39,677 nucleotides of DNA from Bifidobacterium breve (GTDB lineage: Bacteria; Actinomycetota; Thermoleophilia; Solirubrobacterales; Solirubrobacteraceae): contig CAMCUD010000038.1 in assembly GCA_945878865.1 (NCBI GenBank), positions 1 to 39,677 on the forward strand. The letters are read 5' to 3'. The first letter of the stretch is position 1; every line of letters starts with the position of its first letter. A program made the translations under genes and the position numbers. Shown here piece by piece: positions 1 to 39,677 of the stretch. The notes beneath the pieces are model-generated. The model saw nothing but the letters and a program-made list of their open reading frames with translations, did not search any database and was not told where the DNA came from.

Positions 1-439
1 CGATTACGGCGGCCTTGACCGACGCGTCGCTCGGCGAGTTCGCCAGCTCGTGGAAGGAGTTCCAGAACTTGTCGAGCAGCGAGTTCAGGCCGTTCTCGCC
101 GGGCTCGTTGAGCTCGTCCATCGCGCGACGGAGGCCCTCGGCCTTCTCGGTGTCGTACGACGAGGTGGTGTGCTGCGCGCGGTACTGGATGTCGAGGAAC
201 CCGTCGCGCATGCGGCGGAACTGCTCGATGCTGACGCCCGAGCCGAGCCACGCGCCGTTGCCGCTCTGCAGCCCGCCGGAGAGGCGCAGCGACGTCGAGG
301 ACGCGTAGACGGCCTCCTGGCGGCTGTAGCCCTCAGTGCCGGCGTTCGTGACGTTGTTCGACGTGATGTCGAGCGCCCGCTGGTTGGCGATGATGCCGCT
401 CAGCGCGCTCTGCAGACCGAAGAAGGCGGAGACCTGCAT
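1..439 (-). CDS. flgK: Flagellar hook-associated protein 1, FlgK (N-terminal part; cut by window edge)
   Basis: FlgK forms the first hook-filament junction ring, exported through the flagellar type III system. The visible 146 codons begin MQVSAFFGLQSALSG, followed by the rod/hook family signature (ANQRALDITSNNVTNAGTEGYS, residues about 19-40) that marks axial proteins. The downstream stretch with LDKFWNSFHELANSPSD is typical of FlgK rather than of FlgG or FlgE. The gene reads off the left edge, so the C-terminal part is missing. Its ATG lies 3 nt after the flgN stop, so it belongs to the flgG-flgJ-flgN-flgK transcription unit. No separate promoter is seen in front of it. Confidence 0.93.
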   Translation of the reverse strand, partial: MQVSAFFGLQSALSGIIANQRALDITSNNVTNAGTEGYSRQEAVYASSTSLRLSGGLQSGNGAWLGSGVSIEQFRRMRDGFLDIQYRAQHTTSSYDTEKAEGLRRAMDELNEPGENGLNSLLDKFWNSFHELANSPSDASVKAAVI

Positions 440-442
440 GGC

Positions 443-994
443 TCAGGCCTCCAGATCCAGGACGCGGTGGGCGGTCGCGCTGGCGGGGCGCGGGCCGACG
501 ACGAGGCCGCCGCGACCGGAGTCGACCGCCGGGCCGTAGGCGCCGGAGTCCTCGTCGCCGAGCAGGCGGGTGAGATGGTCGAGGAACGCGAGCTCCTGGC
601 GCATGAGCGCCCGGTTGATCGTGTGCCGCTGCTGGATCTCGCTGAGCAGGCCGCGCAGCTGGGCGCTGCGCTGGCGCGCCGCCTCGGCGGTCGTCGGGTC
701 GAGCAGCGCGCAGATCGCTTCGAGGGTGACCGCGTGCGCGGGGATGCTCAGACGGCCGGCGGCCAGCTCGAGGATCTCGCCCCGGCGCTGTTCCAGGAGC
801 GAGCGGCGCTCCATCTCGGCCTGGATCTCGCCGATGGCCCGCAGCACGCCCTCGACCACGCGGTCGCGGATCGCGCCGGCCTGGCGCAGCACGCAGTCCA
901 GGAGCTTCTCGGCCGAGCGCAGCTGGTCGTCGAGGTGCGCCAGGAGCACGTGGCCGAGGTCGAGCTCGACGGTCATGGGCGTGAAGGTCGTCAC
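443..994 (-). CDS. flgN: FlgN-type flagellar export chaperone
   Basis: This is a 183-residue, strongly helical protein with no membrane segment. FlgN proteins are cytoplasmic chaperones that hold FlgK and FlgL before export. The C-terminal helix (SEIQQRHTINRALMRQELAFLDHL, residues about 117-140) carries the N-x3-L-x2-x-L pattern typical of the family. The N-terminal half has heptad-like Leu/Ile spacing. The position directly upstream of flgK (3 nt gap), with its own start overlapping the end of flgJ by 4 nt, is the classical flgN context. Similarity in this family is weak, so the call rests on helix pattern plus position. Confidence 0.8.
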   Translation of the reverse strand: MTTFTPMTVELDLGHVLLAHLDDQLRSAEKLLDCVLRQAGAIRDRVVEGVLRAIGEIQAEMERRSLLEQRRGEILELAAGRLSIPAHAVTLEAICALLDPTTAEAARQRSAQLRGLLSEIQQRHTINRALMRQELAFLDHLTRLLGDEDSGAYGPAVDSGRGGLVVGPRPASATAHRVLDLEA

Positions 995-1299
995 GCCTTC
1001 GTCTCCTGGTGCAGGCTGGCGTCGAGCGAGGCGGCGATCCCGATGCCGCCGCCGCTGATGAGCGCGTCGGCGAGGATCGTGGGCAGCTGGTCGCGGTAGG
1101 ACTTCGTCGCGGCGTCCTGGGTCTCCTCGTCGTCGGAGAGCTTCGTGGTCTTCGAGAGCTGCTTCGTCATCTCGACGATCAGCGACTTCTCGAACGAGAG
1201 CTCCGAGCGGTAGTCCTTCATGCGGTCCTCGCCGCCGTTGCGCACGGCGGTCGGGATCTGCGCAGTCGGGGAGAGGATGGGGAGCGCCGCGTCGGTCAT
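991..1299 (-). CDS. flgJ: FlgJ-like rod-binding protein (no muramidase domain)
   Basis: This 102-residue protein matches the N-terminal rod-binding domain of FlgJ: a helix MKDYRSELSFEKSLIVEMTKQL (about 27-48) followed by YRDQLPTILADALISGGGIGIA (about 68-89), the usual 'D-x-L-A-x-x-I-x-x-GGGIGLA' ending. In enterobacteria FlgJ also has a peptidoglycan hydrolase domain; that domain is absent here. A separate lytic transglycosylase is encoded among the hook genes at 29027-29812 and could supply the activity. The start codon overlaps the end of flgG by 1 nt and its stop overlaps flgN by 4 nt, so the genes are translationally coupled. Confidence 0.87.
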   Translation of the reverse strand: MTDAALPILSPTAQIPTAVRNGGEDRMKDYRSELSFEKSLIVEMTKQLSKTTKLSDDEETQDAATKSYRDQLPTILADALISGGGIGIAASLDASLHQETKA

Positions 1300-2039
1300 C
1301 AGATGCGCTTCACCTGGTTGGCGATCTCGGCGATGCGGTCCTGCGTCTGGATCGCCTTGCTGGCGAGCTCGAAGGCGCGCTGGGACTCGACCATCTGGGT
1401 CATGGAGTCCGCCATGTCGGCGTTCGAGGCCTCGAGCTTGCCGGCGACGAGCTCGGTGCCCGGGCCGGCGGCGCGCGTGCCGCCGCTGGCGGCGGTCGCC
1501 TGGAAGAGGTTGTTGCCCATCGCCTGCAGGCCGGCCTCGGCGGGGACGTTCACCACGTTGATCCGGCCGACCTCGCGGTTGTTGACCATGACGCTGCCGT
1601 TCGCCGCGATGCGGACGTCCTCGGCCTGCGTGCCGGCGGGAAGCTGGATGGCCGGGTCGAGCAGGTTGCCGGCGTTCGTGGAGATCCGGCCCTGGCCGTC
1701 GATCTGCAGGTGGCCGTCGCGGGTCAGCATCTGCCGGCCCTGCGCGTCGCGCACCGTGAGGTACCCGGGGCCGCTGATGGCGACGTCGATCGGGTTGGGC
1801 GAGTCGAGCAGCGCGCCCTGCGCGGTGCCGCGGCCCAGGAAGGTCGCGGCCGCGCCGGAGCCGTCCCGGACACCGGGCTGGGTCGCAAGGCCCGCGTCGG
1901 TGTAGACGAGATCGCGAAACGCGACGCGGGTGCGCTTGTAGCCAGTCGTATTGACGTTCGCGACGTCGTTCGAGATGGCGTCCAAGCGATCCTGCTGAGC
2001 CGCCATCCCGGCAGCCGCCGCATACATACCTTCAAGCAT
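1299..2039 (-). CDS. flgG: Flagellar distal-rod protein FlgG (FlgF/FlgG family)
   Basis: This 246-residue axial protein of the rod begins MLEGMYAAAAGMAAQQDRL, followed by AISNDVANVNTTGYKRTRVAF, the standard N-terminal rod-protein motif. The C-terminal coiled part ASNADMADSMTQMVESQRAFELASK is the partner motif. The reading frame is open further upstream, but this ATG fits the family start exactly and leaves room for the promoter at 2124-2150. The leader would be about 75 nt. The gene is followed without a gap by flgJ, flgN and flgK. It is a paralogue of the gene at 2271-2954; flgG versus flgF is assigned from motif similarity and is not certain. Confidence 0.9.
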   Translation of the reverse strand: MLEGMYAAAAGMAAQQDRLDAISNDVANVNTTGYKRTRVAFRDLVYTDAGLATQPGVRDGSGAAATFLGRGTAQGALLDSPNPIDVAISGPGYLTVRDAQGRQMLTRDGHLQIDGQGRISTNAGNLLDPAIQLPAGTQAEDVRIAANGSVMVNNREVGRINVVNVPAEAGLQAMGNNLFQATAASGGTRAAGPGTELVAGKLEASNADMADSMTQMVESQRAFELASKAIQTQDRIAEIANQVKRI

Positions 2040-2123
2040 CGTGCTCCCAATGGAGGGGGTGGAGCTACGGCTTCCGCAATGCGGTCCAGTCGTGTGCTCC
2101 GAACTCGTACTTCTCCGCCGGAA

Positions 2124-2150
2124 TGATCGGTCGGTTCCGCGGCGGCTTGA
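2124..2150 (-). promoter_or_regulatory. Sigma-28 (FliA/WhiG)-type promoter of flgG operon
   Basis: Read on the minus strand: TCAAG (2150-2146), 14 nt, ACCGATCA (2131-2124). It has the same spacing as six other sites in the window, all at heads of flagellar or chemotaxis units. It is about 85 nt upstream of the flgG ATG. Confidence 0.72.
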
Positions 2151-2154
2151 GGGC

Positions 2155-2175
2155 GTGTCCAGACCGTCTGGACAC
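2155..2175. repeat. Perfect 9-bp inverted repeat next to the flgG promoter
   Basis: The arms are GTGTCCAGA (2155-2163) and its exact reverse complement (2167-2175), separated by the 3 nt CCG. The element sits 4 nt upstream of the -35 box of the flgG promoter as read on the minus strand. It could be an operator, or one half of a paired repetitive palindrome with the hairpin at 2206-2251. Confidence 0.6.
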
Positions 2176-2205
2176 CTTCGCCGCCACGAGCCCCCGAAAC
2201 GCGGC

Positions 2206-2251
2206 CGAACGTCGAAAAGGTGCCGCCAGAGCGACACCTTTTCGACGTTCG
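2206..2251. terminator. Perfect 17-bp stem-loop after flgF (terminator or REP-like palindrome)
   Basis: The arms 2206-2222 (beginning CGAACGTCGAAAAGG) and 2235-2251 are exact reverse complements over 17 bp, with a 12-nt loop. The element begins 19 nt downstream of the flgF stop on the minus strand. There is no T-run after it, so it may act as a Rho-assisted terminator, an mRNA 3' stabiliser, or be a dispersed repeat. The inner arms AAAAGGTG/CACCTTTT resemble the AGGTG/CACCT core of the palindrome at 17476-17493. Confidence 0.62.
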
Positions 2252-2270
2252 ACGGGGTGGCGGGCGGGCG

Positions 2271-2954
2271 CTACCGCGGCATGCCGAGCTGGTTGGCCTT
2301 CTCGAGCGTGCTGTCGATCGTCGAGATGGCCTTCTGGCCGGCTTCGAAGGCGCGCATCGACGCCATCATGTCGACCATCGTGCGCGCGGCGTCCACGCTG
2401 GACGCCTCCAGGGCGCCTGCACGCGGCTCGTCCGGGGACTGCCCGGTCTGCGCGCCGGTGAAGTAGCCCTCGCCGGCCTTGCGTGCGTTGGGCACGAGCG
2501 CGACGCCGACGTTCGCGGTCGTCACGGTGCCGTCGGCGTTGACCTGCACCGGCTGGCCGTTGCGGCCGAGCACGGCGTTGCCGAGCTGGTCGACGAGCTG
2601 CCCCGCCTGGTTGCTCGTGAACGAGCCGTTGCGCGTGAAGCGGACGCCCTGCGGCGTCTGCACGCTGAAGAAGCCCTCGCCGGTGATGGCGAGGTCGAGG
2701 GGCTCACCGGTGTCGCGCACCGGCTGGGCCGAAAGGTCGGTGGCCTGCTCGGCGACCTGGGTCGACCGGCCGACCGAGCCCACGACCATGCCGGTCGGAA
2801 GGTCGGTGACCATGAGCTCGCCGAACTGGTGCAGCGACGAGCGGTCGGCCTTGTAGCCGGGCGTGGCCGCGTTGGCGAGGTCGTTGGCGATCTGGTCCTG
2901 CCTGGCCATCTCGGCGACCATGCCGGAGGCGGCGATGAAGAGCCCGCGTTCCAT
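2271..2954 (-). CDS. flgF: Flagellar proximal-rod protein FlgF (FlgF/FlgG family)
   Basis: This 227-residue rod protein begins MERGLFIAASGMVAEMARQD, followed by QIANDLANAATPGYKADRS, the family N-terminal signature. It ends with the helical motif RTMVDMMASMRAFEAGQKAIS. The central 'LDLAITGEGFFSVQTPQG' block is the FlgF/FlgG core (residues about 91-108). The ATG at 2954 is chosen over an in-frame ATG 9 codons upstream because the family begins here and because the -10 element of the promoter (2965-2972) would overlap the longer leader. The gene is separated from flgG by 231 nt containing two palindromes and a second promoter. Confidence 0.9.
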   Translation of the reverse strand: MERGLFIAASGMVAEMARQDQIANDLANAATPGYKADRSSLHQFGELMVTDLPTGMVVGSVGRSTQVAEQATDLSAQPVRDTGEPLDLAITGEGFFSVQTPQGVRFTRNGSFTSNQAGQLVDQLGNAVLGRNGQPVQVNADGTVTTANVGVALVPNARKAGEGYFTGAQTGQSPDEPRAGALEASSVDAARTMVDMMASMRAFEAGQKAISTIDSTLEKANQLGMPR

Positions 2955-2964
2955 ACGCCCACCG

Positions 2965-2991
2965 TCGTCGGCGTGGCGCACGTCCGCTTGA
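2965..2991 (-). promoter_or_regulatory. Sigma-28-type promoter of flgF, close to leaderless
   Basis: Minus strand: TCAAG (2991-2987), 14 nt, GCCGACGA (2972-2965). The flgF ATG starts only 10 nt after the -10 element, so the transcript would have a leader of only a few nucleotides, with no room for a ribosome-binding site. Confidence 0.74.
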
Positions 2992-3022
2992 GGCGAACGG
3001 ACGCCTGGTCGATGAGAGGGAC

Positions 3023-3682
3023 ATGAGCATCGGTGGCGCCCCCATTCCGATCGAGTTCGTCCTGCTGAAGAACTCGCCGCTGCTCGGCGCCGACGTCACG
3101 ATCAAGCCGGGCATGCAGGTCAACGGCCGCGTGCTCGAGCTCCTGGGCAACGGCCGCGGGTTCATCAACCTCGCGGGCGTGAAGGTCGAGGCGCAGCTGC
3201 CCCACAACGTCCGGCCCGGGGACATCCTGAAGATGCGGGTGTCCGAGGCGGCGGACGAGCGGCTCATGCTGAAGATCGTCGACCAGTTCACGCCGCAGGG
3301 CGCGCAGGACGCCGGCGGCGCCAGCGCGGCCCAGCAGGCCGGCGCGATGCAGCCCCTCGTCGGCTTCGGCTTGCCGGGCGGCGCGCAGGCGCAGCTGCTC
3401 GTCGACCCGGATGACCAGGGAGATGGCGCATCGGGATCACGCGGAGAACTACGGACGATCGTGCTGCGCTACGACAGTGATCTGCTCGGCCAGATGGACG
3501 TCGTCGTCCGCCTCGACGACGCCCAGATCTCCGCCACCGTCCTCGCGGTCCCCGGCGACCCGCTCGAGTCCGCCCGCCAGGGCGCCGACGAGCTGCGCGG
3601 CAAGCTGCGTGAGGCCGCCGACCGCCCCGCCCAGGTCACGATCGCCGGCCGCGCGCCGGCCCCGGTCGATGTCCAAGCCTGA
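3023..3682 (+). CDS. FliK-like hook-length-control family protein (short form)
   Basis: This 219-residue soluble protein has two regions. Residues about 30-90 (GMQVNGRVLELLGNGRGFINLAG...) resemble the N-terminal 'G-x-V-L-x-x-x-G-x-G' barrel-like segment seen in some FliK-like proteins. The C-terminal 80 residues (LLGQMDVVVRLDDAQISATV...) resemble the Flg_hook domain of FliK, where 'LG-x-V-x-V-x-L' is typical. The long Pro/Ala-rich middle of a standard FliK is nearly absent. A full-size FliK is encoded separately at 29809-31125. The stop overlaps the start of the FlhB-C-like gene by 14 nt, so the pair is probably co-translated. The function of the short form is inferred. Confidence 0.6.
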   Translation: MSIGGAPIPIEFVLLKNSPLLGADVTIKPGMQVNGRVLELLGNGRGFINLAGVKVEAQLPHNVRPGDILKMRVSEAADERLMLKIVDQFTPQGAQDAGGASAAQQAGAMQPLVGFGLPGGAQAQLLVDPDDQGDGASGSRGELRTIVLRYDSDLLGQMDVVVRLDDAQISATVLAVPGDPLESARQGADELRGKLREAADRPAQVTIAGRAPAPVDVQA

Positions 3683-3971
3683 ACGCCGCCGCCGCGCTGC
3701 GGCCCTGCGCTACGAGGGCGAAGGCGCCCCGCGCGTCGTCGCCACCGGCGCCGGCGAGATCGCCGAGCGGATCATCCAGCGCGCCATCGAGGCGGGAGTC
3801 CCCGTGCGCGACGACGCGGCGCTGGCGGAGGCCCTCGCGCGCGTGGAGATCAACCAGGAGATCCCCATGGAGCTCTACCAGGCGGTCGCGCAGGCGCTCG
3901 TCTGGGCGCACGGGCTCGACCTCGCGTCGCGGGTCGCCGCCCGGCAGGCGTCGCAGCGACTCGCCGGGTGA
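3669..3971 (+). CDS. Stand-alone FlhB C-terminal-domain protein (FlhX/EscU-YscU-like)
   Basis: This 100-residue protein matches the cytoplasmic domain of FlhB, the substrate-specificity switch of the flagellar export gate. It contains the segments AAALRYEGEGAPRVVATGAGEIAERI (about 9-34) and INQEIPMELYQAVAQAL (about 64-80). The membrane part of FlhB is missing, and the autocleavage NPTH motif is not seen in this protein. Such small FlhB-like proteins are known next to flagellar genes in many Gram-positive and deep-branching bacteria. The start ATG lies inside the end of the preceding FliK-like gene (14 nt overlap), matching the known functional link between FliK and FlhB. Confidence 0.83.
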   Translation: MSKPERRRRAAALRYEGEGAPRVVATGAGEIAERIIQRAIEAGVPVRDDAALAEALARVEINQEIPMELYQAVAQALVWAHGLDLASRVAARQASQRLAG

Positions 3972-4003
3972 CCAGAGCAGGCCACGGGGTGTCCCGCGTC
4001 GAA

Positions 4004-4032
4004 TTGACGGCCGACTACGGATGCCGTATTCG
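4004..4032 (+). promoter_or_regulatory. Housekeeping-type promoter of the cyd operon
   Basis: TTGACG (4004-4009), 17 nt, TATTCG (4027-4032), followed 26 nt later by the cydA ATG with a GAGGAAG ribosome-binding site. The spacing is ideal for the primary sigma factor. A GCCGACTA lies inside the spacer, but no matching flagellar -35 is found 14 nt before it. Confidence 0.5.
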
Positions 4033-4058
4033 CCCCGCTGACGAATTCTGAGGAAGAC

Positions 4059-5468
4059 ATGATCGACCTTCCCCTCGCCGACACCGCGCTCGACCTGTCC
4101 AGGTGGCAGTTCGCGATGACGTCGATCTACCACTTCCTCTTCGTGCCCCTGACCATCGGGCTCGCATACACGCTCGCCGTGATGCAGACCCTATGGTTCA
4201 AGACGCGCGACGAGCAGTGGCTTCGGTTGACGCGGTTCTTCGGCAAACTCTTCCTCATCAACTTCGCGATCGGGGTCGCCACCGGCCTCGTTCAGGAGTT
4301 CCAGTTCGGCATGAACTGGTCGGAGTACTCACGCTTCGTCGGCGACGTCTTTGGCGCGCCGCTGGCGATGGAAGGCCTCTTGGCCTTCTTCCTGGAGTCC
4401 ACCTTCATCGGGCTCTGGGTCTTCGGGTGGAGCCGGCTCAAGCCGGGTGTCCACCTCGCCACGATCTGGGCCGTCGCCATCGGGACGACGCTGTCGGCGT
4501 ACTTCATCCTCGCGGCGAACGCGTGGATGCAGGACCCCGTCGGCTACAAGCTCGTCGACGGACGGGCCCAGATGACCAGTGTCTTCGCGGTCCTCTTCAA
4601 CGAGACCGCGCTGCTGGCGTTCTTCCACACGATGGCCGCGGCGGCTGTGACGGCGAGCTTCTTCGTCATGGGCGTCAGCGCGTTCCATCTGCGTCGCGGG
4701 CAGGACGTCGCGGCGTTCAACAAGGCCGCGCGGATGGGCGCGGCGATCGCCGTCCCCGCGACGGTGTTCGTGCTGCTCATCGGCGACGACTTCATGCGCA
4801 ACATGGTCGAGCGCCAGCCGATGAAGGTGGCCGCGGCCGAGGCGCTGTACGACACGACGTCGAAGGCCGGGTTGTCCATCTTCGCGGTGGCGCCGCTGGA
4901 GGCCAACCCGGGTGAGACCACGGTCAACCTGAAGATCCCGTACGCGCTGTCGGTCCTGGCGACGAACAGCTTCGACGGGACCGTCGTGGGCATCGACCAG
5001 CTCCAGGCCCAGTACGAGAAGAAGTACGGCCCGGGCGACTACGTCCCGCCGGTCGGCGTCGTCTACTGGGGCTTCCGCGGCATGGTGTACATCGGCGGCG
5101 CGCTCGTCGCGATCGCCCTGTTCGCCGCGTTCCTGGCCTGGAAGGACCGGCTCAAGGAGCACCGGCTCTTCCAGCGGGTGCTGATCTGGTCCATCGCGCT
5201 GCCGTTCCTTGCGAACACGGCGGGCTGGGTCTACACCGAGGTCGGCCGCCAACCCTGGATCGTCCAGGGGCTGCAGCGGACCGCCGACGGCGTGTCGGTC
5301 GCGGTGCCGACGTGGCAGATCGCGGCGGGCATCATCACGTTCCTCGTGATCTACGGATTGCTCATCATCGTCGAGTTCTGGCTCATGCGCCGCTACGCGC
5401 AGCGCCTGCCCGAACCCGAGCGCGATGAGGCAGATCGCACGCTCCCGCTCCCGGCGATGAGCTACTAG
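4059..5468 (+). CDS. cydA: Cytochrome bd ubiquinol/menaquinol oxidase subunit I, CydA
   Basis: CydA carries the three haems of the bd-type terminal oxidase, which oxidises quinol and reduces oxygen to water with high oxygen affinity in the cytoplasmic membrane. The 469-residue protein has about nine hydrophobic segments. Family ligand residues are visible: H25 (TSIYHFLF), H190 (AFFHTMA), M342 (FRGMVY), and acidic residues E105 and E113 (AMEGL, FLEST). The quinol-site signature GRQPW is at 396-400. The Q-loop is short, as in many actinobacteria. The start ATG follows a good GAGGAAG. First gene of cydA-cydB-cydD-cydC. Confidence 0.97.
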   Translation: MIDLPLADTALDLSRWQFAMTSIYHFLFVPLTIGLAYTLAVMQTLWFKTRDEQWLRLTRFFGKLFLINFAIGVATGLVQEFQFGMNWSEYSRFVGDVFGAPLAMEGLLAFFLESTFIGLWVFGWSRLKPGVHLATIWAVAIGTTLSAYFILAANAWMQDPVGYKLVDGRAQMTSVFAVLFNETALLAFFHTMAAAAVTASFFVMGVSAFHLRRGQDVAAFNKAARMGAAIAVPATVFVLLIGDDFMRNMVERQPMKVAAAEALYDTTSKAGLSIFAVAPLEANPGETTVNLKIPYALSVLATNSFDGTVVGIDQLQAQYEKKYGPGDYVPPVGVVYWGFRGMVYIGGALVAIALFAAFLAWKDRLKEHRLFQRVLIWSIALPFLANTAGWVYTEVGRQPWIVQGLQRTADGVSVAVPTWQIAAGIITFLVIYGLLIIVEFWLMRRYAQRLPEPERDEADRTLPLPAMSY

Positions 5469-5480
5469 GAGGCAGAGACC

Positions 5481-6593
5481 ATGGCGAACTTCGCACTCGA
5501 TCTCGAGACCTTCTGGTTCCTCGCGCTCGGCTTCCTGTGGGTCGGCTACCTCGTCCTCGAGGGCTTCGACTTCGGCGTCGGCATGCTCCTGCCGTTCATC
5601 GGCAAGAGCGACAAGGACCGCCGGGTCATGATGAACTCGATCGGCCCGCACTGGGACGGCAACGAGGTGTGGGTCATCACGGCGGGCGCCGGCACGTTCG
5701 CGGCGTTCCCGGACTGGTACGCGACGCTGTTCAGCGCGTACTTCCTGCCGCTGCTCATCATCGTCGTCGCGCTCGTAGTCCGAGCCGTGGCGTTCGAGTA
5801 CCGCGGCAAGCACGACACGGCGCGGTGGAAGGGCAACTGGGATCGCATCATCGCGCTGACCAGCTTCCTGCCCGCCCTGCTGTGGGGCGTCGCGCTGACG
5901 GGCATCATCAACGGTGTCCCGATCGGCAAGGACATGCAGTTCACGGGGAACTTCTTCGACCTCGTGCAGCCCTTCGCCCTGATGGGCGGGCTGGTGACGT
6001 TCCTGCTGTCGCTGCTGTGCGGCGCGGTGTTCCTCGGCCTGAAGACGCACGGCGAGCTGCGTGAGCGTGCGCGGACGGTGGCCCAGCGGGTCGCCCCGAT
6101 CACGCTCGGCATCCTGCTGATCTTCGCGCTGTGGACCACGTGGGGCGTGCTCGGGGACGTCATCCCGAACGTGCTCCTGCTCACGGCGGCGGCGACGCTG
6201 ACCGGGGCGGTCGTGCTCACGACGCGGCGCGGCACGGAGGGCTGGTCCTTCCTGCTCGTCTCGCTGACGATCGCGTTCGCGGTCGGCGGCCTGTTCGTGA
6301 TCCTCTACCCGAACGTCATGGTGTCCTCGACGGACGCCGCGTTCAACCTGACGATCTACAACACGGCATCCGGCTCGTACACGCTGACCGTCATGACGAT
6401 CGTGGCGCTCGTGATGCTGCCGATCGTGCTCTTCTACCAAGCGGTCACGTACTACGTGTTCCGCGGCCGGCTGGATCCGGACACCCTTGAGGCCTCCCCC
6501 TCGCTCCCCGAGGCGGTGGCCAAGGTGGCCGACAAGGTCGGGATCACCGAAGAGCATCCGCCGCAGGCGAACGTCGATCCGCCGACGGCATAG
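5481..6593 (+). CDS. cydB: Cytochrome bd oxidase subunit II, CydB
   Basis: CydB is the second membrane subunit of the bd oxidase. The 370-residue protein has multiple transmembrane segments and the family signatures YLVLEGFDFGVGML (about 23-36) and GPHWDGNEVWVI (about 54-65). Ribosome binding is by AGGAGG at 5467-5472, which overlaps the cydA stop codon, so the two subunits are translationally linked. The soluble C-terminal tail (about 340-370) is Pro/Glu-rich. Confidence 0.97.
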   Translation: MANFALDLETFWFLALGFLWVGYLVLEGFDFGVGMLLPFIGKSDKDRRVMMNSIGPHWDGNEVWVITAGAGTFAAFPDWYATLFSAYFLPLLIIVVALVVRAVAFEYRGKHDTARWKGNWDRIIALTSFLPALLWGVALTGIINGVPIGKDMQFTGNFFDLVQPFALMGGLVTFLLSLLCGAVFLGLKTHGELRERARTVAQRVAPITLGILLIFALWTTWGVLGDVIPNVLLLTAAATLTGAVVLTTRRGTEGWSFLLVSLTIAFAVGGLFVILYPNVMVSSTDAAFNLTIYNTASGSYTLTVMTIVALVMLPIVLFYQAVTYYVFRGRLDPDTLEASPSLPEAVAKVADKVGITEEHPPQANVDPPTA

Positions 6594-8291
6594 GTGCGCG
6601 GTCTCGACCGCCGATTGATGGCGCGGGCCCGCGGGGTCCGCGCCGCACTCGCCGGGGACACCCTGCTGGGGGTCCTCGGCGCGGTGCTCGTCCTCGCCCA
6701 GGCGACGCTGCTGGCCAGCGTCATCGCCCGGGCGTGGGGCGGCGCCTCGCTCGCCGACGTGACCCCGGCGCTGCTGGGGTTCGCTGCGGTCGTCGCGGCG
6801 CGGTCGGGCCTGACGTGGGGCTTTGAGACCGTGGGCCGCCGGGCCGCCGCGAGCGTGCTGAGCGATCTGCGGATGGCGCTCGTGCGCCGGCGCCTGCGCG
6901 ACGCGCCGGCCGCGCTGGACGGCGTGCAGAGCGGCGAGGTCGCCGCGGCCGCGGTCGGCGGCATCGAGGCGCTGGAGAGCTACTTCGCGAAGTACCTGCC
7001 GCAGGTGGTGCTCGCGTGCATCGTGCCGCTCGCGGTGGTCCTGTGGTGCGCGCCGATCGACCTGCTGAGCGCGGGGATCATGCTCGCAACGCTGCCGCTC
7101 GTCCCGATCTTCATGGTGCTCGTCGGCTGGTACACGCAGAAGCGCACGACCGAGCGCTACGCGGCGATGGTCCGCCTGTCGACGCACTTCCTCGACGTGG
7201 TCCGCGGGCTGCCGACGCTGCGCGCGTTCAACCGCGGTGAGGCGCAGGCCGAGCGGATCGCCGAGGTCTCCGACGACTACCGCCGCGCGACGATGGGCAC
7301 GCTGCGCGTCTCGTTCCTCTCGGGCGCGGTGCTCGACCTGGCCGCCACGCTCGGCGTCGCGCTCATCGCGGTGACCGTGGGCGTGCGGCTGGTGGAGGGC
7401 CATCTGGCGCTGCAGGCCGGGCTGACCGTGCTGATCCTCGCGCCCGAGCTGTACGCGCCGCTGCGCGCGCTCGGCGCGCAGTACCACGCGAGCGCCGATG
7501 GCATGGCGGTCGCTGATCGCATCCTCGATCTTCTGGACGAGCCCGCTGCGGTGACGGTTCCGGATTCGGCCGTCGCGATGCCCGACCTGCGCGCGGTGCC
7601 GCTGCGCCTCGACGATGTCGCGTTCTCGTACCCCTCCCGTGAGGGCGACGTGCTGCGTGGCGCGTCGCTGGTGGTTGAGCCCGGGGAGCGCGTGGCGATT
7701 GTCGGGCCGAGCGGCGCGGGCAAGTCGACGATCGCGTCGCTGCTGCTGCGCCTGACCGAGCCCACCGGCGGCGCCGTGATGGCGGGTTCCGTCGACGCGC
7801 GCGAGGTCGACGTGGACGCGTGGCGCGCGGCGGTGGCCTGGGTGCCGCAGCGCGGGACGATCCTGCGTGGGACGGTCGCGGACAACATTCGCCTGGGCGC
7901 GCCGGATGCTTCGGATGTGGCCGTGCGGGAAGCCGCGCGTGCCGCGGGCGCCGACGGCTTCATCGCCGCACTGCCCGACGGCTACGACACGGTTGTCGGC
8001 GAGGGCGGCCGCGCGCTGTCGGCGGGCCAGGGGCAGCGTCTGGCGCTCGCCCGCGCGCTTGTGCGCGACGCTCCGCTGCTCCTCCTCGACGAGCCGACGG
8101 CGAACCTCGACGCGGAGAGCGCCGCGCTCGTCGCCGAGGCGGTCCGGCGGCTGCCGCGCGACCGCACGGTGGTGTTGATCGCGCACGACCGGGAGCTCGC
8201 GCGCGGGATGGATCGCGTGGTCGAACTGGTCGATGGTGCTTTCACGTTGCCTGACAACGTCAAAGCACCAGACGCCGAGGAGGCCCGATGA
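6594..8291 (+). CDS. cydD: ABC transporter CydD, cytochrome bd assembly (thiol exporter subunit)
   Basis: CydD pairs with CydC to form an ABC exporter of glutathione/cysteine-type thiols needed for bd oxidase assembly. The protein is 565 residues: a six-helix membrane domain (about 1-310) then an ATPase with Walker A GPSGAGKST (about 370), Q-loop VPQRG, signature LSAGQGQRLALARAL and Walker B LLLLDEPTANLD. The GTG start immediately follows the cydB stop without a gap. Codon use in the last 700 nt looks less extreme in third-position GC than its neighbours. The final 20 codons contain a near-perfect 16-bp palindrome (8234-8270) that is translated in frame, giving an unusual tail after the ATPase. 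Confidence 0.93.
   Translation: MRGLDRRLMARARGVRAALAGDTLLGVLGAVLVLAQATLLASVIARAWGGASLADVTPALLGFAAVVAARSGLTWGFETVGRRAAASVLSDLRMALVRRRLRDAPAALDGVQSGEVAAAAVGGIEALESYFAKYLPQVVLACIVPLAVVLWCAPIDLLSAGIMLATLPLVPIFMVLVGWYTQKRTTERYAAMVRLSTHFLDVVRGLPTLRAFNRGEAQAERIAEVSDDYRRATMGTLRVSFLSGAVLDLAATLGVALIAVTVGVRLVEGHLALQAGLTVLILAPELYAPLRALGAQYHASADGMAVADRILDLLDEPAAVTVPDSAVAMPDLRAVPLRLDDVAFSYPSREGDVLRGASLVVEPGERVAIVGPSGAGKSTIASLLLRLTEPTGGAVMAGSVDAREVDVDAWRAAVAWVPQRGTILRGTVADNIRLGAPDASDVAVREAARAAGADGFIAALPDGYDTVVGEGGRALSAGQGQRLALARALVRDAPLLLLDEPTANLDAESAALVAEAVRRLPRDRTVVLIAHDRELARGMDRVVELVDGAFTLPDNVKAPDAEEAR
8234..8270. repeat. 16-bp palindrome with one mismatch inside the 3' end of cydD
   Basis: Arms 8234-8249 (TGGTGCTTTCACGTTG) and 8255-8270 pair at 15 of 16 positions around a 5-nt loop (CCTGA). 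The single mismatch is C8243 opposite C8261. It lies after the last conserved ATPase motif and 18 nt before the cydC start. Confidence 0.7.
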
Positions 8292-9937
8292 GGAACGAGA
8301 CCCTGAGCCGCCTGCTCGTCCTCGCCGACGCGCCGCGCAAGCGCCTCGCGCTCGCCGTCGTCCTCGGCGCGCTGGCCGTGCTGTTCGGCGTCGGCCTCAT
8401 GGGCACGTCGGGCTACCTCATCAGCCGCGCGGCCGAGCAGCCGCCCGTGCTCTCCCTGACGGTCGCGATCGTCTTCGTCCGCTTCTTCGGCGTCTCCCGG
8501 CCCATCGCGCGGTACCTCGAGCGCCTGACCTCCCACGACGTCGCGTTCCGCACGCTCGGCACGCTCCGCTCGAAGCTCTACACGCGCATCGAACCGCTGG
8601 CGCCCGCCGGCCTGGCGACCTTCCGCCGCGGCGACCTGCTCAGCCGCATGGTCGCCGACGTCGACGCGCTCCAGGACCTCTACCTGCGCGGCCTGCTGCC
8701 GCCGCTGGTCGCGATCGTGGCGAGCGTGGTGTCGGTGGTCGCCGCAGCGATCTTCCTGCCGCTCGCCGGGCTCGTGCTCGCGATCGGCCTGCTCGTCCAG
8801 GGTGTCGCCGTCCCCGCGCTCGCCGGGCGCCTGAACCGCACGGCCGGCCGCCGCCAGGCCGCCGCCCGCGCGGCGCTCTCGGCCGAGCTCGTCGAGACGT
8901 TGCGCGCCGCGCCGGAGCTCGTCGCGTTCGGCGCCGCCGCCGCGCACGAAGAGCGGATCGCCGAGGCCGACCGCGAGCTCGACCGCGTCGCGCGCCGCGA
9001 CGCGTGGGTCGCCGGGCTGGGCGACGCGCTCGGCGTCCTGGTCACCGGCGTGACCGTCGCCGCCGTGACCGCGATCGCCGTCGCCGCCCACGACGCGACG
9101 ACGCTCGACCGGGTCCTCATCGGCATGCTCGCGCTCCTGACGATGGCCTCGTTCGAGGCGACCCAGCCGCTGGCCGAGGCCGCGCGCCGCCTCTCGGGCG
9201 TCGTCGCCGCAGGTGGCCGCGTGCTCGAGCTGACCGACCGCGAGGCGCCCGTCCAGGATCCGGGGGACCCGCTCCCGGCCCCGCCGCGCGACGCCCCACT
9301 CGTCATGGACGGCGTCCGCGCGCGCTACGGGCCCGACGAAGCGCCGGCCGTCGACGGGCTGGACCTGCGCCTGGAGCCCGGCTCGCGCGTAGCGCTGCGC
9401 GGCCCGTCGGGCTCCGGCAAGACGACCGCGGTGAACCTGCTCCTGCGCTTCATGGATCCCGAGCGCGGCCGCATCACGCTTGCGGGGGCCGACCTGCGCG
9501 ACTTCACCCAGGCTGATGTGCGCCGCCACATCGCCGTGTGCGGCCAAGACGCCCACCTCTTCAACTCGAGCATCCGCGAGAACGTCCGCCTCGCTCGCCC
9601 GTCCGCCACCGAGGAGGAGCTCGGCACCGCGCTACGGCGCGCCGGCCTCGACGACTGGATCGCCACGCTTCCCGACGGCGCGGACACGATGGTCGGCGAG
9701 GAGGGCGCCGAGCTCTCCGGCGGCCAGCGCCAGCGGATCGCGCTCGCCCGCGCGCTGCTCGCCGACGCGCCGGTGCTCGTGCTCGATGAGCCGACGGCGC
9801 ACCTGGACGAGGCGACGGCGCGGCGGGTCATCGACGACGCGTTCGATGCGGCGGATGACGATGATCGCGCGGTGCTGCTGATCACGCACCGCGGTGAGGG
9901 GCTCGAGCGCTGCGACGAGGTCGTGGAGCTGGTGTGA
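8288..9937 (+). CDS. cydC: ABC transporter CydC, cytochrome bd assembly
   Basis: This is the second half of the CydDC heterodimeric exporter. The 549-residue protein has an N-terminal membrane domain with the CydC-like start LGVGLMGTSGYLISRAA pattern (about 30-50). The ATPase follows: Walker A GPSGSGKTT (about 372), signature LSGGQRQRIALARALL and Walker B VLVLDEPTAHLD. The ATG overlaps the cydD stop by 4 nt (ATGA). The order cydA-cydB-cydD-cydC is standard for actinobacteria. Confidence 0.93.
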   Translation: MRNETLSRLLVLADAPRKRLALAVVLGALAVLFGVGLMGTSGYLISRAAEQPPVLSLTVAIVFVRFFGVSRPIARYLERLTSHDVAFRTLGTLRSKLYTRIEPLAPAGLATFRRGDLLSRMVADVDALQDLYLRGLLPPLVAIVASVVSVVAAAIFLPLAGLVLAIGLLVQGVAVPALAGRLNRTAGRRQAAARAALSAELVETLRAAPELVAFGAAAAHEERIAEADRELDRVARRDAWVAGLGDALGVLVTGVTVAAVTAIAVAAHDATTLDRVLIGMLALLTMASFEATQPLAEAARRLSGVVAAGGRVLELTDREAPVQDPGDPLPAPPRDAPLVMDGVRARYGPDEAPAVDGLDLRLEPGSRVALRGPSGSGKTTAVNLLLRFMDPERGRITLAGADLRDFTQADVRRHIAVCGQDAHLFNSSIRENVRLARPSATEEELGTALRRAGLDDWIATLPDGADTMVGEEGAELSGGQRQRIALARALLADAPVLVLDEPTAHLDEATARRVIDDAFDAADDDDRAVLLITHRGEGLERCDEVVELV

Positions 9938-9947
9938 GGATGCCCCC

Positions 9948-11678
9948 ATGGGCGTCCCCGCCTGGCTCTTCCCCTCCCTCCACGGCTACCGCCGCGCCTG
10001 TCTGCGCGGGGACCTGCTCGCCGGGCTGAGCGTCTGGGCGATCCTCATCCCGGAGGCGCTCGCGTACGCGACGATCGCCGGGGTCCCGCCCGTCGTCGGG
10101 CTCTACGCCGCGCCGCCCGCGCTGGTCCTCTACGCGGCGTTTGGCAGTTCGCGCCTGCTCATCGCCGGGCCGATGTCGGCGACCGCCGCGCTGTCGGCCG
10201 CCACGGTCGCCGACGTCGCGAGCGGCGGAAACGTCCTCGCGCTGACGATCACCCTCGCACTGCTCACCGGCGCCGCCGCGCTCCTCGCCGGCGCGGCGCG
10301 GCTGGGGTTCCTCTCGAACTTCATCTCCGAGCCGGTGGTCAAGGGGTTCATCGTCGGCCTGGCGATCATCATCATCGTCAGCCAGCTCCCAGTGCTGCTC
10401 GGGCTCGAACGCGGGACGGGCGACATCTTCGCCCAGCTCGACCACCTCATCGGCGATATTCCGGACACGGACACCACGTCCCTGGCGATCGGCGGGTCCT
10501 CCCTCGTGGCGCTGCTCGCGCTGCGCCGCTGGGGGCGGATGCTGCCGGCGGCGCTCATCGTCGTCCTGGCGAGCGTCGTCGCGGTGCGCGTGTTCGGCCT
10601 GGCCGACGACGGGATCGCGATCGTCGGGCCGATCACCGGCGGGCTGCCGTCACCGGGGCTCCCGGACGTCGGCCTGGACGAGATCCGCGCGCTCATCCCA
10701 GGGGCGCTGGGCATCATGCTCGTGGCGTTCGCCGAAGGCCTCGGCGCCGCCCGCGGCCTGTCCCGCGGGTCGGGCGCGGAGATCGACCCCGACCGCGAGC
10801 TGCTCGGGCTCGGCGCCGCCAACGTCGGGTCGGGCGTGTTCGGGGGCTTCGTCGTCAACGGCAGCCTGTCGAAGACCGCGGTGAACGTGGAGAGCGGCGC
10901 GCGCACGCAGCTGTCGGCGATCGTCGTCGCGGCGCTCGCGGTGGTCACGCTCGTGCTGTTCACCGACGTCTTCGAGGACCTGCCCGAGGCGACGCTGGCG
11001 GCGGTCGTGATCTTCGCGGTGGCGGACCTCGTCGACGTGCGCGCGCTCGCGTCGTACTACCGCGCGGTGGCGGGGCGGTCGGTCGCGCCGTTCTCCCTCG
11101 CGGCGCGCCCGGACTTCGTGGCGGCGATCGCGGCGCTTGGCGGGGTCCTCGTCCTCGGCACGTTGCCGGGGCTGTTCGCGGGGATCGCCGTCTCGCTCGT
11201 CCTGCTCATCTACCGCGCGTCACGCCCGCACATCGCCCGGCTCGGGCTCGCGCCGGGGAGCACCCAGTACACCGACATGGGCCGCCATCCGGAGAACGTC
11301 GCGCCCGACGGCGTCGTCGTGCTGCGCGTGGAGAGCCCCCTGTTCTTCGCCAACGCGCAGCTCGTGCGTCAGCGCATCCGCGAGGCGGCGCTGGAGCCGG
11401 GGATCCGTGCGGTCGTCATCGATGCGGAGACGGTCCCGACGATCGACATCACCGCTGCGCACATGCTGCACGAGCTCGGCGAGGACCTCGACCGCGAGGG
11501 TGTCCGGCTCCTGCTCGCGCGCGACGTCAGCCGCGTGCGGGACGTGCTGCGCCGGAGTCTCGGTCCCGAGGCGGCGACGCTGACGCACGTGTTCCCGACG
11601 GTCGCCGCGGCGGTCGATGCCGCACGATCGGAAGGGCAGCCGACCCAGCCGATGCGGGTGGTGCCGCCAGCGCCGTGA
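9948..11678 (+). CDS. SulP family inorganic anion transporter with STAS domain
   Basis: SulP/SLC26 proteins move sulfate, bicarbonate or other anions across the cytoplasmic membrane. The 576-residue protein opens with FPSLHGYRRACLRGDLLAGL and contains the family block AILIPEALAYATIAGVPPV (about 29-47). About ten further hydrophobic segments follow, then a C-terminal STAS domain (about 440-550) with VVIDAETVPTIDITA. The substrate cannot be read from the sequence. The start ATG is 10 nt after the cydC stop, so it is probably co-transcribed with the oxidase genes. A longer reading frame into cydC exists, but this start matches the family N-terminus. Confidence 0.9.
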   Translation: MGVPAWLFPSLHGYRRACLRGDLLAGLSVWAILIPEALAYATIAGVPPVVGLYAAPPALVLYAAFGSSRLLIAGPMSATAALSAATVADVASGGNVLALTITLALLTGAAALLAGAARLGFLSNFISEPVVKGFIVGLAIIIIVSQLPVLLGLERGTGDIFAQLDHLIGDIPDTDTTSLAIGGSSLVALLALRRWGRMLPAALIVVLASVVAVRVFGLADDGIAIVGPITGGLPSPGLPDVGLDEIRALIPGALGIMLVAFAEGLGAARGLSRGSGAEIDPDRELLGLGAANVGSGVFGGFVVNGSLSKTAVNVESGARTQLSAIVVAALAVVTLVLFTDVFEDLPEATLAAVVIFAVADLVDVRALASYYRAVAGRSVAPFSLAARPDFVAAIAALGGVLVLGTLPGLFAGIAVSLVLLIYRASRPHIARLGLAPGSTQYTDMGRHPENVAPDGVVVLRVESPLFFANAQLVRQRIREAALEPGIRAVVIDAETVPTIDITAAHMLHELGEDLDREGVRLLLARDVSRVRDVLRRSLGPEAATLTHVFPTVAAAVDAARSEGQPTQPMRVVPPAP

Positions 11679-11874
11679 GCAGCTCGGCGGCGCGGGCGCG
11701 GAAGGCCTCGACGCCCCGGAGCTTGATCTCCTCGTAGCCGCGGATGAGGTCGGGCAGCTCGGCGATCGCGGTCACCGTGCCGACCGTGTCGGGGCGCAGC
11801 GAGGCCAGGGCAGTGTCGACGAGGTCGCGGTATTCCCCGGGCAGGGCGCGCTCGAGACTGACGTCGCGATACAT
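11527..11874 (-). pseudogene. Remnant of indolepyruvate ferredoxin oxidoreductase (internal deletion; C-terminal piece)
   Basis: Codons from about 11840 down to 11660 encode ERALPGEYRDLVDTAL followed by ELPDLIRGYEEIKLRGVEAF. This closely resembles the extreme C-terminal helix region of the large fused indolepyruvate ferredoxin oxidoreductases (about 1,100-1,200 residues), enzymes that oxidatively decarboxylate aryl-pyruvates. The rest of the enzyme is missing. The ATG at 11874 has a plausible AGGGGAG site 7-8 nt upstream. The first residues MYRDVSLE could be the original N-terminus, so an internal deletion joining both ends fits. After residue about 73 the frame runs on antisense to sulP with no recognisable content. 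The neighbouring divergent Lrp gene is a usual partner of this enzyme. Identification is from memory of the family. Confidence 0.5.
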
Positions 11875-11953
11875 CTCGCTCCCCTGGTCGATGCCTGTCG
11901 CCAGGGTCCGCCGCGGCGCCGCCGGGCGCAATACAGGCGCGTCGTTCGAGCGA

Positions 11954-11976
11954 CTGACGCATGATTGTTGCGTCAG
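11954..11976. promoter_or_regulatory. Palindromic operator candidate between the oxidoreductase remnant and the Lrp gene
   Basis: Arms CTGACGCA (11954-11961) and TGCGTCAG (11969-11976) with a 7-nt A/T-rich spacer. The element lies 27 nt before the Lrp/AsnC start and in the shared divergent region, where an autoregulating Lrp protein would be expected to bind. Confidence 0.5.
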
Positions 11977-12002
11977 ATGGCCGTCCGGCGTACCGTCACG
12001 GC

Positions 12003-12437
12003 ATGTCGCTCGACGAGATCGACGAGCAGATCCTCACGCTGCTGGCCGAGGACGCCCGCCGCACGGTCACGGATATCGCGAGCCGCGTGAGCCTGTCGCC
12101 CGCGCCCGTCGCCCGCCGCATCGAGCGCATGGAGCGCGCCGGGATCATCGCCGGCTACACCGTCGTGCTCGACCACAGCAAGGTCGGCCCGAGCCTCGAC
12201 GCGTTCACCGAGCTGCGGATCGTCGGCAGCATCGACGCCGAGGAGGTCGTCGAGATCGCGTCGGCGATCCCTGAGGTGGAGGAGATCTTCACCATCGCCG
12301 GCGACCCCGACGTGCTGCTGCGCCTGCGCGTCGACGACGTCGCGCACCTCCAGCAGGTCGTCAACGCGCTGCGCCGCAGCGGCAAGGTCACGGGGACGAA
12401 GACGCTCATGGTGCTCGCGCGCTGGTCACGTACCTGA
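12003..12437 (+). CDS. Lrp/AsnC family transcriptional regulator
   Basis: This 144-residue regulator has an N-terminal winged helix-turn-helix, LDEIDEQILTLLAEDARRTVTDIASRVSLSPAPVARRIERME (about 3-44), and a C-terminal ligand-sensing RAM domain (about 65-140) with the EVEEIFTIAGDPDVLLRLRV strand pair. Such proteins sense amino acids or their keto acids. The ATG at 12003 begins exactly at the family start MSLDEIDEQIL; an in-frame start 14 codons upstream would run through the palindrome at 11954-11976. It stands divergent to the oxidoreductase remnant, suggesting it once controlled that gene; its present target is unknown. Confidence 0.93.
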   Translation: MSLDEIDEQILTLLAEDARRTVTDIASRVSLSPAPVARRIERMERAGIIAGYTVVLDHSKVGPSLDAFTELRIVGSIDAEEVVEIASAIPEVEEIFTIAGDPDVLLRLRVDDVAHLQQVVNALRRSGKVTGTKTLMVLARWSRT

Positions 12438-12515
12438 TCCCCTCCGGAAAGAGTGGGGTCGGGGTTTGGGGTCCTCCCCCATGGCAGGGCTCCGGGCCGG
12501 GCGTACCTTCGCCGC

Positions 12516-13652
12516 ATGATGCGCTCCACCACCCACCTCCCCGCGCGGCGCCTGCTCGCCGCGGCGGCGCTCTGCCTCCTCGTCCCGGCCGCTCCCGTCG
12601 CAGCGGCCACCATCGCCACGCCGTCGCCTCCAGCGGGGGACGCGAGTGCGGTCGCGATCAAGGCGAAACCCGGTGCCCGGCCCGTTGTGGCCCGAGCACC
12701 CCGCGGCGTCGTGGTGCTCGGCGGCCCGTCGGTCGTGGCGGCGGTGCGACCATCTGCGGCGCAGGGCGGCGCGGTGAAGGTGCGCTTCCGCGGACGCGCG
12801 AAGGTCGTCGCGAAGGCGACCTCCCTCCTGGGCGGCGCCTCGCTGCCCGCCGGCGCGTGTTCGTCGAAGCAGCTGACGAAGGTCCTCGCGCGCGGCGCGC
12901 TCACCGCCGCCGACGCCAAGGCGCTCGGCGCGGCGCTGCAGCGGCGCGCGTGCGGCGGTGCCACCGCCGCCGACGTCGCGGTCCTGCGCCGCCTCGGCCT
13001 GAAGGTGCCCGAGAGCGCGCCGATGCCGCAGAGCGGCGCGAGCACGCCGACGCCCGGCCCGGCGCCCAGCACCGGCGCGACGCCGCGCCCGACGGGCGGC
13101 ACGCCGACGCCGCCGCCCTCCGGCGGGACGCCCGGGGCGGGCGGGCCGGATGCGGACCCCGGCACGTTCGGCGCCTGTCGCAACGGCAGGGACGATGACG
13201 GCGACGGCCAGATCGACGCCCGCGGCCAGGGGGCGAACCCCGACCCGGGCTGCATGAACGAGAACGACACGACCGAGACCGGGGAGAAGCCGGCCAGCGC
13301 CGCCTGCGCAGCGGTCTCCGGTGTCTCGATGACGCCGGGGAACCCGACCACGTCGGCGTTCGCCGCGGTCAATCGCGACTGCGGCATCAGCGCCGAGGTG
13401 TGGGTCGTCGTCCAGCCCGGCGTGCAGGCCTGCGACGTGTTCACCGCCGAGCCGGGCTACGTCTGCGTCATCGAGAAGCTCGGGGTCGCCCACGCGTACC
13501 AGTTCCTGGCCGCGGGCAACATCACCGACATCTACGACATGCCGCTCACGCTCACGGGGCCGGCGGACTGCGCCAAGCCGGCGACGATCGTGCTGGAGCG
13601 GCCCGACCTCAGCGTCGAGGAGATCGTCGAGCCGATCGAAGGCTGCGCCTGA
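12516..13652 (+). CDS. Secreted protein with Pro/Thr-rich linker and calcium-type DDDGDG motif
   Basis: Function not recognised. The 378-residue product starts with a Sec signal peptide (RR at about 11-12, hydrophobic LLAAAALCLLVPAAPVAAA, residues about 13-31). A basic Ala/Val-rich region follows, then a low-complexity Pro/Thr/Gly linker (about 170-215). Next comes CRNGRDDDGDGQID with a following DPGC (about 225-250), a Cys-bounded DxDxDG loop of the thrombospondin type 3/EF-hand sort common in secreted actinobacterial and myxobacterial proteins. The C-terminal domain (about 265-378) has several paired cysteines. It probably acts outside the cell. It is a single gene with no flagellar-type promoter. 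Confidence 0.8.
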   Translation: MMRSTTHLPARRLLAAAALCLLVPAAPVAAATIATPSPPAGDASAVAIKAKPGARPVVARAPRGVVVLGGPSVVAAVRPSAAQGGAVKVRFRGRAKVVAKATSLLGGASLPAGACSSKQLTKVLARGALTAADAKALGAALQRRACGGATAADVAVLRRLGLKVPESAPMPQSGASTPTPGPAPSTGATPRPTGGTPTPPPSGGTPGAGGPDADPGTFGACRNGRDDDGDGQIDARGQGANPDPGCMNENDTTETGEKPASAACAAVSGVSMTPGNPTTSAFAAVNRDCGISAEVWVVVQPGVQACDVFTAEPGYVCVIEKLGVAHAYQFLAAGNITDIYDMPLTLTGPADCAKPATIVLERPDLSVEEIVEPIEGCA

Positions 13653-13664
13653 TCAGCGGGCGGG

Positions 13665-13690
13665 CGGCCGGGACGGGGGGTTCCCGGCCG
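13665..13690. terminator. Stem-loop between convergent secreted-protein and sigma genes
   Basis: Arms CGGCCGGGA (13665-13673) and TCCCGGCCG (13682-13690) form a 9-bp stem with an 8-nt loop, 12 nt after the stop of the secreted protein. There is no U-tract. It may serve both converging transcripts. The rest of 13691-13845 shows nothing recognisable. Confidence 0.5.
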
Positions 13691-13845
13691 TCAGCGCACG
13701 GCGTACTTCTTGCAGCCGACGGTCGCGCGCGTCATCGAGCGCGCGTTGGAGGGGGGCCGAACGGACCGACGCACCGGTTGCGCGACGCGCCCTTCGGCGC
13801 GTCGCACGGACCAGATCGGTGCGAGTCGTCCCCACGACTTCCCGT

Positions 13846-14664
13846 TCACGCGACGGCGACGCTCTCGAGCATCGCCGCGTCGCCGTCGAGGGCGTCGCGG
13901 AGCTGGCGCTTCATCTGCGTGTGGATCTGGCACACGCGGCTTTCGCTGACGCCGAGGATCTTGCCGATCTCGGCCAGCGTCATGTTCTTGACGTACAGCA
14001 GGACCGCGATCTCGCGCTCGCGCTGGGGCAGCCGGGCGAACACCTCGCGGAAGCGCTCCTTGGCCGCCTCCTGCGTGGCCGCGTTCTCGGGGTCGAGGCG
14101 CGTGTCGCTCGACGCGAGCGTGTCGATGCGCTCGATCGTCGTCTCGTCGTCGCTGAGCACGAGCGTGTTCAGCGAGGTCAGGTCCGAGCGCGTGATCTCC
14201 TGCTGGCGCTCGCGCAGCGCGTCCGGGGACGTGCCGAGCGACTCGGCGAGCTCCTCGCGCGAGGGGTGACGGCCGTGCAGCGCGGCGAACTCCTCGACCG
14301 CACGCTCGATGTCGCGCTCCCAGCGGCGGACCGAGCGCGGGGCCCAGTCCTGGCGGCGCAGCTCGTCGAGCACGGCGCCGTGGATGCGGGTCCACGCGTA
14401 CTGCTCGAGCGTCGCGCCCTTGTCCGGGTCGTAGCGGTCGATCGAGCGGATGAGGGCCTCGAGGCCGCAGCTGATGAAGTCCTCGACCTCACAGCGGGCC
14501 GGCATCTCGCGGACCTTCTTGTAGACGATGTACTTCACGAGCGGCGCGAAGGTCAGGACGAGACGGTCTCGGAGAGCCTGATCCTTGGTCTCCTGGTACT
14601 GCTTCCACAGTGCCAGCGTCTCTTCCGGCGACATCCGGCGGCGACCGGACCTATCAGCCTGCAT
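13846..14664 (-). CDS. fliA: RNA polymerase sigma factor FliA/WhiG (sigma-28 family)
   Basis: This 272-residue alternative sigma factor matches the FliA/SigD/WhiG group: region 2 with VEDFISCGLEALIRSIDRYDPDKGATLEQYAWTRI, region 3 with RHPSREELAESLGTS, and region 4 ending in LPQREREIAVLLYVKNMTLAEIGKILGVSESRVCQIH. Region 1.1 is absent, as usual. The ATG at 14664 is preferred over longer in-frame openings because AGGAG lies 11-15 nt upstream and the family starts here. It stands alone on the minus strand inside the flagellar cluster. Seven promoters of its probable recognition type are found in the window, but none is seen in front of its own gene. No FlgM anti-sigma gene is present in the window. 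Confidence 0.93.
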   Translation of the reverse strand: MQADRSGRRRMSPEETLALWKQYQETKDQALRDRLVLTFAPLVKYIVYKKVREMPARCEVEDFISCGLEALIRSIDRYDPDKGATLEQYAWTRIHGAVLDELRRQDWAPRSVRRWERDIERAVEEFAALHGRHPSREELAESLGTSPDALRERQQEITRSDLTSLNTLVLSDDETTIERIDTLASSDTRLDPENAATQEAAKERFREVFARLPQREREIAVLLYVKNMTLAEIGKILGVSESRVCQIHTQMKRQLRDALDGDAAMLESVAVA

Positions 14665-14881
14665 TGATCTCAATGCTCCTTCTTGGGGTGCGAGGGGACG
14701 ACACAGGGCGCTTCGGCACCGGAACGTGGTGAGCCGCACACAGCGGCCCGATTAATCCGTCGGGCGTCCAGGCGTGTCCTCCCCAGAAGTGGGGACCCCC
14801 TCGTCAGCCGCTCGTCCAACCCCGTCCGACCGACGTTTGGCCTTCACGCACGCGTGGAAGCCGACCTCGCCGTCCCAGCGC

Positions 14882-14908
14882 TCAGGTTGCACCGACATCT
14901 GCCGACGA
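14882..14908 (+). promoter_or_regulatory. Sigma-28-type promoter of the TPR-glycosyltransferase
   Basis: TCAGG (14882-14886), 14 nt, GCCGACGA (14901-14908), 44 nt before the ATG at 14953. The -10 is identical to that of flgF. It ties the glycosyltransferase to the flagellar regulon. Confidence 0.68.
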
Positions 14909-14952
14909 CCCGGACAGATGTTCCTCTCCACCCCTCAGGAGGAGTTCGCCGC

Positions 14953-17439
14953 ATGGCCCTGCGCCTGACCGACGCCCCCGAGCCCGAACGTGGCCCCGGA
15001 GCGCCTGCGGCCGCGCCGGCGCCCGCCCCAGCCGCCAGCGAGGCGCAGGTCGTTCAGGCCCTGCGCGCCCGCGCCGACGCGCTGCTCACCCAGCGTGACC
15101 TCGACGCCTTCGCCGACCTCTGGAGTGAGGCCGCGGCGATCGCCGACCCGCAGCGCCGGTACCAGGCGAGGTGCGTCCTCGCCGAGGCCGGGCTCGCCGC
15201 GCAGGAGACCAGCGTGCAGGTGCTCACCGGCATCTACGCGGTCGTCGCGATGCGCACGCTCGAGGTCCTCGAGGAGGATCCCGCCGAGCCGCGCCTGCTC
15301 AATCTCGCGGGCATCGCGTTCTACGAGCTCTATGAGCTGCAGGCGGCCGACGCGCTGTTCGCCGCAGCCGAGCGCCTCCAGCCCGAGCTGCCGGGGGTCG
15401 CGGGCAACCGCGCCGAGGTGCGCCGCCGCCGCAAGGGGCGCACGCTGCAGCCCAAGCTTCCGGCCTCGGTCATCGCCGCGATGCACCAGCTCGTCCCGCG
15501 CGCCAAGCGCGTGGCGGCTTCGGCCAAGCCGGCGACCGGGCTCACCCTGAGCCTGTGCATGATCGTCAAGGACGAGGAGGAGATGCTCCCGCGGTGCCTG
15601 GCCGCCGCGAAGGACGCCGTCGACGAAATCATCATCGTCGACACCGGCTCCACCGACCGGACGGTCGAGATCGCTGAGGAGTTCGGCGCGACGGTCATCG
15701 AGTTCCCGTGGACGGGCTCGTTCAGCGACGCGCGCAACGTGTCGTTCGACGCCGCCACGTGCGACTGGATGATGTTTCTCGACGCCGACGAGGTCCTCGT
15801 CGAGGGCGAGGCGGAGAAGCTCCGCGAGCTCACGGGGCGCACCTGGGCCGAGGGCATCTACCTCGTCGAGCAGAACTACACCGGTATCGCCGAGGAAGGC
15901 ACCTCGGTCACGCACAACGCGCTGCGCGTCTTCCGCAACCGTCCCGAGTACCGGTTCACCGGCCGGCTGCACGAGCAGATCGCCCACACGCTGCCCGGAT
16001 ACCTGCCCGAGCGCATCGAGAACTCGACGGTTCGCCTCGAGCACTACGGCTACCTCACGACCGTCCGCGAGACGAAGGACAAGTCGCGCCGCAACCTCGA
16101 GCTGCTCGAGCGCCAGTCCGAGGAGGGCGTGGACACCGCGTTCCACCATTACAACCTCGGCACCGAGTACTTCGGTCTCGGCGACCTCGCGCGATCCGTC
16201 CAGCACTACGAGCAGGCGTGGGCGCGGGTCGAGGCCGACCCGACGATCAAGACCCACGGCTTCTACACGTCGCTGTGCGGCCGCTACGTCCAGATGCTGC
16301 GGATGAACGGCCGCTACGAGGACTGCATCGCGCTGGCCGACGAGGTCCTCGCGATGTACCCGGACCTCACCGACGCCGTCCTCGAGAAGGCGAACTCCGC
16401 GCGCGGCCTCGGCCGGGTCGAGGACGCACGCCGGTGGTACCGCCAGGCGCTGGAGATGGGCGACGCGCCGAGCCGGTACTCGGCGAACGTCGGCGCCGGC
16501 AGCTTCATGGCGCTCACCGGTCTTGCGGCCCTCGAGCGCGCCGACGGCGACCTCGCCGAGGCCGAGCGGCTGCTGCGCGAGGTCCGCGTCGAGTACCCGC
16601 AGTTCCTCGCGGCGGTCGGGCCGCTGGCCGACATCATGGGCGCGCGTGGCGCGGAAGCCGACGAGATCGTGGATGCCGTGGAGGCGGGCGAGGAGCTCGG
16701 CGCCGCCGGCCGCTTCATGCTCGCCGTCCCGTTGCACGAGCGCGGCGCCGCTGAGGCGGCCGAGCGCCAGCTCCGGGCGGCGCTCGACAAGCAGCCCGAC
16801 AGCCCGCAGCTGCTGCTGGCCCTCGGTGAGACGCTGCTCTCGCAGGACCGGCTGGACGAGGCCGGCGACGCGGTGACGCCGCTGATGGATCATCCCGAGT
16901 GGGCTGCGCAGGCTGCGCGGACGTTGCTCTTCTCGCGGCTGGCCGAGGAGGAGCGTGACGTTCCCGGCGACGAGCTGGACGCCGCGCTGGATGCCGCCGC
17001 CGAGGCGCGGATGGATCCCGCCGATCTTGCTCTGTTCCGCGCGTGGCGCGGGGTCCGCGACGGAGAGGCCCCCGGGGTCGTGGCCCCGGCGGCGGCGGGT
17101 CTGGCGCTGACGATGCTCGAGGCGCTGCTGCGCCTGGAGCACTTCGACCGGTTCGCGGAGCTGCTGCCGATCGTCGAGGCGATCGCGCTGCCCTGGCGGG
17201 AGCGCCACGAGCGGCTGGCGACGATGTACCTGCGCCGCGGGTTCCTGGAATCCGCCGCCGACGAGTGGGCCGCCGTCGTCAACGAGGCGGGTCCGGACGT
17301 GCCCGCGCTTCTGGGCCTCGCGCAGGTCGCCGCGGCGCGCGGCATGGTCGACGACGCCCAGCTCTTCGTTGAGGAAGCGCGCAAGCTCGAGCCGGCGAAT
17401 CCGGTCGCTTCGCGCATGCTGGAGGTGCTCGCGGGATGA
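14953..17439 (+). CDS. Family 2 glycosyltransferase with TPR repeats, probable flagellar glycosylation
   Basis: The 828-residue cytoplasmic protein has three parts. Residues about 30-160 are helical and TPR-like. A GT-A glycosyltransferase fold starts at LSLCMIVKDEEEMLPRCL (about 198) with IIIVDTGSTDRT and the nucleotide-sugar/metal motif FLDADE (about 274-279). A long C-terminal TPR array follows (about 390-828). This 'SLCMIVKDEE' GT2-TPR architecture is common in Gram-positive bacteria. The position just upstream of flaG-fliD and the sigma-28-type promoter suggest that it modifies flagellin or another axial protein; that is inference. The ATG has AGGAGGAG upstream. No flagellin gene lies in the window to test the pairing. 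Confidence 0.85.
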   Translation: MALRLTDAPEPERGPGAPAAAPAPAPAASEAQVVQALRARADALLTQRDLDAFADLWSEAAAIADPQRRYQARCVLAEAGLAAQETSVQVLTGIYAVVAMRTLEVLEEDPAEPRLLNLAGIAFYELYELQAADALFAAAERLQPELPGVAGNRAEVRRRRKGRTLQPKLPASVIAAMHQLVPRAKRVAASAKPATGLTLSLCMIVKDEEEMLPRCLAAAKDAVDEIIIVDTGSTDRTVEIAEEFGATVIEFPWTGSFSDARNVSFDAATCDWMMFLDADEVLVEGEAEKLRELTGRTWAEGIYLVEQNYTGIAEEGTSVTHNALRVFRNRPEYRFTGRLHEQIAHTLPGYLPERIENSTVRLEHYGYLTTVRETKDKSRRNLELLERQSEEGVDTAFHHYNLGTEYFGLGDLARSVQHYEQAWARVEADPTIKTHGFYTSLCGRYVQMLRMNGRYEDCIALADEVLAMYPDLTDAVLEKANSARGLGRVEDARRWYRQALEMGDAPSRYSANVGAGSFMALTGLAALERADGDLAEAERLLREVRVEYPQFLAAVGPLADIMGARGAEADEIVDAVEAGEELGAAGRFMLAVPLHERGAAEAAERQLRAALDKQPDSPQLLLALGETLLSQDRLDEAGDAVTPLMDHPEWAAQAARTLLFSRLAEEERDVPGDELDAALDAAAEARMDPADLALFRAWRGVRDGEAPGVVAPAAAGLALTMLEALLRLEHFDRFAELLPIVEAIALPWRERHERLATMYLRRGFLESAADEWAAVVNEAGPDVPALLGLAQVAAARGMVDDAQLFVEEARKLEPANPVASRMLEVLAG

Positions 17440-17475
17440 CCGCGGCCCTCGCCGCTTGGGCGGAGGAGCGCGTCC

Positions 17476-17493
17476 AACAGGTGGCCACCTGTT
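17476..17493. promoter_or_regulatory. Perfect 18-bp palindrome upstream of the flaG promoter
   Basis: AACAGGTGGCCACCTGTT is its own reverse complement with no spacer. It ends 11 nt before the -35 element of the flaG-fliD promoter. It looks like a binding site for a dimeric regulator. The AGGTG/CACCT core recurs in the hairpin at 2206-2251, so a repetitive element is also possible. Confidence 0.6.
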
Positions 17494-17504
17494 CGATGGC
17501 GCGC

Positions 17505-17531
17505 TCAACCTTGGCCAGATTGGACCGACTC
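17505..17531 (+). promoter_or_regulatory. Sigma-28-type promoter of flaG-fliD-fliS
   Basis: TCAAC (17505-17509), 14 nt, ACCGACTC (17524-17531), 78 nt before the flaG ATG. Spacing matches the other flagellar promoters of the window. Confidence 0.68.
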
Positions 17532-17609
17532 ATGGACCAGCGGGGCGCATCAGGGAGCGCGCCGCCCCGGCCCACGGAGGGGCTGGGCCATCGTCCAGGA
17601 GGCATGTCC

Positions 17610-18002
17610 ATGAACTTGCACGTCCTGCCCTTCGGGCGCGACGCCAAGACCGCGGAGATCGCGCCGACGCAGCTGCCTACGCGTCCGGCGAGCGGATCGA
17701 CGCCGGTCGATGCGGGTCAGTTCGCAAAGGTCTATGACGCCAGCGTGCTCGAGGCAGCACGCGAGGCGAAGCGCGGGCGCGACACCGTGGAGCCGATTCC
17801 GTCCCATGTGATGGATGAGGTCCACGCGGCCGCCCGTCTGTACGAGGAGCTGGCGGCCCGAGGCCGGCAGATCCGCTTCGACATGCACAAGCTCGACGGC
17901 CGCGTGGTCGCGGACCTCGTCGACACGGAGGGCAACGTCGTGCGCCCGATCTCGCTCAGCGAGGTCATGGACACCACGCCGGGGCCGGACGCGGCCGCGT
18001 AG
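17610..18002 (+). CDS. flaG: FlaG family flagellar protein
   Basis: This 130-residue protein's last 60 residues match FlaG: RQIRFDMHKLDGRVVADLVDTEGNVVRPISLSEVM (about 88-122), the usual 'L-x-F-x-x-D-x-x-x-x-x-x-V-x-V-x-D-x-x-T-G-E-V-I-R-x-I-P' pattern in degenerate form. FlaG influences filament length and typically precedes fliD, as here (21 nt before the fliD start). Two ATGs, at 17604 and 17610, are available; AGGAGG at 17597-17602 is properly spaced only for the second. The N-terminal half is a longer, less conserved segment than in most FlaG proteins. Confidence 0.78.
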   Translation: MNLHVLPFGRDAKTAEIAPTQLPTRPASGSTPVDAGQFAKVYDASVLEAAREAKRGRDTVEPIPSHVMDEVHAAARLYEELAARGRQIRFDMHKLDGRVVADLVDTEGNVVRPISLSEVMDTTPGPDAAA

Positions 18003-18023
18003 CCGCAGGAGAGGAAGCGCAGG

Positions 18024-19382
18024 ATGGCCGGTATCGCACTCAGCGGACTCACGTCGGGGCTCGACACCAATTCGATGGTGACGCAGCTCATGGCGATCGA
18101 GAAGCAGGGACGCAACCGGCTCGTCTACCAGCAGGTCAACGCACAGGCTCGCGCTGACGCGCTCTCGAGCGTCACCACGAAGCTCAACACGCTGAAGTAC
18201 GCGGCGAACGACCTGAAGTCCAACGCGTTCTGGACGCCGACGCAGACGGTCGCCTCGACCGACACCGCGAAGGTCGGCGTGACGCGGACCGGCGGCGCCG
18301 GCGCCGGTGCGACGACGGTCGATGTCCTCTCGCTTGCGAGCTCCTCGCAGCGCACGTTCACGTACACCCCGCCGGTCGCCGACGACACCGTCACGTTCGG
18401 CGCCGTCTCGTTCAACGTCAAGGCGGGCGCCTCGCTCGACGACGTCGTCTCCACGATCAACGGGACGTCCGAAGCGGGCGTGATCGCGGTGAACGCGGGC
18501 GGCAAGCTTGTCGTCTCCAGCACCACGACCGGCGCGTCGAGCGCGTTCACCTGGAGCGGCGGGGCGCTGGCCCAGGACAGCGCGAAGGCGGGCGCCGACG
18601 CGCAGTACAAGCTCGACGGCGGCGCGATCCAGACCAGCGCGACGAACACCGTCAAGGACGCCATCCCCGGCGTCGAGATGGTCTTCAAGGGCGTCACGGG
18701 CAGCGCGGTGAGCGTCACCGTGACGGCGCCGACGGTCGACAAGCAGGCGATCAGCGACAAGCTCAAGGGCTTCGTCACCGCCTACAACGACCTGATCGAC
18801 ACGCTCAAGACGCTCACGGGCGAGAAGAAGGTCAACTCGCCGACGAGCAGCGCCGAGGCGGCGAAGGGCTCGCTCTACGGCGACTCGGGGCTGCAGTCCC
18901 TGTACTCCCGGCTGCGCTCGGCGGTCTCCGACGCCGTCTCCGGCCTGCCCGCGAGCGCCAACGATCTCGCGGATCTCGGCATCTCCACCGGCAAGGCGCA
19001 GGCCGCGATCAACGCGGATTCCGTCGCCGGCAAGCTCACCTTCGACGAGACGGCCTTCGCCGCGAAGTTCTCCAACGACCCGGTCGGCGTGCGCAAGCTG
19101 CTCGGCGCGGTGACGGGCACGAGCGGGATCGGGCAGCGCTTCTCGGATCTCATCACGCCGTACACGCAGGTCAACGGCATCCTCGCCGGGCGCAAGGAGA
19201 TGGCGGGGACCGAGCTGCGGACCATCCAGAAGTCGCTCGACACCTTCGACGCGCGGATGAGCGCGAAGCAGACCCGCCTGGAGGCCCAGTTCGCCGCCAT
19301 GGAGTCCGCGCTGAACCGGCAGAACAGCGCCGGCACCGCCCTGACGAACCAGCTCAACAGCCTGAACAGCAGCTCGTCGTGA
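18024..19382 (+). CDS. fliD: Flagellar filament cap protein FliD (HAP2)
   Basis: FliD caps the growing filament and assists flagellin folding outside the cell. The 452-residue protein begins with the family signature GIALSGLTSGLDTNSMVTQLM (residues 3-23). The N-terminal FliD domain is followed by a variable Thr/Ser/Gly-rich middle and the C-terminal FliD_C domain, ending in a coiled helix with QTRLEAQFAAMESALNRQNS (about 416-435). The ATG has AGGAGAGGAAG upstream. Low aromatic content and absence of cysteine fit an exported axial protein. It is followed by fliS after 34 nt. Confidence 0.95.
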   Translation: MAGIALSGLTSGLDTNSMVTQLMAIEKQGRNRLVYQQVNAQARADALSSVTTKLNTLKYAANDLKSNAFWTPTQTVASTDTAKVGVTRTGGAGAGATTVDVLSLASSSQRTFTYTPPVADDTVTFGAVSFNVKAGASLDDVVSTINGTSEAGVIAVNAGGKLVVSSTTTGASSAFTWSGGALAQDSAKAGADAQYKLDGGAIQTSATNTVKDAIPGVEMVFKGVTGSAVSVTVTAPTVDKQAISDKLKGFVTAYNDLIDTLKTLTGEKKVNSPTSSAEAAKGSLYGDSGLQSLYSRLRSAVSDAVSGLPASANDLADLGISTGKAQAAINADSVAGKLTFDETAFAAKFSNDPVGVRKLLGAVTGTSGIGQRFSDLITPYTQVNGILAGRKEMAGTELRTIQKSLDTFDARMSAKQTRLEAQFAAMESALNRQNSAGTALTNQLNSLNSSSS

Positions 19383-19416
19383 CCTGTCCGCCCATCCCCC
19401 GTCCGCCCGGTACCTG

Positions 19417-19791
19417 ATGAATCCGTACGCCAGCCCCCAGGCGTCCTATCGCCAGAACAGCGTCCTCACGGCCTCCCCCGGCCAGCTCGTCGTCATGCTC
19501 TACGACGGCGCGATCCGCTTTCTGCGCCAGGGCGAGCTCGCGATGCAGGAAGGCCTGATCGCGCAGACGAACGACCGGCTCCAGCGCGCCGAGGCGATCA
19601 TCGACGAGCTGCTCGCCACGCTCAACGACGACGCGGGCGAGATCACCGAGCGCCTACGCTCCATCTACGTCTACTGCCGGGGCCAGCTCATGACGGCGCG
19701 GATCCAGCGCGATCCGAGCAAGGTCCGCGAGGTCATCGGGCACATGTCCGAGCTCCGCGAGGCGTGGGCGCAGATCGCGGGAACCGCCTGA
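19417..19791 (+). CDS. fliS: Flagellin export chaperone FliS
   Basis: FliS binds the C-terminus of flagellin in the cytoplasm and prevents premature polymerisation. The 124-residue protein has the family start NPYASPQASYRQNSVLTASP (2-21), then GQLVVMLYDGAIRFL (22-36), the standard FliS helix. No clear ribosome-binding site precedes the ATG. Its stop overlaps the next gene by 1 nt. Confidence 0.95.
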   Translation: MNPYASPQASYRQNSVLTASPGQLVVMLYDGAIRFLRQGELAMQEGLIAQTNDRLQRAEAIIDELLATLNDDAGEITERLRSIYVYCRGQLMTARIQRDPSKVREVIGHMSELREAWAQIAGTA

Positions 19792-20117
19792 TGGACGAGC
19801 TGGCGCCCTACCGCCATCTCGTCGTCCTCGCCGAGGCCGTCTGCGCGCACATCCACGCAGACCGCACGGATGAGCTCGCGCAGACGCAGGAGGAGTTCGG
19901 TCAGCGCTTGGCCGAGCTGCACGGCCCGGCGCCCGAGGCGGCCGAGCCGCTGCTGCGCCGCGCGTTCGAGCTGCACCTCGAGGCCACGCGGGCGCTGGAG
20001 TCCCGGCGCGCGGAGATCCTCGCTGAGCTCGGCGACGTCCGCCGCGGGCGCACCGCGGCGGCCGGCTACCGGCCCGCCGGGCTCGAGCCGGCGAAGTCGG
20101 TGGATCGCGCGGCTTAG
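19791..20117 (+). CDS. FliT-like small helical protein
   Basis: The 108-residue helical, acidic protein starts in a TGATG overlap with fliS, so translation is coupled. Position after fliS is where fliT (chaperone for FliD) is usually found. The helices LVVLAEAVCAHIHADRTDELAQTQEEFGQRLAELH and RAFELHLEATRALESRRAEILAELG fit a FliT/FlgN-like helical bundle, but sequence similarity in this family is very weak. The call therefore rests mostly on context and length. Confidence 0.55.
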   Translation: MDELAPYRHLVVLAEAVCAHIHADRTDELAQTQEEFGQRLAELHGPAPEAAEPLLRRAFELHLEATRALESRRAEILAELGDVRRGRTAAAGYRPAGLEPAKSVDRAA

Positions 20118-20123
20118 CTACTC

Positions 20124-20144
20124 TCCGGAGCGATGTTCTCCGGA
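20124..20144 (+). promoter_or_regulatory. Hairpin holding the start codon of the secreted protein in its loop
   Basis: Arms TCCGGAG (20124-20130) and CTCCGGA (20138-20144) enclose a 7-nt loop that contains the ATG (20133-20135); the GGAG ribosome-binding site lies in the 5' arm. A folded leader would hide the initiation site. Confidence 0.4.
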
Positions 20145-21197
20145 CGACCTGTCCGCCTCCGGCGGGTCGGGCGCCTCGCTGCGCTCGCCGCCGTGGCCGG
20201 CCTCGCGCTGCCGGCGTCCGCGTCGGCGCTGACCGTCGAGGGCGCCGTCGCCGACGCCGTCGCGGGTGTCTCCGGCGCGCCGGCGGGCACGGTGCTGACG
20301 ATGTTCGTCGAGGCCGATCCCGGCACGCCGGTCCCACGGTCGGTCGCGTTCTCCGTCGGCCAGGGCCTGCAGTTCGGCCCGACCGGCCCCGGATGCGACC
20401 CGCAGACCGTCCGCGACGCGCCGCTCTCGTGCCCGGCGGGCTCGGAGGTCGGGGCGGGCGAGATGGAGACGTCCGCCGGCTCGTTCGACCTCGCGGCGTT
20501 CACGACGTCCGGCGGCGGGCTCGCCGTGCGGATCGAGACGTCCCCCTCCCCGGTGCTCGTCGACGTCGCGACCGGGTCGGTGGCCGGCGGCGGGTCCACG
20601 CTGGCGCTCGCGCTGCCGGGCGGCATCCGCGGCGCGACGCTGCAGTCGCTGCGCCTGCGCCTCGGCGGGATGGACCCGGCGAACGACTGGGTGCGCAGCA
20701 CGCTGTGCCCGAACGGCGCGTGGTCGCTCGGCGCCGCGCTGACGGGCGATGCCGGGCAGGACCTCGGCAGCGGCGTCGCGTCGATCGGCTGCCGGCCCCC
20801 GCGCCTGGCGCAGCTGTCCGGCGTGTCACCGTCCTTCTCGCTGTCCCGGCGCATCCGCAACGGCAAGGTGTCGCCGCTGCAGCTCACAGGGGTCTCCCTG
20901 CCCGCCGGCCTGCCCGCCGACGGGACGGCGCACGTGACGTGCCGCGCGGGGTGCCGCGGGTCGTGGAGCCGTGGCGTGCGCGCCGGCGGCCCGACGCAGA
21001 TCCCCATCCGCCCGTCGCTCACCGCGACCCGTAGCGACCTGCAACTGCAGATCGCAGTTGCGAGCCCGAGCGTCCGCGGCACGTACCTCGTGATCCGCTT
21101 CACGCGCAGCGGCGGACGGGTCACCGGGTGGAAGGGCGTCGGCCGCGGGTGTCTGCGGCTGGGCTCGGCGCCCGTGCGCATCAGCTGTCCGCGGTGA
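20133..21197 (+). CDS. Secreted protein of unknown function with Cys motifs
   Basis: Function not recognised. The 354-residue product has a Sec-type signal (RLRRVGRLAALAAVAGLALPASASA, about 8-32) and a beta-rich mature part. A CDPQTVRDAPLSCPAGSEVGAGEM segment (about 89-112) matches the 'CPxxSxxGxG' pattern I associate with secreted proteins of Thermoleophilia. Further Cys pairs lie near the C-terminus (CRAGC at about 271-275). It sits between fliT-like and flgB, on the same strand, but no flagellar promoter lies before it. A role in surface structures is only positional inference. Confidence 0.75.
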   Translation: MFSGRPVRLRRVGRLAALAAVAGLALPASASALTVEGAVADAVAGVSGAPAGTVLTMFVEADPGTPVPRSVAFSVGQGLQFGPTGPGCDPQTVRDAPLSCPAGSEVGAGEMETSAGSFDLAAFTTSGGGLAVRIETSPSPVLVDVATGSVAGGGSTLALALPGGIRGATLQSLRLRLGGMDPANDWVRSTLCPNGAWSLGAALTGDAGQDLGSGVASIGCRPPRLAQLSGVSPSFSLSRRIRNGKVSPLQLTGVSLPAGLPADGTAHVTCRAGCRGSWSRGVRAGGPTQIPIRPSLTATRSDLQLQIAVASPSVRGTYLVIRFTRSGGRVTGWKGVGRGCLRLGSAPVRISCPR

Positions 21198-21247
21198 CGT
21201 CGCGGCGCTGACGCGTCGCCGCCTCCGTCATCCGTCCACCCCCCGCC

Positions 21248-21274
21248 TCAAGCCGGGGCCGCACCCGCCGATTC
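21248..21274 (+). promoter_or_regulatory. Sigma-28-type promoter of the flgB-fliI operon, -10 inside an inverted repeat
   Basis: TCAAG (21248-21252), 14 nt, GCCGATTC (21267-21274), the best match in the window to the FliA/SigD consensus. The flgB ATG follows 68 nt later. The -10 lies in the loop of the repeat GCACCCG (21261-21267) / CGGGTGC (21277-21283), which could be an operator. Confidence 0.78.
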
Positions 21275-21342
21275 ATCGGGTGCGCCCCACGGACGGGGTG
21301 TGAGGTTCGCCCAAGGATTCGGGCCATGCAATCCCTCCGCGC

Positions 21343-21702
21343 ATGGACCTTTTCGACACCACAGAACTCGCGCTGAAGCGTGCGACGCAGGCGGTCAGCC
21401 TGCGCCAGCAGGTCATTGCCGAGAACCTGGCGAACTCGAACACCCCGGGCTACCGCCGCCGGGACGTGAACTTCCAGGACGCGCTCACGAGCGCCATCGC
21501 TGATGGCAAGAGCGCCTTGGAGAACCTCCAGTTCACGCCCGAAGTCGACCGCACCCAGCCGCTGCGCGGCGACGGGTCGAACGTCGACGTGGACAAGGAG
21601 CAGTCCGCGATGGCGCAGGTGAGCCTGCAGTACGACGCGCTCACCGCCGTCATGAAGAGCCGCATGCAGATCATGCGGATGGTCATCGGAGGGGGTGCCT
21701 GA
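21343..21702 (+). CDS. flgB: Flagellar basal-body rod protein FlgB
   Basis: FlgB is a proximal rod subunit exported by the flagellar system. The 119-residue protein begins MDLFDTTELALKRATQAVSLRQQVIAENLANSNTPGYRRRDVNFQ, the standard FlgB start, and has the C-terminal helix QYDALTAVMKSRMQIMRMVI. Length is typical. There is no clear ribosome-binding site despite a roughly 60-nt leader. First gene of an operon flgB-flgC-fliE-fliF-fliG-fliH-fliI. Confidence 0.95.
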   Translation: MDLFDTTELALKRATQAVSLRQQVIAENLANSNTPGYRRRDVNFQDALTSAIADGKSALENLQFTPEVDRTQPLRGDGSNVDVDKEQSAMAQVSLQYDALTAVMKSRMQIMRMVIGGGA

Positions 21703-22154
21703 TGGGCATGTTCGACGCGCTCAACGTGTCCGCGAGCGGACTGTCGGCCGAGCGCACGCGGATGGACGTCGTCGCCAACAACCTGGCGAACGCGCAGACC
21801 ACGCGCGGGGCGAACGGGCAGCCGTTCCGCCGCCAGGAGGTCGTCATGCAGGCCGAGTCGCAGAGCTTCGCCTCGGTGCTGTCGCGCAACGTCGGGACGA
21901 TGACCGAGCCCAAGGGCGCCCCGCGCGGGGTCAAGGTCGTCGAGGTCGCCGAGGACCCCACGCCGAACCGCCGCATCTACGACCCGGGCCACCCCGACGC
22001 CGACGCCAACGGCTACATCTCGCTGCCGAACGTCAACCCGGTCACCGAGATGGTCGATCTCATCGCGTCCTCGCGGGCCTATGAGGCCAACGCCACGGCC
22101 ATGCAGACCGCGAAGCAGATGTTCACCAAGACCGTCGACCTCCTCCGCGGCTGA
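21702..22154 (+). CDS. flgC: Flagellar basal-body rod protein FlgC
   Basis: FlgC is the second proximal rod subunit. The 150-residue protein begins MGMFDALNVSASGLSAERTRMD, then VVANNLANAQTTRG, and ends with the SSRAYEANATAMQTAKQMFTKTVDLL helix. TGATG overlap with flgB couples translation. Family length is normal (about 135-150). Confidence 0.96.
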   Translation: MGMFDALNVSASGLSAERTRMDVVANNLANAQTTRGANGQPFRRQEVVMQAESQSFASVLSRNVGTMTEPKGAPRGVKVVEVAEDPTPNRRIYDPGHPDADANGYISLPNVNPVTEMVDLIASSRAYEANATAMQTAKQMFTKTVDLLRG

Positions 22155-22474
22155 TGGCCATCGATCCCTCCTTCGCGACCACGACGCCCGAGTGGAAGAT
22201 CACGGGCATCGGCAACAACATCGAGGCGCCCGAGCAGACGATCGATTCGGGCTCCAGCGGGTTCGGCCAGATGCTCGGCAAGCAGATCGCCAACCTCGAA
22301 GGCCTGCAGGAGGACGCGGCCAAGCAGGCCCAGTCGCTGGCCTCCGGCAGCGCCGACGACCCGACCTCCGTGGTCATGGCCGTCGAGCGCGCGAAGTTGT
22401 CCATCCAGCTGGCCACCCAGATTCGCGACCGGGGCGTGACGGCGCTCCAGGAAATCCTCCGCACGCAGGTCTAG
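22154..22474 (+). CDS. fliE: Flagellar hook-basal body complex protein FliE
   Basis: FliE links the MS ring to the rod. The 106-residue protein has the family C-terminal block DPTSVVMAVERAKLSIQLATQIRDRGVTALQEILRTQV (about 69-106), where 'AVERA-x-L-x-x-Q-L-x-x-x-x-R-x-K-x-x-x-A-Y-x-E-I' is typical. The 'K-x-x-x-A-Y' part here reads RGVTALQEI. TGATG overlap with flgC. Confidence 0.93.
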   Translation: MAIDPSFATTTPEWKITGIGNNIEAPEQTIDSGSSGFGQMLGKQIANLEGLQEDAAKQAQSLASGSADDPTSVVMAVERAKLSIQLATQIRDRGVTALQEILRTQV

Positions 22475-22501
22475 CTCGTCCCCTCCCGAGGTCCCTCCAC
22501 C

Positions 22502-24025
22502 GTGTTCTCAGTCCTCCAATCCATGCCCACCCGGGGCAAGTTCATCCTCGGGGCGTCGGTCCTCGTGGGCCTCATCGCGATGTTCCTGCTGTTCCGCATG
22601 GCCACCGCGCCGAGCTACGTGACGGTCGTCAGCGGCGTGCAGCCCGGCGACACGGCGAAGAGCACCGCGGCCCTCGACGAGGCGGGCATCTCCTACAAGC
22701 TGGAGAACAACGGGACGGCCGTCGCGGTCGTCAGCGACAGCGTCTCGCAGGCGAAGGTCGCGCTCGGCAGCGCGGGCATCGACATGGGCGGCACGTCGCA
22801 GCCCGGCTACGAGCTGCTCGACAACTCCAAGCTCGGCTCCTCGGACTTCCAGCAGAAGATCAACTACCAGCGCGCACTCGAGGGCGAGGTCGCCAAGACG
22901 CTGATGAACATCAACGGGATCAGCGGCGCCACGGTGCAGCTCTCGCTCCCCGAGGACAAGCTCTTCTCCGACAACTCGAAGCCGGCGACCGCCGCGGTCG
23001 TCCTGACGACCGACGCCAACGGCCTCGACCCCCAGCAGGTCAAGGGCATCGCGGGCATCGTGGCCGGCAGCGTCGAGGGGCTGAAGGACGAGAACGTCAC
23101 GATCACGTCCGCGACGACCGGCGAGCTCATGTGGCCGCTGGGCGACGGCGCGGACGGCGGGGGCGGCGCGACGGTGAAGCTCGCTGCCGAGAACCGCTAC
23201 GCCTCGCAGCTCGAGGCGAAGGTCAACGGCATGCTCATCCGGACGCTCGGCCCGAACAAGGCGTACGTGCAGGCGCAGCCGACGCTCAACGTCGACGACG
23301 TCAGCCGCGAGGAGCTGCGCTACGGGCCGAAGTCGATGGCGCTCAACCAGAAGACCGAGAAGGAGACGCTCAAGAGCACCGGCGACGACGGCGGCGCGGC
23401 GGGCGCGCGAGCGAACATCCAGGGCGCGACCGCCCAGGGCGGCAACACGAGCTCGGACTACAACCGCTCGTCGACCGAGGAGAACTTCGGCGTCGACAAG
23501 ACGATCCAGAAGACGAAGGTCGCGCCGGGCACGGTCGAGAAGCTCGACGTCGCGCTCGTGCTCGACGCCTCGCTGCCGCAGGCGACGGTGAGCCAGCTGC
23601 AGGCTGCGGTCGCCAGCGCCGTGGGGCTGAACCGCCAGCGCGGTGACACGCTGGCCGTCAGCCAGGTCGCCTTCGCCAAGCTGCCGAACACCACGCCGAA
23701 GAAGGGTCCCGTCCCGCAGACCGCGATGGGCGCGGCCAAGTGGATCGGCATCGGCATCGGCACGATCCTCTTCCTCTTCTTCGTGACCCGCGCGCTGCGC
23801 AAGCGCGAGAACGAGGCGCTCGGCGACGCGCGCTGGCTCACCGAGATCGACGAGCCGCGCCCCCTCGCCGCCCTGACCGCCGGTGACGGCGCGGTCGCCC
23901 CGACCAGCGTGCTGCCGGAGACGGCGCCCGCCAGCGCGGCGAGACAGCAGATCGGCGAGATGGTCGACAAGGAGCCTGAGAAGGTCGCCCAGCAGATCCG
24001 CGGCTGGATGGCGGAGGACCAGTGA
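22502..24025 (+). CDS. fliF: Flagellar MS-ring protein FliF
   Basis: FliF forms the MS ring in the cytoplasmic membrane. The 507-residue protein has an N-terminal transmembrane helix (FILGASVLVGLIAMFLLFRMA, about 15-35). The YscJ/FliF ring-building domain follows, including INYQRALEGEVAKTLMNINGI (about 120-140), then a flexible Gly/Asn-rich linker. A second transmembrane helix (WIGIGIGTILFLFFVTRAL, about 414-432) and the cytoplasmic FliG-binding tail complete it. The start is GTG, with a weak GAGG upstream. Its stop overlaps fliG by 4 nt (GTGA). Confidence 0.96.
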   Translation: MFSVLQSMPTRGKFILGASVLVGLIAMFLLFRMATAPSYVTVVSGVQPGDTAKSTAALDEAGISYKLENNGTAVAVVSDSVSQAKVALGSAGIDMGGTSQPGYELLDNSKLGSSDFQQKINYQRALEGEVAKTLMNINGISGATVQLSLPEDKLFSDNSKPATAAVVLTTDANGLDPQQVKGIAGIVAGSVEGLKDENVTITSATTGELMWPLGDGADGGGGATVKLAAENRYASQLEAKVNGMLIRTLGPNKAYVQAQPTLNVDDVSREELRYGPKSMALNQKTEKETLKSTGDDGGAAGARANIQGATAQGGNTSSDYNRSSTEENFGVDKTIQKTKVAPGTVEKLDVALVLDASLPQATVSQLQAAVASAVGLNRQRGDTLAVSQVAFAKLPNTTPKKGPVPQTAMGAAKWIGIGIGTILFLFFVTRALRKRENEALGDARWLTEIDEPRPLAALTAGDGAVAPTSVLPETAPASAARQQIGEMVDKEPEKVAQQIRGWMAEDQ

Positions 24026-25086
24026 GCGACGTCGCCGAAGCGCTCCCCGTCCCGGGGTCGCACGCCAACCCGACGGCCGGCTTCTCCGGCCGGCAGAAGG
24101 CCGCCGCGATGCTCGTCAGCCTCGGCCCGGAGAAGGCCGCCGAGGTCCTGCGGTTCATGCCCGACGAGGAGGTGGAGCAGCTCTCCGCGGACATGGCGGA
24201 GATCTACCGCGTCGACGCCGACGTCGCCGAGTCGCTGTACGAGGAGATGTACATCCGCCTCGCGCCCGGCTCGGAGGTCGCCCTCGGCGGCCTCGAGTAC
24301 ACGCGCGAGGTGCTGGAGAACCTCCTCGGCCCGCAGCGCGCCGACGAGATCATCAGCCTCCTGCAGGCGCGCGGCGAGGTCCGGCCGTTCGAGTTCCTGC
24401 GCCGCACGCCCCCCGAGCAGATCTGCACCCTGCTGAAGGACGAGGCGCCGCAGACGATCGCGCTCGTCATCGCGTCGCTGTGGCCGAGCGTCGCCGGCCA
24501 GGTCCTCACCCACCTTCCGCCCGAGCAGCAGGCCGAGATCGCGCTGCGCATCGCGACGATGCGCGAGACGAACCCCGGCGTGATCGGCGCGATCGACCAG
24601 GGCCTGCGGCAGAAGGTCTCGGCGATCAGCACCGCGGAGTTCCACTCGCCCGGCGGCATCGACTCCCTCGCGGACATCATCAACAACTCCGGCCGCTCGA
24701 CCGAGCGCCACGTCATCGAGTCGCTGGCGAAGTCCAACCCGGACCTCGCCGACGAGGTCCGGATGAAGCTCTTCACCTTCGAGGACCTCACGGTGCTCGA
24801 GGACCGCGACATGCAGCTCATCCTGCGCGAGGTCGAGGGCAAGGATCTCGTCCTCGCCCTGCGCGGCGTGCCGGAGGACCTCGTCGACAAGTTCCTCTCG
24901 AACATGTCCGAGCGCGCGGCACAGACGCTGCGCGAGGACATGGAGGTCATGCCGCCGCAGCGCCGCAACGTCGTCGAGGAGGCGCAGGGCAAGATCGTCG
25001 CGATCGTCCGCCGGCTCGACGAGGAGGGCACGATCGTCCTCCCGCGCGGCGAGGACGACGGTGACGGCGGCGGAGACGTCGTCTAG
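24022..25086 (+). CDS. fliG: Flagellar motor switch protein FliG
   Basis: FliG is the rotor protein that contacts the stator and transmits torque. The 354-residue protein has the N-terminal FliF-binding domain (GRQKAAAMLVSLGPEKAAEVLRFM, about 23-46) and the middle domain with EQICTLLKDEAPQTIALVIASL (about 133-154). The C-terminal domain has LFTFEDLTVLEDRDMQLILREVE (about 249-271), with the charged residues that interact with MotA. GTG start overlapping fliF; TAG stop overlapping the fliH GTG by 1 nt. Confidence 0.97.
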   Translation: MSDVAEALPVPGSHANPTAGFSGRQKAAAMLVSLGPEKAAEVLRFMPDEEVEQLSADMAEIYRVDADVAESLYEEMYIRLAPGSEVALGGLEYTREVLENLLGPQRADEIISLLQARGEVRPFEFLRRTPPEQICTLLKDEAPQTIALVIASLWPSVAGQVLTHLPPEQQAEIALRIATMRETNPGVIGAIDQGLRQKVSAISTAEFHSPGGIDSLADIINNSGRSTERHVIESLAKSNPDLADEVRMKLFTFEDLTVLEDRDMQLILREVEGKDLVLALRGVPEDLVDKFLSNMSERAAQTLREDMEVMPPQRRNVVEEAQGKIVAIVRRLDEEGTIVLPRGEDDGDGGGDVV

Positions 25087-25664
25087 TGAGCTTCGACCTG
25101 CCGCAGCTGATCCCGCCCGGCGGCGCGGCGGCTCGCGACCCCATCGCCGAGGCGATGGCCGAGGCCGACACGATCCGCCAGCGCGCCTACGAGGAGGGCT
25201 ACGCCGCGGGCGTCGCCGAGGGGCGCGCGTCGACCGCTCCGGCCGCCGAGGCGCTCGTCGGCGCGGCGCAGGGGCTGGAGCAGATGTCCGAGCACGTCGC
25301 CGACGGCCTGGAGCGCGGCGCGGTGGCGCTGGCGCTGCGCATCGCCGAGCAGGTGATCGGCGCGGCGGTGACCGTCGAGCCCGAGCACGTCCTCGAGGCG
25401 ATCCGCGGCGCGCTGCGCCGCCTGGCCGACCGCGAGCGCGTGCAGATCCTCGTCAACCCTGATGACCTCGACGTCGTCCGCGCCGGAATCGAGGACGTGA
25501 CCGCCCAGCTGGGCGGCATCGCGGCCGTCGACGTCCAGGCCGAGCGGCGCGTCTCGCGCGGCGGCGCCATCGTCCGCACGGGCGAGGGCGACGTGGATGC
25601 GTCGATCGAGACGAAGCTGACGAAGGCCCGCGAGGTGCTCGAGCGTGAGTTCGCAGACGCCTGA
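25086..25664 (+). CDS. fliH: Flagellar export ATPase regulator FliH
   Basis: FliH is the peripheral-stalk-like partner of the FliI ATPase. The 192-residue protein contains the helical region ADTIRQRAYEEGYAAGVAEGRA (about 23-44), whose glycine-spaced helix is typical of FliH. The C-terminal domain follows, with ALRIAEQVIGAAVTVEPEHVLEAIRGAL and a V-x-x-D-P-R-V-x-x-G-G-x-x-V-E-T-like segment degenerated here to RVSRGGAIVRTGEGDVDASIETKL. GTG start coupled to fliG; its 3' end overlaps fliI by 20 nt. Confidence 0.9.
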   Translation: MSFDLPQLIPPGGAAARDPIAEAMAEADTIRQRAYEEGYAAGVAEGRASTAPAAEALVGAAQGLEQMSEHVADGLERGAVALALRIAEQVIGAAVTVEPEHVLEAIRGALRRLADRERVQILVNPDDLDVVRAGIEDVTAQLGGIAAVDVQAERRVSRGGAIVRTGEGDVDASIETKLTKAREVLEREFADA

Positions 25665-27120
25665 GGCCTACCTCGACGCGGGGCTGGAGAAGCTCGCGCG
25701 CCTGGCCGTCGCCGTCAGCCGGGCTGACCTGTCGGTCCGCCGCGGCTGCGTGAGCGACGTCATCGGGCTCATCATCGAAGCCGCGGGCCTCGAGGTCGAG
25801 GTCGGCGAGCTCTGCGAGATCTCGACCGGGCGCGACCGTGCGTCGGTGCCTGCGGAGGTCGTGGGGTTCCGCGCGGGGCGGACGCTGCTCATGCCGCTCG
25901 GCGACATGCAGGGCATCGGCCCGGGCAACCTCGTGATCGCGACGGGCGAGCAGCTCACCGTGCCGGTGGGCGAGGAGATGCTCGGCCGTGTGCTCGACGG
26001 GCTCGGCCGGCCGCTGGACGGCGGCGACGACTCCGCTCTTGCGCCGCGGCGCGGCGCCAACGCGATGCCGCCCGACCCGCTCTCCCGCCCGCGCATCGAG
26101 GAACGCGTCTCGCTCGGCGTCCGGGCGCTCGACGCGCTGGTGCCGTGCGGCCGCGGCCAGCGCATGGGCATCTTCGCCGGCTCGGGCGTCGGCAAGTCGT
26201 CGCTGCTGGGCATGATCGCGCGGTCGACGTCGGCCGACATCAACGTCATCTGCCTGGTCGGCGAGCGCGGCCGCGAGGTGCGCGAGTTCATCGAACGTGA
26301 CCTCGGCGACGCGATCTCCCGGTCGGTCGTGGTCGTGGCGACGTCGGATCAGCCCGCGCTCGTGCGCATCAAGGCGGCGATGACCGCGACGACGATCGCC
26401 GAGGCGTTCCGCGACCAGGGCGCCGACGTGATGCTGATGATGGACTCGGTCACCCGCTTCGCCATGGCGCAGCGCGAGGTCGGCCTGGCCATCGGCGAGC
26501 CGCCGGCGACGCGCGGGTACACGCCCTCGGTCTTCGCCCTGCTGCCCAAGCTGCTGGAGCGCTCGGGCACGAGCGCCGAGGGCTCGATCACCGCGCTGTA
26601 CACCGTGCTGGTCGACGGCGACGACATGAACGAGCCGATCGCCGACGCGGTCCGCTCGATCCTGGACGGCCACATCGTCCTCACGCGCGAGCTCGCGCAC
26701 CAGGGCCACTACCCGGCGATCGACGTGCTGCAGTCCGTGTCGCGTCTCGTCGGCGAGATCATGCGCCCCGACGTGCGCGCGGCCGGCACCGACGTGCGCG
26801 CGCTCATGGCCGCTTACAAGGACAAGCGCGACCTCATCTCCATCGGCGCGTACGAGGCGGGCACCGACCCGCTCACCGACCGGGCGATCGCGATGCGCGA
26901 CCCGATCGAGCGCTTCCTGCGCCAGACCGTCGACGACCGCTCGACCGCCGAGCAGGCCGACGAGCACCTCCTGGCGCTCGCCGCGCAGGCGGGCGGGCTG
27001 GGCGGCGGCGGGGCAGCCGGCGGGGCCGGGGATCCGTTCCCCGACCACGTCGACGGCGTCCCGGCCGAGTACCCGGCCGCGAACCCCAGCGCGATTCCGC
27101 CGCTCAACCTCGGGGTCTAG
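25645..27120 (+). CDS. fliI: Flagellum-specific export ATPase FliI
   Basis: FliI is the cytoplasmic hexameric ATPase of the flagellar type III export apparatus. The 491-residue protein has an F1-beta-like fold with Walker A GIFAGSGVGKSS (about 173-184), Walker B VMLMMDSVTRFA and the signature PPATRGYTPSVFALLPKLLERSG (about 289-311). The C-terminal 40 residues are a Gly/Ala/Pro-rich extension. The GTG start at 25645 lies inside fliH. The stop is part of a CTAG that also gives the stop of the opposite-strand PASTA gene. Confidence 0.97.
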   Translation: MSSQTPEAYLDAGLEKLARLAVAVSRADLSVRRGCVSDVIGLIIEAAGLEVEVGELCEISTGRDRASVPAEVVGFRAGRTLLMPLGDMQGIGPGNLVIATGEQLTVPVGEEMLGRVLDGLGRPLDGGDDSALAPRRGANAMPPDPLSRPRIEERVSLGVRALDALVPCGRGQRMGIFAGSGVGKSSLLGMIARSTSADINVICLVGERGREVREFIERDLGDAISRSVVVVATSDQPALVRIKAAMTATTIAEAFRDQGADVMLMMDSVTRFAMAQREVGLAIGEPPATRGYTPSVFALLPKLLERSGTSAEGSITALYTVLVDGDDMNEPIADAVRSILDGHIVLTRELAHQGHYPAIDVLQSVSRLVGEIMRPDVRAAGTDVRALMAAYKDKRDLISIGAYEAGTDPLTDRAIAMRDPIERFLRQTVDDRSTAEQADEHLLALAAQAGGLGGGGAAGGAGDPFPDHVDGVPAEYPAANPSAIPPLNLGV

Positions 27121-28484
27121 GACCCCTTCGACACCCGCACGGTCACCGCGGCGCCGCCGCGCAGCTGCTTGCCGGGCTTGAGCACCGTCCCGACCACGCG
27201 CCCCTTCCTGACCTTCTTCGAGCGCACGCGCTTGACCTTCGCGGCGCAGTTGGCCTTCTTCAGCGCCTTGCGCACGGACGTCAGGGTCGCGCCGCGCTTG
27301 ACCTTCGGCACCTTGCAGCGCTTGGCCGCCGCCACCGGCGCGCTCTGCGGCAGCAGCGACGCCGGGTCGACGTAGGCGTCGCCGGTCGACGGGACCTCGT
27401 CGCCGCCGCTCGTCGTCCCGCCCTTGAGATTCAGCGTGATGACGAGGTTGCCGTCGGCGCCGATCGTGACCTTCGCGAAGCCGGCCTCGGATTCGGCGTC
27501 CGCGCTGAACGTCGTGACGATCCCCTTCGTCGTGCCGGACATCAGGAGCTCGAACGTCGCCGCCCAGGGGCCGAACGGGAGGATCGGCGCGGACACGTTG
27601 GCGCGCCCGGTGACCTTGCCGTCGACGGCGCCGTTCGTCGCCGTGATCGTGCCGCCGATCGTCGCGTCGCCGATGGCGAAGTCGTCCTCCATGACGCAGG
27701 TCGGGCCGTCGCTCGAACCCAGGACGTTGAGCGTCCACGTGTCGGCCCCGCGGTAGTCCACGGTGGCCGAGCCGCGCAGCGCGCCGCTCGTCGCGCACGC
27801 GATGCGCGCCTCGCCCGACAGGCGCATGCCGGTGCTGTCCCAGAGCAGCGTGCCCTTCAGCAGCTGGATGCCCTCGGCGAGGGTGACGGGCCCATCGACG
27901 CTGCCGGTGACCTTCGTCACCGGGTCGTCGGCGAAGATGTCGCAGCCTTCCAGCCGGCCGGAGATGTCGACGGGGGTACCGCCGAGGTCGTAGCCCTTCA
28001 GGCCGAGGGTGAAGCGGTAGCTGCGGTCCCAGCGGATGAGGCCGCTGCCGACCTGTTCGTCGCCGAGGAAGATGCGGACGACGAAGCCGTTCGCGCTCAC
28101 GGCGAACCCGATCCGCCACTTCTGCCCGGCGGGCGCCTTGGGCAGGGTCTTCGTCACCGAGCCGCTGGACGGCTGCGTGTCCTCGGTGAGCGGCTTGACC
28201 GGCGCGCACTGCTCGCCGGCGACGTAGGTGGTCAGGCGCTTCTGCGCGGTGAGCGCGTGCGCGGGCGCCGCCGCGAAGGCGAACGCGATGAGTGTGGCGA
28301 CCGCGAAACGCGCGGCACCGGACAGGATGCGAATGCTGGACAGTGGTCGGCCCCCCCAGACCGAATGAGACGCGACGGAAGATACGGCGTCGGCCGCCGT
28401 CGCACAAGCCCGGATTCCGGTGTGAGGGGGTGGCGCCGAAACCGGTCCGATCTCGACCGCTCCGGGCGACACCCCGGCGTCCAC
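27117..28484 (-). CDS. Secreted protein with C-terminal PASTA domain
   Basis: Specific function not recognised. The product (455 residues from the GTG at 28484) has a hydrophobic export segment FAVATLIAFAFAAAPAHA at residues about 60-77. The true start could therefore lie further downstream, although no ATG/GTG/TTG occurs in frame between 28472 and the segment. The mature part is beta-rich with repeated Gly/Thr strands and two Cys-bounded regions. The last 69 residues, CKVPKVKRGATLTSVRKALKKANC and following, form a PASTA domain, usually binding peptidoglycan or beta-lactam-like ligands. It lies antisense between fliI and fliJ and interrupts the otherwise co-directional export genes. Confidence 0.78.
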   Translation of the reverse strand: MDAGVSPGAVEIGPVSAPPPHTGIRACATAADAVSSVASHSVWGGRPLSSIRILSGAARFAVATLIAFAFAAAPAHALTAQKRLTTYVAGEQCAPVKPLTEDTQPSSGSVTKTLPKAPAGQKWRIGFAVSANGFVVRIFLGDEQVGSGLIRWDRSYRFTLGLKGYDLGGTPVDISGRLEGCDIFADDPVTKVTGSVDGPVTLAEGIQLLKGTLLWDSTGMRLSGEARIACATSGALRGSATVDYRGADTWTLNVLGSSDGPTCVMEDDFAIGDATIGGTITATNGAVDGKVTGRANVSAPILPFGPWAATFELLMSGTTKGIVTTFSADAESEAGFAKVTIGADGNLVITLNLKGGTTSGGDEVPSTGDAYVDPASLLPQSAPVAAAKRCKVPKVKRGATLTSVRKALKKANCAAKVKRVRSKKVRKGRVVGTVLKPGKQLRGGAAVTVRVSKGS

Positions 28485-28533
28485 CTCCGCATACCCGGTT
28501 CATCCGGATGACCCGGACACCCGTCCACGACGC

Positions 28534-28560
28534 TGAAGGCCGCTCCCCAGCAGCCGACCA
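28534..28560 (+). promoter_or_regulatory. Sigma-28-type promoter of the fliJ-flgE operon, close to leaderless
   Basis: TGAAG (28534-28538), 14 nt, GCCGACCA (28553-28560). One mismatch from TCAAG. The fliJ start codons (GTG 28566, ATG 28569) lie 5-8 nt after the -10, where transcription would begin, and no ribosome-binding site is visible. Confidence 0.55.
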
Positions 28561-28568
28561 CAGGCGTG

Positions 28569-29030
28569 ATGACCGATGTCCCCTTCAGGTTCGGTCTCGA
28601 GCGGGTCCGCGAGCTGCGGGCCCACGACGAGGACCGCGCCAGGGAGGAATTCGCCGCCTCCCTCAATCGCCGCGCCCGTGGCGCCGCGATGCTCCAGGCT
28701 GCCCAGGATCTCATCCAGGAGGCGCGCGACGGCCGCCGCTCCGAGGCGGCGGCTGGACCGCTCACGGGCCAGGACCTCGTCAGCCAGCAGCTCTGGCTCG
28801 AGCGGCTCGAGCGCCACCGCGACAGCGCCGCGCAGGAACTCACCCGCTCCGACGCCGAGCTCTCCGCCCGCCGCCACGAGCTCGACCAGGCCCGCCAGAA
28901 GCGCGAGGTCCTCGAGAAGCTGAAGGAGCGCCGCCGCGACGAACACGCGGCCGAGAACGCGCGCCGCGAAGGCGCCGCCCTCGACGAGATGGCCCTCTCC
29001 GCCCACGTGCGCAGGATGGCGGGCCGATGA
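28569..29030 (+). CDS. fliJ: Flagellar export protein FliJ
   Basis: FliJ is the coiled-coil stalk of the export ATPase and an escort for chaperones. The 153-residue, highly charged protein is almost entirely helical. It starts FRFGLERVRELRAHDEDRAREEFA (about 6-29), the standard FliJ N-terminus, and continues with Arg/Glu heptads. The ATG is preferred over the adjacent GTG at 28566. It is separated from fliI by the antisense PASTA gene. Its stop overlaps the next gene by 4 nt. Confidence 0.87.
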   Translation: MTDVPFRFGLERVRELRAHDEDRAREEFAASLNRRARGAAMLQAAQDLIQEARDGRRSEAAAGPLTGQDLVSQQLWLERLERHRDSAAQELTRSDAELSARRHELDQARQKREVLEKLKERRRDEHAAENARREGAALDEMALSAHVRRMAGR

Positions 29031-29812
29031 GCATCACCGCGATCTCCGGGCGGATCGACGAGATCCAGCAGATGGTCGACGCGCTGCAGGCCGGCCCGAA
29101 GGGCGGCGACGGCGCGAACTTCGCCGCCGCGCTGCAGAACGCCACCACCGCCGGCGGGACGAGCGACGCGACCGCCAACCCTCAGGCCGGCACGCCGCTG
29201 GCCGCCCCCACGACCGCGCAGGCGGGCGCGGCCCCGGGCGCTGCCACCGGCCCGCTGGGCACGCCCTACGACGCGCAGATCCAGGCGGCCGCGGAGAAGT
29301 ACGGCCTCGACCCGGCCGTCCTCGCGGGCCTCATCAAGCAGGAGTCGAACTTCAACCCGAACGCCACGAGTCCGGCGGGCGCGCGAGGCCTCGTGCAGCT
29401 CATGCCCGGCACCGCGGCGTCGCTCGGCGTCACCGATCCGACCGATCCCGCCCAGGCGATCGACGGCGGCGCGAAGTACCTCAAGCAGCAGCTCGACACG
29501 TTCGGCGGCGACATCCGCAAGGCGCTGGCGGCCTACAACGCCGGCCCCGGCGCCGTCCAGCGCTACGGCGGCATCCCGCCGTACGCCGAGACCCAGAACT
29601 ACGTGCAGAAGGTGCTCGGCTACGCGGAGGAGTTCCGCAGCAAGAGCGCCACGTCGACGCCGGCCGCGCTGCCGGCCGCCTCGACCCTGCCCGTCGCCGC
29701 GGCCGCCATCGGCCAGGCGACGAGCACGCCCGCCGGCGGCGTGCCGACCACCTCCTTGTCCACCCCGACCGGGCTGTCGTCAAGCGGCGACCTGCCCTAC
29801 TCGACCACATGA
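29027..29812 (+). CDS. Lytic transglycosylase (SLT domain), flagellar operon
   Basis: SLT-type lytic transglycosylases cleave peptidoglycan glycan strands. The 261-residue protein has an Ala/Thr/Gly-rich N-terminal half (about 1-80). A full SLT domain (about 88-200) follows, with the catalytic-Glu motif LIKQESNFNPNATS (E108 by my count), GARGLVQLMPGTA and AYNAGPGAVQRYGG. There is no signal peptide, which fits export through the flagellar channel itself. Being among the rod/hook genes, it probably supplies the muramidase activity missing from the short FlgJ at 991-1299. Overlaps fliJ and fliK by 4 nt each. Confidence 0.88.
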   Translation: MSITAISGRIDEIQQMVDALQAGPKGGDGANFAAALQNATTAGGTSDATANPQAGTPLAAPTTAQAGAAPGAATGPLGTPYDAQIQAAAEKYGLDPAVLAGLIKQESNFNPNATSPAGARGLVQLMPGTAASLGVTDPTDPAQAIDGGAKYLKQQLDTFGGDIRKALAAYNAGPGAVQRYGGIPPYAETQNYVQKVLGYAEEFRSKSATSTPAALPAASTLPVAAAAIGQATSTPAGGVPTTSLSTPTGLSSSGDLPYSTT

Positions 29813-31125
29813 GCGTGACCCCTCGCACCATCCCACCTGCGACCCACGCGCCGCCGTCGGTCGCCCGCTCCGGAGGACCACCCGGAGCGCCACCGGGGAC
29901 AGGATTCGACCAGATCCTCGCCCTTCAATCCCAGGCCCGGACCGCACCTGCGGAAGGCCGCACAGGACAGACCGACACCCCGACTGGTGCGGTCGACGAC
30001 CAGGACGCCACGCAGCGCGACGCGGTCCCCGGCGAGGAGCCGGGCACCGTGAGCGATCCCGCTGCCGCGGTTGAGCCTCCGGCGCCCGTCGAGGCGCCGG
30101 CTCCGACGCCGGCGGCGGACGCCGCCGCCGAGCCCCAGGTCGACATCCCGGTGCTGCCGTCCGAGGCCGAGACGTCGACGACCACCACCGATCCGGCCGC
30201 GACGGTGGCCGGGTCACCCGTCCCCGTGCTGGAGGGCTCGGGGACCGCGCAGCCGGGTGTGGAGGCGCCCGAGCCTGCCATCACTGGTGCGTCGTCGCCG
30301 ATGCCGGAGGCCCCCGTGACCGTGCTGGAGGGCACGGGCACGGAGGCTGGACCGGCGAACGGGCAGGAGGCCGCCGCGACGGTGGCGGCCTCCGCGCCCG
30401 ATCCTTCCGAGACCCCCGCCTCGCCCGCCGCCGCGACGACGTCCCCCGGCGTCGACCCGGCGGCGGCGAAGGCCGGGTCGAAGCCCGAGGCGGCCGCGTC
30501 GCAGCAGCCCGCCGCCGGCGATCAGCCCAAGCAGCAGAGCGGGGAGCAGACCGGGTCGTCGGGCCCGCCGGCGACTCCCGCGGCCTCGGCGCCGTCACCG
30601 GCTCCGCAGGCCGCGCCGCCCCCGACTGCTCCGCCGGCGCATGCCGCGGCGCACCCGCAGACCGCCGCCGGCGCACCGATGCTGCCCAGCACGGTGCACC
30701 GCATGCAGGCGCTCGTGGACTTCGCCGTCCGCAAGGGTCACGCGCAGGCGCACCTCGAGCTGCACCCGGCCGAGCTCGGCCAGGTCAACGTCCGCCTGCG
30801 CAGCGCCGCGGGCGGAGGCCTGACCGCCACGATGACCGTCGACCGGCCCGAGGCGCTCCAGGCGCTTCAGGCGGCCGCCGACCAGCTGCGCCAGTCCCTC
30901 GAGGACCAGGGCGTGGAAGTCGCGCGGCTCGACATCGGCCTCTCCGCGCAGGCGCGCGGCGATGAGGCCCGGACCGGCGCCCGCCAGGACGGGCGCGACG
31001 CCAGCGGTGGGATCTCCCATCGCCGCGGCACGGACGCCGCCGACCCCGACCATGACGACCCCGACCTCGCCCCGGCGACGGCGCGGCCCCTGAACCCGGG
31101 CGCGCTCGTCGACGTGCAGGCCTAG
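29809..31125 (+). CDS. fliK: Flagellar hook-length control protein FliK
   Basis: FliK measures hook length and switches export specificity. The 438-residue protein has a long, disordered Pro/Ala/Thr/Glu-rich N-terminal part with imperfect repeats around VLEGSGT and VLEGTGT (about 140-185). The Flg_hook domain (about 300-385) contains ARKGHAQAHLELHPAELGQ-like sequence (as LELHPAELGQVNVRL), the diagnostic FliK motif. The tail is charged. Start ATG overlaps the transglycosylase stop. It is the full-size paralogue of the short FliK-like protein at 3023-3682. Confidence 0.9.
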   Translation: MSVTPRTIPPATHAPPSVARSGGPPGAPPGTGFDQILALQSQARTAPAEGRTGQTDTPTGAVDDQDATQRDAVPGEEPGTVSDPAAAVEPPAPVEAPAPTPAADAAAEPQVDIPVLPSEAETSTTTTDPAATVAGSPVPVLEGSGTAQPGVEAPEPAITGASSPMPEAPVTVLEGTGTEAGPANGQEAAATVAASAPDPSETPASPAAATTSPGVDPAAAKAGSKPEAAASQQPAAGDQPKQQSGEQTGSSGPPATPAASAPSPAPQAAPPPTAPPAHAAAHPQTAAGAPMLPSTVHRMQALVDFAVRKGHAQAHLELHPAELGQVNVRLRSAAGGGLTATMTVDRPEALQALQAAADQLRQSLEDQGVEVARLDIGLSAQARGDEARTGARQDGRDASGGISHRRGTDAADPDHDDPDLAPATARPLNPGALVDVQA

Positions 31126-31142
31126 CGGGAGAGGAGGCACGG

Positions 31143-31559
31143 ATGTCCTCAGTCTCCGCCGTGAACAACGCGGCCCTCGACCTCACGAAAAAGCAGACGA
31201 CGTCGGAAGCGGGGGGCGCGAACCTCGACAAGAACGCGTTCCTGAAGCTGCTGAGCGCGCAGATGAAGTACCAGGACCCGATGAACCCGACGGACCAGAC
31301 CCAGCAGCTCGCGCAGCTGGCGAACTTCTCGTCGCTCGAGCAGATGTCGAACATGGCCGCGTCGATGGCGGCCATGGGCAACGAGGCGAAGGCCAACACG
31401 GCCGTGAACCTCGTCGGCAAGGACGTCACCTACAAGAACGACAAGGGTGAGTCCGTCACCGGCAAGGTCGACAAGGTGACCTTCAAGGACGGCGCGCCGA
31501 TGCTCGTCGTCGGGGGTGTCGCCGACATCGACCCGGCGAAGATCTCGGAGGTCGCGTGA
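31143..31559 (+). CDS. flgD: Flagellar hook assembly (scaffold) protein FlgD
   Basis: FlgD caps the hook during assembly. The 138-residue protein has the core motif LDKNAFLKLLSAQMKYQDPMNPTD (about 28-51) and QQLAQLANFSSLEQMSNM (about 53-70), diagnostic of FlgD. A short C-terminal beta domain follows. It is the short form without the larger Tudor/FnIII insert. Ribosome-binding site GAGGAGG about 8 nt upstream. Confidence 0.95.
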   Translation: MSSVSAVNNAALDLTKKQTTSEAGGANLDKNAFLKLLSAQMKYQDPMNPTDQTQQLAQLANFSSLEQMSNMAASMAAMGNEAKANTAVNLVGKDVTYKNDKGESVTGKVDKVTFKDGAPMLVVGGVADIDPAKISEVA

Positions 31560-31948
31560 CGAACCCGAACATCAACCCGGCGCTGATGCCGCCGGGCGTG
31601 GGCGGGGTCGCACCCGTCAGCACGCCCCCGGCACCGCCCAAGACCAAGCCGACGAGCGGTCCCTCGTTCGGCGATGTCCTGGCCAAGGAGACGTCGTCGC
31701 TGCAGTTCAGCGGCCACGCCATCCAGCGGCTGCAGAAGCGGGGCATCGAGATGGATCCGCAGACCCTCCAGCGCCTCGAGGGCGGCGTCGCCCGCGCGGC
31801 GGGCAAGGGCTCGCGGGACTCGGTGGTCTTCGTCGACAACACGGCGTTCGTGGTGTCGGTGAAGAACAACACCGTCATCACCGCCATGGACCGCTCCAAC
31901 CTTCGTGAGCACGTCTTCACGAACATCGATTCCGCAGTGATCGCGTGA
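31556..31948 (+). CDS. Flagellar operon protein (TIGR02530-type)
   Basis: The 130-residue conserved protein is found between flgD and flgE in many Gram-positive flagellar clusters; its biochemical role is not established. The conserved part is LQFSGHAIQRLQKRGIEMDP (about 50-69), followed by RDSVVFVDNTAFVVSVKNNTVITAMDR (about 87-113), which matches the family pattern 'F-S-x-H-A-x-x-R-x-x-x-R-x-I'. The N-terminal 40 residues are Pro-rich. GTG start overlaps the flgD stop by 4 nt. Confidence 0.87.
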   Translation: MTNPNINPALMPPGVGGVAPVSTPPAPPKTKPTSGPSFGDVLAKETSSLQFSGHAIQRLQKRGIEMDPQTLQRLEGGVARAAGKGSRDSVVFVDNTAFVVSVKNNTVITAMDRSNLREHVFTNIDSAVIA

Positions 31949-31991
31949 TCGCCCAGGCACGGACGCCGACCCCAGACACCACCAACCCGAA

Positions 31992-32027
31992 TCCCGGCTG
32001 GACCTTCGTGGAGGCCGGGACCACGAA
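31992..32027 (+). promoter_or_regulatory. Two mutually exclusive hairpins over the flgE ribosome-binding region
   Basis: Hairpin A pairs TCCCGGC (31992-31998) with GCCGGGA (32014-32020). Hairpin B pairs TTCGTGG (32005-32011) with CCACGAA (32021-32027). The two cannot form together, and B covers the start of the AAAGGA ribosome-binding site (32026-32031). Confidence 0.4.
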
Positions 32028-32042
32028 AGGACTGATGCCCGA

Positions 32043-32951
32043 ATGATGCGTGGCATGTACTCGGCGATCAGCGGTCTGAAGACCCATCAGATCATGCTGG
32101 ACGTCACCGCGAACGACCTCGCCAACGTCAACACGGTCGGCTTCAAGGCCAGCCGCGCGACGTTCCGCGACGCGCTCGCCCAGACCCAGCGCGCCGGCTC
32201 GGCGTCCAACGCGGCCTCCGGCGGCTACAACGCGGCGCAGGTCGGCCTCGGCGTGACGCTCGGCTCGATCGACAACCTCGTGAGCTCCGGCGCGTTCCAG
32301 TCGACGGGCTCGGCGCTCGACGTCGCCATCCAGGGCGACGGCTGGTTCCGCGTCGGCCAGGGCACGCCGACCGCGGGCTCGCCGGACACCGGCACGCCGG
32401 CCGTCAACGCGATGAACTACACGCGGGCGGGCAACTTCACCCGCAACGACCAGGGCTACATGATCACCCAGGACGGCTACTACGTCATGGGCAAGGTCGG
32501 CCCGGACAACGACGGCGACGGCGGCACGACGGTGGCGGACTGCTACATCTTCCTGCCGCCGGGCGCGACGGACGTCGGCGTCGGCGCGGACGGCGCGGTC
32601 AGCTTCGTGCCGCCGGCGGGCTACACCCAGCCCGGCGTCCTGCCCCCGATCGGGGCCGACGGCCGCGCGATCGCCGGCTACATCTCCGTGGCGAAGTTCG
32701 GCAACGAGGCCGGCCTGCAGCGCGTGACGTCGAACCGCTGGTCCAGCACCCCGCAGACCGGCGGCGAGGTCGCGGGCACCCCCGGCAACGCCTACGGCCA
32801 GACGATCGGCGGCGTGCTCGAGATGTCGAACGTCGACATGGCGAGCGAGTTCACGAACATGATCACCGCGCAGCGCGGCTTCCAGGCCAACTCGCGCGTG
32901 ATCAGCACCTCCGACGAGATGCTCCAGGATCTCGTCAACCTCAAGCGGTAG
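32043..32951 (+). CDS. flgE: Flagellar hook protein FlgE
   Basis: FlgE polymerises to form the hook. The 302-residue protein begins MRGMYSAISGLKTHQIMLDV, followed by TANDLANVNTVGFKASRATF, the hook/rod signature. It ends with the partner helix MASEFTNMITAQRGFQANSRVISTSDEMLQDLV. The position after flgD and the 'FQSTGSALDVAIQGDGWF' block support FlgE over FlgG. At 302 residues it lacks the large outer domains of enterobacterial FlgE (about 400). ATG at 32043 or 32046 is possible. It is preceded by a 94-nt leader with alternative hairpins. Confidence 0.9.
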   Translation: MMRGMYSAISGLKTHQIMLDVTANDLANVNTVGFKASRATFRDALAQTQRAGSASNAASGGYNAAQVGLGVTLGSIDNLVSSGAFQSTGSALDVAIQGDGWFRVGQGTPTAGSPDTGTPAVNAMNYTRAGNFTRNDQGYMITQDGYYVMGKVGPDNDGDGGTTVADCYIFLPPGATDVGVGADGAVSFVPPAGYTQPGVLPPIGADGRAIAGYISVAKFGNEAGLQRVTSNRWSSTPQTGGEVAGTPGNAYGQTIGGVLEMSNVDMASEFTNMITAQRGFQANSRVISTSDEMLQDLVNLKR

Positions 32952-32978
32952 GCCCCGCCCCCCGCCCCCCGCCGTTCC

Positions 32979-33011
32979 GCGCCCCCGTCGACTCGCCGTC
33001 GTCGGGGGCGC
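32979..33011 (+). terminator. Stem-loop between flgE and flbD
   Basis: Arms GCGCCCCCG (32979-32987) and CGGGGGCGC (33003-33011) form a 9-bp stem. Inside the loop CGAC (32989-32992) pairs with GTCG (32998-33001). A terminator-like structure 28 nt after flgE, without a T-run. Confidence 0.5.
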
Positions 33012-33034
33012 ACGGCATCATGCCCCCTGCGTCC

Positions 33035-33292
33035 ATGATCGAGCTCCACCGCATCGGCCAGTCCGGCGAGCCCTTCTCGCTGAACCCCGCGCTCGTCGTC
33101 AGCATCGAGGCGCACCCCGACACGACGCTCCTGCTCGCGACCGGCGCGCGACTCGTCGTCGCAGAGCCGCCGGAGCGCGTCGTCGAGCTCATCAACGCCT
33201 GGCACGCGGAGGTCGCGACGGCCGCCATGCGGGCGTACGTGGCGAAGACGGGCGACGCCGGGGAACTCCCGGACGCCCCCCAATCTGAGTAG
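33035..33292 (+). CDS. flbD: FlbD family flagellar protein
   Basis: The 85-residue protein matches the FlbD (small, not the transcription factor of the same name) family found after flgE in Gram-positive clusters: MIELHRIGQSGEPFSLNPALVVSIEAHPDTTLLLATGARLVVAE (1-44). It probably affects motor or stator function, but its role is not settled. An in-frame start 5 codons upstream is possible; the family starts at MIELHR. No strong ribosome-binding site. Confidence 0.88.
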   Translation: MIELHRIGQSGEPFSLNPALVVSIEAHPDTTLLLATGARLVVAEPPERVVELINAWHAEVATAAMRAYVAKTGDAGELPDAPQSE

Positions 33293-33293
33293 G

Positions 33294-33318
33294 CCGGGCG
33301 GCCCGCCCGTCCGCCCGG
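33294..33318 (+). terminator. GC-rich stem-loop after flbD
   Basis: Arms CCGGGCGG (33294-33301) and CCGCCCGG (33311-33318), 9-nt loop, starting 1 nt after the flbD stop and before the cheW promoter. Likely separates hook and chemotaxis transcripts; no T-run. Confidence 0.5.
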
Positions 33319-33329
33319 GGCGCGCTGGC

Positions 33330-33356
33330 TCAACTTCTCCGCCACGGGTCCGATCA
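33330..33356 (+). promoter_or_regulatory. Sigma-28-type promoter of the cheW-fliM operon
   Basis: TCAAC (33330-33334), 14 nt, TCCGATCA (33349-33356), 37 nt before the cheW ATG. Same spacing as the other flagellar promoters. Confidence 0.68.
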
Positions 33357-33393
33357 GGGGAGTGTCAGCCCCAGTCCGGTCCCAGGAGGCCGC

Positions 33394-33846
33394 ATGTCCG
33401 ACTCCGAATCCCGGCAGCTCGTGGTCTTCGCGCTTGGGCGCGAGGAGTACGCCCTGCCGATCAGCCACGTCCACGAGATCATCCGCTACACCGAGCCGCG
33501 TTTCGTCGCCTCGCGTGAGGAGTGGACGCGGGGCGTGATCAGCCTGCGCGGCAAGATCATCCCCGTTCACGATCTGGCGGTCCGCCTCGGCCTTGAGGGC
33601 AACGAGCGCGAAGAGGGCGCCGGGAAGATCGTGATCGTCGAGAGCGGCGCCGAGATGGTCGGGGTCATCGTCGACGAGGTCGAGGAGGTCATCGTCCTGG
33701 AGTCCGAGCAGATCGAGCCGGCGCCGGGCAGCAATGACGGCGCGGTGATGGGTGTCGGCAAGGTCGACGACCGTCTCATCGTGCTCCTCGAGCCGTCGGG
33801 CCTCTTCGGCTCCGAGTCGGCCGTCGAGCTGACCGAGGCCGCGTAG
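33394..33846 (+). CDS. cheW: Chemotaxis coupling protein CheW
   Basis: CheW links chemoreceptors to the CheA kinase. The 150-residue single-domain protein has the family start QLVVFALGREEYALPISHVHEIIRY (8-32), RGVISLRGKIIPVHDLAVRLGL (46-67) and IVESGAEMVGVIVDEVEEVI. Good AGGAGG ribosome-binding site. First gene of the chemotaxis operon. Confidence 0.96.
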   Translation: MSDSESRQLVVFALGREEYALPISHVHEIIRYTEPRFVASREEWTRGVISLRGKIIPVHDLAVRLGLEGNEREEGAGKIVIVESGAEMVGVIVDEVEEVIVLESEQIEPAPGSNDGAVMGVGKVDDRLIVLLEPSGLFGSESAVELTEAA

Positions 33847-33848
33847 CG

Positions 33849-34925
33849 ATGCCGGCGACCACCAGAGGCACCGTTGTGGTCGCCGACGATTCGCGCCTCA
33901 TGCGCCGCGTGCTGTCGCAGACCCTCCGCGACTCCGGCTACGACGTGGTCGGAGAGGCGGAGGACGGCGACGCCGCGCTGCAGCTGTGCCGTTCAGCCAA
34001 GCCGGACGTCATGACGCTCGACCTGGCGATGCCCGGGCTCGACGGCATGGGCGTCCTGCGCACGCTGCGACGTGACGGCCTGGACATCCCGGTGGTCGTC
34101 GTCAGCGCGTTCAGCCCCGCGCACGGCGCGCGCGCCGTCGACGCACTCGCCGAGGGCGCGTTCGACCTCATCGAGAAGCCGAAGGTCGGCGAGACCCTCT
34201 CGGACTTCGGGCGCCAGCTCGACGAGAAGGTCTTCGCCGCCGCGGGCCGCAGCAAGCTGCGCCGCCGTCCCACCCCCGCCGCGCCCCGGCCCCGCGTGGC
34301 CGGTGCTCCGCCCGTCCCGCGCCGCGTGTCGCATCCGCGTCCCGCGCGCCGGGGCACGGGCCGCCCGCCGGTCGTGGTCATCGCCACGTCCACCGGGGGA
34401 CCGCGGGCCCTGGCGCAGCTCATGCCGAAGCTGCCCTCGCCGCTCGGCGCGGGCGTCCTCATGGTCCAGCACATGCCGCCCGGATTCACCGGGTCCCTGG
34501 CGCAGCGGCTGGACAACGACAGCCCGCTGCACATCGTCGAGGCGCAGGGCGGTGAGCGCATCGAGCCCGGGCTCGCGCTGCTGGCGCCCGGCGGCTCCCA
34601 TCTGCATCTCGCCGACGCGCGGTCCGTCCGCCTCGGCGACGGCGATCCGGTCGGGGGGCTGCGCCCGCGCGCGGACCTCACGATCCAGGACGTCGTCGAC
34701 CGCCACGGCGGCGACGTGCTCCTCGTGGTCCTCACCGGGATGGGCAACGACGGCCTCGCCGGCGCGCGCGCCGTGAAGGCCGCCGGCGGCCGCATCCTCG
34801 TCGAGGCCGAGGAGACCTGCGCCGTCTACGGCATGCCGCGCGCCGTCGCGGACGCCGGTCTGGCCGACGCCGTGCTCCCACTCCATGACCTGCCCGCTGC
34901 CATCGTCGAGGAGGTCTCCCGATGA
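33849..34925 (+). CDS. cheB: Chemotaxis response regulator methylesterase CheB
   Basis: CheB removes methyl groups from (or deamidates) chemoreceptors and is activated by phosphorylation from CheA. The 358-residue protein has a receiver domain (about 8-125) with acidic pair D13/D14, phosphoacceptor D58 (VMTLDLA) and K111 (EKPK). A basic Pro/Arg-rich linker (about 135-170) precedes the esterase domain with catalytic residues S181 (ATSTGGPR), H208 (QHMPPGF) and D301 (GMGNDG). Start 2 nt after the cheW stop; stop overlaps cheR by 4 nt. Confidence 0.97.
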   Translation: MPATTRGTVVVADDSRLMRRVLSQTLRDSGYDVVGEAEDGDAALQLCRSAKPDVMTLDLAMPGLDGMGVLRTLRRDGLDIPVVVVSAFSPAHGARAVDALAEGAFDLIEKPKVGETLSDFGRQLDEKVFAAAGRSKLRRRPTPAAPRPRVAGAPPVPRRVSHPRPARRGTGRPPVVVIATSTGGPRALAQLMPKLPSPLGAGVLMVQHMPPGFTGSLAQRLDNDSPLHIVEAQGGERIEPGLALLAPGGSHLHLADARSVRLGDGDPVGGLRPRADLTIQDVVDRHGGDVLLVVLTGMGNDGLAGARAVKAAGGRILVEAEETCAVYGMPRAVADAGLADAVLPLHDLPAAIVEEVSR

Positions 34926-35731
34926 GCTTTGCCGCCCGCCCGTCGCAGTCCGACGCCGGAGACGACTACCTCGTCTTCATCGCCGGCCTGAAGCAGTTGT
35001 GGCCCGTCGACCTGACGCAGTACCGCCGGGGCCAGATGGAGCGCCGCATCCGCTCGTTCGCAGGGCGGCGTGGCATCACGAACCTCCCGGACTACCTGCC
35101 GATGCTCAAGGCCGATCAGGACGAGCTGCACCGGTTCCTCGACCACGTCACGATCAACGTGTCGCAGCTGTGGCGCCACCCCGAGCAGTGGAAGGCGCTC
35201 AGCGAGGAGATCGTGCCTGAGCTCGTCGCCGGCACGAACCGCCTGCGCGCCTGGTCAGCCGGCTGCTCCTACGGCGCCGAGGCGTACACGCTCTCCGCCG
35301 TCGTGCGGCAGGCTGCGCCGAAGGCCAAGGTGCAGATCACCGGCACCGACGTCGACCGCCGCATCATCGACCGCGCGAAGCAGGGCCGCTTCACCGACGC
35401 CGACGCCCGCGAGGCGCCGCGCGACCAGATGGAGAAGTGGTTCGAGCACGAGGGCGACATGTGGATCGCCAAGCCCGAGCTGCGCTTCGGCATGAACTTC
35501 GAGCTCGGCGACCTGCTGCACATGTCCGTTCCGGCGGGGTCCTACGACCTGATCATGTGCCGCAACGTCGTCATCTACTTCAACGAGGACGTGCGGGACT
35601 CCCTGCACGGACGGCTGGCCGCCGCGTTGCGTCCCGGCGGCTACCTCGTGATCGGCGCCACCGAGCGTGTCGCCGCCCCCGGGCCGATCGGCCTGCAGCC
35701 CACGCATCCCTTCATCTACCGCAAGGCGTAG
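34922..35731 (+). CDS. cheR: Chemoreceptor methyltransferase CheR
   Basis: CheR transfers methyl groups from S-adenosylmethionine to receptor glutamates. The 269-residue protein has an N-terminal helical domain (YRRGQMERRIRSFAGRRGI, about 36-54) and a Rossmann domain with the SAM-binding motif AWSAGCSYGAEAYTLS (about 107-122). IMCRNVVIYFNEDVR (about 212-226) is the CheR signature. Overlaps cheB by 4 nt. Confidence 0.96.
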   Translation: MSFAARPSQSDAGDDYLVFIAGLKQLWPVDLTQYRRGQMERRIRSFAGRRGITNLPDYLPMLKADQDELHRFLDHVTINVSQLWRHPEQWKALSEEIVPELVAGTNRLRAWSAGCSYGAEAYTLSAVVRQAAPKAKVQITGTDVDRRIIDRAKQGRFTDADAREAPRDQMEKWFEHEGDMWIAKPELRFGMNFELGDLLHMSVPAGSYDLIMCRNVVIYFNEDVRDSLHGRLAAALRPGGYLVIGATERVAAPGPIGLQPTHPFIYRKA

Positions 35732-35733
35732 GA

Positions 35734-37797
35734 ATGGACACCTCCGAGTATCTCCCCATGTTCCTCGCGGAGTCCCGCGAGCATCTCCAAGAGCTGAACC
35801 TCGCCGTCCTCAAGATCGAGGAGAACCCCGAGGACAAGGAGAAGATCGACGAGATCTTCCGCGTCGCGCACTCGATGAAGGGCATGAGCGCGACGATGGG
35901 CTTCGCCAAGATGGCGGAGCTCACGCACAAGATGGAGGACGTCTTCGAGCTCCTGCGCCAGCGGCGCGGCGGGCTGTCGCGCGAGGCGATCGACGCGGTG
36001 CTGGCGTGCCTCGACATGCTCGAGGGCGCCGTCGCCGAGATCGACGAGCACGGCGAGGAGCGCCTCGACCCGACGGACCTCATCGCCCGGCTCGACGCGC
36101 TCGTCCACGAGCGCACGCCGGAGCAGAAGGCCGTCAAGCTCGGCGGCGTCGCGCCCGACCCGGCGGAGCTCGTCCGCCTGGCCGCCGGCCGTCCGGTCTT
36201 CCACGTCGCCGCGCGCCTGAACGAGGACGTCTCGATGCCCTCGGTCCGCGCCTTCATGGTGATCGGCGCGTGCACGAACCTCGGCGACGTCCTCGTGTCC
36301 CTCCCGGGCGAGGACCTCCTCGAGCAGTTCCAGGGCGACATCGTCGAGGCCTGGGTCGTCGACGCCGACATGGACGCGCTGCGCAACGCGGTGACCGAGG
36401 TCGAGGAGATCTCCGCCGTCGAGGTCAGCGAGGTGGATGTCGAGCAGCTCATGATCGAGCCGTCCGAGGACGAGGAGCCCCACGTCGAGCACGAGGAGCC
36501 CGTCGCCGAGGCGACCGATGCGCCGGTCGCGCAGGCCGCGGCCGCCGAGTCCAAGCCCAAGAGCGGCTCGGCCGCGGCCAAGACGGTCCGCGTCGACGCC
36601 GAGCGCCTCGACCAGCTCATGCACTACATGGCCGAGGTCGTCGTGCACCGCACGCAGCTCGAGGCGTTGGTCGCCGACGCCGATCACCCGGGCCTGGCCA
36701 CCGCGATGCAGGAGCTGACGCGCAGCTCGCAGTCCCTGCAGACGATGGTCATGCAGGTCCGGATGATCCCGGTCGAGGCGGTGTTCCTGCGCTTCCCGCG
36801 TCTGGTGCGCGACCTGTCGAGCAAGCTCGGCAAGGACGTCACCCTCGTCCTCGAGGGGCAGGAGACCGAGCTGGACCGCACCGTCGTCGACGCGCTCGGC
36901 GACCCGCTCGTCCACCTCATCCGCAACAGCGTCGACCACGGCTTCGAGTCGCCCGAGGAGCGGCTGCGCCTGGGCAAGCCCGAGAACGGAACGCTCCAGG
37001 TCGCCGCACGCCCGACCGGCGGCGGCATCGTGATCGTCGTCAAGGACGACGGCCGCGGCGTCGACCCCAAGCGCGTCGCCGCCGTCGCGGTCAAGCGCGG
37101 GCTCATCAGCGCTGAGGAGGCCGACCAGGTCGACGTCCCCCGCGCGATCGAGCTGCTCTTCAGCGCCGGGTTCTCCACCGCCGAGAAGGCGACGGACGTC
37201 TCCGGCCGCGGCGTCGGCATGGACGCGGTGCGCAACCGCATCCGCGAGCTCGGCGGCGACGTCATCATGGACTCGGTCCCCGGCCAGGGCACCACCACCG
37301 AGATCCGCCTTCCCCTGTCGCTGGCCATCACCTCGGCGCTGCTCGTCGAGGCGGGGGACAGCACGTACGCGGTCGCGATCGACCGCATCGAGCGCACGGT
37401 CCGCGTCGAGGACTGGACCGTGCGAGGCGTCGCCGGCCGGCCGATGCTCGTCATGGGTGAGGAGGTGAGCCCGCTCATCGACGCGGGCTCCGCGCTCGCC
37501 GGGCGGGACGACGCCGCCGCCGAGAAGCCGTACGCCGTGCTCGTCAGCTCCCAGCAGGGCCGCACGATCGCGCTGGCGGTCGACGGCCTGCTCGGGCAGC
37601 GCGAGCTCGTGTGCCGCAGCCTGCCGCCCGAGGTGGGCGAGGACGTGCCGGTCGCCGCGGCGGCCGTGTTGAGCAGTGGAGAGATTGCCCTCGTCGTGGA
37701 CGTCGACGGGCTCACCAGGGAACACGACCGCGCCGCTCGGGACGAGATGGCGCCCTCCGAGGAGAACGATGGCGAACTACACCGAACAGCAGCTTGA
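35734..37797 (+). CDS. cheA: Chemotaxis histidine kinase CheA
   Basis: CheA autophosphorylates in response to receptors and passes phosphate to CheY and CheB. The 687-residue protein has all five domains. P1 has phospho-His H46 (VAHSMKG). P2 is a response-regulator-docking domain (about 150-245) followed by an acidic Glu/Val linker. P3 is the dimerisation domain (about 285-350). The P4 kinase has N-box HLIRNSVDHGFE, DDGRGVD and GRGVGMDAV. P5 is CheW-like (about 535-670). ATG 2 nt after cheR. Its 3' end overlaps cheC by 29 nt. Confidence 0.97.
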   Translation: MDTSEYLPMFLAESREHLQELNLAVLKIEENPEDKEKIDEIFRVAHSMKGMSATMGFAKMAELTHKMEDVFELLRQRRGGLSREAIDAVLACLDMLEGAVAEIDEHGEERLDPTDLIARLDALVHERTPEQKAVKLGGVAPDPAELVRLAAGRPVFHVAARLNEDVSMPSVRAFMVIGACTNLGDVLVSLPGEDLLEQFQGDIVEAWVVDADMDALRNAVTEVEEISAVEVSEVDVEQLMIEPSEDEEPHVEHEEPVAEATDAPVAQAAAAESKPKSGSAAAKTVRVDAERLDQLMHYMAEVVVHRTQLEALVADADHPGLATAMQELTRSSQSLQTMVMQVRMIPVEAVFLRFPRLVRDLSSKLGKDVTLVLEGQETELDRTVVDALGDPLVHLIRNSVDHGFESPEERLRLGKPENGTLQVAARPTGGGIVIVVKDDGRGVDPKRVAAVAVKRGLISAEEADQVDVPRAIELLFSAGFSTAEKATDVSGRGVGMDAVRNRIRELGGDVIMDSVPGQGTTTEIRLPLSLAITSALLVEAGDSTYAVAIDRIERTVRVEDWTVRGVAGRPMLVMGEEVSPLIDAGSALAGRDDAAAEKPYAVLVSSQQGRTIALAVDGLLGQRELVCRSLPPEVGEDVPVAAAAVLSSGEIALVVDVDGLTREHDRAARDEMAPSEENDGELHRTAA

Positions 37798-38353
37798 CGC
37801 GCTGGGCGAGCTGGCGAACATCGGGTCGGGCACGGCGTGCACTGCGCTGGCCCAGATGCTCGGCCGGCCCGTCGACATCAAGGTTCCCAAGGTCGTCGCG
37901 CTGCCGCTGGCCGACGCCATCGACGCCGTCGGCGCGGCGGAAGAGCCGCGCACCGCGGTGAAGCTCGACATCTTCGGTGACCTCGACGGCACCGTGCTGC
38001 TGGTCTTCCCGCTGGACGACGCCGCGACGCTGTGCGGGATGCTCGGCGTCGAGCCGGACTCCGAGGTCGGCCTCTCGGCGCTCGGCGAGATCGGCAACAT
38101 CCTTGGCACGTCCTACGTCAACGCGCTCGGACAGATGATCGGGATGGAGGTTGAGCCGCATCCGCCGATTACCACGACTGACATGCTCGGCGCGATCGTC
38201 TCCACCGTGCTCCTCGAGCGCGACGAGGTCGGTGACACGGCTCTGCTTCTCGACTCCGCGATGTTCGTGGAGGGCGAGCAGTGTGAGCTGTCGTTCCTGC
38301 TCGTGCCCAGCGCCAACGGCGTGGCCGACCTGCTCGGCCGCCTGGGGATGTAA
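37769..38353 (+). CDS. cheC: CheY-P phosphatase CheC (two active sites)
   Basis: CheC dephosphorylates CheY-P and interacts with CheD. The 194-residue protein carries two copies of the D/S-x3-E-x2-N phosphatase motif: D10/E14/N17 (LDALGELAN) and S103/E107/N110 (LSALGEIGN). It is therefore an active CheC-class protein, not the inactive type. It begins inside the end of cheA and is followed by cheD after 8 nt. Confidence 0.93.
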   Translation: MANYTEQQLDALGELANIGSGTACTALAQMLGRPVDIKVPKVVALPLADAIDAVGAAEEPRTAVKLDIFGDLDGTVLLVFPLDDAATLCGMLGVEPDSEVGLSALGEIGNILGTSYVNALGQMIGMEVEPHPPITTTDMLGAIVSTVLLERDEVGDTALLLDSAMFVEGEQCELSFLLVPSANGVADLLGRLGM

Positions 38354-38361
38354 GAGGAGCG

Positions 38362-38862
38362 ATGGGCGAAACCCCTGTCAGGATCGGCGAGCTGATCGCC
38401 ACGCGGGACCCGGATGAGGTGCTGATCTCCGTGGGTCTCGGGTCATGCATCGGCCTGGCGATGATCGACCGCGCCCGCGGCATCGCGGGCCTCGCGCACG
38501 TCATGCTGCCGCAGTCGCCGAACGGCGCCGGTCCGCTGCCGGGCCGCTACGCCGACCACGCCGTGCCGACGCTGCTCGACCGGATGGTCGCGCTGGGTGC
38601 GTCGCGGGCGGCGATCGAGGTCGGCATGGCCGGCGGCGCCCAGATGTTCGGGGGCAGCAGCTCGATCGAGGTCGGCAAGCGCAACGCGGAGGCCGTCACG
38701 TCGGCCCTCGGCGAGGCGCGCCTGCGCATCAAGGCTTCGGCGACGGGCGGCGAGAAGGGCCGCACCGTGAAGGTGCTCGCCGCGCAGGGCGTGATGATCG
38801 TCCGTGAGGTCGCCTCGGAGGAGGTCGTCCTCATCGGTGACCTCGTGGGGGCCGCGCGATGA
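38362..38862 (+). CDS. cheD: Chemoreceptor glutamine deamidase CheD
   Basis: CheD deamidates receptor glutamines and binds CheC. The 166-residue protein shows the catalytic Cys (LGSCIGLAM, C29) and His (GLAHVMLP, H46), with the family strand EVGMAGGAQMFGG (about 87-99). Ribosome-binding site AGAGGAG upstream. The cheC-cheD pair is typical of Bacillus/Thermotoga-type chemotaxis. Stop overlaps fliM by 4 nt. Confidence 0.95.
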   Translation: MGETPVRIGELIATRDPDEVLISVGLGSCIGLAMIDRARGIAGLAHVMLPQSPNGAGPLPGRYADHAVPTLLDRMVALGASRAAIEVGMAGGAQMFGGSSSIEVGKRNAEAVTSALGEARLRIKASATGGEKGRTVKVLAAQGVMIVREVASEEVVLIGDLVGAAR

Positions 38863-39677
38863 GCGACGGGATCCTCGATCCGAGCCAGATCGACGCGCTG
38901 CTCGAGCAGGCCAAGGAGGGCAAGCTGCCCGAGCAGGCCTCCGCCGACGAGCAGAAGGAGAAGAACGCCGGGCGCAACCGCTGGCTGCGCACGGTCGACT
39001 TCTCGCGCCCGACGAAGTTCGGGCCCGATCAGGAGAACCGGATGCGGCGCCTGCATGAGGCGTTCTGCCGCATGGCGGGGACCCGCATGGTCGGCCAGCT
39101 GCGCATCCCGATGGAGCTCGAGCTCATCGACACGTCCCAGCGCACGTGGCGCGACGCCTACATGGTCGTCTCGCGCGATGCGTGCTGCGCGATGCTCGAG
39201 ATCAAGCCGTACGGCACGACGTGCCTCATGGCGATGGAGATGCCGCTGCTGCTGCTGGCCATCGACAAGCTGCTGGGCTCCGACGACGAGGAGCCGCACG
39301 AGCGCAAGCTCACGAACATCGACATGGCGATCGTCAAGCGCGTCATCGGCGAGCTGACGTCGGCGATGACGCTGACGTGGCAGGACCTCGCCGAGGTCGA
39401 GTTCGAGGTGACGTCCATCGAGAACGCCGACGACGCCGAGCAGGCGATGTCGGCGAGCGAGCCGACGCTGTCGATCGCGATGGAGGCCCGCCTGGGCGCC
39501 GTCAGCTCGACGGTGCTGCTCCTGCTCCCCCACATCTCCGCGCAGCCGGCGCTCGCCGAGTTCGCGGCGCGCACCGCCGCGGACATGGAGAGCGACCCGC
39601 GGGTGCGCGCGATGCTGCACCACCGGATCGGCGAGGCGACGGTCAACGTCCGCGCCGAGCTGGGCAGCACCATGATG
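38859..39677 (+). CDS. fliM: Flagellar motor switch protein FliM (3' end outside window)
   Basis: FliM is the CheY-P-binding C-ring protein. The 273 visible codons start MSDGILDPSQIDALLEQAKEG, containing the EIDALL-type CheY-P docking peptide. The FliM core follows with VDFSRPTKFGPDQENRMRRLHEAF (about 47-70), and a GGRG-like region is not visible before the end. Reading is open to the last base, so the SpoA-like C-terminal domain is cut off. Overlaps cheD by 4 nt (ATGA). Confidence 0.93.
   Translation, partial: MSDGILDPSQIDALLEQAKEGKLPEQASADEQKEKNAGRNRWLRTVDFSRPTKFGPDQENRMRRLHEAFCRMAGTRMVGQLRIPMELELIDTSQRTWRDAYMVVSRDACCAMLEIKPYGTTCLMAMEMPLLLLAIDKLLGSDDEEPHERKLTNIDMAIVKRVIGELTSAMTLTWQDLAEVEFEVTSIENADDAEQAMSASEPTLSIAMEARLGAVSSTVLLLLPHISAQPALAEFAARTAADMESDPRVRAMLHHRIGEATVNVRAELGSTMM

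What the first reader, a model, noticed from the sequence alone, without database searches (positions are those of the whole stretch)
14882..17439. TPR-glycosyltransferase predicted to be in the flagellar regulon
The 828-residue GT2/TPR protein has its own sigma-28-type promoter and lies just before flaG-fliD. This points to glycosylation of flagellin or another axial protein in a lineage where it is little studied. The N-terminal TPR-like part plus C-terminal TPR array could hold the substrate or the export machinery.
Basis: partly seen in the sequence, partly recalled or inferred. Interest (0 to 1): 0.55.

Follow-up and report, generated by a model that had tools for sequence, protein, structure and literature searches.

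The report
Likely flagellin-sugar-adding enzyme in Solirubrobacterales
A gene beside the flagellar genes of a little-studied actinobacterium encodes an enzyme that probably attaches sugar to the protein of the swimming filament, and in the sampled relatives it is kept by nearly all that have flagella and by none that lack them.

Summary
Window 14953-17439 (+) encodes 828 residues: an N-terminal TPR-like module, a GT-A/GT2 domain and a C-terminal TPR array, between a divergent FliA/WhiG-family sigma gene and flaG(-like)-fliD-fliS. The promoter at 14882-14908 is weak alone, but a flagellin-derived sigma-28-type motif recurs there in 26 of 30 orthologues, against 1 to 4 of 30 in control stretches. 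The orthologue is in 47 of 151 genomes of the order; all 47 have FliD and flagellin, and 47 of the 52 genomes with both have it. In 42 of 47 it is within 5 kb of fliD; in three genomes of one genus it instead lies beside a flagellin gene. Closest solved sequence is GmaR (E 6.6e-38), whose GT domain adds GlcNAc to flagellin; closest solved fold is SunS. Best reading: a cytoplasmic flagellin O-glycosyltransferase of the flagellar regulon. Substrate, sugar and sigma dependence are inferred. What differs is the extra N-terminal TPR-like module, found only in this order's orthologues, and the lineage. New variant of a known kind.

The parts
14953..17439 (+). GT2/TPR protein, 828 aa, predicted flagellin O-glycosyltransferase
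   Evidence: ORF; Pfam; GmaR/SunS matches; AF2 model
14882..14908 (+). sigma-28-type promoter TCAG-N15-GCCGACGA
   Evidence: score 8.8, p=0.026 alone; motif upstream in 26 of 30 orthologues
14937..14942 (+). ribosome-binding site AGGAGG of the GT gene
   Evidence: sequence
15040..15522 (+). N-terminal TPR-like module, residues 30-190
   Evidence: AF2 models; top Foldseek hits are TPR domains but E >= 0.01; full-length match only in the 4 Solirubrobacterales loci among 80
15541..16122 (+). GT-A/GT2 catalytic domain, about residues 197-390
   Evidence: PF00535; GmaR 22ao E 6.6e-38; SunS fold Z 26.9
15781..15792 (+). DADE (residues 277-280), DXD-type motif
   Evidence: D277, D279, E280 invariant in 29 of 29 aligned orthologues
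16138..17433 (+). C-terminal TPR superhelix, residues 396-827
   Evidence: Pfam TPR families; AF2; residues 356-503 align to GmaR 7x9r
13846..14664 (-). FliA/WhiG-family sigma factor, divergent neighbour
   Evidence: TIGR02479 213.6 bits, over cut-off; divergent within 1.5 kb of the GT in 40 of 47 genomes
17604..18002 (+). FlaG-like gene (ATG after AGGAGG)
   Evidence: Pfam FlaG E 0.18 in the window, over cut-off in 3 of 5 relatives
17505..17531 (+). weak sigma-28-like site before flaG
   Evidence: score 3.7 here; the stretch after the GT is significant in 25 of 30 loci
18024..19382 (+). fliD, filament cap
   Evidence: Pfam FliD_N and FliD_C
19417..19791 (+). fliS, flagellin chaperone
   Evidence: Pfam FliS E 1.5e-37

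Best explanation
A cytoplasmic protein O-glycosyltransferase of the flagellar regulon. A FliA-type sigma factor, most likely the product of the divergent gene next door, switches the enzyme on together with flagellin, flaG and fliD. The TPR parts on either side of the catalytic domain bind flagellin (or flagellin with a chaperone), and the GT-A domain transfers a common nucleotide sugar (UDP-GlcNAc or a UDP-hexose) to Ser/Thr before export. Shown by computation: domain architecture, invariant catalytic-type residues, promoter conservation, co-occurrence, synteny. Inferred: enzymatic activity, flagellin as substrate, the sugar, the role of the TPRs, which sigma factor reads the promoter.
For: Closest PDB sequence is the GmaR GT domain (E 6.6e-38; also GmaR TPR part 7x9r, E 2.4e-16); GmaR transfers GlcNAc to flagellin (PMC9638930 introduction). 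Orthologue in 47 of 151 genomes, all 47 with FliD and flagellin; 97 genomes with neither GT orthologue nor FliD; Fisher 5e-32, not corrected for phylogeny; found in three families of the order (35, 7 and 5 genomes). Within 5 kb of FliD in 42 of 47. In three sampled genomes of genus g9 it is next to a flagellin gene on the same strand (G077, G030, G072). Flagellin-trained promoter motif upstream in 26 of 30 orthologues at p<0.05; other strand 3 of 30, inside the gene 1 of 30 and 4 of 30. D277/D279/E280, H340/E341/Q342 and H364 invariant in 29 of 29. Nonulosonate synthase (NeuB/PseI type, E<=1e-40) in only 6 of the 47, so a common sugar donor is likely.
Against: No biochemical data. Five of 52 genomes with FliD and flagellin lack it, three of them one genus. 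Central flagellin Ser/Thr content does not differ between GT-bearing and GT-lacking genomes (0.20 against 0.18, p=0.14, 27 and 25 flagellins; the GT-lacking set is mostly one genus). Most distant relatives are not seen near flagellar genes: 18 of 80 loci had flagellin or FliD within the fetched flank, 4 of these being the Solirubrobacterales loci. Three of the 47 orthologues show one stop in the matched frame. The window's own promoter site is weak.
Confidence: 0.72

Rival explanations
1. The enzyme glycosylates a different axial or filament-associated protein, such as FliD, FlgK/FlgL or the hook protein, rather than flagellin.
For: In 42 of 47 genomes the gene is beside flaG-fliD. Flagellin Ser/Thr content shows no signal.
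Against: In the three sampled genomes of genus g9 that carry it, the gene is beside flagellin and away from fliD. The nearest characterised relative acts on flagellin.
Confidence: 0.13
2. It is mainly a regulator or a bifunctional protein: like GmaR it may bind a transcription factor through the C-terminal helical repeats, with catalysis secondary or lost.
For: GmaR is bifunctional (PMC9638930). The C-terminal array is long. The gene lies next to a sigma gene in 40 of 47 genomes.
Against: Catalytic-type residues are invariant in 29 of 29. No MogR-family protein was found, although no control rang in that search. The PDB sequence match to GmaR covers only the GT and first TPR part. The GT-domain tree puts GmaR among Firmicutes proteins, not with this clade.
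Confidence: 0.08
3. A surface-glycan or other non-flagellar glycosyltransferase that sits in the flagellar locus by chance.
For: GT2 domains are common: 38 PF00535 matches in this genome. Many relatives outside the order have no flagellin or FliD within the fetched flank.
Against: No orthologue in any of the 97 of 151 genomes that lack FliD; conserved sigma-28-type promoter; same place across three families.
Confidence: 0.05

Closest known systems
GmaR of Listeria monocytogenes (PDB 22ao, labelled GmaR; 7x9r)
   Same: GT2 domain followed by TPR helices; flagellar; best PDB sequence match for both parts; GmaR adds GlcNAc to flagellin (PMC9638930)
   Different: GmaR starts with its GT domain and ends in a MogR-binding antirepressor domain; here an extra TPR-like module precedes the GT, no MogR hit was found, and the GT-domain tree places GmaR elsewhere
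SunS/ThuS peptide S-glycosyltransferases
   Same: closest solved fold, Z 26.9 and 24.6; GT-A domain with C-terminal helical part
   Different: they act on bacteriocin peptides (recalled; entry names); TIGR04195 score 68.7 is far below its cut-off of 350; here the context is flagellar
FlmG of Caulobacter crescentus
   Same: cytoplasmic flagellin O-glycosyltransferase with an N-terminal TPR domain that binds flagellin (PMC7591256 passages)
   Different: FlmG has a GT-B-type domain and the flagellins carry pseudaminic acid; here the fold is GT-A with a second TPR array after it
GT2-TPR predicted flagellin glycosyltransferases of Clostridium flagellar loci
   Same: GT2 domain plus TPR repeats near flagellin; also only predicted (PMC13317340 passages)
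   Different: different phylum; no full-length N-terminal module was found in the non-Solirubrobacterales relatives searched

Membership tests
Glycosyltransferase family 2 (PF00535) | score over the curated cut-off | tested here: met
   75.5 bits, cut-off 23.3
Glycosyltransferase family 2 (PF00535) | GT-A fold with DXD-type motif | tested here: met
   AF2 model aligns to SunS, TarS, TarP, SpsA; D277 and D279 invariant in 29 of 29
GmaR | GT domain homologous to the GmaR GT domain | tested here: met
   E 6.6e-38 over residues 191-388
GmaR | GT domain at the N-terminus | tested here: not met
   residues 30-190 form a separate TPR-like module before the GT
GmaR | C-terminal MogR-binding antirepressor domain and a MogR partner | tested here: inconclusive
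   sequence match to 7x9r reaches only chain residues 25-168; no MogR hit in the genome, but no control genome rang
GmaR | transfers GlcNAc to flagellin | not testable with these tools
   needs biochemistry
SunS family (TIGR04195) | score over the curated cut-off of 350 | tested here: not met
   68.7 bits
FlmG | N-terminal TPR domain that binds flagellin | tested here: inconclusive
   an N-terminal TPR-like module is present; binding not testable here
FlmG | GT-B-type catalytic domain | tested here: not met
   catalytic domain is GT-A
FliA/WhiG sigma (TIGR02479), neighbour gene | score over the curated cut-off of 189.6 | tested here: met
   213.6 bits; two other genes of this genome also pass

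The most novel reading that the evidence does not exclude
The protein is a clamp-like, order-specific flagellin glycosyltransferase in which two TPR arms, one on each side of a GT-A domain, dock flagellin before export, and which also reports flagellin supply back to the divergent FliA-type sigma factor (a GmaR-like dual function evolved independently, without MogR).
Probability: 0.08. Interest if true: 0.65.

Novelty: new variant of a known kind. Interest (0 to 1): 0.42.

Why it matters
It predicts that flagellin (or another axial protein) is glycosylated in nearly all flagellated Solirubrobacterales, a lineage for which five text searches found no report of flagellin glycosylation. It gives a compact, testable case of how TPR arms could set substrate choice in a flagellin glycosyltransferase. 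The natural gain/loss pattern (47 of 52 flagellated genomes) and the conserved promoter make both substrate and regulation directly testable in cultured relatives.

Tried and rejected
Single-genome promoter evidence: a loose consensus gives 84 matches in the genome (10 for the reversed pattern) and the window holds many sites scoring 6 or more, so the site alone proves nothing; cross-genome conservation was used instead. In that call one in-gene control stretch (+1500) was not clean (4 of 30 at p<0.05, Fisher 0.003), and only 14 of 29 flagellin upstream stretches (a 30th was too short) had a site good enough for training; the other 15 were dropped.

Ser/Thr enrichment of flagellin in GT-bearing genomes: no difference.

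Pseudaminic acid as obligatory donor: rejected, since a NeuB/PseI-type synthase occurs in only 6 of 47 GT-bearing genomes at E<=1e-40 and 7 at E<=1e-20; no match reached the curated PseI cut-off.

Plain GmaR orthologue: not adopted, because of the extra N-terminal module and the tree position. Several deep tree nodes have very low support (0.03 to 0.04), and the support of the GmaR grouping itself was not printed. Loci without a flagellin or FliD hit may be cut at contig ends, or missed by profiles trained on this order.

N-terminal module by sequence: Pfam gives nothing for the window's own module and only sub-threshold TPR hits in 3 of 6 tested. Foldseek top hits are TPR domains but none reaches E 0.001. 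'TPR-like' is therefore a fold-level call. VIA-align was run on the full-length model only.

The scans read some loci on the wrong strand; they were redone with correct orientation, and only the contingency counts are used.

Full report
What is there. The ORF at 14953-17439 (+), with AGGAGG at 14937-14942, encodes 828 residues. Pfam finds Glycos_transf_2 at residues 200-302 (E 6e-21) and several TPR families after it. An AlphaFold2 model from 29 aligned orthologues (mean pLDDT 89.1, pTM 0.74) shows a disordered start, helices at 30-190, an alpha/beta domain at about 199-390 and helical repeats to residue 827. The N-terminal module alone folds with pLDDT 96.5 into eight helices; its best Foldseek hits are TPR domains but none better than E 0.01, so it is TPR-like at fold level only. 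The gene is followed by a FlaG-like gene (weak in the window, over the cut-off in 3 of 5 relatives), fliD and fliS, and preceded by a divergent FliA/WhiG-family sigma gene (TIGR02479 213.6 bits, cut-off 189.6). The wider window holds flagellar and chemotaxis genes on both sides.

What it resembles. By sequence the nearest solved proteins are GmaR (GT domain 22ao, E 6.6e-38; TPR part 7x9r, E 2.4e-16) and SunS (E 1e-17). By fold SunS (Z 26.9, rmsd 3.5 over 311 residues) and ThuS (Z 24.6) stand well above the next rows (Z 18.5 and below). The GmaR paper states that the GT domain transfers GlcNAc to flagellin and that the C-terminal part counteracts the repressor MogR (PMC9638930, abstract and two sections read). 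The acidic DXD-type residues (D277, D279, E280) and the shared HEQ and H364 positions are invariant in 29 of 29 aligned sequences.

Who has it. In a sample of 151 genomes of the order, drawn evenly by the tool, 50 have a match at E<=1e-20; three of these (E 1e-34 or weaker) are partial matches to other GT proteins and were dropped, leaving 47 at E<=1e-100. FliD matches 54 and the flagellin N-domain 54 of the same 151. All 47 have both; 52 genomes have both; 97 have neither the orthologue nor FliD; Fisher p 5e-32 against FliD, not corrected for shared ancestry. The 47 fall in three families (35, 7, 5). The five genomes with FliD and flagellin but no orthologue are three of genus g16 plus G115 and G150; in the four of these whose loci I read (G111, G063, G115, G150), sigma, flaG and fliD lie together with no GT between. 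Three of the 47 carry one stop codon within the matched frame.

Where it sits. It is within 5 kb of FliD in 42 of 47 and divergent from the sigma gene within 1.5 kb in 40 of 47. Of the five not near FliD, two are on different contigs and three belong to genus g9, where the GT lies next to a flagellin gene on the same strand (G077, L069, about 0.2 kb apart; likewise G030 and G072). A gene that is away from fliD but beside flagellin points to flagellin as its substrate.

Promoter. A motif was trained on 14 of 29 flagellin upstream stretches (TMAA-N15/16-GCCGATSA) and scored on the 160 bases upstream of 30 GT loci (30 of the 47; the tool gave loci for the best 30, the window's own among them): 26 of 30 beat dinucleotide shuffles at p<0.05 (median score 12.1). 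The other strand gave 3 of 30, and two stretches inside the gene 1 of 30 and 4 of 30. The stretch after the GT, which in most loci is upstream of flaG, gave 25 of 30, so flaG-fliD seems to have its own such promoter; in the two g9 loci among the 30 (L022, L029), where flaG does not follow, no good site follows the GT. The window's own site (14882-14908) scores only 8.8, p=0.026. This genome has three FliA/WhiG-family genes over the cut-off, the best of them elsewhere (C15, 278.8 bits), so the sigma that reads the site is inferred from position. The window's sigma is found at E<=1e-70 in 46 of the 47 GT genomes and in 60 of 151 overall.

The wider family. Of 80 loci found with the orthologue alignment, 4 carry the full-length orthologue of this order; 18 of 80 carry flagellin or FliD in the fetched flank. 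In a GT-domain tree the Solirubrobacterales clade (support 1.0) is sister to two proteins from other contigs (one labelled Actinomycetes, one unidentified) that lie near flagellins (support 0.90); GmaR falls among Firmicutes proteins, several from flagellar loci (deep nodes poorly supported). The N-terminal module gives a full-length match only in those 4 loci. The architecture is therefore specific to this order in what was searched. [quoted passage not shown]

Mechanism, and what is inferred. The most likely mechanism is co-expression with the late flagellar genes, docking of cytoplasmic flagellin on TPR arms, transfer of a common UDP-sugar to Ser/Thr, then export. Regulation and catalytic competence rest on conserved sequence; substrate, sugar and the role of the arms are inference. 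Because a nonulosonate synthase is present in only 6 of 47 GT genomes, a widely available donor is more likely than pseudaminic acid. Ser/Thr content of the flagellin centre gave no support (0.20 against 0.18, p=0.14).

Print status. Searches for Solirubrobacterales with flagella, Actinoplanes with flagellin glycosylation, Actinobacteria with flagellin glycosyltransferase and fliD, Solirubrobacter with flagellin glycosyl, and Thermoleophilia with flagellin glycosyltransferase (listings only) showed no paper on flagellin glycosylation in this lineage; subscription papers are mostly not held.

Verdict. A real, conserved, flagellum-linked glycosyltransferase; a new variant (extra N-terminal TPR-like module, new lineage) of a known kind.

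Noticed in passing
L159 (G000:C4:43000-62900): 2746-4551, 5937-7070, about 7.1-8.1 kb, 8139-8780: A pseudaminic-acid-type gene set in the same genome: PseB (448.9 bits, over cut-off, with an extra N-terminal part in the ORF), PseC (442.5, over cut-off), a NeuB/PseI-family synthase, and a pseudaminic-acid-associated methylase (over cut-off). A flagellin gene lies about 25 kb away on the same contig (C4:20573). Nonulosonate decoration of flagellin or surface in a Solirubrobacterales is worth a look.
   Followed up: partly
L061:10591-11772: A 393-aa GT2-domain protein directly upstream of the flagellin gene at L061:12514-13356, which has a TAAA-N15-GCCGATCA promoter.
   Followed up: no
window 4059-11678: cydA-cydB, two ABC transporter genes and a sulfate-permease-family gene lie between the flagellar hook/rod, FlgN and FlgK-like genes (2-2981, minus) and the flagellar sigma gene; in relatives (L064, L065, L066, L070) these flagellar genes lie close to the sigma gene.
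   Followed up: partly
G063, G111, G131 (L151, L152, L155): Genus g16 has 6 to 10 Flagellin_N matches per genome, many in tandem, and lacks the TPR glycosyltransferase.
   Followed up: partly
G000:C15:12792-13472, C38:13888-14562, C13:62181-62852: Three FliA/WhiG-family sigma genes over the TIGR02479 cut-off in one genome; the best scoring one is not the flagellar-locus one.
   Followed up: no
L076 and L082: ORFs of 1716 and 1729 residues with this GT domain near residues 1053-1258, a few kb from flagellin genes, in other actinobacterial or unidentified contigs: a larger multidomain version.
   Followed up: no
window 20133-21194: A 354-aa ORF between fliS and flgB with coding-like GC bias but no Pfam or NCBIfam match.
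   Followed up: no
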